Below the pieces are notes generated by a model. That model was not told where the DNA came from, did not search any database, and worked only from the letters and a program-made list of their open reading frames with translations. This document shows, one piece after another, positions 1-64,000 of a stretch of 64,000 bases of DNA. Each line of letters starts with the position of its first letter. Positions within the stretch are counted from its first letter, which is position 1. The translations under genes were made by a program, and so were the position numbers. This DNA is from Alitta virens (Eukaryota > Annelida > Polychaeta > Phyllodocida > Nereididae), in contig OW028583.1 in NCBI GenBank assembly GCA_932294295.1, forward strand, positions 3,663,501 through 3,727,500. Reading direction: 5' to 3'.

Positions 1-1992
1 ACTATACTATATAAGCCTGCCCTAGAGGGCGCCACTAGGTCACTACACCCCAGGGGTTCAGTGTAGCTGTAACTTTCACAAATTCACAGTACAATCAGAA
101 ATATGTGTAAGATTTGGAAATTCTATGAATCCATAACAACTATGCCAATTCGTTTTTTGTGAAGTTTATATCTGGAAATTTAAAAAAAAAAAAAAGAAAT
201 TATACATTATTTTTTTATTTTAGTTGATTATTAACAAATTGTCAAAATAACACTTTTATCAAATATTTGTATAAACGCTTGATATGTGTACTTAACATCA
301 GTAACGTCATACCTTGGATTATACAGGTACAGGTGTCTGTTGACTGTCAATATTATTCAGTGACCTAACCACTTTAAGCTACTTTATTACATACACTGAA
401 CACAACAGCTGAAATTAATAAAATTACCCATTGTTACCAACCACATAATGGTGACTTTAAAAACTAGAAAACATTAACCAAATGGACCATTATGAACCTA
501 CATGAGCTTGGTTCTCCATAATTTGACATTTCAAGACCTTATGTTTATCTGCCCATTACATTAGCCTTGGTCAAAAGCACATGGTACATGAAAGACAACT
601 TTTGAAAACCAACTAACAGTAAAATACCACAATGGCACTCTCTTACATGTGATAAATCTTCAACGTGACTATTTTTACGTCTGTAACAACTGTAACATCT
701 CGAAATTGTCAAAAACAAGAGAGGTTCAGGACTTACTCCGCCATCAGCTATATGGCCGTGTTGCTACACCTTGTCCCAAGAGGGTGCTGGAGTGTTCCAC
801 TCAAAATTACCACAAGATGGCAGCAGCTTATAGGTCTTTACCATTAGCTGCTCAGAACACTCAACAATTAAAACTTATGACATCTTACATATTATGCAAT
901 CAGCTTTCAATCAAATGAGTTTAAAATTTTAAATGAACAAGTACTTTGAACTAGTAAAATATAACCACCACACTCAGTGTCAGGTAAATATATCATGAAA
1001 TTGTGTCTTACACACCAGGTAAAATTCAATTCAATTTTCAATTCAAGTTTATTTCAGACAAACACACTTTACATTTTCATGCATACATGTACAGTCCATA
1101 TATACTATAAACTACTTGAAGTACATATAACTTGTGCTGTTATTTAATCTACAAAAATAATCTAGTTAATACGATATGACACATTTTGATTTAGTCCACA
1201 GACTAGATGAGATTGGACGGTAAACATAGTCATAGTATACAAGTAAAAACATAAAATATTATCATGATTATTGTGATAGTACATTAAGTTTGAAAGTGTA
1301 TGATATATCACTACAGTAGCGTCCAATGCGGATCCAGGCCTGCCTCCACAGAGGGGGGCAGCCAATGTCTGACTGAAAGTTCCTATCAGTCATTTCAGAA
1401 AGTAATTAAGCTGCTACGGGGAGGCCATGGCCCCAATGCTAGCTGAAGGCATTCAGCAAATAATGCTTCTAAACACATGGTACATGAAAGACAACTTTTG
1501 AAAACCAGTCTTACATCATCACAAACTGTCATATAAACCCCTATACACAATACAAGAGATATACTGATTTCTCGTAAAGAATAACATCAGTCAGAACAGG
1601 TTTCAGCGGAGGAAGGAGCTTCCAGAAAAAACGATTCTTTCGTTGCTTGTGATGTTGTATCTTTTGACACAACTGTATAAGTTATGACATAACAAACAAA
1701 AATGAAAATATTCATGATAAAAATAGACACCAAGCAAAAATATGCTATGGTGATATATCTTTTATGTCAGAGAATGAATTATTCTGGGATAGTGGCAAGC
1801 AAAAAATATAACTGTTTCGGCAGGCGATTGGGTACCCACTGTATGAACAGGTTGTTGGCCCGCGAATGCACTTCTAAAGTGGTAACTGTATACAACTCTT
1901 TATTTTATTCCCAATAAACTTCTGATATGCCTTTTGCAGCGCTTTGTAGTCCTTGCAGTGAAACTTGCCTATGAATTAATTCCTTGCATTCA
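1..1992. other. Left intergenic region, no gene seen
   Basis: AT-rich sequence with only short open frames and no convincing exon. A segment of about 35 bp (around 574-612) recurs at about 1473-1505. The stretch 1025-1150, rich in ATTCAA and followed by a CATGCATACATGTACA-like block, resembles 61420-61500 and may be the decayed 3' tail of a retroposon. The Pro/Thr-rich exon at 2495-3180 reads leftwards towards this region, but I could not find its next exon here. Confidence 0.5.
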
Positions 1993-2302
1993 AATGGAGT
2001 CTATTCACTGAACAGCCCTGAATTCAGTCTTTCCTCTCCTCTTATTACTCATTTTGCTTTTCAAACATAGAAGATAATCACTTATTCAATAAATCTAACT
2101 TTCTCAGAAAAATAGCAAAAATCAACTGAATGATAAGGTGTCAAATATAAATTAAAATGCACTTAAAATACTGCTGCTAGGATGCACTTTGCTTCAGCCA
2201 ATCACAGCAAAGGGCAGGAACTTTTTTAGCCAATAGAATTGCAGTATTCTGTTTTAGCCACCTGGTGGAAATATAGAGAACCTTCCGTGAAAATCCACTA
2301 TT
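1993..2302 (+). repeat. Dispersed foldback element, family AATAG, copy 1
   Basis: One of five near-full copies of a roughly 300-325 bp non-autonomous element; the others are at 3265-3588, 5407-5731, 7732-8056 and 21590-21891. The ends are imperfect inverted repeats, AATAGAGTCTTTTCAC against AATAGTGGATTTTCAC. The interior has a characteristic CACCTGGTGG motif and a CAGCCAAT box. The 5' terminus of this copy is mutated. No open frame is present. I could not fix a target-site duplication. Confidence 0.75.
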
Positions 2303-2494
2303 GACAAAACCCGCTGCACTTCTTGAACCGTTTCAGTCCGTTTGGTACATTTCATCTTCTCCGAGGTGTGACAAGTTTTCTTTGATTTGTTCCTCAACCA
2401 AGTTTTTTTTTAATGAACATCAAATTCCTCAAAGCAATGACTGAAAATGGTATGTACACAAGACTGACATCTATTGTTGCGTTGTATTTCTTAC

Positions 2495-3180
2495 TGCGCT
2501 TGATGAAGTGTTCCAATAGTCACTGCTCGTGGTATTAGCAGTTATTTTAGGTGGTGTGGGAGTTAGATAATGAGGTGGTGTTGGTGTGATATATTGTGGT
2601 GTCTTTGGCGTAAGAAACTTCGCTATCGGTGTTTGTAAGGTTTGAAAATTTGGTGCTGGAGCCTTAGAAAGTGCACTTACACTATTATTGGCTACTATTT
2701 TGACAATCTTTTCAGATTTTGGTGCTATTGGAGTAGGCATTTGTGGTGCTATTGGTGTTTGAAAATTTGACGCCCGTGCCTTAGAAATTGTACTTGGAGC
2801 CGCTACAGTGTTATTGCCTAATGATTTGACAATCTTCTCAGATTTTGCTGCAGATGGTAGTAGTTTTGGAGTCTGAAAATGTGCCATTGGTGCTTTTGGT
2901 GTTTGAAAATTTGGTGCTGGTGCCTTAGAGATTGCAATTGAAGCCGCTGAATTGTTATTGGCTGGTAGTTTGGCCTCTGTTTTAGAAATTTGCGATGATG
3001 GTACTGGATTTTTGTCATTTATTTGATTGTTTGTGTCTTTTGCACTGGCACTGTAACTTGTAATCCCCGAAGCATCAAATAAGTCTCTAATTATTATTGT
3101 TGGGTTGTTTACATTTCTGAGATGCATCCAAAAAAACATCGCTGATAATAGAAGACATGTCATGCTGAATGTTCGGTAAT
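2495..3180 (-). CDS. Internal exon of an unidentified Pro/Thr-rich type II membrane protein
   Basis: A 686-nt open exon reads leftwards. A polypyrimidine tract and AG precede it just above 3180, and a GTAAGA donor follows at 2494-2489. The first Met (3163-3161) starts a hydrophobic run, MTCLLLSAMFFWMHL, that would serve as a signal anchor. A long stem follows, with repeated N-F-Q-T-P and F-L-T-P-K-type motifs, many Pro, Thr and Lys, and several N-x-T/S sites. The exon opens with two bases of a split codon, the same phase as exon 2 of the glycosyltransferase genes in this window, so it could be the anchor/stem exon of another Golgi enzyme. I recognise no catalytic domain; the rest would lie beyond the left edge. 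The frame runs on above 3180 into a dispersed repeat, and that extension is probably not coding. Confidence 0.55.
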
Positions 3181-3264
3181 CTGAAAGAAAAAAAAAGAGA
3201 ATGATAAAATGCACATGATGTGGTGGGTTGAGAGTCAGTCTCAATGCTTTGCACATTTTTGCTG

Positions 3265-3588
3265 AATAGTGGATTTTCACGGAAGGTTCTCTGTATTTCC
3301 ACCAGGTGGCTAAAACAGAATAATGCAATTCTATTGGCTGAAAAAGTTCCCGCCCTTGGCTGTGATTGGCTGAAGCAAAGTGCATCCTAGCAGCAGTATT
3401 TTTAGTGCATTTTAATATATATTTGACACTTTATCATTTAGTTGATGTTTGTTATTTTGCTGAGAAAGTTATATTTATGGAACAGTTAGTTATTACATAG
3501 TGTGTCTGAAAGGCAAAATGAGTAATAAGAGGAGAGGAAAGACTTATGTCCTGCTGGATTCAGGGCTGTTCAGTGAAAAGACTCTATT
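3265..3588 (-). repeat. Dispersed foldback element, family AATAG, copy 2
   Basis: Inverted copy of the element at 1993-2302, with both AATAG-type termini preserved. It lies just upstream (on the minus strand) of the Pro/Thr-rich exon and extends that open frame artificially. Confidence 0.75.
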
Positions 3589-3598
3589 CACATTGAGG

Positions 3599-4390
3599 TG
3601 TTGGGGGCTAGCTTAGTGGTAACACACTGGGCTTCCAACTACTGGGTCCCAGATTTAATTCCCTGTTGAGCCTAAAGGGGCGTTCACACTGTCACGAACA
3701 AAACCTATGAGTGACCACGTACGTCAAAAATGGGCTATACGTAGCTACGTGCTCACACATGGGTCTGTTAATCACGTATAAATTCTTTCCACGAATGTAC
3801 GTGAGGCAGTCGTAGATCGCTAGCCGTCCGTAAAATGCTCGCCGGATGTCCGTCAAATGCTCACCAAACGTCTGCCATCAGGCATCCATCAGGCACTCGT
3901 AGATCGATCGTAGCTTGCTTGTAGATGGACGATGGACGCCTGCCAAGCATTTTACGAGCATTCTACGAGTGGACGCGATTGGGTGGACAGTGACTACGTA
4001 TGGCTATGTATGGCCACGTACGTGGAATGAACGTAGGACACTCGCCGACAGACTCCCGAGCTAGTTTCGTAACTAATATAAACAATCACATGTAGAAGTT
4101 CACCGAAGTTTTAAACATGTTTAAATGTTTGCCCTCTTCACGTATGGTCATGAGTGGTCAAGCGCGACCAGGGGTGATTTACGAATCATTTACGAAGGAT
4201 GAACAAGTGTGAAAAGAAATGTTCATACATGGTCATACACAGCTTTTATACTTGATAGTGTGAACGCCCCTTAAGTTGTATGGCTGTATCATCCTTCATC
4301 TCATTGCCATGGTCACTGCCTGTCCTAATTAGCCCATGAGGCCATATTAGGACACTGCTAATAGGGCACCATACATTAGTATACAAATTA
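3599..4390 (+). mobile_element. tRNA-derived SINE (type 1), split by an inserted MITE
   Basis: The head (3599-3675) has a box-A-like run TAGCTTAGTGG and a degenerate box B. The body resumes after the inserted element at 4275 and matches the intact copy at 57092-57260, including the block TCTCATTGCCATGG. No functional tRNA can be folded because the B box and acceptor stem are damaged. Confidence 0.7.
3676..4271. mobile_element. MITE with AGGGGCGTTCACACT inverted termini (Harbinger-like)
   Basis: A 596-bp element bounded by AGGGGCGTTCACACTGTC and the inverted AGGGGCGTTCACACTATC, flanked by TAA on both sides (3673-3675 and 4272-4274). The host SINE has a single TAA at the same place in its intact copy near 57163, which confirms the duplication. 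Three-base TWA duplications are typical of PIF/Harbinger elements. The interior is CpG-rich and full of ACGTAC-type sub-repeats; no transposase frame is present. Confidence 0.8.
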
Positions 4391-4618
4391 TATTTTTTAG
4401 ACCTGAAATTTAAGCACCATCAGGCATAAGCTTAATATAAGGCAATATATTTTCCATAATATTGTATGCTATATATTCTATCTGTTGTAATTTATTTGAT
4501 CCTGTTTACTTTATTTATTTATGACACTCCCTGACATGACTGTCAACACAAATTAGAAGAGCCAAATGCCAGGATCAGCGCAATGTTGCCTGGTACTTTT
4601 TTATTTTTATACATGTGA

Positions 4619-4997
4619 ACATTCTTATCTTTTTGTGTTAATTTGAATCTTATTGTGATATTATGATCAGTATTTGTGTATATTTTTGTAAAATTTAAAT
4701 CTAATATTGATATTGTTATCAGTATTTGTGATTTGATCTGTGATTTTATTTGCTATCTTTTATGTACTTATATATATATATATATTATTTCGCCTTAATA
4801 GTGAATGTTTAGGAGCAGGACTCTGTCCAGAAAACATCAAATTGTGACAACTGGGACCTTAAATGTTAAGCTGTATACTATGTATAAAATAATGAGAACT
4901 TGTACATCAGATTTTTGTAGATGTAGTTTTAGATAGACGTAGTGAGTAGATATGTGACATATGTATCTTTTCTGATATGAAAAAGTGTCAATAAAAG

Positions 4998-5031
<34 letters not shown>
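4619..5031. repeat. ~400-bp repeat ending in (TA)n, copy 1
   Basis: Near-identical to 56438-56831. It contains a short TA run, the string AGGACTCTGTCCAGAAAAC, and ends in GTCAATAAAAGC followed by a (TA)n tract. A terminal AATAAA and simple-repeat tail are what the 3' end of a truncated LINE or other retroposon would look like. No reverse transcriptase frame is attached. Confidence 0.65.
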
Positions 5032-5033
<2 letters not shown>

Positions 5034-5406
5034 TCCTGCTTAGTTTAGCAAATACAACTGTACAGAATATTTTAGAAACCAAGTAATTGACAATTAGGCA
5101 TTTCATAGCAGATATCATTGAATTGGAGGCGCAGTGTCCATAGTCTATCACACTTACCATACCATACTAATTACCATAAAGTAAATAAATGATACAAACT
5201 TACTGAATGTCCATTGTCTTGACAACCTCCTTCTTGACCAAAACATAATGAAATTATTAAAATCGTCACCAAAATGTCACATAGTGTTACTACGGCTGGT
5301 GCATTTGAAAACATAGCAACAGGTATACTCATTATTGGTGTTCTATGGATGCTGTCACAAAAATCAATAACACCATGAATATTTCATTTCTTAGTACCGT
5401 GTCTCC

Positions 5407-5731
5407 AATAGAGTCTTTTCACTGAACAGCCCTGAATTCAGCAAGACATAAGTCTTTCCTCTCCTCTTATTACTCATTTTGCTTTCAGACACAGTAGGGA
5501 ATAACTAACTAATTCCATAAATATAACTTTCTCAGAAAAATAACAAACATCAACTAAATGATAAAGCGTGAAATATACATTAAAATGCACTAAAAAAAAC
5601 TGCTGCTAGGATGCACTTTGCTTCAGCCAATCAGAGTCAAGGGCGGGAAGTTTTTCAGCCAATAAAATTGCAGTATTCTGTTTTAGCCACCTGGTGGAAA
5701 TACAGAGAACCTTCCTTGAAAATCCACTATT
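5407..5731 (+). repeat. Dispersed foldback element, family AATAG, copy 3
   Basis: Full-length copy of the element described at 1993-2302 with good termini, AATAGAGTCTTTTCAC on the left and the inverted AATAGTGGATTTTCA-like end on the right. Confidence 0.8.
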
Positions 5732-6721
5732 TAAGGGGAAGATGATTTGCAAAGTTGCAGTATGATTAATCAATGAAAGTATTTGATGAACTGGAGTTGT
5801 GAGAGCTACATCTTATAAAAAAATGTGGAAACAGGCCTTTAAATATACCAAGTTTAATGTTGATTTTCTTAAAAAAATCTACTCAAGGACAAATGGAAGA
5901 GAAGATATGAAATTAAACGTAGAGCACAGATTTTACCAGTGCCTGAAATTAAATGTAGGTCACGGAATTCCCCCATAAAACGATGACGTAGTACACAGCC
6001 ATAAGCCATTTAAAGTCTTTCATAATCTGATATACTTATATGCATATGGAAGAGTTGTGTTATTCTAGGGAATACTCAATAGATTCAAAGAGTTCAGATG
6101 GTTTACTTAATATATAACCTATCTATTCAGACCACTTTTAATACCAAATGTAAAATATTAAATGTCCTGGACATTGGTTCTAATCATGACGAAGATCACA
6201 GTTTTTTCTTTCTTTTCATCTCTTGGTAAGGGTGGGTGGGTGGATTAGGGCTTACATCCTGTATTTCAGGGCCTGATGGGCTAATTAGGTCAGGCAGGGA
6301 CCATGGCAATGAGATGAAGGATGAAACAGCCATCCAACAAGGCTTGACCGGGAAACGAACTATAGGTGGTCACGAAGCACAGCACCCTACCATTGAGCTA
6401 GGGTTCCATCCTCTGCTTGGTAGCTAGCCATAAAGTTTACAGTATTTGCAGTATTGCCCGAAGTGCAAAAAGAGCATGCTAATATTAAAAACAAAAAACC
6501 TACCATTAATAACTTGTGTTGTTTTGACTTCAAATCTATATTGGTCACATATGGACAAATAATCACTTAAGGATAGTCATTTCTCTGAAAAAATTCCAGA
6601 AAAACCAATACTTACTTCATTAATTGACAATTAGGATACATAGTTTAATTTTCTACAGCTGAAAGCTTGTTCTTACATGTACTAAGATTTCTTCATTAAT
6701 CTCAATTTGGTCCCGCTTAAA
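5732..6721. other. Intergenic region upstream of gene A
   Basis: No exon seen. Apart from the SINE at 6225-6420 the sequence shows nothing I can name. It should hold the promoter of gene A, whose first coding exon begins at 6722, but I see no clear TATA box or initiator. Confidence 0.4.
6225..6420 (-). mobile_element. tRNA-derived SINE (type 1), inverted copy
   Basis: The reverse complement of this stretch matches the SINE at 57092-57260, with the tRNA-like head at the right end and the block CCATGGCAATGAGATGAAGG inside. Its B box has diverged. Confidence 0.6.
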
Positions 6722-9700
6722 ATGGGAGTTTTTGGATCTATTCGGCAAGGACAGCGAAATTGGTTTCCTGCAGGTAAGCAATACCGTCGAATGGGGTGAC
6801 TTTGGCCCAGTCCTAAAAAATTCATTTCATTTGGGTTTCTTCTCTTACCTTGACAGTCCCGTGATATGTCGTTGTGATTCTATGGAATGTTTAATGCAGA
6901 TTGTAAGATCAGCATAGACCGTAGTGTAGGTAAGATCTAAATAATATATGTTTAGTAGAACGCTCGCCGAGTGAAACCCGAGTGAGTTATGTAACTAATA
7001 TAAACAGCTCTGTTGTCAAGCGGTAAGACGCTCGGCTGCTCCTCTGAAGGACCCGGGTTCAATCCCAGGCCCGGGCACACTTCATGAGCAACATCACAGC
7101 TGGATGTCGTTCGGATGAGATGTTAAATTGGCGGTCCCTTGTACTCGGTGTATATGGTGAGGCAAGTAAAAGATCCCACCAATGGGGTAAATGTGTAACA
7201 TGGGTAACCTCATCAGTCCATCATCAATCAACCCTCGATAGTGGCAAGAATTGGCCTTAGAGGGCTGCACTTTCCATATCTATCTATATCTATCCATCTG
7301 TTTCCTGTCTACTCCTTGAAAACACTTTTTTTCCGAGACAGCCGAAACTTTCAATAGAAGTAACTTCTAACATTTTTCCAGTGAATTTGAATTTTTATTT
7401 TGGCCCATTCATCTGGGGCCCAATAAGTCTTAGTAAATTACGGACTGATAAATAGCATATAGATTCTTTCACGGAGCAGTCCAAAGTCTTTTATCGCTTC
7501 TAATAACTCATTTTGCTTTTCAGACATAAGAGATCATACTGAGGTCATACTGATTCCACAAATATAATTTCTTGGGGAAAAAGCTGAAATTATTTGAATG
7601 ATAAGTGATTTGTTGCGTATTAACATGATATTCACCACGATTATACATGCCTGTCTCCAAAACAATTTAAACATCACCATCAGTCTATTGATGAGGTCAA
7701 TCAGTACAATTGGCCCATTAGGGATGTCAATAATAGAGTCCTTTCTCTTGCCAGTCCTGAATTCAGCAAGACATAAGTCCTTCCTCTCCTCTTATTACTC
7801 ATTTTGCTTTTCAGACATAGTATGTCATATCTTACTGATTACAAAAATATAATTTTTTTCTGGGAAATAACAGAAATCAACTAAATGATCGATGTAAAAT
7901 ATGCATAAAAATGCACTGAAAATACCTCTGCTAGGATCCACTCTGCTTCAGCCAATCAGAGTCAAGGGCGGGAACTTTTTCAGCCAATAGAATTGCAGTA
8001 TTCTGTTGTTGCCACCTGGTGGAAATGCAGAGAACCTTCCATGAAAATCCACTATTGATTGAGACAGGCAAGCAAAAAACCGCGCTTGAATGGCAAGCCC
8101 TATATCACGACACCTTTATACCTTATTGCCAGATACGCTACCAGATGTTTTTAGATCTCTATTGGAATGCAATTGTACATGATGTCATTATTGTTTTTAT
8201 GTTCATGATGTCATCTTTGTATTCAGTTAACAGACTCATGAAAACCAGAAACTTACTACACCTAGTCGTGTATAGTTGGCAACATCACATACGTGGCGTC
8301 ATTACTTACATGATGCACCCAAATGTTCAGCAATTATTATTGCAAATGATCACAGGTTGCACCAGTTTAACTAGACTTTTCTAGTCATTGCATTAATTTC
8401 ATACATAAACAACTTGTTCAAATAATGCTTTTGCAGCAATCGTTAGCGATGTCATAACATAGGTGATGTCGTCAACTGTAGTTTTGAACAATTTTTTTAA
8501 CAATAGGCCTATTCTTTAATTCTACTTTCACAGACTGTACTTGTATAACATATTCAACACATTTCAGTTATTTTTGTCAGTGCCAAGTGGAGATTGTATA
8601 ACATATTCAACACATTTCAGTTATTTTTGTCAGTGCCAAGTGATGTTTGTATAACATATTCAACACATTTCAGTTATTTTTGTCAGTGCCAAGTGGAGAT
8701 TGTATAACATAATCAACACATTTCAGTTATTTTTGTCAGTGCCAAGTGATGTTTGTATAACATATTCAACACATTTCAGTTATTTTTGTCATTGCCAAGT
8801 GGAGTTTGCTGACAGCAGTGGTAATATCAAGTCTTTTCCTGATGAAGAATACTGTGTTATTGAACAAACACATTGATGTACGATTTGCTATACAAAACTG
8901 GAAGACACCTCATGAAGCCTTGAATGAACAAATTCTAATTTCGACACCAGTCAAAGCAATGATTATGGGAAAAGAATATGAAGAAATTGCAAAATCAGAC
9001 TACACAAATTACAAGTACAGTAAGCGGTACAACGTATCAATCGATGTCCGTCCAAAGATCGTTTTCAGTCCACAGGATAAGTATCAATATGCCGATGATT
9101 TTGACAACTTAAAAGAAGTTCCTCGTATCATCCATCAAACGAGCAAGACAGCGGATGTCTTCATCTTTTATAAGGTAAAGTTAAGTATTAGTTATATCCC
9201 GAATAGGAGGGAGTTAACTAAAATTTTACTGGTTATATAAGCAACAAAAATGTTAGTTAACTTGCCAACTATGAGGGATATAACTAACTTATACTCCATT
9301 AGGCATATTTACTAATTGGTTTGATTGTTTTGTTTTAATGCCTTTATTACGCATAACAGTTCAGTTTGCACTCAGGAGGGAGTTAACTAACATTTTTCGC
9401 GGGTTATATCCCACAAAAGAACATACAAAAGGTCACTTGGTGAAGTATAGTTCTGGTTATAATACTCCACTGTTTTCCTATTGTTCTAAGCGGGCAACAA
9501 CCAACAAAAATGTTAGTTAACTCCCTCCTATTTGGATATAACTATTACATATACTTTGTACAATCATTATTTAATATTCTTTTGACTCAAGGCACCTGAT
9601 TTGATGCTTTGCACATAAATGCTTTAATAATAATACATGTTGACCTATATACTTCAATTATACTGTTACAATAGAATAGTTTAGTACAAATATTTCTAGG

Positions 9701-11529
9701 TTATACAGCTGGAGGATATTTTGAAGAATGTAAGGGACTAAAAATTCTGGCTGAACTTAATGCACAAACTGCTGCCTGAACTGGTGATGTTTATTGTTTT
9801 TTAAATCAAGCAATGCACAATGATTTGATTTAATTAAATTTGAAGGTGTGTCCCTGATATTGTTGCTGATTGGTTAAAATCAATATTTTGCATATTTGTT
9901 GCTCATTAGTTAAAATCTGTATCATCCCTGCAGTTCTAGTCTCTGATTGGCTGAACCTCGTATCATCCCTCAAAATGTGCAAATCGTCCCTCCCAGCCTT
10001 TGATATCATCCCTCTTATGAGATCATATCGCCCAGAGAAAAACACCAGTATCAGAGAAAAAACATGTTCAATGCTCAGTCATGAGATAAATATCTGCATA
10101 ACAATGAAAGCATAATATATATTGGAGCAAAACATGTGAGCACTGTGCCACACAGAAAGTATCACTAGCGAGTTTTCACCTGAGTTCCAGAGATGATGAC
10201 CTTTCCAAGAAATATTGTGTAATTTCAGACTAAATAATTTGTAAATATATCACGATGCTTTTGTTGCATCTGCAAGAAATAGCGAGATAGCATTCCAAAT
10301 CGGGTTGATATTATTCCAACGTTGGGGGGTATCATCCCAATCTCTAGCCGATATTCAGCAGTTTATCTAGGTGTTAAGTTAACAAATGTGTTCATATTAA
10401 TAGGTGGCCATTTAATGGAGTGGTAAAACAATGAAAAATCTTTCCAGAGTTGTAATCTATTGGCCGTAGGTAGTGGCCATTCTTCTATGTTGACCCTCTT
10501 GAGCAAAGGCGAATGCCCTGCTGGTCTGCCAGATTTCAGATGGAGTATATAAGTTTATTCTATGCATAGGACAAAACACACTTCACTTTACATGATCCAA
10601 CATCAAATTTGGCAATATTTAAAGAACTAGTTTGGTCCCCGCTTCGTTGAAGTCCACCAGCGCAGTAATGGACTACTTTAGAACAATGTTGCGAAATCAC
10701 ATAGGTGGCCTTTCTACACAAGTGGCGATTCTGATGAGGCGTTAAACAATAACACACACACACTCACACAAGTGTTGATTAGAGCAGGTTGGACTCTAAA
10801 TTGTATATTCAGGGATGTGATTGATGATTGTTAAAAAAAACCTGAACATCTCAGGATCAGTAAGTGTGAGTATTCGCCATTCTAGTGGGGGTCCGGACAT
10901 TTCTTTTTAACAAATAACTAAAATAATGACATTTCAAGCTATTTGAGAGGCAACTTCTAGCTATTACAAGGCAAGACTTCTTGTGTCTGCAACCTTGAGT
11001 CAAACTACACTTACCCTTAAATTATGATACTTGCAGAGCCACCTCTCCTCCTCCTTCCTCCCCCCTCCAAAATAAATAATTGAATTTGCACGAATCACAA
11101 GAGTCAATTTCACATGCCAAAGAAACGGATTTCCGGAAAAAACCAAAAAAATCACATCCCTGCTATTATTATTCTTCAGTTTATTTATTATTTTTTGTAA
11201 ACTTTTACAGAAATGGATGCAGTCTTGGTTGAAGCTTAATCCAGACTGGCAGTATTGGTTTTGGACAGATGAAGACATCAATAAACTTATAACTTGCAGA
11301 TATCCAGACTTTAAGGATGTATTCTTTGGCTATAACAAAAACATTAAAAGGGCAGATGCATTCAGGTATTTATTAGTTGGAGACTTAAAGGTTATATCAT
11401 GGGTTGATGCAGTATATTCCTGATATACTCCCCCAAGACTCAGTATATTCCCGAGAACCGAAGGGTCTCAGGAATATACTGGTCGAGGTATAGTGATTTA
11501 CCACACAAGGTCATTTTTATAAGCATAAA

Positions 11530-11563
<34 letters not shown>

Positions 11564-12321
11564 CAGAACTGTTATTCTAGAGAGTACCCAAATAGATGAA
11601 TTACGATTCTACAAAAAGAGCATTTTCAGTCCAGCAAAAAATCTTTCAATAGCCGGACTGCAAATCAGTAATTAAGGATACCAAAAAAAATGAATTTCGT
11701 TGCAGATATTTTGTACTTCATGAATTTGGTGGAATTTATGCTGACACAGATGTGGAGTGCTTGAAGCCTTTGAGTGCCAAGATGAAAGAGCACGACTGTG
11801 TGTTGAGTCTGGAGCCAGCGATCCACATATTGGCTTTATATCCAGATAGAAAGAAGCTAATTTCTAATGCTCTAATGGCATGTCGACCTAGACACATATT
11901 CTTCAAACATCTTATCGACTCTCTGGCAAAGAGATGCTGCCGCGGAACTGTGGTCAGGAGTACAGGACCCATAGCTGTAGATGATGCTTTTAACGACTTC
12001 GCTCAAAATAACAGCAACGAGTTGCCGTACCTACCTGACGAAGACGTGTATCAACCAATGGGCGATCCGCGGCGAGTGTTGCGGTTTGTCCGAGCTTGCA
12101 AAAGGTTGTCAAATGCAACATTTAACCAGTGGGAAAATCCCCATAAAGCAGAGAAGACTTGCAAACCTTTCCTCTGGAATGAAATTTACAATGGTCCAAC
12201 AAATGATTCGTATACAATTCACCACTGGGCTCATTCGTGGTCACTAGGCCATGAGTATTATCTGAAACCTCTGCAAAACAAAAGTAGTACTATTAATGCT
12301 AAAAATTTGCAATATTCATAA
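6722..12321 (+). CDS. Gene A: GT32-type glycosyltransferase, type II membrane protein
   Basis: Predicted Golgi enzyme that transfers a sugar from a nucleotide donor; acceptor unknown. Exons: 6722-6773, 8780-9174, 11211-11365, 11706-12321. They splice to 405 residues. Exon 1 has a strong start context (AAAATGG) and a perfect CAG/GTAAGC donor; it is 17 codons plus one base, and a GTT Val spans the junction. A hydrophobic anchor around residues 18-40 (AKWSLLTAVVISSLFLM) follows a short basic tail. Exon 2 ends in the V-P-R-I-I-H-Q-T strand. Exon 3 reads WMQSW...QYWFWTDED and ends R-A-D-A-F-R (D198). Exon 4 has GGIYADTDVECL (DXD at 214-216), the TGP loop at 287-289, conserved Cys residues, and HHWAHSW near 373-379. 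All hallmark residues are intact, so it should be active. No clear AATAAA follows the stop at 12321. Intron 1 carries a SINE and a 53-bp minisatellite that includes the acceptor. Confidence 0.87.
7010..7290 (+). mobile_element. tRNA-derived SINE (type 2) in intron 1 of gene A
   Basis: The tRNA-like head has a box-A-like AAGCGGTAAGACGCTCGG and a good B box, GGTTCAATCCC. The body has GATCCCACC..GGGGTAAATGTGTAACATGG, and the tail is TATC-rich. Related copies lie near 13571, 30475, 32385, 38740, 40830, 47225, 49515, 54490 and 58745. Confidence 0.7.
7732..8056 (+). repeat. Dispersed foldback element, family AATAG, copy 4
   Basis: Full-length copy of the 1993-2302 family inside intron 1 of gene A. 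A partial, more diverged copy of the 5' half precedes it at about 7456-7610. Confidence 0.75.
8541..8805 (+). repeat. 53-bp minisatellite, five units, containing the exon-2 acceptor of gene A
   Basis: Units start at 8541, 8594, 8647, 8700 and 8753, exactly 53 bp apart. Each includes CACATTTCAG followed by TTATTTTTGTC, that is, the splice acceptor and first bases of exon 2. The fifth unit supplies the acceptor in the gene model (AG at 8778-8779). Units 1, 3 and 5 end in CAAGTGGAG; units 2 and 4 end in CAAGTGATG, so the higher-order unit is a 106-bp dimer. Confidence 0.9.
9175..9545. repeat. Foldback repeat with GTTAACTAACATTTTT arms in intron 2 of gene A
   Basis: Several inverted and direct copies of GAGGGAGTTAACTAACATTTTT and its complement lie just after the exon-2 donor, with GGATATAACTA blocks and ACTCCATTAGGCATATTTA. 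Related sequence sits at the matching place in genes C, D and E (about 31485-31680, 39825-40100 and 48285-48560), and in intron 3 of gene F (about 60455-60650). Confidence 0.65.
11409..11482. repeat. Short inverted repeat in intron 3 of gene A
   Basis: CAGTATATTCCTG near the left end is matched by CAGGAATATACTG near the right, with a further CAGTATATTCCCGAG copy between. It is a small foldback element 45 bp after the exon-3 donor; a (TA)n tract follows at about 11533-11560. Confidence 0.6.
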
Positions 12322-12515
12322 TGCAGATATAGTGTTGTATATGGCCTTGACTTGGTAAATTTATCATTTACAGTATCAAAGAACATTTCAGTCTATCTTA
12401 ATTTTGCAAATTACCATAGGATTTGAATCTTTTTATACTCATAATCCAAATTCGGTGTTGCATAGGCCCTTGACACCGAACAATTTCAATCTGTCTTACT
12501 CTTTGTGCAGATTAC

Positions 12516-12596
12516 TACATGGCCAAATGTGCCACGTGCGTTTTCCATGAGAAGGATAAACGCATGGAAAACACACGTGGCACACTTGGCCATGTA
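12516..12596. repeat. Long hairpin 195 bp downstream of gene A
   Basis: Arms of about 34 bp (12516-12549 and 12562-12596) pair almost perfectly around a 12-base loop. Each arm contains CACGTG. Function unknown; it could be a tiny foldback element or part of the 3' end of gene A. Confidence 0.75.
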
Positions 12597-12884
12597 CATA
12601 TAAAATATTAAAGAAACGGTTCAGTGCAGAGTCATATGTACAATAGGAAACATCGATCTTTCTTGTCTCAGCTAAGATTAGGGATTCCTCATCTGGAAAT
12701 AAAACTGGTAGATGGAAAGGAAATTCAAAATAGATTGTGTAAGCTTTGTACTTATAGCAGAGGAGCTGGAGCCCAAAAAGTGCTTTATTTAAAGAGAAAC
12801 CATGCACCAAAGTGGAACAGTAAGTGTCATGCACCAAAATGATCCCAAGAATGTCAGCTGTCTAGAACTGGCCATAAGAATTAC

Positions 12885-13078
12885 CAAAATTTGGTGGGAA
12901 CCAATGGTAACTGTTTCCATAGCAACCATTTAATGAAAAATAGCAATTGATTTTTAATGTTCTTGCCACTGTTTTATAACTATGACTAATTGCAGGCCCA
13001 GTTCAACTATACAGTATAATAACGTTCATTAAATGGTTGCTATGGAAACAGTTGCCATTGGTTTTGCACCAAATTTTG
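12885..13078. mobile_element. Foldback MITE with ~54-bp inverted repeats
   Basis: The left arm (12885-12936) and right arm (13024-13078) share CAAAATTTGGTG, then CCAATGG-AACTGTTTCC and ATAGCAACCATTTAATGAA in inverted orientation, separated by about 90 bp. No coding capacity. No clear target duplication. Confidence 0.75.
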
Positions 13079-13570
13079 AGGCCCCTGCTCCTCTACTATT
13101 ACTAATATATTGGAAATGAATATCATTTTGCATTTGAATGATTCCCTTAGGATGAATTTCCTGAATGATATAAATGGCTCATATATGTCCTCACTTAGTT
13201 GGGCTGAACAATGGGAATTTGTCATGTTATCTGTAACTATTCAAAGAACCTCTAGTTTTTTTTTGTCAATTGTATGAAAAAAAGGAAATCACTGTTGTAT
13301 ATATAGTGGGATTTAATTGAAGTTATATATATTTTTGGGTCTTAAAGAGAGATATACATAAAACCATATAACCAATCATCATATTAACTTTTTTGTTCCC
13401 ATCCTACTGTTCCTTTTCTGTCTTTTCAGATGTATGCCATGGGTAGCTATTGGTGATGGTTAGAGAAAATAAGAAATGATAAATAGCCAATTAGTTTATG
13501 CCAGTCAGTGATAAAGTAGTTATTCCAAAATGAATTTACTATAATTTGCCAACAACATGGCAACAACATG

Positions 13571-14110
13571 GCCTAACGGTTAGGGCATTCTAGCCCCATG
13601 GGACTGGCTTGCGTTGTGCGTAAGCCAGTCCCAAACCCATGTATTGAAAAATCTCGGGGGTCGCACATCACCAGACGATTGTAAACAAACTACAACGAGT
13701 CGGGCAATTTAAAACCCCTCAAATTAATCGCAAAACACTTAGCTACGTGGGTGCTAACAAACCAATACTGTTAGATATAGATTATATGTTGTCAGCACCA
13801 GCTTTTCCTGAAAAAGTTGATCAAATAGGCCACGTCTGGTGACGTCACAATGCATGTCATCCCCAAGGTTTTTCAATAGGATGGTTTCAGACTGCCTCGC
13901 CGGCCCTGCTTGCGAGGCAGTCTGTTCAGGCTAGGGCATTCGCCAATTTCACATTGGCCAACTCTGCTGAAGGTCACAGGTTCAATTCCCGGCTTCATCC
14001 CACAGGGGCATCGATTTCTCTTGACAGGTGGGGGGATACAAGCTGTTGCACCATGTCTTTTCCTCACTGGTACCATGGAGAATGCAGCAGTTAACACACA
14101 CCCCAGATAG
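13571..14110 (+). mobile_element. SINE (type 2-like) split by an insertion
   Basis: The head GCCTAACGGTTAGGGCATTC (13571-13590) is interrupted, then resumes at 13932 with TAGGGCATTCGCCAATTTC and a B box GGTTCAATTCCC. Downstream, 14006-14040 resembles one end of the MITE at 63547-63896 (CAGGGGCATCGATTTCTCTT), so the copy is composite. Confidence 0.6.
13591..13931. mobile_element. 341-bp insertion with 10-bp target duplication and hairpin ends
   Basis: Flanked by TAGGGCATTC on both sides (13581-13590 and 13932-13941). Both ends carry their own hairpin: GGACTGGCTTGCG pairs with CGTAAGCCAGTCC near 13600-13632, and AGACTGCCTCGC pairs with GCGAGGCAGTCT near 13889-13922. Further inside, TATTGAAAAA..GGGG and CACCAGACG are repeated in inverted orientation. 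There is no open frame. A 9-10 bp duplication suggests a Mutator-like origin, but this is an inference. Confidence 0.7.
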
Positions 14111-15100
14111 CATCTGATTTTGTTTTGACGTCAGCCCTATGTGGGCGATGTCAGGCCGACATTGGGCCGACGTAGCATATCAGGGAAACACTTGTGGATC
14201 ATTGATGCCAAACTACTTTTACAGATAAAGTTGTACTAATGTGATATGAAGTGTAACAAGAAAAGCTCTCTTTAAAAAAGACCTGCATCAGAATTGGTTA
14301 ATGTAGTCTAGACATGCAACGAAAAATGAATTGATCTATTTTGTACAGACTAAAGGGTATTAGTTGCAGGTAACAGATACTGACAAGGTATTTATTTTAT
14401 TTAATGTTATGTGTATATATATAGTTTATATCATATACATCATTTATATCTTAAAAGAAGAGTACAATTTCTCCTTATCCTACAAAACTTTTTTCTACAT
14501 TATCTATTATTGACTATAATATAATATGCTATCAAACAAGTCTGGTACAGGTCTGTTTTTTTAATGAGAGCTTTGCTTGTTAATAAAAGGCACACACATA
14601 TGCCACATACACATTTGCTGTGTAAGGAGAAAAATTCAGTGAATCCTGCTCCTGTTGATAACACAAATATTAAATTTATAGGTCCCCCCCCCCCCCCCGC
14701 TGGGATTTACAAATACCTTTTCTACCTTTCCTACCTTTCCTTCATTAATTTAATGATCTTTGACCGTGTTATAACCTAGATGATACACGTGACATTCATG
14801 CACACAGCTGTAATCATAAACTAAAATACAATCATGCTTAAACAATAATTGGAGTAGATTGAATATAATAAATAGCCATTACTCAGTGGGGGATCCAGTC
14901 TTCACTGAGTGGGGGGGGGGGGTGTTCTCAACACTATTGTGATATATACAATGCAAACAAGAAGTATCTGCGGTGTGATAAACAGTGGTGAGCTGCGGTG
15001 TGATAAACAGTCTATGTCGGGGGACCAGAAGGGGGTGCCTCTATGTAGGTCCGCCACTGATAATTTAAGCGATTGTTATATTAAAAGATAATAAAAAAAT
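14111..15100. other. Intergenic region with homopolymer tracts
   Basis: No gene seen. It contains a 15-base poly-C run near 14683 and a poly-G run near 14911, either of which could hide an assembly length error. A degenerate GATAGCATTCC-family foldback may lie at about 14102-14190. Confidence 0.4.
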
Positions 15101-15105
15101 AGATG

Positions 15106-15715
15106 TGTTGAGTTCAGCAACATTTATTTACATGACGATTGATTGTTCACTTTAAAGTTGACTTTATTGTTGACATTAGTCGGTGAATCTACAATTATAT
15201 CAAATTAACCACCTTAAGTATAATGTTAGCAATACAAGCAAATCATATCAAAAGGCAATGTAAGTATATCAAAACACATATGACATATTAATGCAAATAA
15301 ATTAATGTCTTTAATCAATAAATTAATATCTCAATTGTAATATTAGACATATTAAATTGACAAACCAATTGATTAAATAAACAATAAATTGTCCCACAAA
15401 ATAGGCATTTTAAGCTCCCATAAATCAGGTAAGAATACAATATAACCCAAACTCAATAATACTCACAAATACGTTGCATATTCCCATTAGTGCTGACTCA
15501 AGTATGCCATTGTCACATTCAAGTTAACCATTTAAGTGAACTGATCTTCCCATTGTGAGATTCAACTGCCAACTGATTTCAAATTGGAATGCAAGTGGAA
15601 GTCCACTACTGAGCATGCTCATTAGGAGGTCCACTCAAGCATATTAATTGGGTCAACAGCTATTTTTAGACCAGCACATGTTTGGACCTATTTGTAAACA
15701 ACGCAGTTTGCAACA
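15106..15715 (-). repeat. 3' LTR of the BEL/Pao element
   Basis: 610 bp. By hand alignment it differs from the other LTR at seven positions, four of them in the first 45 bases, giving about 98.9% identity. It contains TATTAAATTGAC-type AT-rich stretches but I cannot place a promoter. Confidence 0.95.
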
Positions 15716-15725
15716 CTCCCCCTGG
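15716..15725 (-). other. Polypurine tract of the BEL/Pao element
   Basis: The coding strand reads CCAGGGGGAG directly before the 3' LTR, the usual place and composition for the plus-strand primer of reverse transcription. Confidence 0.75.
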
Positions 15726-15880
15726 TTTAAATGTTTAGGTTTAATCACATAGATCACTTTTTTATTAATTTTTTTTTTTGATAATACCAAAATACAACCA
15801 TACACATTATTCATGACAAAATTGACAGAATGATATCAAAAAAACACCTTACAACCATTGTACAATTCACAATAAATCAT

Positions 15881-17190
15881 TCATTTATGTACACCTTCAA
15901 GTAGAACAATCTTGGATATTGGTCTCTCTAAACATGTGGATTTGGTTTTTATCTTGACTGACCTAACAAGATCATCTTGGCCTTTATACACTTCTACAAC
16001 CAAGCCCATAGGCCATACACCTCTTGGGGTGTTTTCATTTGCAATAAGAACCAAATCACCCACTTGAACATTTGGCTTCTCATGCACCCATTTACTTCTG
16101 CGTTGAAGCTCTGGCACATATTCTTTTAACCACCTTTGCCAAAATACATTGGCCAAATGTTGGACACATTTCCATTGTTTTCTGAACAAATCTGTTTCTG
16201 AAAATATGCCAGGCGGCAATGAAGGGATTTCACGCAGGAGATGCAAATGATTTGGAGTGAGAGGTGTAGGGTCATCAATGCTATCACTGGCCTTTGTTAA
16301 AGGCCTGCCATTTACCATTGCCTCAACTTCACAAAACAATGTATGAATTGCATCATCGGATAAACCCTCAAGTGACTGAGACATACCATTCAAAACCTTT
16401 CAGATGGTCCGGATCATCCGCTCCCAGACACCCCCCATGTGGGAAGCGCCAGGAGGGGTGAACCGCCACTCGATACCCTTTGACACAAAATGTTTTTGAA
16501 CACTCGGATCATCATTTACAATGGCACTTACATTCTTGTCAATCTCAGACTTAGCACCTACAAAGTTTGTGCCACGATCAGACCAGATACACAAGGGTGT
16601 ACCTCTTCTAGATGTGAACCGTCTGAAACCATTGAGAAAACTAGCTGTTTCTAGACTATCTAATTTCTCAATGTGAATCGCCCTTGTAGTAAAACAGGTA
16701 AAGACACAACCATATCGCTTTATAGAACTTCAACCACGTTTTACCATGAATGGCCCGAAACAGTCTATGCCCACATACGAAAATGGTGGCTTGCCGGGTT
16801 CCAAACGCTCTTCCGGTAAGTCACGCTCTTCCGGTAAGTCAGCCATCCTCTGAGTACACCTGGATGCAAACAACTTTCTGCAAGTTACACAAATGAATAA
16901 GACTTTTTTGACAATACTTCTGATACGGGTAATCCAGTACTTGGTTCTAATTTTGCTGACAACCCATTCAGTGCCCAAATGGGCCTCATTGTGAAAACTA
17001 GAAGCAATCAGAGAAGCAACCCTGTGAGAATGAGCTACAAGAATTGGCTGTTTGCTTTCAATTGGAACTTTCGCATTTTTGAGCCTACCCCCAAATCTGA
17101 TTACACTATTTTTATCCAAGAAAGGAGAAAGATCCTGGATAGAACTTCCGACTCCTACACCTTTTGTAACCGAGACAATTCAACACTGAA
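15881..17190 (-). pseudogene. BEL/Pao integrase region, broken by two stops
   Basis: In coding order: the end of the pre-integrase linker, an HHCC zinc-binding region (SSFHNEAHLG and FICVTC), then the DDE core with Asp in YVGIDCFGPF, Asp in WSDRGTNFVG and Glu in GGVWERMIRT. A C-terminal domain follows (WPMGLVVEVY, DLVRSVKIK). All three catalytic acidic residues are present. In-frame TGA codons interrupt the reading at 16729-16727 and 16399-16397; both stand where Arg would fit, as expected from CGA to TGA change at a methylated CpG. A frame change lies near 17165. The domain would insert the cDNA into the host genome in an intact relative. Confidence 0.88.
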
Positions 17191-18145
17191 AGACTGACTT
17201 TGAACAAAACGGAGAATGGTGATTTCAGCATCTTTAACATCAGATACAGATAAACTGCCATGAAGCGACTTTTGAGTTCCCTTTAAGCAAGATTTGACCT
17301 TTAGAATCCAAGCAACGACTCCAATCTGAGTAATAGTTTATCAACTTTTCCATTGGGTGGACCATTGACTGAGTAGCACTTGCAACCATGGATACTTTCC
17401 TGACCTCAGGAAGATCATCTGTAACTTCAGAGTCACACTTAGAAAGCTCCCATTCACTTTTGTGGTATATGAGAAATTCTGGACCCTCTAGCCACAATTT
17501 GACATTCAAAGATTCAGCAATTTGAGGTCTAGTCAATAGATCTGCAGGATTCTCAGTACCAGCAATATGATGCCATTGCTTTGGCTCAGATAAATGCCGA
17601 ATAGTACTCACACGATTAGCCACAAACACCTGAAACCTTCGAGAATCATTGGATATGTACTTGAGAACTATTTCACTGTCTGTCCAAAAGTGAATTTCTG
17701 TCAACTTGAGATCCAACTCCCTGCTAACCACTTGAGCCATCTGGGCTGACAACACAGCGGCTTGAAGCTCCAGACGGGGAATTGTGACAGTCTATGCAGG
17801 AGCCACTCTCGTCTTAGCTAACAACAATGCAGTGTGAATAAGACCATTCCAACTGACACATCGCAAGTAACAGCAACAACCATATGCAGACATGGAAGCA
17901 TCACTAAAGTAATGAAGTTCTAGCATAGCATCATTGTACTGACCGGGCTTAACGCATCTGGAAATTCTGAGAATTGAGAGATACTTCAGACCTTCTATCC
18001 ATCGAAGCCATTGTTCAGCAAGATCAGCGGGAACAACATCATCCCATTTTAAACTAGTCACTTTCTGAAAAAGAATTTTTCCTGCAACAAGAAATGAACC
18101 CATGAGCCCCAGCGGATCATACATGGATGCTAAAATGCTTAACAT
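17191..18145 (-). pseudogene. BEL/Pao RT connection and RNase H region, broken
   Basis: Starts with SILASMYDPLGLMGSF, a typical BEL/Pao block after the reverse transcriptase palm. RNase H follows, with acidic positions in HYFSDASMS, FWTDSEIVLKYI and NPADLLTR. A TAG stop at 17794-17792 interrupts the frame just before TVTIPRLELQAA, and a frame change near 17250-17290 is needed to continue into the linker before integrase. The segment is also out of frame with the upstream RT part. Confidence 0.85.
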
Positions 18146-20430
18146 TGGGGCTTGGTGCCTGATTGCATCAATTTTGGATTCACTTTTACATCAAAGTACA
18201 GAACATCATTTTGGATATCCCATCGCAAGCCAAGTACTTTACTGTGAGACTCTGGATTCAGATCTATGACTTCGTTTGCCAACAATTCATTTGGGATCTG
18301 ATTCAAAATAGAAGCGTCATTAGCCACAAATTTGGTGAGATTGAAACCACCGCTACCCAATACTTGTCTCGTACCTTGGATTACATGCATAGCTTCCTCA
18401 ACACTTTCAACGGACTTCAAACAGTCATCGACATAGAACCCCTTTAGGACAGTGTTTGCTACAACATAATCAATATCATTGTCAACCAGAACTCGTCTCA
18501 AGGCATAAGTTGAGCTGTTCGAACACCAGACTCCTCCAAAGACATGGCGAGTCATACGAAACCGAACTATTTCATCATTGTCATCTAGCCACAGAAAACG
18601 AAGCACATTTCTGTCTTCTGAAGGAATTAGAACCTGATAATACATAGCTTCTATATCTGCCATCAGAGCATATTCATGTTGCCGAAACCGTAACAAAATA
18701 TGCAGCAATTTGTTATTTATATCTGGGCCTTGTAGACATTTATCATTCAAGGATTCACCCTTGAACTTTGACGCACAGTCAAACACTATTCTAACCTTAT
18801 CGGGTTTCTTATCGCTCACCACTGCTTGATGAGGCAAGAACCAAACCTGATCCTTTCGGCTGAGTTCATCAATTGGTACTAGTTCTGCATAGCCAGCTGC
18901 AACAAGCTTTCTCATTTCATCCTTATACCTCTCAAAAAAACCTCGTTTCTGCAAGGATTTAAACAGGGATTTCAACCGAGATTCAGCAACCACATAGTTA
19001 TTTGGAATTACTACACTCTCCTTCCAAGGTATTGGAAGTTCATAGTGCCCATCAACTAATTTGACCTCTCTGTCCCACAATTCAAGAACTTTACGATCAT
19101 CATGAGAATAGCCTAGAGCATCATTACTGAAATCTCCCTTCTCAATTTTCCATAACTGATTAATCTTGCTCTCTAACGGACTGGCACTAATGAAATTTGA
19201 CATAATTTTTTTGCCAATGGGACCACCTTTCGTTTCTGGTCCATTTAAAGTCCAGCCAAAGAGAGTGTGACAAGCAAATGGTTCATTTCTTTTTCCTTTT
19301 CTAATTTCTAAGGGCAACAATGCTTCTGAATTATCTTGACCAATCAATAATTGGACCCTTTGACCTTCAGCTACTAAAGTTATGCCTTTAATGTGAGCCA
19401 TTTTGCCAACATTCAATTCAGAAGTTATGACCGGTATGCTATCAACAACATATACATTGGACATCTGCAAGGATTCTCTACCATCCAAAGATGCAATACA
19501 CAAGTTTACTGCAACCGAAGTACGATTTTCTTCCCCAGTCAACGTGTTTATGGTATAAGATACATCGGTGCCTGTAAGCTCAAGAGAATCAACTAATGAC
19601 TGGGTACAGAAACTGTTACTAGACCCTGTATCTAGCAGAGCACAGACATCTTTCTTGCCATTAACATTTACAGCAACCACAGGCATGTGAACATCTACAC
19701 TTGTACTCACACTGGCATTCACCATGCGGACAGCTACATTGTCATATGGCGGTCTTCTGGAACCACCACCTTCACTGACGGATCCTGTAGACGATTGACT
19801 GTCGTTCACATGGATAAACTTGGTATGGCGTTCTCCACACCCTGGAACTGAACAAGTAGTGTTTTTGCGACAATCAACAGTTTTGTGATTAGATAATAAG
19901 CAATTTTCACAAAGCTTAAACTTATTAACTACAGAGCGACGTTCAACAGCTTTCATGCTTTTAAAGTCTTTGCAATAGAAAAGCTTGTGATCACCCTTAC
20001 AAACTACACACTGTCTCCTAACCGCTAAGTTAGTATCTGTTATACCAGAAGAGAATGCAGATGTGGAGTTCGATAACTTGTGTTGAGACTTGGAATCGCT
20101 GGAACATGCACCACGGCCGTACATCGGATCATTGGCTTCCTGAGCTTCGTTGGTGAGAAAATCAGCAAAGTCTTCGAAACTAGGATACTTTCCAGAAGAG
20201 CGCTTGATCTCCATGACTTTGCGTGTCCAACGATGCTGTATGAATGGCTGCAACCTACTCATAACTTCGACGATACAATGTTGGTTGTCAATTTCTTGAA
20301 TACGATCAATCTGAGAAAGAGTACGATAACCATTGTTCACCTCATCTGCGAGATCTTGAATTTCTTCAGCAGTTCTGACGGTTGAGTTTTGACAGGTGTG
20401 GGTGCAGTCTTGAGCCATCCTCTGGCACAC
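18139..20430 (-). pseudogene. BEL/Pao gag C-terminus, protease and reverse transcriptase
   Basis: A 763-codon open frame. Residues 20-100 match the end of the DUF1759-type gag region. A zinc-knuckle cluster follows (CVVCKGDHKLFYC at 141-153, then KLCENCLL). The aspartic protease has ALLDTGSSNSF (DTG at 267-269). The reverse transcriptase has the first catalytic Asp in ADIEAMYYQV (about 592) and YVDD at 666-669. It ends in KVLGLRWD, the normal block before the connection domain, then runs into a stop after a frame change near 18150. The reverse transcriptase itself looks undamaged. Confidence 0.9.
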
Positions 20431-20690
20431 TTCACAGCCTCAATATAACGTTGATTCACCTCAAGGAAATACTTGTCAGTTGTAGCAATATCGGCTTCTG
20501 CATCTTCAGGCAAAGCATAATGATACTTGTCGTGTGCCTCATCGAATTTATTGAATGCTTCTTTCATTTTCTGGAAATGAGATGTGATGGCGTCTGCATC
20601 TTCTTCAGCTAGAAGTCGCTCTAAGGCAATGAAGTGTTTACTAACCACTCCTTTGTAGGCAGATCTTGACTTTTTATCTTCATCAGACAT
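20337..20690 (-). pseudogene. BEL/Pao gag N-terminus
   Basis: A 117-codon frame starts with ATG at 20690-20688, about 60 bases inside the 5' LTR, and is rich in charged helical sequence (MSDEDKKSRSAYKGV). It overlaps the next frame by 94 bases in a different register and ends ISQMR. BEL gag proteins usually have about 100 more residues of DUF1759 between these two parts (L-P-x-L-x-L-P-x-F-x-G-D type), and I do not see them. An internal deletion is the simplest reading; programmed frameshifting is a weaker alternative. Confidence 0.75.
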
Positions 20691-20751
20691 GTTGACTTGT
20701 GTTGGTGAGTTGGCAGTTGTAGAGATGTCTTTGCCTGACGTATTTATTCAC

Positions 20752-21361
20752 TGTTGAGTTCAGCAACATTTATTTACACAAGGATTGATTGTTGACTTTA
20801 AAGTTGACTTTATTGTTGACATTAGTCGGTGAATCTACAATTATATCAAATTAACCACCTTAAGTATAATGTTAGTAATACAAGCAAATCATATCAAAAG
20901 GCAATGTAAGTATATCAAAACACATATGACATATTAATGCAAATAAATTAATGTCTTTAATCAATAAATTAATATCTCAATTGTAATATTAGACATATTA
21001 AATTGACAAACCAATTGATTAAATAAACAATAAATTGTCCCACAAAATAGGCATTTTAAGCTCCCATAAATCAGGTAAGGATACAATATAACCCAAACTC
21101 AATAATACTCACAAATACGTTGCATATTCCCATTAGTGCTGACTCAAGTATGCCATTGTCACATTCAAGTTAACCATTTAAGTGAACTGATCTTCCCATT
21201 GTGAGATTCAACTGCCAACTGATTTCAAATTGGAATGCAAGTAGAAGTCCACTACTGAGCATGCTCATTAGGAGGTCCACTCAAGCATATTAATTGGGTC
21301 AACAGCTATTTTTAGACCAGCACATGTTTGGACCTATTTGTAAACAACGCAGTTTGCAACA
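20752..21361 (-). repeat. 5' LTR of the BEL/Pao element
   Basis: 610 bp, ending CAACA at 21361 and directly followed by the AGATG target duplication. Near-identical to 15106-15715. Confidence 0.95.
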
Positions 21362-21366
21362 AGATG

Positions 21367-22215
21367 TAACAAACTGAACTTAAATATCTACATAAATAGG
21401 ACAATCATGTAGGTTAGTAAAGCTATAAATCTGTAAATCCAAGTCCACCACTTTAACAGAAAACATATGTTGAGGTGGACACATCCCCAGTTAATACCAA
21501 TGCAATGTTGTTGTTTTTTAAACAATTTTGGCTGAAGTCCTAATTACCACTAAATTATGAAAAATTAGCTTTCACTTATTGAACAATGCAATAGAGTCTT
21601 TTCACTGAACAGCCCGGAATTCAGCAAGACATAAGCCTTTCTTTCCAGACACAGTAGGTAATAACTAACTGATTATATAAATATAACTTTCTAAGAAAAC
21701 TAACAAAAATAAACAATAAAAATGATAAAGCATCAAATATACAAAATGCACTAAAAATACTGCTGCTAGGATGCACTTTGCTTCAGCCAATCACAGTCAA
21801 GGGTGGGAATATTTTCAGCCAATAGAATTGCAGTATTATGTTTGTGCCACCTGGTGGAAATACAGAGAACCTTCCGTGAAAATCCACTATTGAATCAACA
21901 TGTACACACATTGGCCAACCTCAGTCCAAACGTCATTGACACACAATGACCTTCTTAGCCAAAAAAGAGGGTCAAATTTTTGGCCCTGCACATGCCCAAC
22001 CAACATTGTTACTATACTTCGGAACATCTAGACTCCACATGTTTTTTCACCAACCATTTTTAAATATTTTGGTCCACTTATGCCACAGTCACTGGAGCAT
22101 GAAGTGAGACCAAAATTCAAGGATCACTTCAACATGGAACATGACATGGCATACTGGTCATAGGCAAAACGTATATATTTGTGTATATTTTTGTTAATTT
22201 TCAATAACTGACCGA
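21367..22215. other. Region between the retrotransposon and gene B
   Basis: Contains the AATAG-family repeat at 21590-21891 and otherwise nothing I can name. The promoter of gene B should lie in its right part; no TATA box or initiator stands out. Confidence 0.4.
21590..21891 (+). repeat. Dispersed foldback element, family AATAG, copy 5
   Basis: Copy of the 1993-2302 family with good termini and a roughly 20-bp deletion in the CTCTCCTCTTATTACTC part of the interior. Confidence 0.75.
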
Positions 22216-25200
22216 ATGATGAAGACGAAGACAGTTGACGGTAAGTTATTTAGTCTTTTCAATTTCTGTCTTTTCCATTTTGTTTTAAATTATAAAGAGA
22301 AACAAATTAGGACAATTAATAAATTAGAGGGAACTTTGAACCTTTCAAATATGATTATATACCTGATGAAACATTAATGCCTAATTTCAAATGGTTAATT
22401 TTCCAAAATTCATTTTAAAAACATAAGTGATTCATAATGGTCATTGACCATAAATTCGCTTAAATAAGCACATTTATGAAGGTATGCATATCTTGAAATC
22501 AAGTGAGACATTATGCATACATGTACACTCCTCTATATATTTAGTTTTCCTTAAGGTAACTCCAATATTGACACCTGTTTAGATAGATAGGTAGATAGAT
22601 AGATAGATTGATGAAAAGATAGAAGGATACATAGATAGATAGATATATAAATAGATAGGGAGATAGATAGATAGGTAGTTACATAGATACATAGATAGAT
22701 ACATAAACTGCCCCTTTAAGGCAAACTTTCAATAAGTCTTGGGTTAGATTGCAGTAAAATGGCAGTAATAATCTATTATATTATTTATTATTAAACCATA
22801 TATATATATTGGAAAAACACAATTTCAGACATTTCGAATGCTATTATCCCCAGGATTTTGTTCTATAAGATACCTAACCTTATTTTATGTTCAGCCATAT
22901 ATCAGCCCTTATAAAAAAAATCTCCTTGAGAAATGTGTGCTATAGCTTTGGGTAACACTGTTACAGTGTGAACTACCAGACTTGCATCTCATCATTACAT
23001 CTGCCTCTTTAGTTGGCCATATAAACTGGCTATAGTAGTAGGATCCATAAAATATCCAATTATTTTTCGGCCTTATTTCCATTTCCATAAATCACACCGA
23101 GAAAGACAAAATGGAGACAAATTTTAGCAACAAGTCAAATCCCAACATTCTGGTTAATAAATAAGCTTCTATGTAATAATTTCTGATAATGATGTGAAGA
23201 TGGCAAAAGTTCATCATTGGAAAGATAGGACACGTGAAAGTTAATTGGTACCGGTTTTTATGGGTTAGAAAGTTGGGGTTATATAAATTAACAACATTTC
23301 TCTCCGTTTTGTGCTACTCGGCTCTATATGATAACATATGGCCAAAAAGTGGAAATTTTTTTATGGCAATTAAAATAACCCGTATAGCATTCCAAATCGG
23401 CCCAGCATCGTTTCCATATAGGCCACTGTCGTTATAATATTGTAGTAACATCGCCCACATCATGCGGACGTTGAAACGATTTGGAATGCTATCTGGAAAC
23501 ACTCAAATCAGTAGCACTGAGACATTATATATAATATATTGAATAATATACACTTTAAATATATTGTTATTTTACAGTTGCTATTTTAAATATATAATTA
23601 ATATACAGTTGCTATTTGTTAATATATGTTTATTTTACAGTTGCTATTTTAAATATATTGTTATTTTACAGTTGCTATTTTAAATATATTGTTATTTTAC
23701 AGTTGCTATTTTAAATATATTTGTTATTTTACAGTTGCTATTATAAATATATTGTTATTTTACAGTTGCTATTTTAAATATATTGTTTTTTTACAGTTGC
23801 TATTTTAAATATATTTGTTATTTTACAGTTGCTATAAAGCTGTGTGCCATCATATCTCTGGTTATTGTTCTGGAATGGTCGATGATCAATATCCACGTTC
23901 TTGAGACAAACTGCGAAAGTACAGATGATCCAGCCATTCCGTCAACAACAAAACGTTTCAAATTGGCCCGGACTTCATTTACACTGGGCAATGTGGTCCC
24001 AAATAACAATGCCAAAACCGCAGTGAATTCTGCGTCTGAAATATACCAAGAATTCGAGGACACCAAGTACAACTACACCAAAAGATACAACATTCATATT
24101 GATGTTCGGCCGGAGATCATTTTGGGACCAAAGGACGATTACGAATTCGACACATTGTCTAAAATTCCTCTTATCATCCACCAAACCCATAAGAACCACA
24201 CTTTGTCTATCATGTATAAGGTAATAATAATGGAATATGACATTGTATTGCAGTAATTTCAGGTCCTCACCCTCACACCAAGATTCAAGATTTTTTCCTT
24301 CCGCACAGTATGTAGTCGTTCAGTACAGTTAGTCCATGGCAAATGACTTAAACAATAAAAATACACAAGCTTCCAAGGCAACATTAAGATTACCACATTT
24401 GGAGATTTGGTGAAATAAAAATATCTTAAAAAATAAGGTTTTTGGCATCATTAGATCCTGTTCAGTCAATTATGATAAAGCATGGTCTTCAAGGTAAATG
24501 GAATTTTTAAATGAATCAATCCTATCATGCAACAGTGGACCAGCTAGAAGACCTGCTTTAAAAGACTTGGTAGTATATTTTGTCATTTCACATTAACATA
24601 GGTGAATTTTACCCTGATAGCATTCCAAATTGTCTTAATGACGGCGATGTCAAAATGATGTTGTAACTGTGGCGGCCGATATAGAAACGACGCTGGCCGG
24701 ATTTGGAATGCTATCTGGGTAGAGCTTTGATAGTCTTAATTTATTTCATCTAATACTTCTTTTTTTTTCCACTAGGAATGGATGCAGTCTTGGTTGAAGT
24801 TTCATCCTAACTGGCAATATTGGTTTTGGACTGATGAAGATATCAAAAAATTAATTACTGCCAGATATCCAGATTTCGAGAACATTTTCTTCAAGTTTCC
24901 AAAAAACATTCAGAGGTCTGACGCATTTAGGTAATTTTATTTTGAATTCATAGAATGACATAAGATAGTAAATCTGGTCTAGAATTGACACTAAATAGGC
25001 TTTTAGTAACTAAATATATAATGTAATGTATATGGGCATGTATATTGTGGGTTTTATATGCATTAATAACAAGAAAATCCTTTAAAAAAAAAAAAACTAG
25101 ATATCTGCAGGAATTTGGACAAAATATTTTTTCTTCATCTGACATTATTTACAAAATAATTACATAATATATGCCATCTTATGATTTGTGTTTCATATCT

Positions 25201-26161
25201 TTCAAAGAGATTCGTCAATTTTTCTCAATTTTCACCAAGCAAACTGCCTTAACTTATGTACGTTACAGATCCCAATCTCCTGTCAGTCATTGACATAATT
25301 TTTTCACCTAATTCGAGTATGTGTTCGCTATATATATCTGGCATTGTTAAAGCTAGTCATATATAGGTCTAGACGGCTGATATAATGAATTAAGTCCAAC
25401 AGTTATCAATAATTGATAATCTAAACCCTTATTTTTCAAACTACCTTTCCCTTTGATCATTTATTTAGAACCCTAACTGTACATCATATGTTCATTTTGT
25501 TTTCAGATATTTCGTTTTACACGAATTCGGTGGCATTTATGCCGATTGCGACATGGAATGCTTCAAACCTCTGGATGATCCGATTGGTGAACACAATTGC
25601 ATTCTGAGTACAGAACCAGCAGTTCACCGATTATTCATAGTTTCGCAGCGAAAAAACCCATATCTTATATCAAACGCATTTATGGCATGTCGGCCGAGAC
25701 ATCCGTTTTTTAAACATACGATTGACTTCCTTGTAAACAGCAATAGCCGCCAGTCGGAGGATCCCGTTTTCAGTACCGGTCCTGTTATGGTGGCAGAATC
25801 TTACAAAATATTTACTGAAATGTATACTGACGATGTGGTGCCATTTGTACCAGATGAAGAACTGTTCCTACCAAAGTTCGACCCAAGGCGGATTGCAGAA
25901 TTCCGAAAGCTGTGCAGACATTTCAAAATGATTAGGTTTAAACGGATGAAAAACCCTGAAATGCTCGATAAGTCGTGTAAGCCTTTGCTCGATAATGTTA
26001 ATGATGAAGATGTGTACAATGGCCCTACTGACAAGTCATACACAGTTCACCATTGGACGAATTCTTGGGCTGGTAAACTTGGTGAATATTACCTTCAGGG
26101 ATTAGAAAACAAACGCGCTACTTTCAATGTCAAAAACTTATATAAAGCTGATACAAATTAA
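22216..26161 (+). CDS. Gene B: GT32-type glycosyltransferase, type II membrane protein
   Basis: Exons: 22216-22240, 23829-24220, 24776-24930, 25507-26161, splicing to 408 residues. Exon 1 is a 25-nt micro-exon (MMKTKTVD plus one base) with a perfect GACG/GTAAGT donor, and the split Val matches the other genes. The anchor is about residues 9-27 (AIKLCAIISLVIVLEW). Exon 2 ends IPLIIHQTHKN; exon 3 ends I-Q-R-S-D-A-F-R (D188). Exon 4 carries GGIYADCDMECF (DXD 204-206), STGPVM, LCRHF and KSCKP cysteines, and HHWTNSWAG. All hallmark residues are present, so catalysis is expected. AATAAA at 26184 lies 23 bases after the stop. Exon 2 is preceded by nine tandem copies of its own acceptor; using the copy two units up (AG at 23764-23765) would keep frame and add 21 mostly hydrophobic residues at the anchor. 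A MITE lies in each of introns 1 and 2. Confidence 0.9.
22580..22710. repeat. GATA microsatellite in intron 1 of gene B
   Basis: Imperfect (GATA)n/(TAGA)n tract with interspersed GGTA and CATA units. Confidence 0.8.
23379..23497. mobile_element. CCCAGATAGCATTCC-family foldback MITE, intron 1 of gene B
   Basis: About 119 bp with ends CCCGTATAGCATTCCAAATC and the inverted GATTTGGAATGCTATCTGGA-type end, flanked by AA on each side. The same family occurs at 24612-24719, 27528-27650, 35008-35122, 36812-36930, 37514-37632, 43505-43620, 45268-45386, 45975-46093 and 54713-54843, plus fragments near 10281 and 36705. Confidence 0.85.
23575..23828 (+). repeat. 31-32 bp minisatellite of nine units carrying the exon-2 acceptor of gene B
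   Basis: CAGTTGCTAT recurs at 23575, 23606, 23638, 23669, 23700, 23732, 23763, 23794 and 23826. Each unit is TTACAG, then TTGCTAT, then an AT-rich spacer. The last unit is the acceptor of exon 2, so the amplified unit spans the intron-exon boundary. Confidence 0.9.
24612..24719. mobile_element. CCCAGATAGCATTCC-family MITE, intron 2 of gene B
   Basis: About 108 bp, bounded by CCCTGATAGCATTCC and GGAATGCTATCTGGG, with a TA duplication on both sides. Confidence 0.85.
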
Positions 26162-26183
26162 TCTTATTTTTACTGTTTATGTC

Positions 26184-26189
26184 AATAAA
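26184..26189 (+). terminator. Polyadenylation signal of gene B
   Basis: Canonical AATAAA 23 bases after the gene B stop, followed by a T/G-rich stretch (TAGTTTTGTTTGC). Confidence 0.65.
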
Positions 26190-27527
26190 CAATCTATATT
26201 CATATTAGTTTTGTTTGCATTTATTCATTGTTAGCTAAAGCAGAGGTAGATGTAATGATGACTGACATAATATGACCTTGCAACCCATACTGTAATGAGT
26301 TTCCAAAGTTTTCTTACAATTTTAACGTAGTTTTTACAAAATAATACTGTAAATTTTGTATAGGGGAGTCGGGGGCCCATTGGAACATGGGGTACCTCGG
26401 GAAACCTGCGATTTATTGATAATAAACATTCAGAAATCCAAGGCTGGCCTAAAACTGAAGTAGGGGAACACCTTCATTTTCTCTGTGAAAACCTTCAATA
26501 TCAAGTAAAAAAAGTTTGATGAGAACCAAAAAGATGAACCTGTGAGGAACAGTCAGAGTGACCTTGACCTGCAGCAAAGGGTTTGATGTGGTATGGCAGG
26601 TAAAAGCTGTGTGTCAGACTGCCAAGGCACAAAGTATGAATTCAAGATTTTAGTTTTTACTGGCTAAATATATACATCCAGAAAGTCCATTTCTATCTGG
26701 TGCTCATTATATGGAGTTTCAAATTATAACTGGGACTTGATTGATCATTGTCATAACTTACAGTTCAACCAATTTCATATAATTAAGAAATTGTGTCAGA
26801 GGTATTTGGTTCATTGTTTTGACACAGTTTACAGAAACTTTGATCATATATTGCAATTAAAAAATTTGGAAACTATATTGTTTTTAATTCATCATTGTAA
26901 ACAGAGTTCAAATGTGGTGCATCCATACTAGACTGGAGCCTATCTCAGAACCAATTAGACTCGGTCTTAAGCGGCCAGCCAACATCCATGCCTGATAAGA
27001 GATCACTGATCTTATAAATATCTTCGTGGGAGTAACAATTTATTGATTGAGTCAGTTCAGCGCAAAATAAAGGTAAAAATACTGTTGTTTTCATGGTCCC
27101 AGTGGTCCCCATGCTGTGTCCCAATGTACCTTATGCCTGGGGATTAGGGGGATCATTGGGACAATTTTTAAGATAACAAAAATGCTGCTTCACCAGATGA
27201 ACTTTGGATCAACTTGAGGCCAGCCTGGGATTTCTGAATTTGGTTTCCCATTATTTATGGTAAACATCCGTTTGTCCTCTTTTACAGTAGACCAACTTGC
27301 AACTGTAATTTTTGCGGCAAGATACTCTGCAAAAATTCACCAGCGAGATGCTGTAAAAACTACAGGAACTTTGTTTACAGTACACCACTGCATCCTGTTA
27401 TACATTTGCACATTTTCAAGACTATTAACTTAAACACTACCCAAATGTAGAGCAAAGAACTCAGTTACTCTAAAAAAACCTTTAGAGGAGTGGGTAAGAT
27501 GAACCACTTTTTGCTTAATAGGGCCTT
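26190..27527. other. Intergenic region between gene B and the tandem units
   Basis: No exon seen. Contains no repeat that I can match elsewhere in the window. A few short open frames (for example 26737-26931) lack splice signals and codon-bias support. Confidence 0.4.
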
Positions 27528-27650
27528 CCCAGATAGCATTCCAAATAGTTTCAATGTCCGCGAGATCTCAGTGATGTTAATACAATGTTGTAACAACAGT
27601 GGCCTATATGGAAACAAACAATGCTGGGCCAATTTGGAATGCTATATGGG
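27528..27650. mobile_element. CCCAGATAGCATTCC-family MITE at the left border of the tandem array
   Basis: Complete copy, CCCAGATAGCATTCC to GGAATGCTATATGGG, flanked by TT on both sides. Its position marks the first shared base of the tandem units. Confidence 0.85.
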
Positions 27651-28112
27651 TTGAGTATTTATTAAAATCTGGCTGTTCTAAGCAATGTATCAGTCAAAAC
27701 ATCTATTGGCAAATGTAACATAACCAGACATACTTGGAATCTTATATTATTTCTACATCAGGGAGGTTTAATAGAAGGAACTTTAAACACAGGGCACCAC
27801 CTTATATTCATATCTGTCATCAACTGCCTGTAACAAGGGGTTGCTCAATTTACCCCATTTTGCCCTATTATCATTTGAAAGCGAAGTCTTAACAACTTGG
27901 CCAAGTTTGCCGAAGTATCCAGATTTTTCACAGGCTAGGTAGACCTTGAACTTTTGACACAGCAATTGTGCATTAAAAAAAACTGGTTTACCAGTGCAAA
28001 ACTATTGAATAAAGCACTGTCTAATACTAGAGGACTTATTTTTGTGGCATTGACATTTGTAGAAGTAAAACTGGTGATATTCCGTGATATAGAACTAACA
28101 GACATGGAGCTA

Positions 28113-28729
28113 GGATCAGACGACGGAGTGTCCTGGAGTAAAATTTATTTCACTCCGGGGGGTTCTGGGATCAAAGAGCTGAAAATGTCAACAAAAAATA
28201 AATGTATGGCGGTGTGTACACGAGGGCAATACGGTGGCAACAAGGAGCAACATGGAGTAAACACGACTGTCCCGGAAGAGTGCGGAGTGAACCGGATTTT
28301 ACACGGTGCCTTCGCAGATATAACCGGTCTTTACACCGTGTTCATTTGTGTGGAACCGTGCTGGTCCTTGTACTCTCCGGCGTTAATGGCAGCGAAATAT
28401 TCATGCCCGGTTGACGCCGGACGTAGCCGGAGATATGCCGGAGTCAATACGGAGATTCCCGGAGATCGGTGGAGTCTACTGGGAGTCTACACAGATCAAC
28501 ACGGATCTACACAGATCAACACGGATTAAATTACTCCGGGAACTCCAGCATGGAAAAATTGAACATGTTAAATTTTTTACCCGGTGTCCCACGGTGGTCC
28601 CGGATCGACCTGGACAATGCCGGACAATGCCGGAAATAAACACGAGGTCTACACGCTATTACCCGGAGTTTGCCGGTGTTATACTCCTGGACAATCCGGC
28701 GTCTGATCCGGCTGTGTGTGAAGGGGGCT
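28113..28729. mobile_element. CpG-rich MITE with long inverted ends, truncated on the left
   Basis: Present in unit 1 and absent from the same place in units 2 and 3 (compare 35582 and 44062). The right end reads, inverted, AGCCCCCTTCACACACAGCC then GGATCAGACGCCGGA; the left end starts only at GGATCAGACGACGGAG, so about 20 terminal bases are missing. TAA follows the right end. Terminus style and TAA resemble the element at 3676-4271. Open frames inside it are fortuitous. Confidence 0.7.
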
Positions 28730-29715
28730 TAAGACCTTTAAAATACAGGAGAAAAATGGTTATGGTGCCTAGCAGTAAAGTGGTTACACTGACAAACAGT
28801 GCAACATTTTTCTGTCTTTTAAAGTGCTTCTGCCACATCACATAGGTTTTTATTGTTAGTAGGTTCAAGCAGTGAAAGACCATTGAGTATCACCAGCCAA
28901 CCTTGACTGTTTATGAAACATAGTAATCAACAGTTTTAGCATAATCCCTCTGTTGATCAAAATTCTTGACTGGTTGAGCAAACTGAATAAAGCTTTTAAC
29001 AAAGCAATGATCTACATGGGCACTTTATTTAGTTATTTTCTGTGCTTGCTCAATTCACTTTGTAACCACTAATATGCTAGACACTATATAATTGTGATAT
29101 AGAACTAACAGACATGGAGCTAGTAAGACCTTTAAAATACAGGAACGAAATTATTAATCAACTACCCAATAAATGATTAAAGATAATTGACATTGTATGT
29201 ACTCAGAACACAATGTCATACACATTTTATGTGATGATCTGCTTCAATAGCTATAACACTGCCCTTTTTCTTCATTTCTTTTTTTCGTTTTGTTTTTTTA
29301 AAGAAAACAAAAAAAATGAAACAAAATTCTTATTTTTTTTGTCTAGGGATAACTGTGTCTTCTCAAAAATGTTCATTTGTATAGAAGACATGAAATATAT
29401 AAAAAGTGGACAGTGGAGAGTCCCACAAAAGTCTATGTTGACCACACCATCAACAATTGCTTATAAATATTCTCAACTCATAGTGCAACATACGTTCCAG
29501 CCATCCAACATACCCTGCAGCCATCCAAATTATTGTCTCGACAGTTATCTTATTACGTCATTTAACAAAGTTGTCTAAAATATGATAATTTGTATATAAT
29601 ATAGTCTGGTCTGCTTGTTCATTGGTGCATGATGTGTGAGAACCTCATAGGTTAACGCATAGTGCTTATAGGGCGATTTCAATAACATTTCTTTTGCAAG
29701 TAATGTTGTTACATT

Positions 29716-29946
29716 ATGAGATTATATTTCAGAACTTTATTACATAGAATGAGAAGTAATCGAGTACCGATGAAACTACTGTACCGAGGTGAGGAAACTG
29801 TTATTTTTATGTATGAATGCATGAATGACAGAACGACAAAATATTGCACAGTTCCTAGTAGCAGTAGCAGTAGTAGTAGTAGTAGTCGTAGTAATAGCAG
29901 TTGTAGTAGTAGCAGTAGCAGTAGTAGTAGTAGTAGTAGTAGTAGC

Positions 29947-29978
<32 letters not shown>

Positions 29979-32900
29979 CAGTAGTAGTAGTAGTAGTGGT
30001 GCTGGTATTAAATATGACTGAATTATAAACACTAAATAAAACACATACATAACATGGAATATACTTTAGTAAATATATTGTATCTGGAAATACTAAGACA
30101 GGAATATGGAAATTAATATGATTGTAAAAATATATTACTTTCAAACTCAAAATATTCCTTGACCTTAAATAAAAAAAACTGTTCTTACAGAAATTTTCTT
30201 ACAAAAAAATGTTCTCCTCGTATAATATTCACAAGCAATTTTGCATTTTGAAATTAGACCAAAGTACAACAAGCTGCTATTTAAAAAAAAAATGCACTGC
30301 TCTACCTGTCATTTTTGATATCATTGCAGTGATCTTTCTGTTACTTTAGTTAGAGTAAAATACAAAAAACATATACAAAACACGTATTAGACAATTACAG
30401 ATAGATAGATAGATAGGTAGATAGATATATTTATAGATAGATAGATATATTTATAGATAGGGAAAGTGTAGCCCTCTAAGGCAATTTCTTGCCACTATCG
30501 AGGGTTGATTGATGAGGTGAGAGAGAGGAGTCCACCCATGTTGCACATTTACCCCATGAGTGGAATCTTTTACTTGCCTCAGCATAGACACTGAGTACAA
30601 GGGACCGCCAATTTAACGTTTCATGTGATCGCCATCTAGCTGGGATGTAGCTCATAAGTGCCTGTACATGATCATGAAAGGTTGCCCTGGCCTGGGATTG
30701 AACCCGGGTCCTTCAGAGGAGCAGGCGAGCGTCTTACCACTTGACCACCCACCTAGGGTGGGTCATATAAATAATTCCCGATAAATATGCTGGGCTTCTC
30801 TTCATTTTGTTTCAATATACAATAGACCAGAGGTGGAAAAATGTGTCTTTCTGAATCCCACATAATTGCATGTTGAACGACTCAATATTCACAATGACTA
30901 TAAATATAATCAGCCATCTCCAGCGCAATATCATGTGGTTTTACGAAATGTTTTCATTAATCAGTTATTCCGTAAACTATCACAAATCGATGAATTAAAA
31001 AAACATAACTTTTTTTTTCCTTTTGAACAGTCACTCAAGTTGTCTTAAAGATACTCGTCATTGTGCTGATGGTTACGACAATCAGACAACTGTTGCCAAG
31101 AACCGGCTTTTCGGGTGATCCATCAGGACATGAAGTGAATGATCAACTGGAAACCGTGAAGACTGTCAAGGGTGTATTAAGGAATTTAGCGAGGAATAAT
31201 AAAAAAATTGATAACCCCAGCAAAAGATCAAACTTGGATGTTGATGTTCGGCCAAAGACTATTTTCGGACCGAAAGAGGAGTACGATGATCTTGCGGAGT
31301 TTGACACCCTCGAAGAAATTCCTCTCATCTTTCATCAAACATACACAGACGACAGTGTACCTATTGTCTACAAGGTAATGAAATATGTAAAATGTTGGTC
31401 ACATATTGTAACAGGCATACCTCAGATCACATGCAACATCGATCAGGCGACAAACCCATATCGGCTGATGATGGCCTTCAGCGTCAGGATATAACCAACA
31501 AAAATGTTAGCTTACTCCTGACTGTGAAGGATATAACTAACATATACTCCATTAGGCATATTTACAAATGTTGTGATTGTTTGTTTGTTTTTACTGCCTT
31601 TATTACACAAGACAAGTTCAGTTTGCACTCAGGAAGGAGTTAACTAACATTTTCGTTGGTTATTGCCCACTTGGAACAATAGGGAAACTGTCTAAGTAGA
31701 GTATGAAGCTAGTTATAATGCATTCTTCATTAGCTAGGCTGGAAGTCACTCACATGGTAGTTAAATGGGGGATGTTCTGGTCAACAGGGGGAGCTACATG
31801 CCAGTCCTATAACCTTTTTTTGATGATCATACACTCAGGTCATTGAGTATGTTGATGACTTCGCAAAAGTTGTGAGCATCAGTCCCTCATTGTTGTTGAT
31901 CTTTCGCAGTGTCTATGTCATGTATGATGGGATGGGAGTAGACCAATGTGGCAAATGTCTAACATTATGCAGACTGGATTATGAAACATCTCAATATTAT
32001 GTCTTGCTCTAGCAGCTGGTCATATTAGTCGACTTAGCACCAAATCAGTAAAATTGAGACAATAGAAACAAAGGATTTTTTTTCTTTTTTTGCATTATAG
32101 ACATGGATGCAGTCTTGGCTTAAGTTTCATCCCAACTGGCAATATTGGTTTTGGACTGATGAAGACATCAACAAATTCATTACAACCAGATATCCGGATT
32201 TCAAGGATATCTTCTACGACTACAAGGATAATATCCAGAGATCAAATGTATTCAGGTAATACATTCACAATGTCATTTATCTCATCCTCAACGTTAAAAG
32301 CATTTGTACGTATTTATAGGGTGAAGTAAGGGGAACTGAACCAGAAAGACAGGTTGGTCACATAAAAAGTATGATATAAATGGTTAAGGCATCTACCAAT
32401 TCAATATTGGCCAGCTCTGCTGAAAGTGTGATGTTTGATCCCTGGCCCATGCAGGCACTCTTTATGAGCTACATCCCAGCAGGATGTCGATCGTATGAGA
32501 CATTCAATTGCAGGTGCCTTGTATTCAGTATCTATGCTGGGGACAAGTAAAATATCCCACCTATGGGGTTAATGTGTAACATGGTGGACTCCTAAGCCTT
32601 ATCATCTCGTATCATTGTATCTATCTCTCGCTGCATAACATTCTCACTTTATGTTTCCATTAGATCCTCACTTTATGTTTGCATCAGAATCAGATCCTCA
32701 CTTTATGCTATCTATTAGATCCTCACTTTATGTTTCCATAAGATCCTCACTTTATGTTTTAATTAGATCCTCACTTCATGTTTACATAAGATACTCACTT
32801 TATATTTCCTGAAATCCTCACTTTATGTTTCCATCGGATCCTCATATATTTTGTGTTTCCTGAAATCCTCACTTTAATTTCCATTAGATCCTCACTTTGT

Positions 32901-33690
32901 GTTTCCATTTGATCCACAATCATGTTTCCTAGATCCTCACTATTTGTTTCTGTTAAATTCTTTACTACTTGTTTCCAATAAATCCTCACTTTATGTTTCC
33001 AATGTTTCCATTTGATCCCCTTTTATCTTGATTAATACAATGCAATGTTTTCTTTCCAGATACTTTCTAATGCATGAATTTGGTGGATTTTATATGGATC
33101 TTGGCATGGAATGCCTAAGAACTCTGGATGACCTTGCTATTGAAAACAATTGTCTCCTAACTTCAGAACCTGTATTTCACCGTTTGTTGACCCCATCACA
33201 CAAGAGCCATCAGCATTTCGTATCAAAAACTTTCATGGCTTGTCACCCTAGGAGTCCATTTTTCAAACATGTCATCGGCTTTTTGGTTGATGACAGAAAA
33301 AACCAACTTGCTGATCCTGATAGAAGCACTGGAACTATAATGATGGAAGATGCTTTCACTGATTATCGATTGAAAAAACCTTTGGAAGAGGTTCCAAAAT
33401 TATCAGAATCAGAATTATTCATTCCGATGGTGGATAAACGTAAAACTGGCTCGATCGAAACGTTTTGTAAAGAGTTGACCATTGGCAAATGGGATCATCA
33501 AAGCTTGGACACACTTACGGGCCTTCAACAATGTTATAAATATCTTCAAGATGGTGCAAACCTAATAACTGGGAATACGTATACAGTTCATCATTGGGCT
33601 AATTCATGGACTGATGATGATGGGAAAAGTATTGAAGGAGAACAAGAAACTGTCTTATTTAATATCAAGGATTTGCTAAATGATGTATAA
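29716..33690 (+). CDS. Gene C: GT32-like protein with degraded active site
   Basis: Exons: 29716-29788, 31031-31374, 32101-32255, 33060-33690, giving 400 residues. Exon 1 (MRLYFRTLLHRMRSNRVP...) is basic and ends with one base of a split Val codon; an in-frame ATG at 29749 is an alternative start. The anchor VVLKILVIVLMVTTI begins just after the junction. Exon 2 ends IPLIFHQTYTDD. Exon 3 keeps QYWFWTDED but ends R-S-N-V-F-R, with Asn188 where A, B and F have Asp. Exon 4 has GGFYMDLGMECL, so DXD is D-L-G (204-206), and STGTIMM, with Thr283 for the Pro of TGP. Cysteines and HHWANSW (368-374) remain. Membrane location is expected; sugar transfer is doubtful. AATAAA lies at 33904-33909. A 90-bp relic of exon 4 sits in the 3' UTR. 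Confidence 0.9.
29858..30000 (+). repeat. (AGT)n microsatellite in intron 1 of gene C
   Basis: Trinucleotide AGT/AGC tract 70 bases after the exon-1 donor, shared with genes D (38046-38190) and E (46506-46665) at different lengths. Read through from exon 1 it would encode polyserine, but the donor and conserved downstream exons show that it is intronic. Confidence 0.9.
30385..30760 (-). mobile_element. SINE (type 2) in intron 1 of gene C
   Basis: Inverted copy with the B box (inverted GGGTTCAATCCCAGG) near 30690-30710 and a GATA-rich tail at the left end. Equivalent copies in D (about 38700-39065) and E (about 47185-47560) show that insertion preceded the duplication. Confidence 0.75.
32385..32615 (+). 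mobile_element. SINE (type 2) in intron 3 of gene C
   Basis: Truncated copy: GGTTAAGGCATCTACCAATTC head, CATCCCAGCAGGATGTCGATC body, GGGGTTAATGTGTAACATGG near the end. Shared with D (about 40830-41060) and E (about 49515-49685). Confidence 0.7.
32645..33020 (+). repeat. 24-bp minisatellite in front of exon 4 of gene C
   Basis: Imperfect tandem units of the type TTTCCATTAGATCCTCAC plus TTTATG fill the distance to the exon-4 polypyrimidine tract. The array differs in length in D (about 41090-41580) and E (about 49720-50160). Confidence 0.85.
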
Positions 33691-33730
33691 ACAAACTCAC
33701 TATGAGCTTCTGTTTCTTGCTGGATATTGC

Positions 33731-33812
33731 TTATCCTGATAGAAGCAGTGCAACTATAATGATGGAAGACGCTTTCACTGGTTATCGGTCAAAAAAAATG
33801 CTTTGGAAGAGC
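33731..33812 (+). pseudogene. Relic fragment of exon 4 in the 3' region of gene C
   Basis: About 82 bp downstream of the stop repeats the exon-4 stretch around the TGT loop (TCCTGATAGAAGCA.. ACTATAATGATGGAAGA.. TTTGGAAGAG) with frame-destroying changes. A shorter relic occurs at the same place after gene D. Not translated. Confidence 0.8.
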
Positions 33813-35007
33813 TTCAGAACAACAGCTACACCCTCCCTGTGCGGAGACATTTGACATTTATTTCATCATTTGGTCAATGTAATAGCAATTTTGAATTTGT
33901 CTAAATAAATGATTTTTTCAAATTTGTAAAACTTTGTTAATATCTCACCATATGCCATTGCAAATAATTATCGATGTAAAAGATGAAAGCAATGAAACAT
34001 AGAATATAGGCTCAAGGTGTCAAATCTATATTGCTAGCTGTAAGCCATTTACTATGGAGAAAGCCAGTCTACAGATAAGATCTTAAGAATTTTTTCTTTG
34101 CAAGACAAATTTAAGTTACTTTTCCAAATATATATTCTCTGTCATCATGATATCAGGTCAATTAAGAATAAAGCATTATGAAAATAAAAAATAGCAGTTA
34201 AGATTTGTAGATAGGAGTAATTAAACATAAATTTGGAGTGTGTATAGCCCTTTTAACACCAAGCCTTAACATCTCATCATTATGTCTGCCTTTGGCAGTG
34301 TTTCATACTAAGCTTCAGAACAACAGCTACACCCTCCCTGTGGGGAGACATTTGACACTTATTTTTGAGAGATAAGAGAAGTTAGCTCAACTAAAACCAC
34401 ATATTTGATTAATGTTAGGGTTTATATTGTTTGATTTGGAGGCAATGGAAGGGTGTTATAGGCACTTAATGTTTCCATTAATTCTATAATGGTGTTCTAG
34501 GCCGACTGTTTTTGGCGATAAGTATAAGGGTGTTATAGGTAGATTGTTTGATTATTTGGAGGAAAATATAATATAATGGCAGATTGTTTGATTTCAAAGT
34601 TTAGGTTGAAGGGTGTGATATGCAGATTGTTTGATTTGGAGGCAGGTTGAAGGGTGCGATATGCAGATTGGTTGATTGGGCAGGTAGAAGGGTTTCATTG
34701 ACAGATTGCCGGAATTGGAGGCAAGTAGAAGAATGTTTATGATGAGGTTTAGCTAAGTCTAGCTAAGTCTAGCTTGCAAGAGATGGATCATAAGGGTGTG
34801 TTGTTTCAATTGTAGGCATGTAGAAGGGTTTTATGGATGGATTGTTTGAGTTGCAGGCAATTAGAATGATGTTTTTCTAGCTCAGTTTAGCTTGCGAAAG
34901 ATTGACCCAGGTGGCATGCCATTTCTGGTCAATCTTGGGTAAACACTGGCCGACATTAACTGATGCAAAGTCAACCATGAGCCAACATGGCCTGACTCTG
35001 TATGTAT
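33813..35007. other. 3' flank of gene C, end of tandem unit 1
   Basis: No gene seen. A segment starting CTTCAGAACAACAGCTACACC occurs twice (about 33812 and 34312), and short GGCAGATTGTTTGATTTGGAGG repeats follow at 34400-34900. The segment is shared with units 2 and 3. Confidence 0.45.
33904..33909 (+). terminator. Polyadenylation signal of gene C
   Basis: AATAAA in TCTAAATAAATG, about 215 bases after the stop. The same signal is at 42438-42443 in gene D. In gene E the equivalent reads AAAATATATG, so that gene probably uses AATAAA at 50979. Confidence 0.5.
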
Positions 35008-36811
35008 AGATAACATTCCAAATAGTTTCAACATCGGCGAGATGTCAGCAATGTTAATACGAGTTGTAACGACAGTGGCCTATATGGTAACAATGCTGGG
35101 CCGCTTTGGAATGCTATATAGGTTTGGGGTCTGAGTATCTATAATCAAACTGGGTATCTATAATCAAACTGGAGATGTTCTAAGCAATGTATTAGTCAAA
35201 ACGCCTATTGGTAAATGTAACATTACCAGACATACTTGGAATCTTATAATTTCTACATCAGAGAGGTTTAACTTCGAATAGAGGGCACCACCTTATGTTC
35301 ATATCTATTGTCACCAGCCTGTAGCAAGGAGTTACTCGACTTTCCCCATTTTCCCCTATTATCATTTGAAAGCGAAGTCTTAACAACTTGGCCAAGTGTA
35401 GTCCAAGTATCCAGTATTTTTCGCACGCTAGGTAGGCTTTGAACTTTTGACACAGCACTCGTGCATTTAAAATAAACTGGTTTACCAGTGCAAATATGAA
35501 GACTCAGCTTATTTGTGTGGCCTTGAAATTTGTATTAGTAAAACTTGTGATTTTGTGATATAGAACTAACAGACATGGAGCTAGTAAGACCTTTAAAATA
35601 CAGGAACGAAATTATTAATCAACTACCCAATAAATGATTAAAGATAATTGACATTGTATGTACTCAGAACACAATGTCATACATATTTTATGTGATGATC
35701 TGCTTCAATAGCTACAACATTGCCCTTTTTTTTCATTTATTTTCTTCTTCTATTTTTCATTTCTTTGCTTCTTCTTATTTTTTAAAGAAAAAAAAAAAGA
35801 AAGAAAAGAAATTTAAGATTTATTTTTTATTTTTTATAAAAGGGATATCTGTGTCAGAAATGTTTATTTGTATAGAAGACATGAAATTTAACAAAGTGGA
35901 CCGTGGATAGTCCCACAAAGTCTATTTTGACCACACCATCAACAATTGCTTATAAATATTCTCAACTCATAGTGCAACATACGTTCCAGCTGTTCAACAT
36001 ACCCTGCAGTCATTCAACATACGTTTCAGCCATCCAACATTCACCCCAGCCATCAAACATACATCCATGCTGGATGACAATGAAGTAGGGCTTCCTGCCA
36101 GGTAACTGTTACAACTGATTGCATTGAAGTGTGGTCAACAGGCCATCAGTCCACTTCCAAGTGTGGTAGGCATGTCACAGTTTTGAACGCATGAGTGCCT
36201 CCCTAATAGGCTAAACTATCTTAATCTGCTGCTTTAAATGAGCTGGTTGATTGCTAGTCAATTATCATTTCATTGAACAGCAAAGTTATACAAGATAAGT
36301 TTTACAATCAGTCATGATGGATGATAAGATTTTAAAACACAGTAATTTATAAGTCGAAGCCCAACTGTAATTGAGACCATAGAAATTCAGTCCATTTCTA
36401 TTTGTGAGCTTGATTGGGGACCACTCAATCATGGTAAATTGTGACATCACCAGGAGACTTTGTCAAGTGGCTGGCTACACTTCATTGTAATCCACTGTAA
36501 AAGGCTGTGACTGTAAAAACCATACAGCTGACCTATATAGCTTAAACATGACCGATCACAGATCTACATGATATCGTCACATTTACTAAAGCCACAACTA
36601 AGTTAGGAGTTTAGCAGCAAAATTTCTGCCCAGCATCGTATCATGCTGGCAACCATCAATACAACATCGCATCTACAATGCCGAAAACGTGCCCATGTAG
36701 TTCCAATTTGGAATGCTATATGGGGCACCAAAGCAGGCGAGCATCTTACCACGAGACCACCCAGCTTTTAGTGATACAGTATACTGTCCATGTAGAAGCT
36801 ACTAAATTATT

Positions 36812-36930
36812 CCAAAATAGCATTTCAAATCAATTCGATGTTGGCACGACATCGGCGATGTGAAAACGATGTTGTAACGACGGTGGCCGATATAGAAAAG
36901 ACGCAGGCCTAATTTGGAATGCTATCTGGG
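36812..36930. mobile_element. CCCAGATAGCATTCC-family MITE upstream of gene D
   Basis: Ends CCAAAATAGCATTTCAAATC and GGAATGCTATCTGGG. Its counterpart in unit 3 is 45268-45386. Confidence 0.75.
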
Positions 36931-37513
36931 AGGACCCAGTACCACAAGAGAATTCTTGATAATTGACACAAATGTGACAGCAATCATTGCCAAGACAACA
37001 CATATTCCTGAAAGTACCTAAAGTGGAAAATACTTGCCACTGAGCCAGCCTTGCCCAAAGTATGCCATTACTGTTTTATCGTTCTCAGATCAGCTGCTGT
37101 CAGCCAATCAGAATGCTTTATGACAAAGTTCTTTTTGGCTAAGTTATTATGAAAAAGTTCTTTTTGGCTAATTTGTTAAGACACAAATATGCATTACCTG
37201 ACAATAGTTAGATATACCCATTATTTAGACTGAAATAGTCTAACAAACATTTCCATGATGTTGCGCTTTGCCTATAGCCTACAGTAGGTTATCAGGTTGT
37301 GGTCAAGTGTGGTCGGATGAGGCTGATCCACCAGAACAGATAAAAGGCTAATGTGGTTTGTTCTACAGTTAATTTTGGTCATAATGAACCCGAAATTCTT
37401 AAAATCTGATGAAAATTTACTAAGTTATTAAACAAAATGTACTATGTAAATTAAATTTTTCCTTATCCCACAAAACTCTATGTTGGACTACTCAACATCC
37501 ACTATTGTTATAA

Positions 37514-37632
37514 CCCAGAAAGCATTCCAAATCGTATCAACATCGGTGCGATGTCCACGATGTTGAAACGATGTTGTACCGATAGCGGCCGACATAGAAA
37601 TTACACTGGCCCGATTTGGAATGCTATCTGGA
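37514..37632. mobile_element. CCCAGATAGCATTCC-family MITE upstream of gene D exon 1
   Basis: Complete copy with AA on both sides, 240 bp before exon 1. Its counterpart in unit 3 is 45975-46093. It lies inside the 1.67 kb missing from unit 1. Confidence 0.85.
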
Positions 37633-37872
37633 AATTACTTCGGAGAACAATAAATTCAATCAACAATCTTTGAGCAAATTATTGTCTCAACAGTTATACT
37701 ATGTCATAACTTTTACAAAGTTTTCTAATATATGATAATTTGTATACAATTTGTTTGTATACATAGTCTGATCTACTTGTTCATTGGTGCGTGATGTGGG
37801 AGTATCTTATACGTTAACGCATAGTGCATATAGGTTCAATAACATTTCTTTTGATAGTAATGTTGTTACATT

Positions 37873-38114
37873 ATGAAATTATATATCAGAACTTTATTAC
37901 ATAGAATGAGAATTAATCAAGTAATGAAACTACTGTACCAAGGTAAGAAAACTTATTTTTCTGTTTGTAATACAACTATAGTCTTCACATGGATGCAAAA
38001 TATGTGTGCATGAATGACAGAATGACAAAATATTGCACAGTTCCTAGCAGTAGTAGTAGTAATAGTAGTAGTAGTATTAGTAGTAGTAGTAGTAGTAGTA
38101 GTGGTAGTAGTAGC

Positions 38115-38146
<32 letters not shown>

Positions 38147-38153
38147 CAGTAGC

Positions 38154-38185
<32 letters not shown>

Positions 38186-41100
38186 AGGTATTATAATAAG
38201 ACCCAATGGTTATGTGATATATTTTTACGAGTTGGGTATTAAATATGACTGAATTATAAACACTAACAGTAGTAAATAAATTAAATTATTACACATACAG
38301 AACATAGAATATTCTTTAGTAAATATCATATCGTATCTGAACTGATCAAGTTGTGGCTATTCAATGGAAAGACTAAGACAGGAATATGGAAATTAATATG
38401 AATGTAAAAATATAGTACTTTCAAACTTAAAATATTCTTTGATCTTAAATTTAAAAAACTGTTCTCACAGAAATTTTCTTAAAAAAAAAAGAGTTCTCAT
38501 AGTATAATATTCAGAAGCAATTTTGCATTTTGAAATAAGACCAAAGTACAGCAAGCTGCTATTTAAAAAAAAAAGAAGCCATTTGATGTGTTATATAATT
38601 TTGCATGCTCCATCTGACACAGTAAAGAAAAACCAAGAAATAAATCAGCTTTTAAAATTAGATACAAAAGATGTATAAAAAACGTATTGGAACAATACAG
38701 ATAGATAGATAGATAAATAGATAGATTTATAGATAGATATGGAAAGTGCAGCCCTCTAAGGTCATTTCTTGCCACTAGCCAGGGTTGATGGATGAGGTGA
38801 GAGAGAGGAGTCCACCCATGCCCCATGGGTGGAATCTTTCACTTGCCTCAGCATAGACACTGAGTACAAGGGATTGCCAATTTAATGTTTCATGTAATCG
38901 CCATATAGCTGGGATGTAGCTCATAAGAAGTAAAAGGGACTGCCAATTTAATGTCTCATCCTAATGACATCCAGCTGGGATGATGCTCATGAAAGGTTGC
39001 CCGGGCCTGGGATTGAACCCGGATCCTTCAGAGGAGCAGGCGAGCGTCTTACCACTAGACCACCTAAATAGGCAGGGTCAGATAAATAATTCCCGATAAA
39101 TATGCAGGGCTTCTCTTCATTTTGTTTCAGTATACAATAGACCAGAGGTGAACGACTCAACATTCACAATGACTATAAATATAATCAGCAATCTACAGTG
39201 CAATATCATGTGGTTTTACAAATGTTTTCATTAATCATTTATTCCATAAACTATCACCAATCGATGAATTAAAAAATAAACTTTTTTTCCTTTTTGAACA
39301 GTTACTCAAGTTGTCTTAAAGATACTCGTCATTGTGCTGATGGTGACAACAATCAGACGACTGTTGCCGAGAACCGGCTTTTCGGGTGATCCATCAGGAC
39401 ATGAAGTGAATGATCAACTGGAAACCATGAAGACTGTCAAGGGTGTATTAAGGAATTTAGTGAGTAATGATAAAAAAATTGATAACCCCAGCAAAAGATC
39501 CAACTTGGATGTTGATGTGCGGCCAAAGACTATTTTTGGACAGAAAGAGGAGTATGATGATCTGACGGACTTTGACATCCTCGAAGAAATTCCTCTCATC
39601 TTTCATCAAACATACACAGATGACAATGTACCTATTGTCTACAAGGTAATAAAATAATATATTATGTAAAATGTTGGTCACATGTTCTAACAGGCATACC
39701 TCAGATCACATGCAACATCGATCAGGCGACAAACCCGTATCGGCTGATGATGGCCAATATTGGTTCGACGCTAATGAAATCTGGAATGCTATTTGGGATA
39801 GACTATGTAACAGTTATATCCTCCATAGTCAAGAGTTAACTAACATTTTTGTTGGTTATATCTCTATGCCTTTGACAATCAGGCGACAAACCCTCATCAA
39901 CTGATGACGGCCTTCGGGGTCGGGATATAACCAACAAAAATGTTACTAACTCCCAACTGTGAGGGATATAACTAACATATACTCCATTAGGCATATTTAT
40001 AAATTTTTGTGATTGTTTCTTTTTACTGCCTTTATCACACAAGACAAGTTCAGTTTACACTCAGGAAGGAGTTAACTAACATCTTCGTTGGTTATTGCCC
40101 AAGAAAAACAGTCTAAGTGGAGTATGAAGCTAATTATAATGCATTCTTCATTAGCTAAGCTGTAAGTCACTCACATGGTAGTTAAATGGGGGATGTTCAG
40201 GTCAACAGGGGGAGCTACATGCCAGTCCTATAACCTTTTTTTGATGACATAATCATACACTCATTGAGTATGTTGATGACATACAAATGTGAGGACCAGT
40301 ACACAGCTCATACTATCATCCCAAAAGTCCCCCATTGTTGTTGATCTTTCGCAGTGTCTATGTCATGTATGATGGAATGGGAGGAAGACGGATGTGGCAA
40401 ATGACTAATATTATGCAGACTGGATTATGAAACATTTCAATATTATGTCTTGCTCTAGCAGCTTGTCATATTAGTCGACTTAGCACCAAATCAGTAAAAT
40501 TGAGACAATAGAAACAAAGGATTTTTTTTCTTTTTTTGCATCATAGACATGGATGCAGTCTTGGCTCAAGTTTCATCCTAACTGGCAATATTGGTTTTGG
40601 ACTGATGAAGACATTAACAAATTCATTACAACCAAATATCCGGATTTCAAGGATATCTTCTACGACTACAAGGATAATATCCAGAGATCAAATGCATTCA
40701 GGTAATACATTCACAATGTCATTTATCTCATCCTCAAAATTAAAGCATTTGTACAAATTTATTGGGTGAAGTAAGGACTGAACCAGAGGGAGAGCTTGGC
40801 CACATAAAATGTATGATATAAATTGTTAAGGCATCTACCAATTCAATATTGGCCAGCTCTGCTGAAAGTGTGATGTTTGATCCCTGTCCCTGGCCCATGC
40901 AGGCACTCTTAATGAGCTACATCCCAGCAGGATGTCGATCGCATGAGACATTCAATTGGAGGTGCCTTGTATTTGGTATCTATGCTGAGGCAAGTTAAAT
41001 ATCCCACCTACAGGGTTAATGTGTAACATGGTGGACTCCTAAGCCTTATCATCTCATATCATTGTATCTATCTCTGGCTGCATTACATTCTCACTTTAAG

Positions 41101-42248
41101 TTTCCATTAGATCCTCACTTTATGTTGCAATAACATGCTCACTTTATGTTTCCATTAAACCTTCAATTTATATTTCCATTAGATCCTCACTTTATTTTTC
41201 CATTAGATCCTCACTTTATGTTTCCATAAGATCCTCACTTTATATTTCCTGAAATCCTCACTTTATGTTTCCATCGGATCCTCACTTTGTGTTTCCATTA
41301 GATCCTCACTTTACATTTCTGGAAATCCTCCCTTTACGTTTCCATTAGATCCTCACTTCGTGTTTCCATTAGATCCTCACTTTGTGTTTCCATTAGATCC
41401 TCACTTTATATTTCTGGAAATCCTCACTTTACGTTTCCATTAGATCCTCACTTCGTGTTTCCATTAGATCCACACTCATGTTTCCTAGATCCTCACTATT
41501 TGTTTCTGTTAAATCCCCACTACTTGTTTCCAATAAATCCTCACTTTATGTTTCCAATGTTTCCATTTTATCCCCACTTTCATATTGATTAATACAATGC
41601 AATTCTTTTTTTTCCAGATACTTTATAATGCATGAATTTGGTGGCTTTTATGTGGATCTTGGCATGGAATGCCTAAGAACTCTGGATGACCTTGCTATTG
41701 AAAACAATTGTCTCCTAACTTCAGAACCTGTACTTCACCGTTTGTTGACCCCATCACACAAGAGCCATCCGCATTTCGTATCAAACACTTTCATGGCTTG
41801 TCACCCGAAGAATCCATTTTTCAAACATGTCATCGGCTTTTTGGTTGAGGACAGAAAAAACCAACTTACTGATCCTGATAGAAGCACTGGAACTATAATG
41901 ATGGAAGATGCTTTCACTGATTATCGATTGAAAAAACCTTTGGAAGAGGTTCCAACATTATTAGAATCAGAATTATTCATTCCGATGGTGGATAAACGTA
42001 AAATTGGCTCGATCAAAACGTTTTGTAAAGAGTTGACCATTGGCAAATGGGATCAACAAAGCTTGGACACACTGACGGGCCTTCAACAATGTTATAAATA
42101 TCTTCAAGATGGTGCAAACCTAATAACTGGGAATACGTATACAGTTCATCATTGGGCTAATTCATGGACTGATGATGATGGGAATAGTATCGAAGGAGAA
42201 CAAGAAACTGCCTTATTTAATATCAAGGATTTGCTAAATGATATATGA
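37873..42248 (+). CDS. Gene D: GT32-like protein with degraded active site
   Basis: Exons: 37873-37942, 39302-39645, 40547-40701, 41618-42248, splicing to 399 residues. Exon 1 (MKLYIRTLLHRMRINQ...) has a second in-frame ATG at 37906 and donor CAAG/GTAAGA. It shares with C and E the substitutions R-S-N (Asn187), D-L-G (203-205; preceded by Val, GGFYVDLGMECL) and STGTIMM. HHWANSW and the cysteines are retained. In exon 4 it differs from C by 17 amino-acid-changing and 4 silent base changes, against 12 and 13 in exons 2 and 3 together (my hand count). It ends in TGA where C has TAA. AATAAA lies at 42438-42443. The reading frame is intact throughout, so it is expressed or very young; transfer activity is doubtful. 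Confidence 0.9.
38046..38190 (+). repeat. (AGT)n microsatellite in intron 1 of gene D
   Basis: Counterpart of 29858-30000, about 105 bases after the exon-1 donor. Confidence 0.9.
38700..39065 (-). mobile_element. SINE (type 2) in intron 1 of gene D
   Basis: Orthologous in position to the copy in gene C, with a partial internal duplication of the block CCAATTTAATGTYTCAT. Confidence 0.7.
40830..41060 (+). mobile_element. SINE (type 2) in intron 3 of gene D
   Basis: Same insertion as at 32385-32615, with a small CCCTGT duplication near the B box. Confidence 0.7.
41090..41580 (+). repeat. 24-bp minisatellite in front of exon 4 of gene D
   Basis: Longer array than in gene C. Units TTTCCATTAGATCCTCAC + TTTATG, with some CTGGAAATCCTCAC variants. 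Confidence 0.85.
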
Positions 42249-42286
42249 AAATACTTACTATGAGCTTCTGTTTCTTGCTGTATATT

Positions 42287-42346
42287 GCTTATAGAAGCAT
42301 GGAAGATGCTTTTATTGATTATTGGTCAAAAAACCTTTGGAAGAGT
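42287..42346 (+). pseudogene. Relic fragment of exon 4 in the 3' region of gene D
   Basis: A deleted version of the relic after gene C: TTATAGAAGCATGGAAGATG, then TTGATTATTGGTC and CCTTTGGAAGAG. Not translated. Confidence 0.7.
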
Positions 42347-42443
42347 GTCAGAACAACAGCTACACCCTCCCTGTGCGGAGACATTTGACATTTATTACAT
42401 CATTTGGTCAATGTCATAGCAATTTTGAATTTGTCTAAATAAA

Positions 42444-43504
42444 TGATTTTTTCAAGCTTGTATAACTTTGTTAATATCTCACCATATTCCATTGAAAAAA
42501 GTTATCCATGTAAAAGATGAAAGCAATGAAACATAGAATATAGGCTCAAGGTGTCAAATCTATATTGCTAGCTGTAAGCCATTTACTATGGAGAAAGCCA
42601 GTCTACAGATAAGATCTTAAGAATTTTTTCTTTGCAAGACAAATTTGAGTTACTTTTCCAAATATATATTCTCTGTCATCATCATATCAGGTCAATTAAG
42701 AATAAAGCATTATGAAAATAAAAATAGCAGTTATGATTTGTAGATAGGAGTAATTAAACAAAAATTTGCAGTGTGTATAGCCCTTTTAACTCCAAGCTTT
42801 AACATCTCATCATTATGTCTGCCTTTGGCAGTGTTTCATATATTCTGGCTAAGCTTCTGAACAACAGCTACACCCTCCCTGTGGGGAGACATTTGACACT
42901 TATTTTTGAGAGATAAGAGAAGTTAGCTCAACTAAAACCACATATTTGATTTATGTTAGGGTTTATATTGTTTGATTGGAGGCCAGTGGAAGGGTGTTAT
43001 GGGCACTTAATGTTTCCGTAATGGTGTTCTAGGCAGACTGTTTGAGTTGTAAGTAGAAAGCTTTTATAGGCAGATTGTTTGATTTGTGGCCTCCGAATTA
43101 CAATTAAGCAATATTGTTTTTTTTTTAAGTTTTTTACTGTTTTGGAAATTAAATGATCTTCTGACTCTTGACTCTAGGGTGTGATATGCAGATTGGTTGA
43201 TTGGGCAGTCTGGTAGAAGAATGTTTATGATGAGGTTTAGCTAAGTCTAGCTAAGTCAAGCTAAGTCTAGCTTGCAAGAGATGGATCATGAGGGTGTGTT
43301 GTGTCAATTGTAGGCATGTAGAAGGGTTTTATGGATGGATTGTTTGAGTTGCAGGCAATTAGAATGATGTTTTTCTAGCTCATTCTAGCTTGCGAAAGAT
43401 TGACCCAAGTGGCATGCCAACTCTGGTCAATCTTGGGTAAACACTGGCTGACATTAACTGATGCAAAGCCAACCATGAGCCAACATGGCCTGACTCTGTA
43501 TGTA
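42444..43504. other. 3' flank of gene D, end of tandem unit 2
   Basis: No gene seen. Matches 33910-35007 with indels; contains GCTAAGTCTAGCTAAGTC repeats near 43237-43270. Confidence 0.45.
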
Positions 43505-43620
43505 TAGATAACATTCCAAATAGTTTCAACATCAGCGAGATGTCAGCGATGTTAATATGATGTTGTAACGACAGTGGCCTATATGGTAACAATGCTGGGT
43601 CACTTTGGAATGCTATATGG

Positions 43621-46333
43621 GTTTGGGGTCTGAGTATTTATAATCAAACTGGAGATGTTCTAAGCAATGTATTAGTCAAAACACCTTTTGGCAAATGTAG
43701 CATACTTGGAATCTTATAATTTCTACATCAGAGAGGTTTAATAGGAATGAACTTCAAATACAGGGCACCACCTTATATTCATATCTATCGTCAACTGCCT
43801 ATAACAAGGAGTTACTCAACTTACCCCATTTTGCCCTATTATCATTTGAAAGCGAAGTCTAAAAACTTGGCCAAGTGTGCCCAAAGTACCCAGACTTTTT
43901 CACACGCTACGTAGGCTTTGAATTTTTGACACAGCACTCGTGCATTTAAAATAAACTGGTTTACCAGTGCAAATATAAAGACTCAGCTTATTTGGGTGGC
44001 CTTGAAATTTGTAGAAGTAAAACTTGTGATAATTGTGATATAGAACTAACAGACATGGAGCTAGTAAGACCTTTAAAATACAGGAACGAAATTATAAATC
44101 ACCTACCCAAAAAATGATTAAAGATAATTGATATTGTACGTACTCAGAACACAATGTCATACATGTTTTATGTGATGATCTGCTTCAATAGCTACAACAC
44201 CGCCCTTTGTTTCATTTCTTTTCTTCTTCTTTTTTCTTTTCTTTGCTTCTTCTTATTTTTTGAAGAAAAAATTTAAGATTTTTTTAAATTTTTGTATCTA
44301 AGGGATATCTGTGTCTACTCAGAAATGTTTATTTGTATAGAAGACATGAAATATAACGAAATGCACCGTGGAGAGTTCCACAAAGTCTATGTTGAAGACA
44401 CCATCAACAATTGTTTCTCAACTCATAGTGCGACATGCGTTCCACCTGTTCAACATTCCCTGCAGTCATTCAACATACGTTCCAGCCATCCAACATTCAC
44501 CCCAGCCATCCAACATACATCCATGCTGGATGACAATGAAGTAGGGCTTCCTGCCAGGTAACTGTTACAACTGATTGCATTGAAGTGTGGTCAACAGGCC
44601 ATCAGTCCACTTCCAAGTGTGGTAGGCATGTCACAGTTTTGAACGCATGAGTGCCTCCCTAATAGGTTAAACTATCTTAATCTGCTGCTTTAAATGAGCT
44701 GGTTGATTGCTAGTAAATTATCATATCATTGAACAACAAAGTTACACCAGATAAGTTTTAAAATCAGTCATGATGGAGGATTAGATTTTAAAACACAGTA
44801 ATTTATAAGTAGAAGCTCAACTATAATTGAGACCAAAGAAATTAAGTCCATTTCTATTTGTGAGCTTGATTGGGGACCACTCAAGCATGGTAAATTGTGA
44901 CATCACCAGGAGACTTTGTCAAGTGGCTGGCTACACTTCATTGTAATCCACTGTAAAAGGCTGTGACTGTAAAAACCATACAGCTGACCTATATAGCTTA
45001 AACATGACCGATCACAGATCTACATGATATCGTCACATTTACTAAAGCCACAACTAAGTTAGGAGTTTAGCAGCAAAATTTCTGCCCAGCATCGTATCAT
45101 GCTGGCAACCATCAATACAACATCGCATCTACAATGCCGAAAACGTGCCCATGTAGTTCCAATTTGGAATGCTATCTGGGGCACCAAAGCAGGCGAGCAT
45201 CTTACCACGAGACCATCCAGCTTTTAGTGATACAGTATACTGTCCATGTAGAAGCTACTAAATTATTCCAAAATAGCATTTCAAATCAATGCGATGTTGG
45301 CACGACATTGGCGATATAAAAACGATGTTGTAACGACGGTGGCCAATATAGAAACGACGCAGGCCTAATTTGGAATGCTATCTGGGAGGACCCAGTACCA
45401 CAAGAGAATTCTTGATAATTGACACAAATGTGACAGCAATCATTGCCAAGACAACACATATTCCTGAAAGTACCTAAGGTGGAAAATACTTGCTACTGAG
45501 CCAGCCTTGCCCAAAGTATGCCATTACTGTTTTATCGTTCTCAGATCAGCTGCTGTCAGCCAATCAGAATGCTTTATGACAAAGTTCTTTTTGGCTAAGT
45601 TATTATGAAAAAGTGCTTTTTGGCTAATTTGTTAAGGCACAAATATGCATTACCTGACAATAGTTAGATATACCCATTACTTAGACTGAAATACTCTAAC
45701 AAACATTTCCATGACGTTGCGCTTTGCCTATATCCTACATTAGGTTGTCAGGTTGTGACAGTTCAAGCGTGGTCGGATGAGGCTGATCCACCAGAACAGA
45801 TAAAAGGCTAATGTGGTTTGTTCTACAGTTAATTTTGGTCATAATGAACCAGAAATTCTTAAAATCTGATGAAAATTTACTAAGTTATTAAACAAAATGT
45901 ACTTCAGCCAATTAAATTTTTCCTTATCCCACAAAACTCTTTGTTGGACTCCTCAACATCCACTATTGTTATAACCCAGAAAGCATTCCAAATCGTATCA
46001 ACATCGGTGCGATGTCCACGATGTTGAAACGATGTTGTACCGATTGGGGCCGACATAGAAATTACACTGGCCCGATTTGGAATGCTATCTGGAAATTACT
46101 TCGGAGAACAATAAATTCAATCAACAATCTTTGAGCAAATTATTGTCTCAACAGTTATACTATGTCATAACTTTTACAAAGTTTTCTAATATATGATAAT
46201 TTGTATACAATTTGTTTGTATACATAGTCTGATCTACTTGTTCATTGGTGCGTGATGTGGGAGTATCTTATACGTTAACGCATAGTGCATATAGGTTCAA
46301 TAACATTTCTTTTGATAGTAATGTTGTTACATT
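43621..46333. other. Region upstream of gene E
   Basis: No exon seen. Matches 35123-37872, with MITEs at 45268-45386 and 45975-46093. Confidence 0.45.
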
Positions 46334-46509
46334 ATGAAATTATATATCAGAACTTTATTACATAGAATGAGAAGTAATCAAGTAATGAAACTACTGTACC
46401 AAGGTAAGGAAACTTATTTTTCTGTTTGTAATACAACTATAGTCTTCACATGGATGCAAAATATGTGTGCATGAATGACAGAATGACAAAATATTGCACA
46501 GTTCCTAGC

Positions 46510-46568
<59 letters not shown>

Positions 46569-46575
46569 TAGTAGC

Positions 46576-46610
<35 letters not shown>

Positions 46611-46635
46611 CAGTAGCAGTAGTAGTAGCAGTAGC

Positions 46636-46667
<32 letters not shown>

Positions 46668-49600
46668 AGGTATTATAACAAGACCCAAGGGTTATGTGAT
46701 ATATTTTTACGAGTGGGGTATTAAATATGACTGAATTATAAACACTAACTGTAGTAAATAAATGATTAAATTATTACACATACAGAACATAGAATATACT
46801 TTAGTAAATATCATATCGTATCTGAACTGATCAAGTTGTGGGTATTCAATGGAAAGACTAAGACAGGAATATGGAAATTAATATGAATGTAATAATATAG
46901 TACTTTCAAACTTAAAATATTCTATGATCTTAAATTTAAAAAACTGTTCTCACAGAAATTTTCTTTAAAAAAAAAAAGAGTTCTCATAGTATAATATTCA
47001 GAAGCAATTTTGCATTTTGAAATTAGACCAAAGTACAGCAAGCTGCTATTTAAAAAAAAAAAGCCATTTGATGTGTTATATAATTTTGCATGCTCTATCT
47101 GACACAGTAAAGAAAAACCAAGAAATAAATCAGCTTTTAAAATTAGATACAAAAGATGTATAAAAAACATATTGGAACAATACAGATAGATGGATAGATA
47201 AATAGATAGATTTATAGATAGATATGGAAAGTGCAGCCCTCTAAGGTCATTTCTTGCCGCTAGCCAGGGTTGATGGATGAGGTGTGAGAGAGGAGTCCAC
47301 CCATGCCTCATGGGTGGAATCTTTTACTTGCCTCAGCATAGACACTGAGTACAAGGGACCGCCAATTTAATGTTTCATGTAATCGCCATATAGCTGGGAT
47401 GTAGCTGATAAGAAGTGCCTGTACAAGGGACTGCCAATTTAACGTCTCATCCTAATGACATCCAGCTGGCATGATGCTCATGAAAGGTTGCCTGGGCCTG
47501 GGATTGACCCCGGGTCCTTCAGAGGAGCAGGCGAGCGTCTTACCACTAGACCACCTAAATAGGCAGGGTCAGATAAATAATTCCCAATAAATATGCAGGG
47601 CTTCTCTTTTGTTTCAGTATACAATAGACCAGAGGTGAACGACTCAACATTCACAATGACTATAAATATAATCAGCCATCTCCAGCGCAATATCCTGTGG
47701 TTTCATGAATGTTTTCATTAATCATTTATTCCATAAACTATCACCAATCGATGAATTAAAAAACAAACTTTTTTTTCTTTTTGAACAGTTACTCAAGTTG
47801 TCTTAAAGATACTCGTCATTGTGCTGATGGTGACAACAATCAGACGACTGTTGCCGAGAACCGGCTTTTCGGGTGATCCATCAGGACATGAAGTGAATGA
47901 TCAACTGGAAACCATGAAGACTGTCAAGGGTGTATTAAAGAATTTAGCGAGTAATAATAAAAAAATTGATAACCCCAGCAAAAGATCAAACTTGGATGTT
48001 GATGTTCGGCCAAAGACTATTTTTGGACAGAAAGAGGAGTATGACGATCTGACGGAGTTTGACACCCTCGAAGAAATTCCTCTCATCTTTCATCAAACAT
48101 ACACAGATGACAATGTACCCATTGTCTACAAGGTAATGAAATATGTAAAATGTTGGTCACATATTATAACAGGCATACCTCAGATCACATGCCACATCGA
48201 TCAGGCGACAAACCAGTATCGTCTGATGACGGTCAATATTGGTTCGACGCTAATAAAATCGGGATGTAACAGTTATATCCTCCATAGTCAAGAGTTAACT
48301 AATATTTTTGTTGCTTATATCTCTATGCCTTTTGACAATCAGGCGACAAACCCTCATCGGCTGATGACGGCCTTCGGCGTCGGGATATAACCAACAAAAA
48401 TGTTACTAACTCCCGACTGTGAGGGATAAACTGAACATATACTCCACTAGGCATATTTATACATTTTTGTGATTGTTTGTTGGTTTTTACTGCCTTTATT
48501 ACACAAGACAAGTTCAGTTTACACTCAGGAAGGAGTTAACTAACATCTTCGTTGGTTATTGCCCACTTGGAACAATAGGAAAACAGTCTAAGTGGAGTAT
48601 GAAGCTAGTTATAATGCATTCTTCATTAGCTAGGCTGGAAGTCACTCACATGGTAGTTAAATTGGGATGTTCTGGTCAACAGGGGGAGCTACATGCCAGT
48701 CCTATAACCTTTTTTTGATGACGTAATCATACACCAGGTCATTGAGTATGTTGATGACTTCACAAAAGTTGTGAGCACCAGTACACAGCTCCTACTGTCG
48801 ACCCAAATGTCCCCCATTGTTGTTGATCTTTCGCAGTGTCTATGTCATGTGTGATGGGACGGGAAGAAGACAGATGTGGCAATGTCTAACACATGTATTA
48901 TGCAGATTTTGTAATGAAGCATCTCATTATTACGTCTGCCTTATATAATAAAGTTGACTTAACACCAAAGCAGTAGAATTGAGACAATAGGAAGGATTTC
49001 AATACCATTGCAAATTCCACATCGAGTGAAAATGTAAAAAGACCGAATCTTATGATAATATTTATGCCAAACAGCGGCCCAAAATATTCCAATAAACAAC
49101 CTATTCATTCAAATTAAAAATCGTATCCGCTTAGCAACATTTTCTGAATCCGCAGGGTACCACATACCAAACTATATTAATCTCGATATAACTATAGTTG
49201 AGTACAGTAATCAAGCTAATAGATTCATCTTAATATTTTGACATGTGGGGTACCAAGTTTTAAGCTGTTTAACATTTTCTTCTTCTTTTTGATCATAGAA
49301 ATGGATGCAGTCTTGGCTCCATTTTCATCCCAACTGGCAATATTGGTTTTGGACTGATGCAGAAATCCACAAATTCATTACAACCAGATATCCAGATTTC
49401 AAGGATATCTTCTTTGACTACAAGGATAATATCCAGAGATCAAATGTATTCAGGTAATACATTCACAACGTCATTTATCTCATCCTCAAAGTTAAAAGCA
49501 TTTGTACAAATTTATTGGTCAGCCCTGCTGAAAGTGTGAGGTTCGATCCCTCGCCCATGCAGGCACTCTTTATGAGCTATATCCAAGCACGATGTCGATA

Positions 49601-50823
49601 GCATGAGACATTCAGTTGGAGGTGCCTTGTATTCGATATCCCACCTATGGGGTTAATGTGTAATATGGTGGACTCCTAAGCCTTATCTCATATCATTGCA
49701 TCTATCTCTGGCGGCATTATATTCTCACTTTATGTTTCCATTAGATCCTCACTTTATGTTTTCATTAGATCCTCACTTGATGTTTCAATTAGATCCTCAC
49801 TTTATGTTTCCATTAGATCCTCACTTTATATTTCCATTAGATCCTCACTTAATGTTTCAATTAGATCATCACTTTATGTTTCCATAAGATCCTAACTTTA
49901 TGTTTTCATTAAACCTTCACTTTATTTTCCATTAGATTGTCACTTATGTTTGCATCAGATCCTCACTTTATGCTATCTATTAGATCCTCACTTTATGTTT
50001 CCATTAGATCCTCACTTAATGGTTTCATTAGATCCTCACTTAATGGTTTCATTAGATCCTCACTTAATGGTTTCATTAGATCCTCACTACTTGTTTCTGT
50101 TTAACTCACACTTAATGTTTCCACTAGATCGTCACTTTAAGTTTCCATTTGATCCCCACTTTCATCTTGATTAAAACATTGCAATTTCTTTTTTCCAGAT
50201 ACTTTCTAATGCATGAATTTGGTGGATTTTATATGGATCTTGGCATGGAATGCCTCAGACCTCTGGATGACCTTGTTTTTGAAAACAATTGTCTCCTAAC
50301 TTCAGAACCTGATTTTCACCGTTTGTTGATCCCATCACACAAGAGCCATCAGCATTTGGTATCGAACACTTTCATGGCTTGTCACCCGAGGAGTCCATTT
50401 TTCAACCATGTCATCGGCTTTTTGGTTGAGGACAAAAAAAACCAACTTGCTGATCCTGATAGAAGCACTGGAACTTTAATGATGGAAGATGCTTTCACTG
50501 ATTATCGATTGAAAAAACCTTTGGAAGAGGTTCCAAAATTAACAGAATCTGAATTATTCATTCCAATGGCTGATAAACGTAAAACTGGCTCGCTCAAAAC
50601 GCTTTGTAGGGAGTTGACCAAATGGGATCAACAAAGTTTTGAAACACTGAAGGGCCTTCAACAATGTTATAAATATCTTCAAGATGGTGCAAACCTAATA
50701 ACTGGGAATACGTATACAGTTCATCATTGGGCTAATTCATGGACTGATGATGATGGGAATAGTATCGATGGAGAACAAGAAACTGCCTTATTTAATATCA
50801 AGGATTTGCTAAATGATGTATAA
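46334..50823 (+). CDS. Gene E: GT32-like protein with degraded active site
   Basis: Exons: 46334-46403, 47789-48132, 49299-49453, 50199-50823, splicing to 397 residues. Exon 1 has a second in-frame ATG at 46367. Like C and D it has R-S-N-V-F-R (Asn187), GGFYMDLGMECL (D-L-G 203-205) and STGTLMM. It goes further from the family pattern: exon 3 reads FWTDAEIHKF where all others have FWTDEDI, and exon 4 has lost two codons (the I-G of TIGKWD). HHWANSW and the cysteines remain. The frame is intact. AATAAA at 50979 is the nearest polyadenylation signal. It is the most diverged of the three and probably the least likely to bind donor sugar in the usual way. Confidence 0.9.
46506..46665 (+). repeat. 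(AGT)n microsatellite in intron 1 of gene E
   Basis: Counterpart of 29858-30000, the longest of the three arrays. Confidence 0.9.
47185..47560 (-). mobile_element. SINE (type 2) in intron 1 of gene E
   Basis: Same insertion as in genes C and D. Confidence 0.7.
49515..49685 (+). mobile_element. SINE (type 2) in intron 3 of gene E
   Basis: Shortened version of the insertion at 32385-32615, lacking the head and part of the middle. Confidence 0.65.
49720..50160 (+). repeat. 24-bp minisatellite in front of exon 4 of gene E
   Basis: Units TTTCCATTAGATCCTCAC + TTTATG with GGTTTCATTAGATCCTCAC variants. As 24 is a multiple of three, one frame stays open (repeating P-H-F-M-F-P-L-D), which is fortuitous. 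Confidence 0.85.
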
Positions 50824-52357
50824 ACACACTTACTAGGAGCTTCTGGTTCTTGCAACATAAAATGTTTGATATCATTTGGTAAATGTAATGAACAATTCTG
50901 AATTTGTCAAAATATATGATTTTGTTTTAAGTCAAATTTGTACGTATGACTATGTAAATATCCTACCATGTACCATTGAATAAAATTATCAATGTAAAAG
51001 ATGCAAGCAATTTTAATTGAAACATAGAATATCCGCTCAAGGTGTCAAATCTATGTCACTAGCTAAAAGCCATGTACGACAGAGAAAGCCAGTCTACAGA
51101 ATTTATTCTTTGCAAGACAAATTTGAGTTTGGTTTCCAAATATATATTCTCTGTTATCATCATAACAGGTCAATTAAGAATAAAGCATTTATGACAATAG
51201 AAAATATAGCAAACAGTTATGATTAGTTGTAGAGTACTGTGTCAAAGTCTTTAGAGCCACCCTAAAACATTGTGTGTTATTTGCTCATATGCAGACCTTC
51301 ATCTAAACAAGTGATCCCGCACTATGCTTGGAATAAAGTGCTCATATGTAGACCTTCATCTGAACAAGTGATCCCGCACTATGCTTGGAATAAAGTGCTC
51401 ATATGTAGACCTTCATCTGAACAAGTGACCCTGCACTTTGCTTGTAATAAAAGTTTGACAACTTGTATTGTGTTTAAGGGACCTTTTAACGATGTTAGGA
51501 CAGAGCCAGTTCTGCAGTCTTATGTAAAATGGGGACCATACCAAATAATAGAAATGAACCAGAAGAAACACCAACTTTCTTTGCTATCATTGTTTTCCTA
51601 TTTTACTATGTCTATAATTCAGGGAAAGTGTGTTCAACCCTGCAGGCAACACAATAATCATGTATAAAATGTATTTCCTTGCTGTGGCATCAATTTGAGG
51701 ATGCTCAAGACTTTTGCACAGTGCTGTAGATAGGCGTAAATAAACAGGAATTTCGAGCATGCATAGCACTTTTAACTCCAAGCATTATCATCTCACCATT
51801 ATGTCTGCCAATGGTAGTGTTTCATACAATCTGGCAAAGCTTCAGAACAATATCTACACTCTCCCTGTACGGACACATTTGACATTTATTTTTGAGAGAT
51901 AACCACATATTTATTTAATGTTAGAGTTTATATTGTGCACATGTGATTCGTTTGATTTGGAGGCAAATGGAAGGGTGTTATAGGCACTTAATGTTTCCGT
52001 AATGGTGTTCTAGTCAGACTGTTTGAGTTGTAAGTAGAAAGCTTTTATAGGCAGATTGTTTGATTTGTGGCCTTCCAATTACAATTAAGCAATATTGTTT
52101 TTTTTTAGTTTTTTACTGTTTTGGAAATTTAATGATCTTCTGACTCTTGACTCTAATGGTTTGATTTGGAGGCAGGTTGAAGGGTGCGATATGCAGATTG
52201 GTTGATTGTGGACAGGTAGAAGGGTTTCATTGGCAGATTGTTTGAATTGGAGGCAGGTAGAAGAATGTTTATGATGAGGTCTAGCTAAGTCTCGCTTGCA
52301 AAAGACGGATCATATGGGTGTGTTGTTTCAATGGGAGGCATGTATAAGGGTTTTATG
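50824..52357. other. 3' flank of gene E
   Basis: Contains the likely AATAAA at 50979, a 57-bp tandem triplicate at 51281-51451, and the unit-specific sequence seen after genes C and D. No exon seen. Confidence 0.45.
51281..51451 (+). repeat. 57-bp tandem repeat, three units
   Basis: Three copies of GCTCATATGYAGACCTTCAT through TGCTTGGAATAAAG. The unit length keeps a frame open (19-residue repeat), but there is no start or splice context; treated as non-coding. Confidence 0.75.
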
Positions 52358-52893
52358 AGCTGATTTGCCTTTAAGAACTTTCACAGTTGTTCTATTTTCC
52401 CAGCACAGCTGAGAGGCGTTGAAATAACACACTTGTCCATACTTTTTTGAAGAGAAATCGTTGTCATCGGTCATAATAACAAATCTGAGGTTATTTTAAT
52501 CTTTGTTGATATTAAATTTGCCACTGTTGACGGCGTCATTTTCGTGAATAATGCATTCCGGGAGGATTATAAAAATGAAAATGAGTTGCCTGCAATGACA
52601 TCATAAACAAACTTCGTCACTTGAACTGTTGTGACTCATCAGAATCTCTTCCCCATAATTATCAGGGCAAAATGGCGATGAAGTTTCACCGACCAAAAAT
52701 CGCCATTGTTGCAGTTTTTAGGGAACAAACAGCAATTGTCAGATCACAGCCTTCATATCAGACAATGAACTCCTAAAGAGTGGACAGGCAAGGTCAGTGT
52801 ACTGCTGGTTTGTGACGTCATTATTTTATTTTGAGTGCGAAACCTTTTGGTGGCCAATCGGTCCATCCTCTACAGAGGATAGATACTCCATCT
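52358..52893. mobile_element. 536-bp insertion with 11-bp target duplication
   Basis: AGGGTTTTATG occurs on both sides (52347-52357 and 52894-52904) and only once in tandem unit 2 (near 43324). The insert has no poly-A tail, no clear inverted ends (starts AGCTGATTTGCC, ends ACTCCATCT) and no open frame. Type unknown. It is specific to unit 3, so it arrived after the duplications or was lost elsewhere. Confidence 0.75.
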
Positions 52894-53078
52894 AGGGTTT
52901 TATGGATGGATTGTTTGATTTGCAGGCAATTAGAATAATGTTTATCTAGCTCATTCTACAAAAGATTGATCCAGGTGGCAGCATGCCAACTCAGGTCAAT
53001 CTTTGGTTAACACTGGCCAACATTAACTGATGCAAAGCCAACCATGAGCCAACATGGCCTGACTCTGTATATATAGAA

Positions 53079-54346
53079 GGGCTCTAAAATTGGCAGTTTT
53101 AAAAAATATGTTGTCACAAGATTGTTCCCTGGAGCTTTTCCTATTCCTATGATAAATCAACTACAGTACCATGCAAAATTTCATTTCCAAATTTCGCGCT
53201 TAAGCCTTGCCACCACCCACTTGAAGTTTCCATGCAAATCGCATGAGAGCCAATAGAGCGTCTTAAAAAGGATAACAACACATTGCTCCTTGGGACACCA
53301 ATTCCTGAACTTGTTCATTACAGAATTCTCATCCAGGATGATGTTTTCAAACAATCTTCTATTTTGAAACATGGCATTGCATATGCAGCAAACCCTCATG
53401 CCTGTATTGCTCACGGTATATGCTCAGCAAATGTACGGAAACAGTAACGGACGGTAAGAATGTCCATTGGCATCCTGGCCAAATTCCATGCACTCCGCCA
53501 GAATGCTATCTTAGTCTTTTTGTAATAGTAGGATAAGTTCATAACACTGGTCAATTAGTAGTGCAAAGAAAACATGGCTATTACATAGCAGAGTAAAACT
53601 AGGTCAGTAAGCTCTAATTTATATACTCCTCAACTAGGTTCATTTAACTTATGTAGGACACTTACGGAAAGGTGAAACAAGATTTAAGAATTTCTCATGT
53701 AGTGTGAAATCACAAATAAGTGCATATACAATAAAAACAGATAAAATCAAATGTGATATTTAGACTAATTTAAATTTGCATAATAGCAGAATTACACATT
53801 AATTTTTACATAACCTTAAATTACGAATAAATATCCATGTCGCAAACCATTTTTTTTTTGGAGCACCCGAATGTATACTTAGTTTCATAAAATATGGTCG
53901 ACTCTAGACAGCCATAGCTATAACTGGCCATCCTCTTCTGTATACTCCTAGCCTATATAATATAAACCTAGGTAAATGTAAAGAAATTTATAATATATCA
54001 TAAATATGTATGTACAATAGACATGCATCTTTTCAAAAAGTGACAAATATCTGTAATTCTCAACTTAGCTACAAATAGTACTGCATGTATTTTTAGATTC
54101 GGCTTTGAGTAGCCACCTATAGCCAGACAGTTCCATTTGGTGGCAGGTAGCTTGTATAGCAGAAGTTGTCTTGCTGTGTCTAGGTTCAATTTTACAGGCT
54201 GTATTAACCTGTGATGCATACAGCTGAAATACTTTGGTCCAAATATTTTGTAGAGCATATGTGACCGAGAAAGAATGCACTTTTTTCTTTGTATAGCAGT
54301 CCGAAAATCTATGATTAAGTAATGTGGGAATGCTTAGTCCAAAAGG
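53079..54346. other. Spacer between tandem unit 3 and gene F
   Basis: No gene seen. Open frames of 66-86 codons on the minus strand lack splice sites and recognisable motifs. Confidence 0.4.
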
Positions 54347-57300
54347 ATGTTACTTCAAGGTAAGTCAATTTGATTTCCAATGCCATAAATACTACATGTA
54401 TGTATAGCTATTTGTTGGCGAGGGGCCACATGTTGGCCAATTTAGTAGCATGTACCATTATTGATTGTAACATTGAAAGACTTAAGACAGCTAAGTGGCC
54501 TAATGGTTAAGGTATCCACCAATTCCATATTGGTCAGCTCAGCCGAAGGTCCCGGGACCTGGTTTCAATCCAAGGCCCGCGCACTCTTCATAAGCTACAT
54601 CCCAGCTGGATGTTAATCGCATGAGATGTAAATTGGAGGTGTCTTGTACTCGATTTCCATGCTGAGGCAAGTAACAGATCCCACCCATGGAGTAAATGTG
54701 TAATATGGGGTGCCAAGATAGTATTCCAAATTGGGCCAGCGTCGCTTCTATTTTGGCCGCTGTCGGTACAACATCGTTTCAACATCGCCGACATCGCGCC
54801 GACTTCGCCCCCGACGTTGATACGATTTGGAATGCTATCTGGGTGGATTCCAAGCAGCCTTACCATCTCATCATTACGTCTGCCTCTGGCATAAGTTATG
54901 CTGTAGGATAGATTCACGGCATCTTGCCATAAAAGATTTACCGTAGCAGACATTGAGACATTAAAAAAGGCCTACTTATTGCATGGGTGGGTAACTCAAG
55001 GGTGATGACCTCCAAACCAGTACGAATAGCCAAAAAAGGCGCTATGCGCTGCCCCACTCTTGTTTTGCATCCGACTATCACATGAACCACAAAGGGGTGA
55101 ATATCCTCACTGGTTTATATGTTGCTGAATATTGCAGACTATTCTTGTGAATTTAAATATTTTGATCTTTTTTTTTATGCATGAATTGCATGGAGCAGCA
55201 CAAAATGCACGAATGCAGCTTATTTTCACTGATGCATGACTTCTCTCTTTTATAAATAACTGTTAGCTACACTAAAATGAATGTCAATATAAATTCTGCC
55301 CATTGTAATTCATTTTGCTGGAATAGTCCAGATGAAGGCAAAGCCAAAAGGGCAAAATTGACTTTGGAAAGGCAGCAATAACAAGGTCAACTGCTGTGGT
55401 GATCACAAATATAACACGCATTTGCGGAGCAGAACTCTTATGACTTATGCACCATTGTTTATATTCTCCGATTAATTTTTTCACTTAATTCATTCTAAAC
55501 TTTGTCGTTCAGAATTTTTTTTTGGTGGTACTTTTCACCAGATATGGCTTGTTTCCTTTGTTCAATTTAAAGATATCCACTCTTATAGTATATCACCAGA
55601 AAGTAGTTTCTGGGCTTTCTTGCGATATTTTTATTGTACAGAATAGAGGCACCACCATTTTCGTCTGACAAGATGTTTTAGAATACTTCTCCAGACCCAA
55701 TGCAAAAAAAATATTTTGCTAATACATTACCATGTAGGTTACGATTTTCATGATGAACATTACTAATACTATAAACTTTCTAATTTTCAAAAAGTTTGAC
55801 TTTTGAACAAAAACAACGGAGAAAAAAGTGCAAAATCAAGCGTTTTTTCATGATTATTATGATTTTAGGAGCAAATTTAACAGGCAGTGATAATTTGTAT
55901 GAACTCCAACACACTTAGCAACGTCCAATATACTTAGCATTGACTCACACCAGCTGATCAGAGAGAATTTCTGTAAATTCAAGTCGTTACTATCACGTGA
56001 TTTGTCATATAATCACCATTGTGAGAAGCTAACATGGACAGAAACATTACATAGTGCTACTGGATGCAAGCCAGTATAATTGTAGGGCAATTATAGCTTC
56101 TTCTTTTACCTTGACAAAAATATAGGGCATAGAACGTGGTTACCAAATAACCAGCGTATAAAACAGATAAAACAAACTGACTACCTCACGATCTGGCCTT
56201 GAACTTTGCCCCATAACGCTTTGGTGCATGGTAAGTTTAAACACGTACATGATTGCCAAGAGTAAAATAAGTTATATAAAACCATCACATGTCAAATCAT
56301 GATTTTTAACGAAAATTATGGTTTTCGTGGAAAACCATAAATCTTTTGAAATTATTTTAAAGATAGGACTCAGTAAAGTACACTACGACTTTATTCCTCA
56401 CTTAAAGCTTCATGATGAAATTGCTGTTTCACATTAATCTTATCTTTTTGTGTTAATTTGAATCTTATTGTGATATTATGATCAGTATTTGTATATATTT
56501 TTGTAAAATTTAAATCTAATATTGATATTGTAATCAGTATTTGTGATTTGATCTGTGATTTTATTTGCTATCTTTTATGTACTTATATATATATATATAT
56601 TATTTCGCCTTAATACTGAATGTTTAAGAGCAGGACTCTGTCCAGAAAACATCAAATTGTGGCAACTGGGACCTTAAATGTTAAGCTGTATATTATGTAT
56701 AAAATAATGAGAACTTGTACATCAGATTTTTGTAGATGTAGTTTTAGATAGACGTAGTGAGTAGATATGTGACATATGTATCTTTTCTGATATGAAAAAG
56801 TGTCAATAAAAGCTATATATATATATATATTAATCTGAATCATACTAATCCACCAAATCTCCAAATCATTCCATTAGAACTTATTGATGTTCTTGGCATT
56901 GTCTTAGACTCACATTTAACCTAGAAACCACACTTAACCATGATACCTTAAAAAAATTCCAGAAGCACTCTAGCTGCTGTCATATGCAGCTTGAAGAATT
57001 ATTTCCAGTAATATTCTAAAATTGCTTCTGCGATACTGAAAGTAAGATTAATAGCAAAATACAATGCCCAATACAATGCCCACACTGGGGCGGGGGCCTA
57101 GCTCAGAGGTAGCGCTCTGGGCTTCCAACCGCTGGGTCCCGGGTTCGATTCCCGGTCGAGCCTAAGTTGGATGGCTGTTTCATCCTTCGTCTCATTGCCA
57201 TGGTCCCTGCCTGTCCTAATTAGCCCAACAGGTGCAAAAATACAGGACGTAAAGCCCTAATCACAAACGAACAAACACAAACAATGCCCACACTGACCCA

Positions 57301-60300
57301 ATTCTCAAATCGCCCAATCTCTTTAAAGTAAGTGATATCTGCAAGCTCCAGGAATTCAAATCCATTTACAAACATAAAATCTTCAATGGTCATGTTAGTA
57401 AAAAAAAATTTTCGCACTCACTCGTGATCATGGCATTGCCTCGTAATTTTTTCACATTCCCCCACGACACTTTCGCCTTAACTCATATGATCACGTTCCC
57501 TCGTGATAAATGCCTTTCCTCGCGATATCTTTAAGCTCCAGGAATTCAAATTCATTTACAAACATAAAATCTACAAAGCCTTTAATGGACATGTTAGTAA
57601 AAAAAATTTCGCGATCACTAATGGTCATGGCGTTCCCTCATGATTTTTTTTCACATTCGCTCACGACACTTTCACCTTAACTCATGATGATCACGTTCCC
57701 TCGCGATAAATGCCTTTCCTCGATAAGTTTTGCATTCCCTTGCATTTGAATGCAAAACTTCACGAGGGAACGCCATGATTGCCAGGTATTGCATTTTTTT
57801 GCAAGGGAACACGTTTCTCGTGATGGTATGGAAATGCAATTGATTATAATACAAATTCAAGCCTGTCAAAATCCCAGATTTTTTGACGTTGTACAAATCG
57901 TCAACAGGATCGCCTAAAACGAGCTTCTTATTGTGAAGGAACACATTCTTTTTGCGAGAGAACGTGTTTCTTTTGTTTGTTACTTTTTAGGGAATGCTCA
58001 TTACTTCACAATTCTCTCCATACTCTTTCTTTGTTGCTGTTTTAACCTTCTTTTGTTTAAAAATTACCATGGTTAACCTGACTTTTTATTTGTTTTGAGA
58101 AAATTTTATATTTTAACATATACTTCTCAGCATCTATCTATTTAAAATAAAGCTACCTATACAATTTGTTGCAACAACTCAACAAGGCGGTGCTTTTCGA
58201 TATAATTTGTTTCTCATGTATAACTTTTTTTTTACAGTTGGCCGGACTTCATCCAATCCTCTCCACAGATTCACAGTTAGAATCTGTATTCCAACTGTAA
58301 AGCTTTGGCATAGACAATTGAGGGGCTCCCTAAGATGTATAACCGTGGCTTGTTTCTTCGCCACACTCCTGTTCCTCACTGCGGACCGTCAGCCGGACTG
58401 CGCAAAGACAACAGCCGTTACACCAGCAGCGCATACAAAAAATATCGGCACAAGAGTGTTAGAAATTGCATCTATGTTATCGGATAACTTCGGTGATGCT
58501 AATTACACGGATTACAAATACAGCAAAAGACACAACACTGATGTTGACGTTCGACCTGAGGTCATTTTCGTACGAGAGGACCAGGATGTTAATCAGATCT
58601 ACTTTAATTCAAGGAAAATACCCCTCATCATCCATCAAACGAACAAGAACCATAACGTATCCATCGTCTATAAGGTAATTTCTAACACGTATAATGTCTG
58701 ATGTTTCAATGCTACTGGGTCTGATGCTTAGTTAGCTTATATGACCAGCAGCCAGAGGCAGATGTAATGATGGGATGATAAGAGTTGGAGTCCACACCAT
58801 GTTACACATTTACCCCGTGGGTGGGGTTCTTTAACGTGCCTCAGCATAGACACCGAGCACAAGGCACCTCAAATTTGACGTCTCGTGTGATCAACATCCA
58901 GCTGGGATGTAGCTCATGAAGAGAGCCCGGGCCAGGGATTGAACCCGGGCCGGGGATTGAACCCCACATTTCATCAGAGCTGGTCAATGTGGAATTCGTG
59001 GATGTTTTAACCATTAGGCTACCCAGCTGCTCAATCAAAGTGATCATCTGAATGTCCATCCCCACTAAAAACAGTAACATATTCTTGGGAAGAGGGAGGA
59101 GTGGACGCAGAGGAGTCATCAGACGACTCCCGAGCAATGAAATCTAACACCGTTAATTTAAGTTGATTTAAGTACTTTTTGATATTATGTGATCTCGGTT
59201 AATTGCACAATATCAAAATTAACGTATGTTATGCCTCTTAACCAGAAGGCTATTACGATTTTATTGACATTGCATACCTAAGAATATTGCCTGCAATACC
59301 TGTTAGAAAAAATAATTAACTCATCGATCAACGAGACATCTTTTACTTTAAAATCATCTTTCATAATGAATACAATATAGAAAAAAATGTAAACAAATAT
59401 TGCGTTTCTTTTTCAGAAATGGATGCAGTCTTGGCTCAAGTTTCATCCCAACTGGCAATATTGGTTCTGGACTGATGAAGACATCAACAAATTCATTACT
59501 ACCAGATATCCAGATTTCAAGGATATCTTCTTTGCTTACGACGCTAACATTAAAAGATCTGATGTGTTCAGGTAAATACTACTCATTTTACTTTCAGTGC
59601 TATTATGCACAGAAATGTTTATATAAATGAAAGATCACACAGACAGGGTAAATATTTACATGACCAGACTTTACCCTAATATCTCTACTTGGATAGGTCA
59701 AACTTCTGAGAAATAAGTCCTTGCCTTGATAACTATACTAAAACTCCACCAAGATAGTTTTCCTATTGTAATGTTTTAAAGTCCAGAAGTATGCTTGACA
59801 ATGAGAGGGTGGCCCCTAGCTACAGGTTATCTTTCCTTCAGTCCGTTGCCTGTCCTCTGCGTGTCATCACCTCACCGCCAAGCGACCCTAATTATGTACA
59901 TGTTTTTCTCGTTTATTCATCTAGTGTAAATTAAAACATTTCTTTTATAGTCAATAGACATGCTAATGGTATCAAAGGTCTGACAATGAAATTACACAAT
60001 AATTAGATGTTCACGTGCAAGGAGGCAATTCAAAAATATTACCTAAACTCAAAAAATATGGATCCATTTCTCTTGTATTTTTAGGAGAAGATTTTTTCAG
60101 TCAATACTCAGCCTATTGGCTCCATAGTTTAACCAATCATTTTGTTCAACTAGGTAAACTAGCAAATAATGTCCATAATTAGGTCGCTTGGCTTATAGGT
60201 GATGACACGCAGTGAATAGGGTTGTGGCTTCTTGACCACAAGCATGACCTCTGCCCAAGTATGGCTGGGCTTTAGTCTCCTCTAATCTTTTTACATTAAC

Positions 60301-61393
60301 TTAAAGTTGCTTACATATACATTTAAGTGAGATGACTTAAGAATTAAAATACAAGCTTTAGAAATATATAGATTCTAAATAGTATTATATTACATATGTA
60401 AAGTCTGAATAGAATAATAATAATACCATTTGCAGAATATGCCACTATATTGTTCTGAGTGGGATATAACCTACAAAAATAACTCCCTCCGGAGTGCAAA
60501 CTGTACTGTACTAGCATAACAAGAGCAGTTAAACAAATCAAACAATCAAGTTAAATATGTTAAATGGAGTATAAGTTAGGTATATCTTCGGTGTTGGTAT
60601 TTAACCAACAAAAATGTTAGTTGACTCTCTCGGGATATAACTATTACTTATAATGATAAAAAAAATCAATTTGTAGAGTGACTGTTACACTGGAATGTCA
60701 TCATCAATTGATTCTTTAAAACATTTCCCACTCAGATATATTCTTTCTCATTCCAGATATTTCTTGTTGCATGAATTTGGCGGAGTTTACGCAGATTGTG
60801 ATATAGAATGCTTGAAGCCTCTGGATGACTTGATATCCGAACATGACTGCATTTTGAGTTCCGAACCCTATGTTCATCTGTTGACAATTCAGGAGCTCAG
60901 ACGACATAAACATTTTATATCCAATGCGCTTATGATATCTTCCCCACGACATCCTTACTTTAAATACACTATTGATTTTCTGGCAAAAGACGAAAGGCTG
61001 CGAAATGAAAATCCAATCGTTAGCACAGGACCAATAGCTATAACTCTATCTTATGCTGAATTTGTCGAAAGGGAATCTTCTAAAAACATTCCTTTTGTGG
61101 TGGACGAAGAACTGACGCAACCCATGTTCAACCCGAGGATGGTAAGAACATTCAAAATGTGCTGTCGAAACTTGGAACGAAGCAATTTTTTTGGGATTCA
61201 TTATCAGCTTAAAGCTGAACAGGCTTGCAAGCCATTTTCAGTCAGGGGACATAATATCAACAATGGCCCTACAGAGAATTCCTTTACGGTTCACCACTGG
61301 ACGAACTCATGGGCTGGCGAGAAAGCTCGGTTTTACTATGGAGGTCTGAAAAATAAAACTGCCACTTTCAGTGTGAAGGATTTGTACAACTGA
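54347..61393 (+). CDS. Gene F: GT32-type glycosyltransferase, type II membrane protein
   Basis: Exons: 54347-54359 (tentative), 58238-58674, 59417-59571, 60757-61393; 413 residues with that first exon. The proposed exon 1 is only MLLQ plus one base, with a consensus donor CAAG/GTAAGT in the phase used by the other genes, but it lies 3.9 kb upstream; an unspliced start at ATG 58216 is an alternative. The cytosolic tail is long and basic, and the anchor is about residues 37-53 (CITVACFFATLLFLTA). Exon 2 ends IPLIIHQTNKN, exon 3 ends I-K-R-S-D-V-F-R (D199). Exon 4 has GGVYADCDIECL (DXD 215-217), STGPIAI, CCRNL and QACKP cysteines, and HHWTNSWAG. Hallmarks are complete, so it should be active. 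A second in-frame acceptor 21 bases upstream of exon 4 (AG at 60734-60735) could add seven residues before DXD. AATAAA is at 61634. Confidence 0.83.
54490..54890 (+). mobile_element. SINE (type 2) split by a MITE, intron 1 of gene F
   Basis: Head CCTAATGGTTAAGGTATCC, B box region GGTTTCAATCC, body GATCCCACCCATGGAGTAAATG; interrupted at 54713 and resumed at 54846 with GATTCCAAGCAGCCTTACC. Confidence 0.7.
54713..54843. mobile_element. CCCAGATAGCATTCC-family MITE inside a SINE
   Basis: 131 bp, CCAAGATAGTATTCC to GGAATGCTATCTGGG, flanked by TG on both sides. The uninterrupted SINE copies (for example ATGGTGGACTCC near 32585) supply the empty site and support a 2-bp duplication. Confidence 0.85.
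55000..56437. other. Unremarkable part of gene F intron 1
   Basis: No exon, RNA gene or repeat that I can identify. Short minus-strand frames lack supporting signals. Confidence 0.4.
56438..56831. repeat. ~400-bp repeat ending in (TA)n, copy 2
   Basis: Matches 4619-5031 nearly base for base, including the terminal GTCAATAAAAGC and (TA)n. Confidence 0.7.
57092..57260 (+). mobile_element. tRNA-derived SINE (type 1), best-preserved copy
   Basis: The 72-base head has box A TAGCTCAGAGG, a box B GGTTCGATTCC in a perfect CCGGG/CCCGG T-stem, and a loop with CTTCCAA, pointing to a tRNA-Gly(TCC)-like parent. The anticodon and acceptor stems do not pair well, and a non-tRNA body follows (TCTCATTGCCATGGTCC), so it is a SINE and not a working tRNA gene. 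Confidence 0.75.
57344..57722 (+). repeat. 190-bp tandem duplication in gene F intron 1
   Basis: Two units starting AGCTCCAGGAATTCAAAT at 57344 and 57534, rich in CGATCACGTTCCCTCG-type motifs. A short hairpin GTTTTGCATTCC...GAATGCAAAAC follows at about 57727. Confidence 0.75.
58740..59035 (-). mobile_element. SINE (type 2) in intron 2 of gene F
   Basis: Inverted copy. GGGATTGAACCCGGGCC (inverted B box) is partly duplicated, and the head end reads TAACCATTAGGCTACCCAGC. Confidence 0.7.
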
Positions 61394-63546
61394 ACCATAT
61401 TTTTAAGTTGTGACATGTTTGAATTGAATTGAATTTTTTATTTAGCATCCTGTTATCATACATGCATGTACATACATCAATTATTACAATAACACTTTTC
61501 ATATGGCTTTAAATTACTAATTATTATGTAAAAACTAGGACGCTGGGTCAGGCATCTGAGCTATAAGCTGTTTGAATGATGCCTGCCTGTATTTAATGTA
61601 AACATTTATAATTCAATCAACTCAGTTTAGTCCAATAAATAATAATTATCAAATTTATTGTGTTATTGTGCTGAAAAATATGTATACAACATCATGCAGG
61701 TTGTGTCAGCTGCAACATTAAATCACTTCATGGTCTGCAAATAGTAAACTATGGTTAGCATGAATTTTAAGCTATGTAATTTAGTTTGATTGATTGCTGC
61801 ATGCTATACAAACATTTTTATCAGTGATTGAGAATAATTATAAATTATAATAAAAGTAGTGCCTGAAACGTTGATGATCATTGGTTCGCATGTCTGTGCC
61901 TTGATTTACACTGTCAAGGGTCGCTATTTTTTCAGAATGTATATACTTCAGGTGACATGGAAATTACAATTTTCGTTTAATGCATAAAATAAAAAAAATC
62001 TAAAAAATGCCATTTATGACTCCTAATTAATTAATTTTGCAAAGCCCATTGAAATCTGCTGAAAGGGAGATTTGGTAGCTTTTGATGTCATTATCTATTG
62101 TTTGATGACGTCATACCATTGTGTGTAACAATTAGTGGTAGCTTGTGACGTCATGACTGCCATGCAGGAAAAATGGCGGCACAGAGGCTATTTTGTGCAG
62201 TATTTTTTTGGTGAAATAATTAAACATGTCTATGCTCAACTAAGTTTAGCAACTTAATCAATTTTTGACCCTGGGATAGTTCACCCCATTAGATATCTAC
62301 CCCCTTTTAGGATATTAATTTGATGAGTGGGAATTGAAGACCCTTTAGTACCTACAAACATACATGTATAAATTTTCAAATTTGAAGTAAAATGTGACCT
62401 GTGACCTTGATAAATGGGTCAAGGTCACCCATGTTGGGTCAAAGTGTTTGTGTCACCCCAAGGTACAATCTGACCAAGTTTGGTTGAGCAACCAAACAAA
62501 AAGTGCTGAAAGACTATCAAATACCAAACTCTCCACCCATATTGATGAGTGAAGACCAATCATTTTTTTCTTTCCCGGAGCAGAACTCTTGACACTACTG
62601 CACCTACATGCTTAATCACATACTATTGTGCATAAATGCATACATAAATTTGTGATAATTTATCTAAAATAGTGTAGAGGTACCTTTTTGGGGTTTCATT
62701 ACCGATAATGATGCATTATTAATTTTTTAATAAGGGGAAAATATGAAAATTTGGTACTCCTTGAAACTCCCATATCAATGACAGTATGACCCCTACATTA
62801 GCTAAATTGTGCAAATAACATATCTTAATAAATTATAGTAGGTTACTACGCTACATTTTAAAATTAATTTCATTCTTAATTTGTTCGTGATAATGGAAAA
62901 TCTGGATAAAAGTGCTGAAAATTGTTGGTTGTCCACTTAGTAATGACAACCATAACATGTTTTAGAAGTCAAGTGTATACAATTGCCATATTCTTTGTAT
63001 ATCAGGCATTACAGTAAGCCCCTTCTCCCATTGCTTTCAAGATTTTGCTGCAAGACTGACCTCTGTCACCCGGTATCTTAATTAAACTGAGCAGTCGAAC
63101 GAAAGTGGTTGCAACGCCTTTGCGCTGTTCAGCAGGCGATTCTTTTGATGAATCGCCACGTCTAATTGGCTGAACGGCCTACATTTATTTTTTTTTTTAT
63201 TACGTGCGTCGAACCATTTTAATAGTTGTTTACAAGTCAAAAATTTTCGAACATTGTGTGGAAATGGTCAGGCACGGATGCGATTTCAAGGAAGGTTTTC
63301 TTAGTGCAATGTAAATTTTTTTTTATGTATGATTTTATTGACAACATCGTATCTTCGACGTAGATTATTTAAGGAAACATGCTATACTCACTGTGCATAA
63401 AAACAAACTAATTAATGGCAGGAAATTGACATACAATACCTATGATGCTCATTTTGGCTTCAATCTGAACAAGATGGATTGCTGTATATATATAATACAA
63501 ATATAAATTCAAAAGTTCAATCAGGACTCTGATTGCCATTGCATAC
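61394..63546. other. 3' flank of gene F
   Basis: Contains the likely polyadenylation signal AATAAA at 61634-61639 and an ATTGAATTGAATT-rich stretch at 61420-61440 resembling 1025-1050. No other gene seen. Confidence 0.45.
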
Positions 63547-63896
63547 AGGGGCGTCGATTCAGGGGGGGATGTGGGGGATATATACCCCCCTACTTTCTGA
63601 GAAGGGGGGATGATCAATGCAATCATTACCCCCTCCCTGAAATTCACAAATGAAAATTACCCTTTTTCACACACTTTTGTTTTGGAAAATGTGTGCTTTG
63701 TTAAACAGCTTTATTACACTTAAATATCAGGTATCAGTACAAGTCAATAAGTTTGGCATAAGTGATCCACCATTAATTTACCTCTTGGCCAGTGTCTGCG
63801 CATTAACTGCTAATACTTGCACGAGCGAGGGAAAGTCACATTGGGACAGACAAAGTATCCCCCCCCCCCAACCATCAAGAGAAATCGACGCCCCTG
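63547..63896. mobile_element. MITE with CAGGGGCGTCGATT inverted ends
   Basis: About 350 bp. The ends AGGGGCGTCGATT and, inverted, CAGGGGCGTCGATTTCTC match. The flanks ATTGCATAC (63538-63546) and ATTGCGTAC (63897-63905) form a 9-bp duplication with one CpG-type difference. Poly-G and poly-C stretches lie just inside the ends. A fragment of the same family is at 14006-14040. The frame at 63650-63919 crosses the element end and is not a gene. Confidence 0.75.
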
Positions 63897-64000
63897 ATTG
63901 CGTACCATGCACTCAGTAAATAAATTGGCCATCCGCCAGACTACTTGGTTATTTCCAACACTCATTGTCCAAGTTCTGCTTAGGAGATGAAAAGATTTTT

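What the first reader, a model, noticed from the sequence alone, without database searches (positions are those of the whole stretch)
29716..50823. Three tandem GT32-like genes (C, D, E) share loss of three hallmark active-site positions
Seen: genes A, B and F keep R-x-D, D-x-D and T-G-P. Genes C, D and E read R-S-N, D-L-G and T-G-T at the same aligned positions, while the frame, signal anchor, cysteines and H-H-W..S-W remain. Known: in GT32 and other GT-A folds the DXD binds the metal and nucleotide sugar, and Asp to Gly should abolish or alter this. Inference: they form a pseudoenzyme family (partner, chaperone or decoy of the active paralogues), or enzymes with changed donor or metal use (the Glu in D-L-G-M-E could substitute). 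The changes predate the two recent duplications, so the altered form itself was amplified.
Basis: partly seen in the sequence, partly recalled or inferred. Interest (0 to 1): 0.88.

Follow-up and report, generated by a model that had tools for sequence, protein, structure and literature searches.

The report
Sugar-transferase trio missing catalytic residues
Three neighbouring animal genes for Golgi-type sugar-transfer enzymes have lost residues that almost all their examined relatives keep at the active site, yet their protein-coding frames still look protected by selection, so they probably do a different or non-catalytic job.

Summary
C, D and E are predicted four-exon genes (29716-33690, 37873-42248, 46334-50823) for membrane-anchored PF04488 / GT32-like proteins (C scanned). 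All three read R-S-N, D-L-G and T-G-T where A, B and F read R-x-D, D-x-D and T-G-P. In 121 database homologues these positions are D 120/121, D 121/121 and P 117/119. Against Och1 they match D171 (modelled on donor-sugar hydroxyls), D189 (second DxD Asp) and P345; equivalents of T103, D139, R174, D187 and H463 are kept. They do not look like decaying pseudogenes: between C and E the introns carry 32 indels that are not multiples of three and the exons none; neutral simulation predicts about six stops, none is present; dN is below dS for C-E and C-D, not significantly for D-E. One correction: D is an E-like/C-like mosaic, so two simple duplications are unlikely. Most likely a selected pseudo- or strongly altered transferase, perhaps a Golgi partner of active paralogues. 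Activity, expression, binding, copy number and orthologues were not tested. A new variant of a known kind.

The parts
29716..29788 (+). gene C exon 1 (cytoplasmic tail, start ATG)
   Evidence: GT donor; phase-1 junction
31031..31374 (+). gene C exon 2 (hydrophobic anchor and stem)
   Evidence: AG/GT sites; Kyte-Doolittle mean 2.22 over 19 aa
32101..32255 (+). gene C exon 3 (core, contains R-S-N at 32239-32247)
33060..33690 (+). gene C exon 4 (D-L-G 33097-33105, T-G-T 33328-33336, H-H-W 33589-33597, stop)
37873..37942 (+). gene D exon 1
39302..39645 (+). gene D exon 2 (E-like half of the mosaic)
40547..40701 (+). gene D exon 3 (R-S-N 40685-40693; C-like half)
41618..42248 (+). gene D exon 4 (D-L-G 41655-41663, T-G-T 41886-41894, H-H-W 42147-42155; C-like half)
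46334..46403 (+). gene E exon 1
47789..48132 (+). gene E exon 2
49299..49453 (+). gene E exon 3 (R-S-N 49437-49445)
50199..50823 (+). gene E exon 4 (D-L-G 50236-50244, T-G-T 50467-50475, H-H-W 50722-50730)
40409..40420 (+). best single breakpoint of the D mosaic (intron 2): left 170 sites D=E / 37 D=C, right 182 D=C / 42 D=E
33727..33815 (+). non-coding copy of an 89-bp piece of exon 4 in C's 3' flank (86.5% identical to 33308-33394); the matching stretch of D's 3' flank lacks parts of it
8780..12321 (+). gene A, canonical paralogue: exons 8780-9174, 11211-11365, 11706-12321 (first Met exon not found)
23829..26161 (+). gene B, canonical paralogue: exons 23829-24220, 24776-24930, 25507-26161 (first Met exon not found)
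58238..61393 (+). gene F, canonical paralogue: exons 58238-58674, 59417-59571, 60757-61393 (first Met exon not found)

Best explanation
C, D and E form one old side branch of an animal GT32-like (Och1/Sur1-type) transferase cluster. It lost the second DxD Asp (metal/diphosphate ligand in GT-A enzymes), the Asp that in Och1 is modelled on the donor-sugar hydroxyls, and the Pro of T-G-P, but kept the membrane anchor, cysteines, the nucleotide-facing residues and the C-terminal His. SHOWN: the losses, their shared ancestry, and constraint on the coding frame since C and E split. INFERRED: the protein no longer transfers sugar by the ordinary metal-dependent route and works as a non-catalytic Golgi partner, for example a hetero-oligomer subunit or substrate-holding regulator of active paralogues such as A, B or F.
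Against: Nothing here shows a partner, expression or inactivity. The first DxD Asp, the Arg and the C-terminal His are kept, which an inert scaffold need not do. GT14 and prokaryotic GT6 lost the DxD and act without metal (passage). D-E taken alone does not reject dN=dS (p=0.19), and its exon/intron contrast is weak (62/1194 against 218/2957). The codon program did not print omega; its direction is taken from dN<dS.
Confidence: 0.5

Rival explanations
1. Active enzymes with changed chemistry: a metal-independent or otherwise rewired GT32 using a different donor, with D187-equivalent, Arg and C-His still positioning the nucleotide.
For: Equivalents of T103, D139, R174, D187 and H463 are kept. 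Loss of DxD with metal-free activity is stated for GT14 and prokaryotic GT6 (passage). Loss of the sugar-OH Asp is what a donor change might look like. A possible local swap, CRPRHPFF to CHPRSPFF or CHPKNPFF, moves a His by three residues.
Against: Two donor/metal Asp and the TGP Pro are lost together; no new acidic residue appears next to D-L-G (the Glu is ancestral); none of 121 held homologues has D-x-G, so no active example is at hand.
Confidence: 0.32
2. Genes on the way out: catalytic loss under relaxed selection with intact frames by recency or by gene conversion.
For: dN/dS 0.44-0.67 among C/D/E is mild constraint; C alone also lost N239; D-E alone p=0.19; D is a mosaic, so exchange between copies has occurred.
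Against: No out-of-frame indel in C-E exons against about 15 expected from the intron rate; no stop against about 6 expected; splice sites all AG/GT. A non-coding copy of an exon piece beside C, and its shortened match beside D, show decay of the same sequence (small control).
Confidence: 0.12
3. Misalignment, sequencing error or wrong gene models produce the apparent losses.
For: Models are by hand, without transcript evidence.
Against: Same three codons in three copies that differ at 4-6% of exon bases; no gaps near the first two sites; shared intron positions and phases.
Confidence: 0.02

Closest known systems
Och1, fungal alpha-1,6-mannosyltransferase (GT32, PDB 9n3s)
   Different: C/D/E lack the D171-, D189- and P345-equivalents; A/B/F keep them
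Animal GT32-like proteins of Lineus, Owenia, Lingula ('CSH1'), Mya, Dreissena
   Same: Same PF04488 core; H-H-W aligned in 36 of 121 held homologues of any source
   Different: All 121 held homologues keep D-x-D
CEECAM1 (CERCAM), inactive paralogue of GLT25D1/2
   Same: Transferase-like paralogue with an incomplete DXD and no activity, several changes together (abstract)
   Different: Another GT family (recalled); no tandem array claimed
GT14 and prokaryotic GT6 (metal-free GT-A enzymes)
   Same: DxD lost during GT-A evolution (passage)
   Different: Other families, described as active
Hoc1, PF04488 protein of yeast M-Pol II
   Same: GT32-type protein described as a component of a polymerase complex (passages)
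   Different: Fungal; its residues were not compared here

Membership tests
PF04488 Gly_transf_sug (sequence family) | whole-protein score above the curated cut-off | tested here: met
   C 60 bits, B 70.9 bits, cut-off 23 (both also pass PF05704 Caps_synth narrowly); A, D, E, F not scanned
PF04488 / GT32 as catalytic family | D-x-D motif | tested here: not met
   D-L-G in C, D, E; D-x-D in A, B, F and 121/121 homologues. So C/D/E are filed as GT32-related, not as GT32 enzymes
PF04488 / GT32 as catalytic family | Asp of (K/R)-x-D-x-x-R-Y (Och1 D171) | tested here: not met
   Asn in C, D, E; D in 120/121 homologues
GT-A fold like Och1 | GT-A fold | tested here: inconclusive
GT-A fold like Och1 | C-terminal His | tested here: met
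   H-H-W in all six; placed at Och1 463 by the end of the aligned range of P0018
Golgi type II transferase | short basic tail and single signal anchor | tested here: met
   C: 7 K/R, 0 D/E before a 19-aa stretch of KD 2.22; D and E: 5 K/R, 0 D/E; hydropathy only, no localisation
Pseudo-glycosyltransferase | no catalytic activity while the protein is kept | not testable with these tools
   constraint shown; activity needs an assay

The most novel reading that the evidence does not exclude
C/D/E are working, metal-independent GT32 enzymes (or nucleotide-sugar-gated regulators) in which D-L-G, R-S-N and T-G-T define a new catalytic solution, amplified and shuffled in an animal genome.
Probability: 0.25. 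Interest if true: 0.7.

Novelty: new variant of a known kind. Interest (0 to 1): 0.45.

Why it matters
PF04488 genes occur in fungi, plants and animals (passage), yet what they do in invertebrates is, as far as I recall, hardly studied. Three copies under constraint that lack residues kept by nearly all examined relatives, beside three canonical copies in one array, give a natural test of whether a GT-A protein can stay useful without its metal site, as partner or as metal-free enzyme.

Tried and rejected
Rejected: alternative alignment with another Asp pair (no gaps near the first two sites). The Glu of D-L-G-M-E as compensation (ancestral). Two simple duplications (D is a mosaic). Dead pseudogenes. 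Loss of N-glycosylation sequons in C/D/E as a signal: 0 in each versus 5, 2, 3 in A, B, F, but 6-8% of shuffles also have none.

Led nowhere: a search with C alone found 2 homologues. A search with C's core, residues 118-232, had 31 candidates and none at E<=0.001. So no D-x-G relative was found; but the search is word-seeded, I saw few named animals in it, and the profile behind one search was built from D-x-D members, so its hits lean towards D-x-D. The genome search for further copies did not complete, so copy number, orthologues and species stay open. Literature searches answered; those for pseudo-glycosyltransferase precedents and lophotrochozoan GT32 failed, so I make no claim that nothing is in print. 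Bacterial toxin glycosyltransferase domains appear in the fold and PDB tables as fold relatives; none was fetched or used.

Full report
Gene models. The window is eukaryotic in character (no tRNA, few long ORFs, intron-split genes). Six genes on the + strand share one exon plan: anchor exon, 155-nt core exon, long last exon, with AG/GT sites and shared junctions. For C, D and E I also recovered the short first exon with an ATG at 29716, 37873 and 46334; for A, B and F it was not found. The predicted C, D and E proteins have 400, 399 and 397 residues and no internal stop. Identity is 89-92% within C/D/E, 45-49% within A/B/F and 36-42% between the groups. There is no transcript evidence.

The three positions. 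R-S-N, D-L-G and T-G-T in C/D/E and the canonical residues in A/B/F were read codon by codon. Against 121 homologues (the 120 listed of 134 hits, plus P0001), the RxD Asp is D in 120, the first and second DxD Asp in 121 each, and the TGP Pro in 117 of 119 with a residue there. Of 15 columns at least 95% conserved (columns filled in at least 100 rows), A, B and F keep all; D and E keep 12, C 11. Of 22 at least 90% conserved: A 22, B 22, F 21, D 16, E 16, C 15. The sample leans towards D-x-D, since the profile was made from D-x-D members.

History. On a tree of 62 rows (quick method; six window proteins and 56 homologues) A/B/F form a clade (96*) and C/D/E another (100*, stem 0.71); both sit with one short unnamed homologue, P0042 (98*). 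D is a mosaic: among 431 informative sites the best split lies at 40409/40420 in intron 2, with 170 D=E and 37 D=C on the left, and 182 D=C and 42 D=E on the right. Flank and exon divergences agree: D-E 0/198 in the 5' flank; in exon 4 C-D 22/631 and D-E 39/625. The order C, hybrid, E is what an unequal crossover in a two-gene array would leave; gene conversion is not excluded. The minority sites lie largely in introns 1 and 3, which hold repeats, so they may be alignment noise or later exchange. The altered form was present before C and E separated.

Selection. C-E differ at 66/1194 exon and 286/2516 intron positions, C-D at 52/1200 and 239/2648, D-E at 62/1194 and 218/2957. For C-E the introns hold 45 indels, 32 not multiples of three; exons hold 2, both in frame. 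By intron rate about 15 out-of-frame indels would be expected. Introns 1 and 3 hold simple and 24-bp repeats, which may inflate this, but intron 2 alone (11 in 714 bp) gives no lower rate. Neutral simulation from the C and E coding sequences gives a mean of 4.6, 6.0 and 6.9 stops at 7.5, 10 and 11.4% divergence, and a stop-free pair in 0.9, 0.2 and 0% of 2000 runs. Nei-Gojobori: C-E pN 0.045, pS 0.098, p=0.0015; C-D p=0.031; D-E p=0.19. For the three genes together a free omega fits better than omega 1 (GY -2077.94 against -2080.12; MG -2077.16 against -2080.42; p 0.037 and 0.011); the program did not print omega, and the mosaic D breaks the single-tree assumption. The constraint is real for C-E but mild. 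An 89-bp piece of exon 4 copied into the 3' flank of C, with a shortened match in D's flank, shows the same sequence decaying where it is not coding.

Reading. A constrained protein without the second DxD Asp and the sugar-hydroxyl Asp is best explained as a pseudo- or strongly altered transferase. I favour a non-catalytic Golgi partner (0.5) over a metal-free or re-targeted enzyme (0.32), because two acidic donor-site residues and the loop Pro changed together and no new acidic neighbour appears. CEECAM1 (abstract) is a close conceptual precedent, and Hoc1 (passages) is a PF04488 protein in a complex. The partner step is inference, and so is Golgi location, which rests on layout and relatives.

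Limits. The host species is unknown; named animal homologues (Lineus, Owenia, Lingula, Mya, Dreissena and a rotifer, Adineta) suggest a lophotrochozoan, but no close relative was found. Copy number in the genome, orthologues, expression and activity were not tested.

Noticed in passing
15881-20747 (- strand): BEL/Pao-type retrotransposon between genes A and B: of its frames four were scanned and gave DUF5641, integrase zinc-binding, Peptidase_A17 and aspartyl protease matches; it is broken into several frames.
   Followed up: partly
33727-33815 and 42253-42394: An 89-bp piece of exon 4 recurs in the 3' flank of C; the matching stretch of D's flank lacks parts of it; none was detected in E's flank.
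   Followed up: partly
32613-33001, 41034-41556, 49644-50232: Tandem repeats of 24-bp period in intron 3 of C, D and E.
   Followed up: no
29814-30131, 38012-38314, 46494-46796: Trinucleotide-type low-complexity arrays in intron 1 of C, D and E that read as long Ser/Val/Leu/Thr runs.
   Followed up: no
30535-30657, 32454-32586, 40900-41031, 47309-47421, 54558-54709, 58795-58949: Dispersed repeat of about 60-130 bp in both orientations, perhaps a SINE-like element.
   Followed up: no
29716-50823 (C, D, E proteins): No N-glycosylation sequons, against 5, 2 and 3 in A, B and F; weak by shuffling.
   Followed up: yes
exon 4 of C, D, E (33060-33690, 41618-42248, 50199-50823): CHPRSPFF / CHPKNPFF against CRPRHPFF in B: a His conserved in 113 of 121 homologues is Ser/Asn in C/D/E while a His appears three residues earlier; possible local compensation.
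   Followed up: no
2471-3430 (- strand): 319-codon open frame rich in Pro/Ala/Thr repeats, no Pfam match.
   Followed up: no
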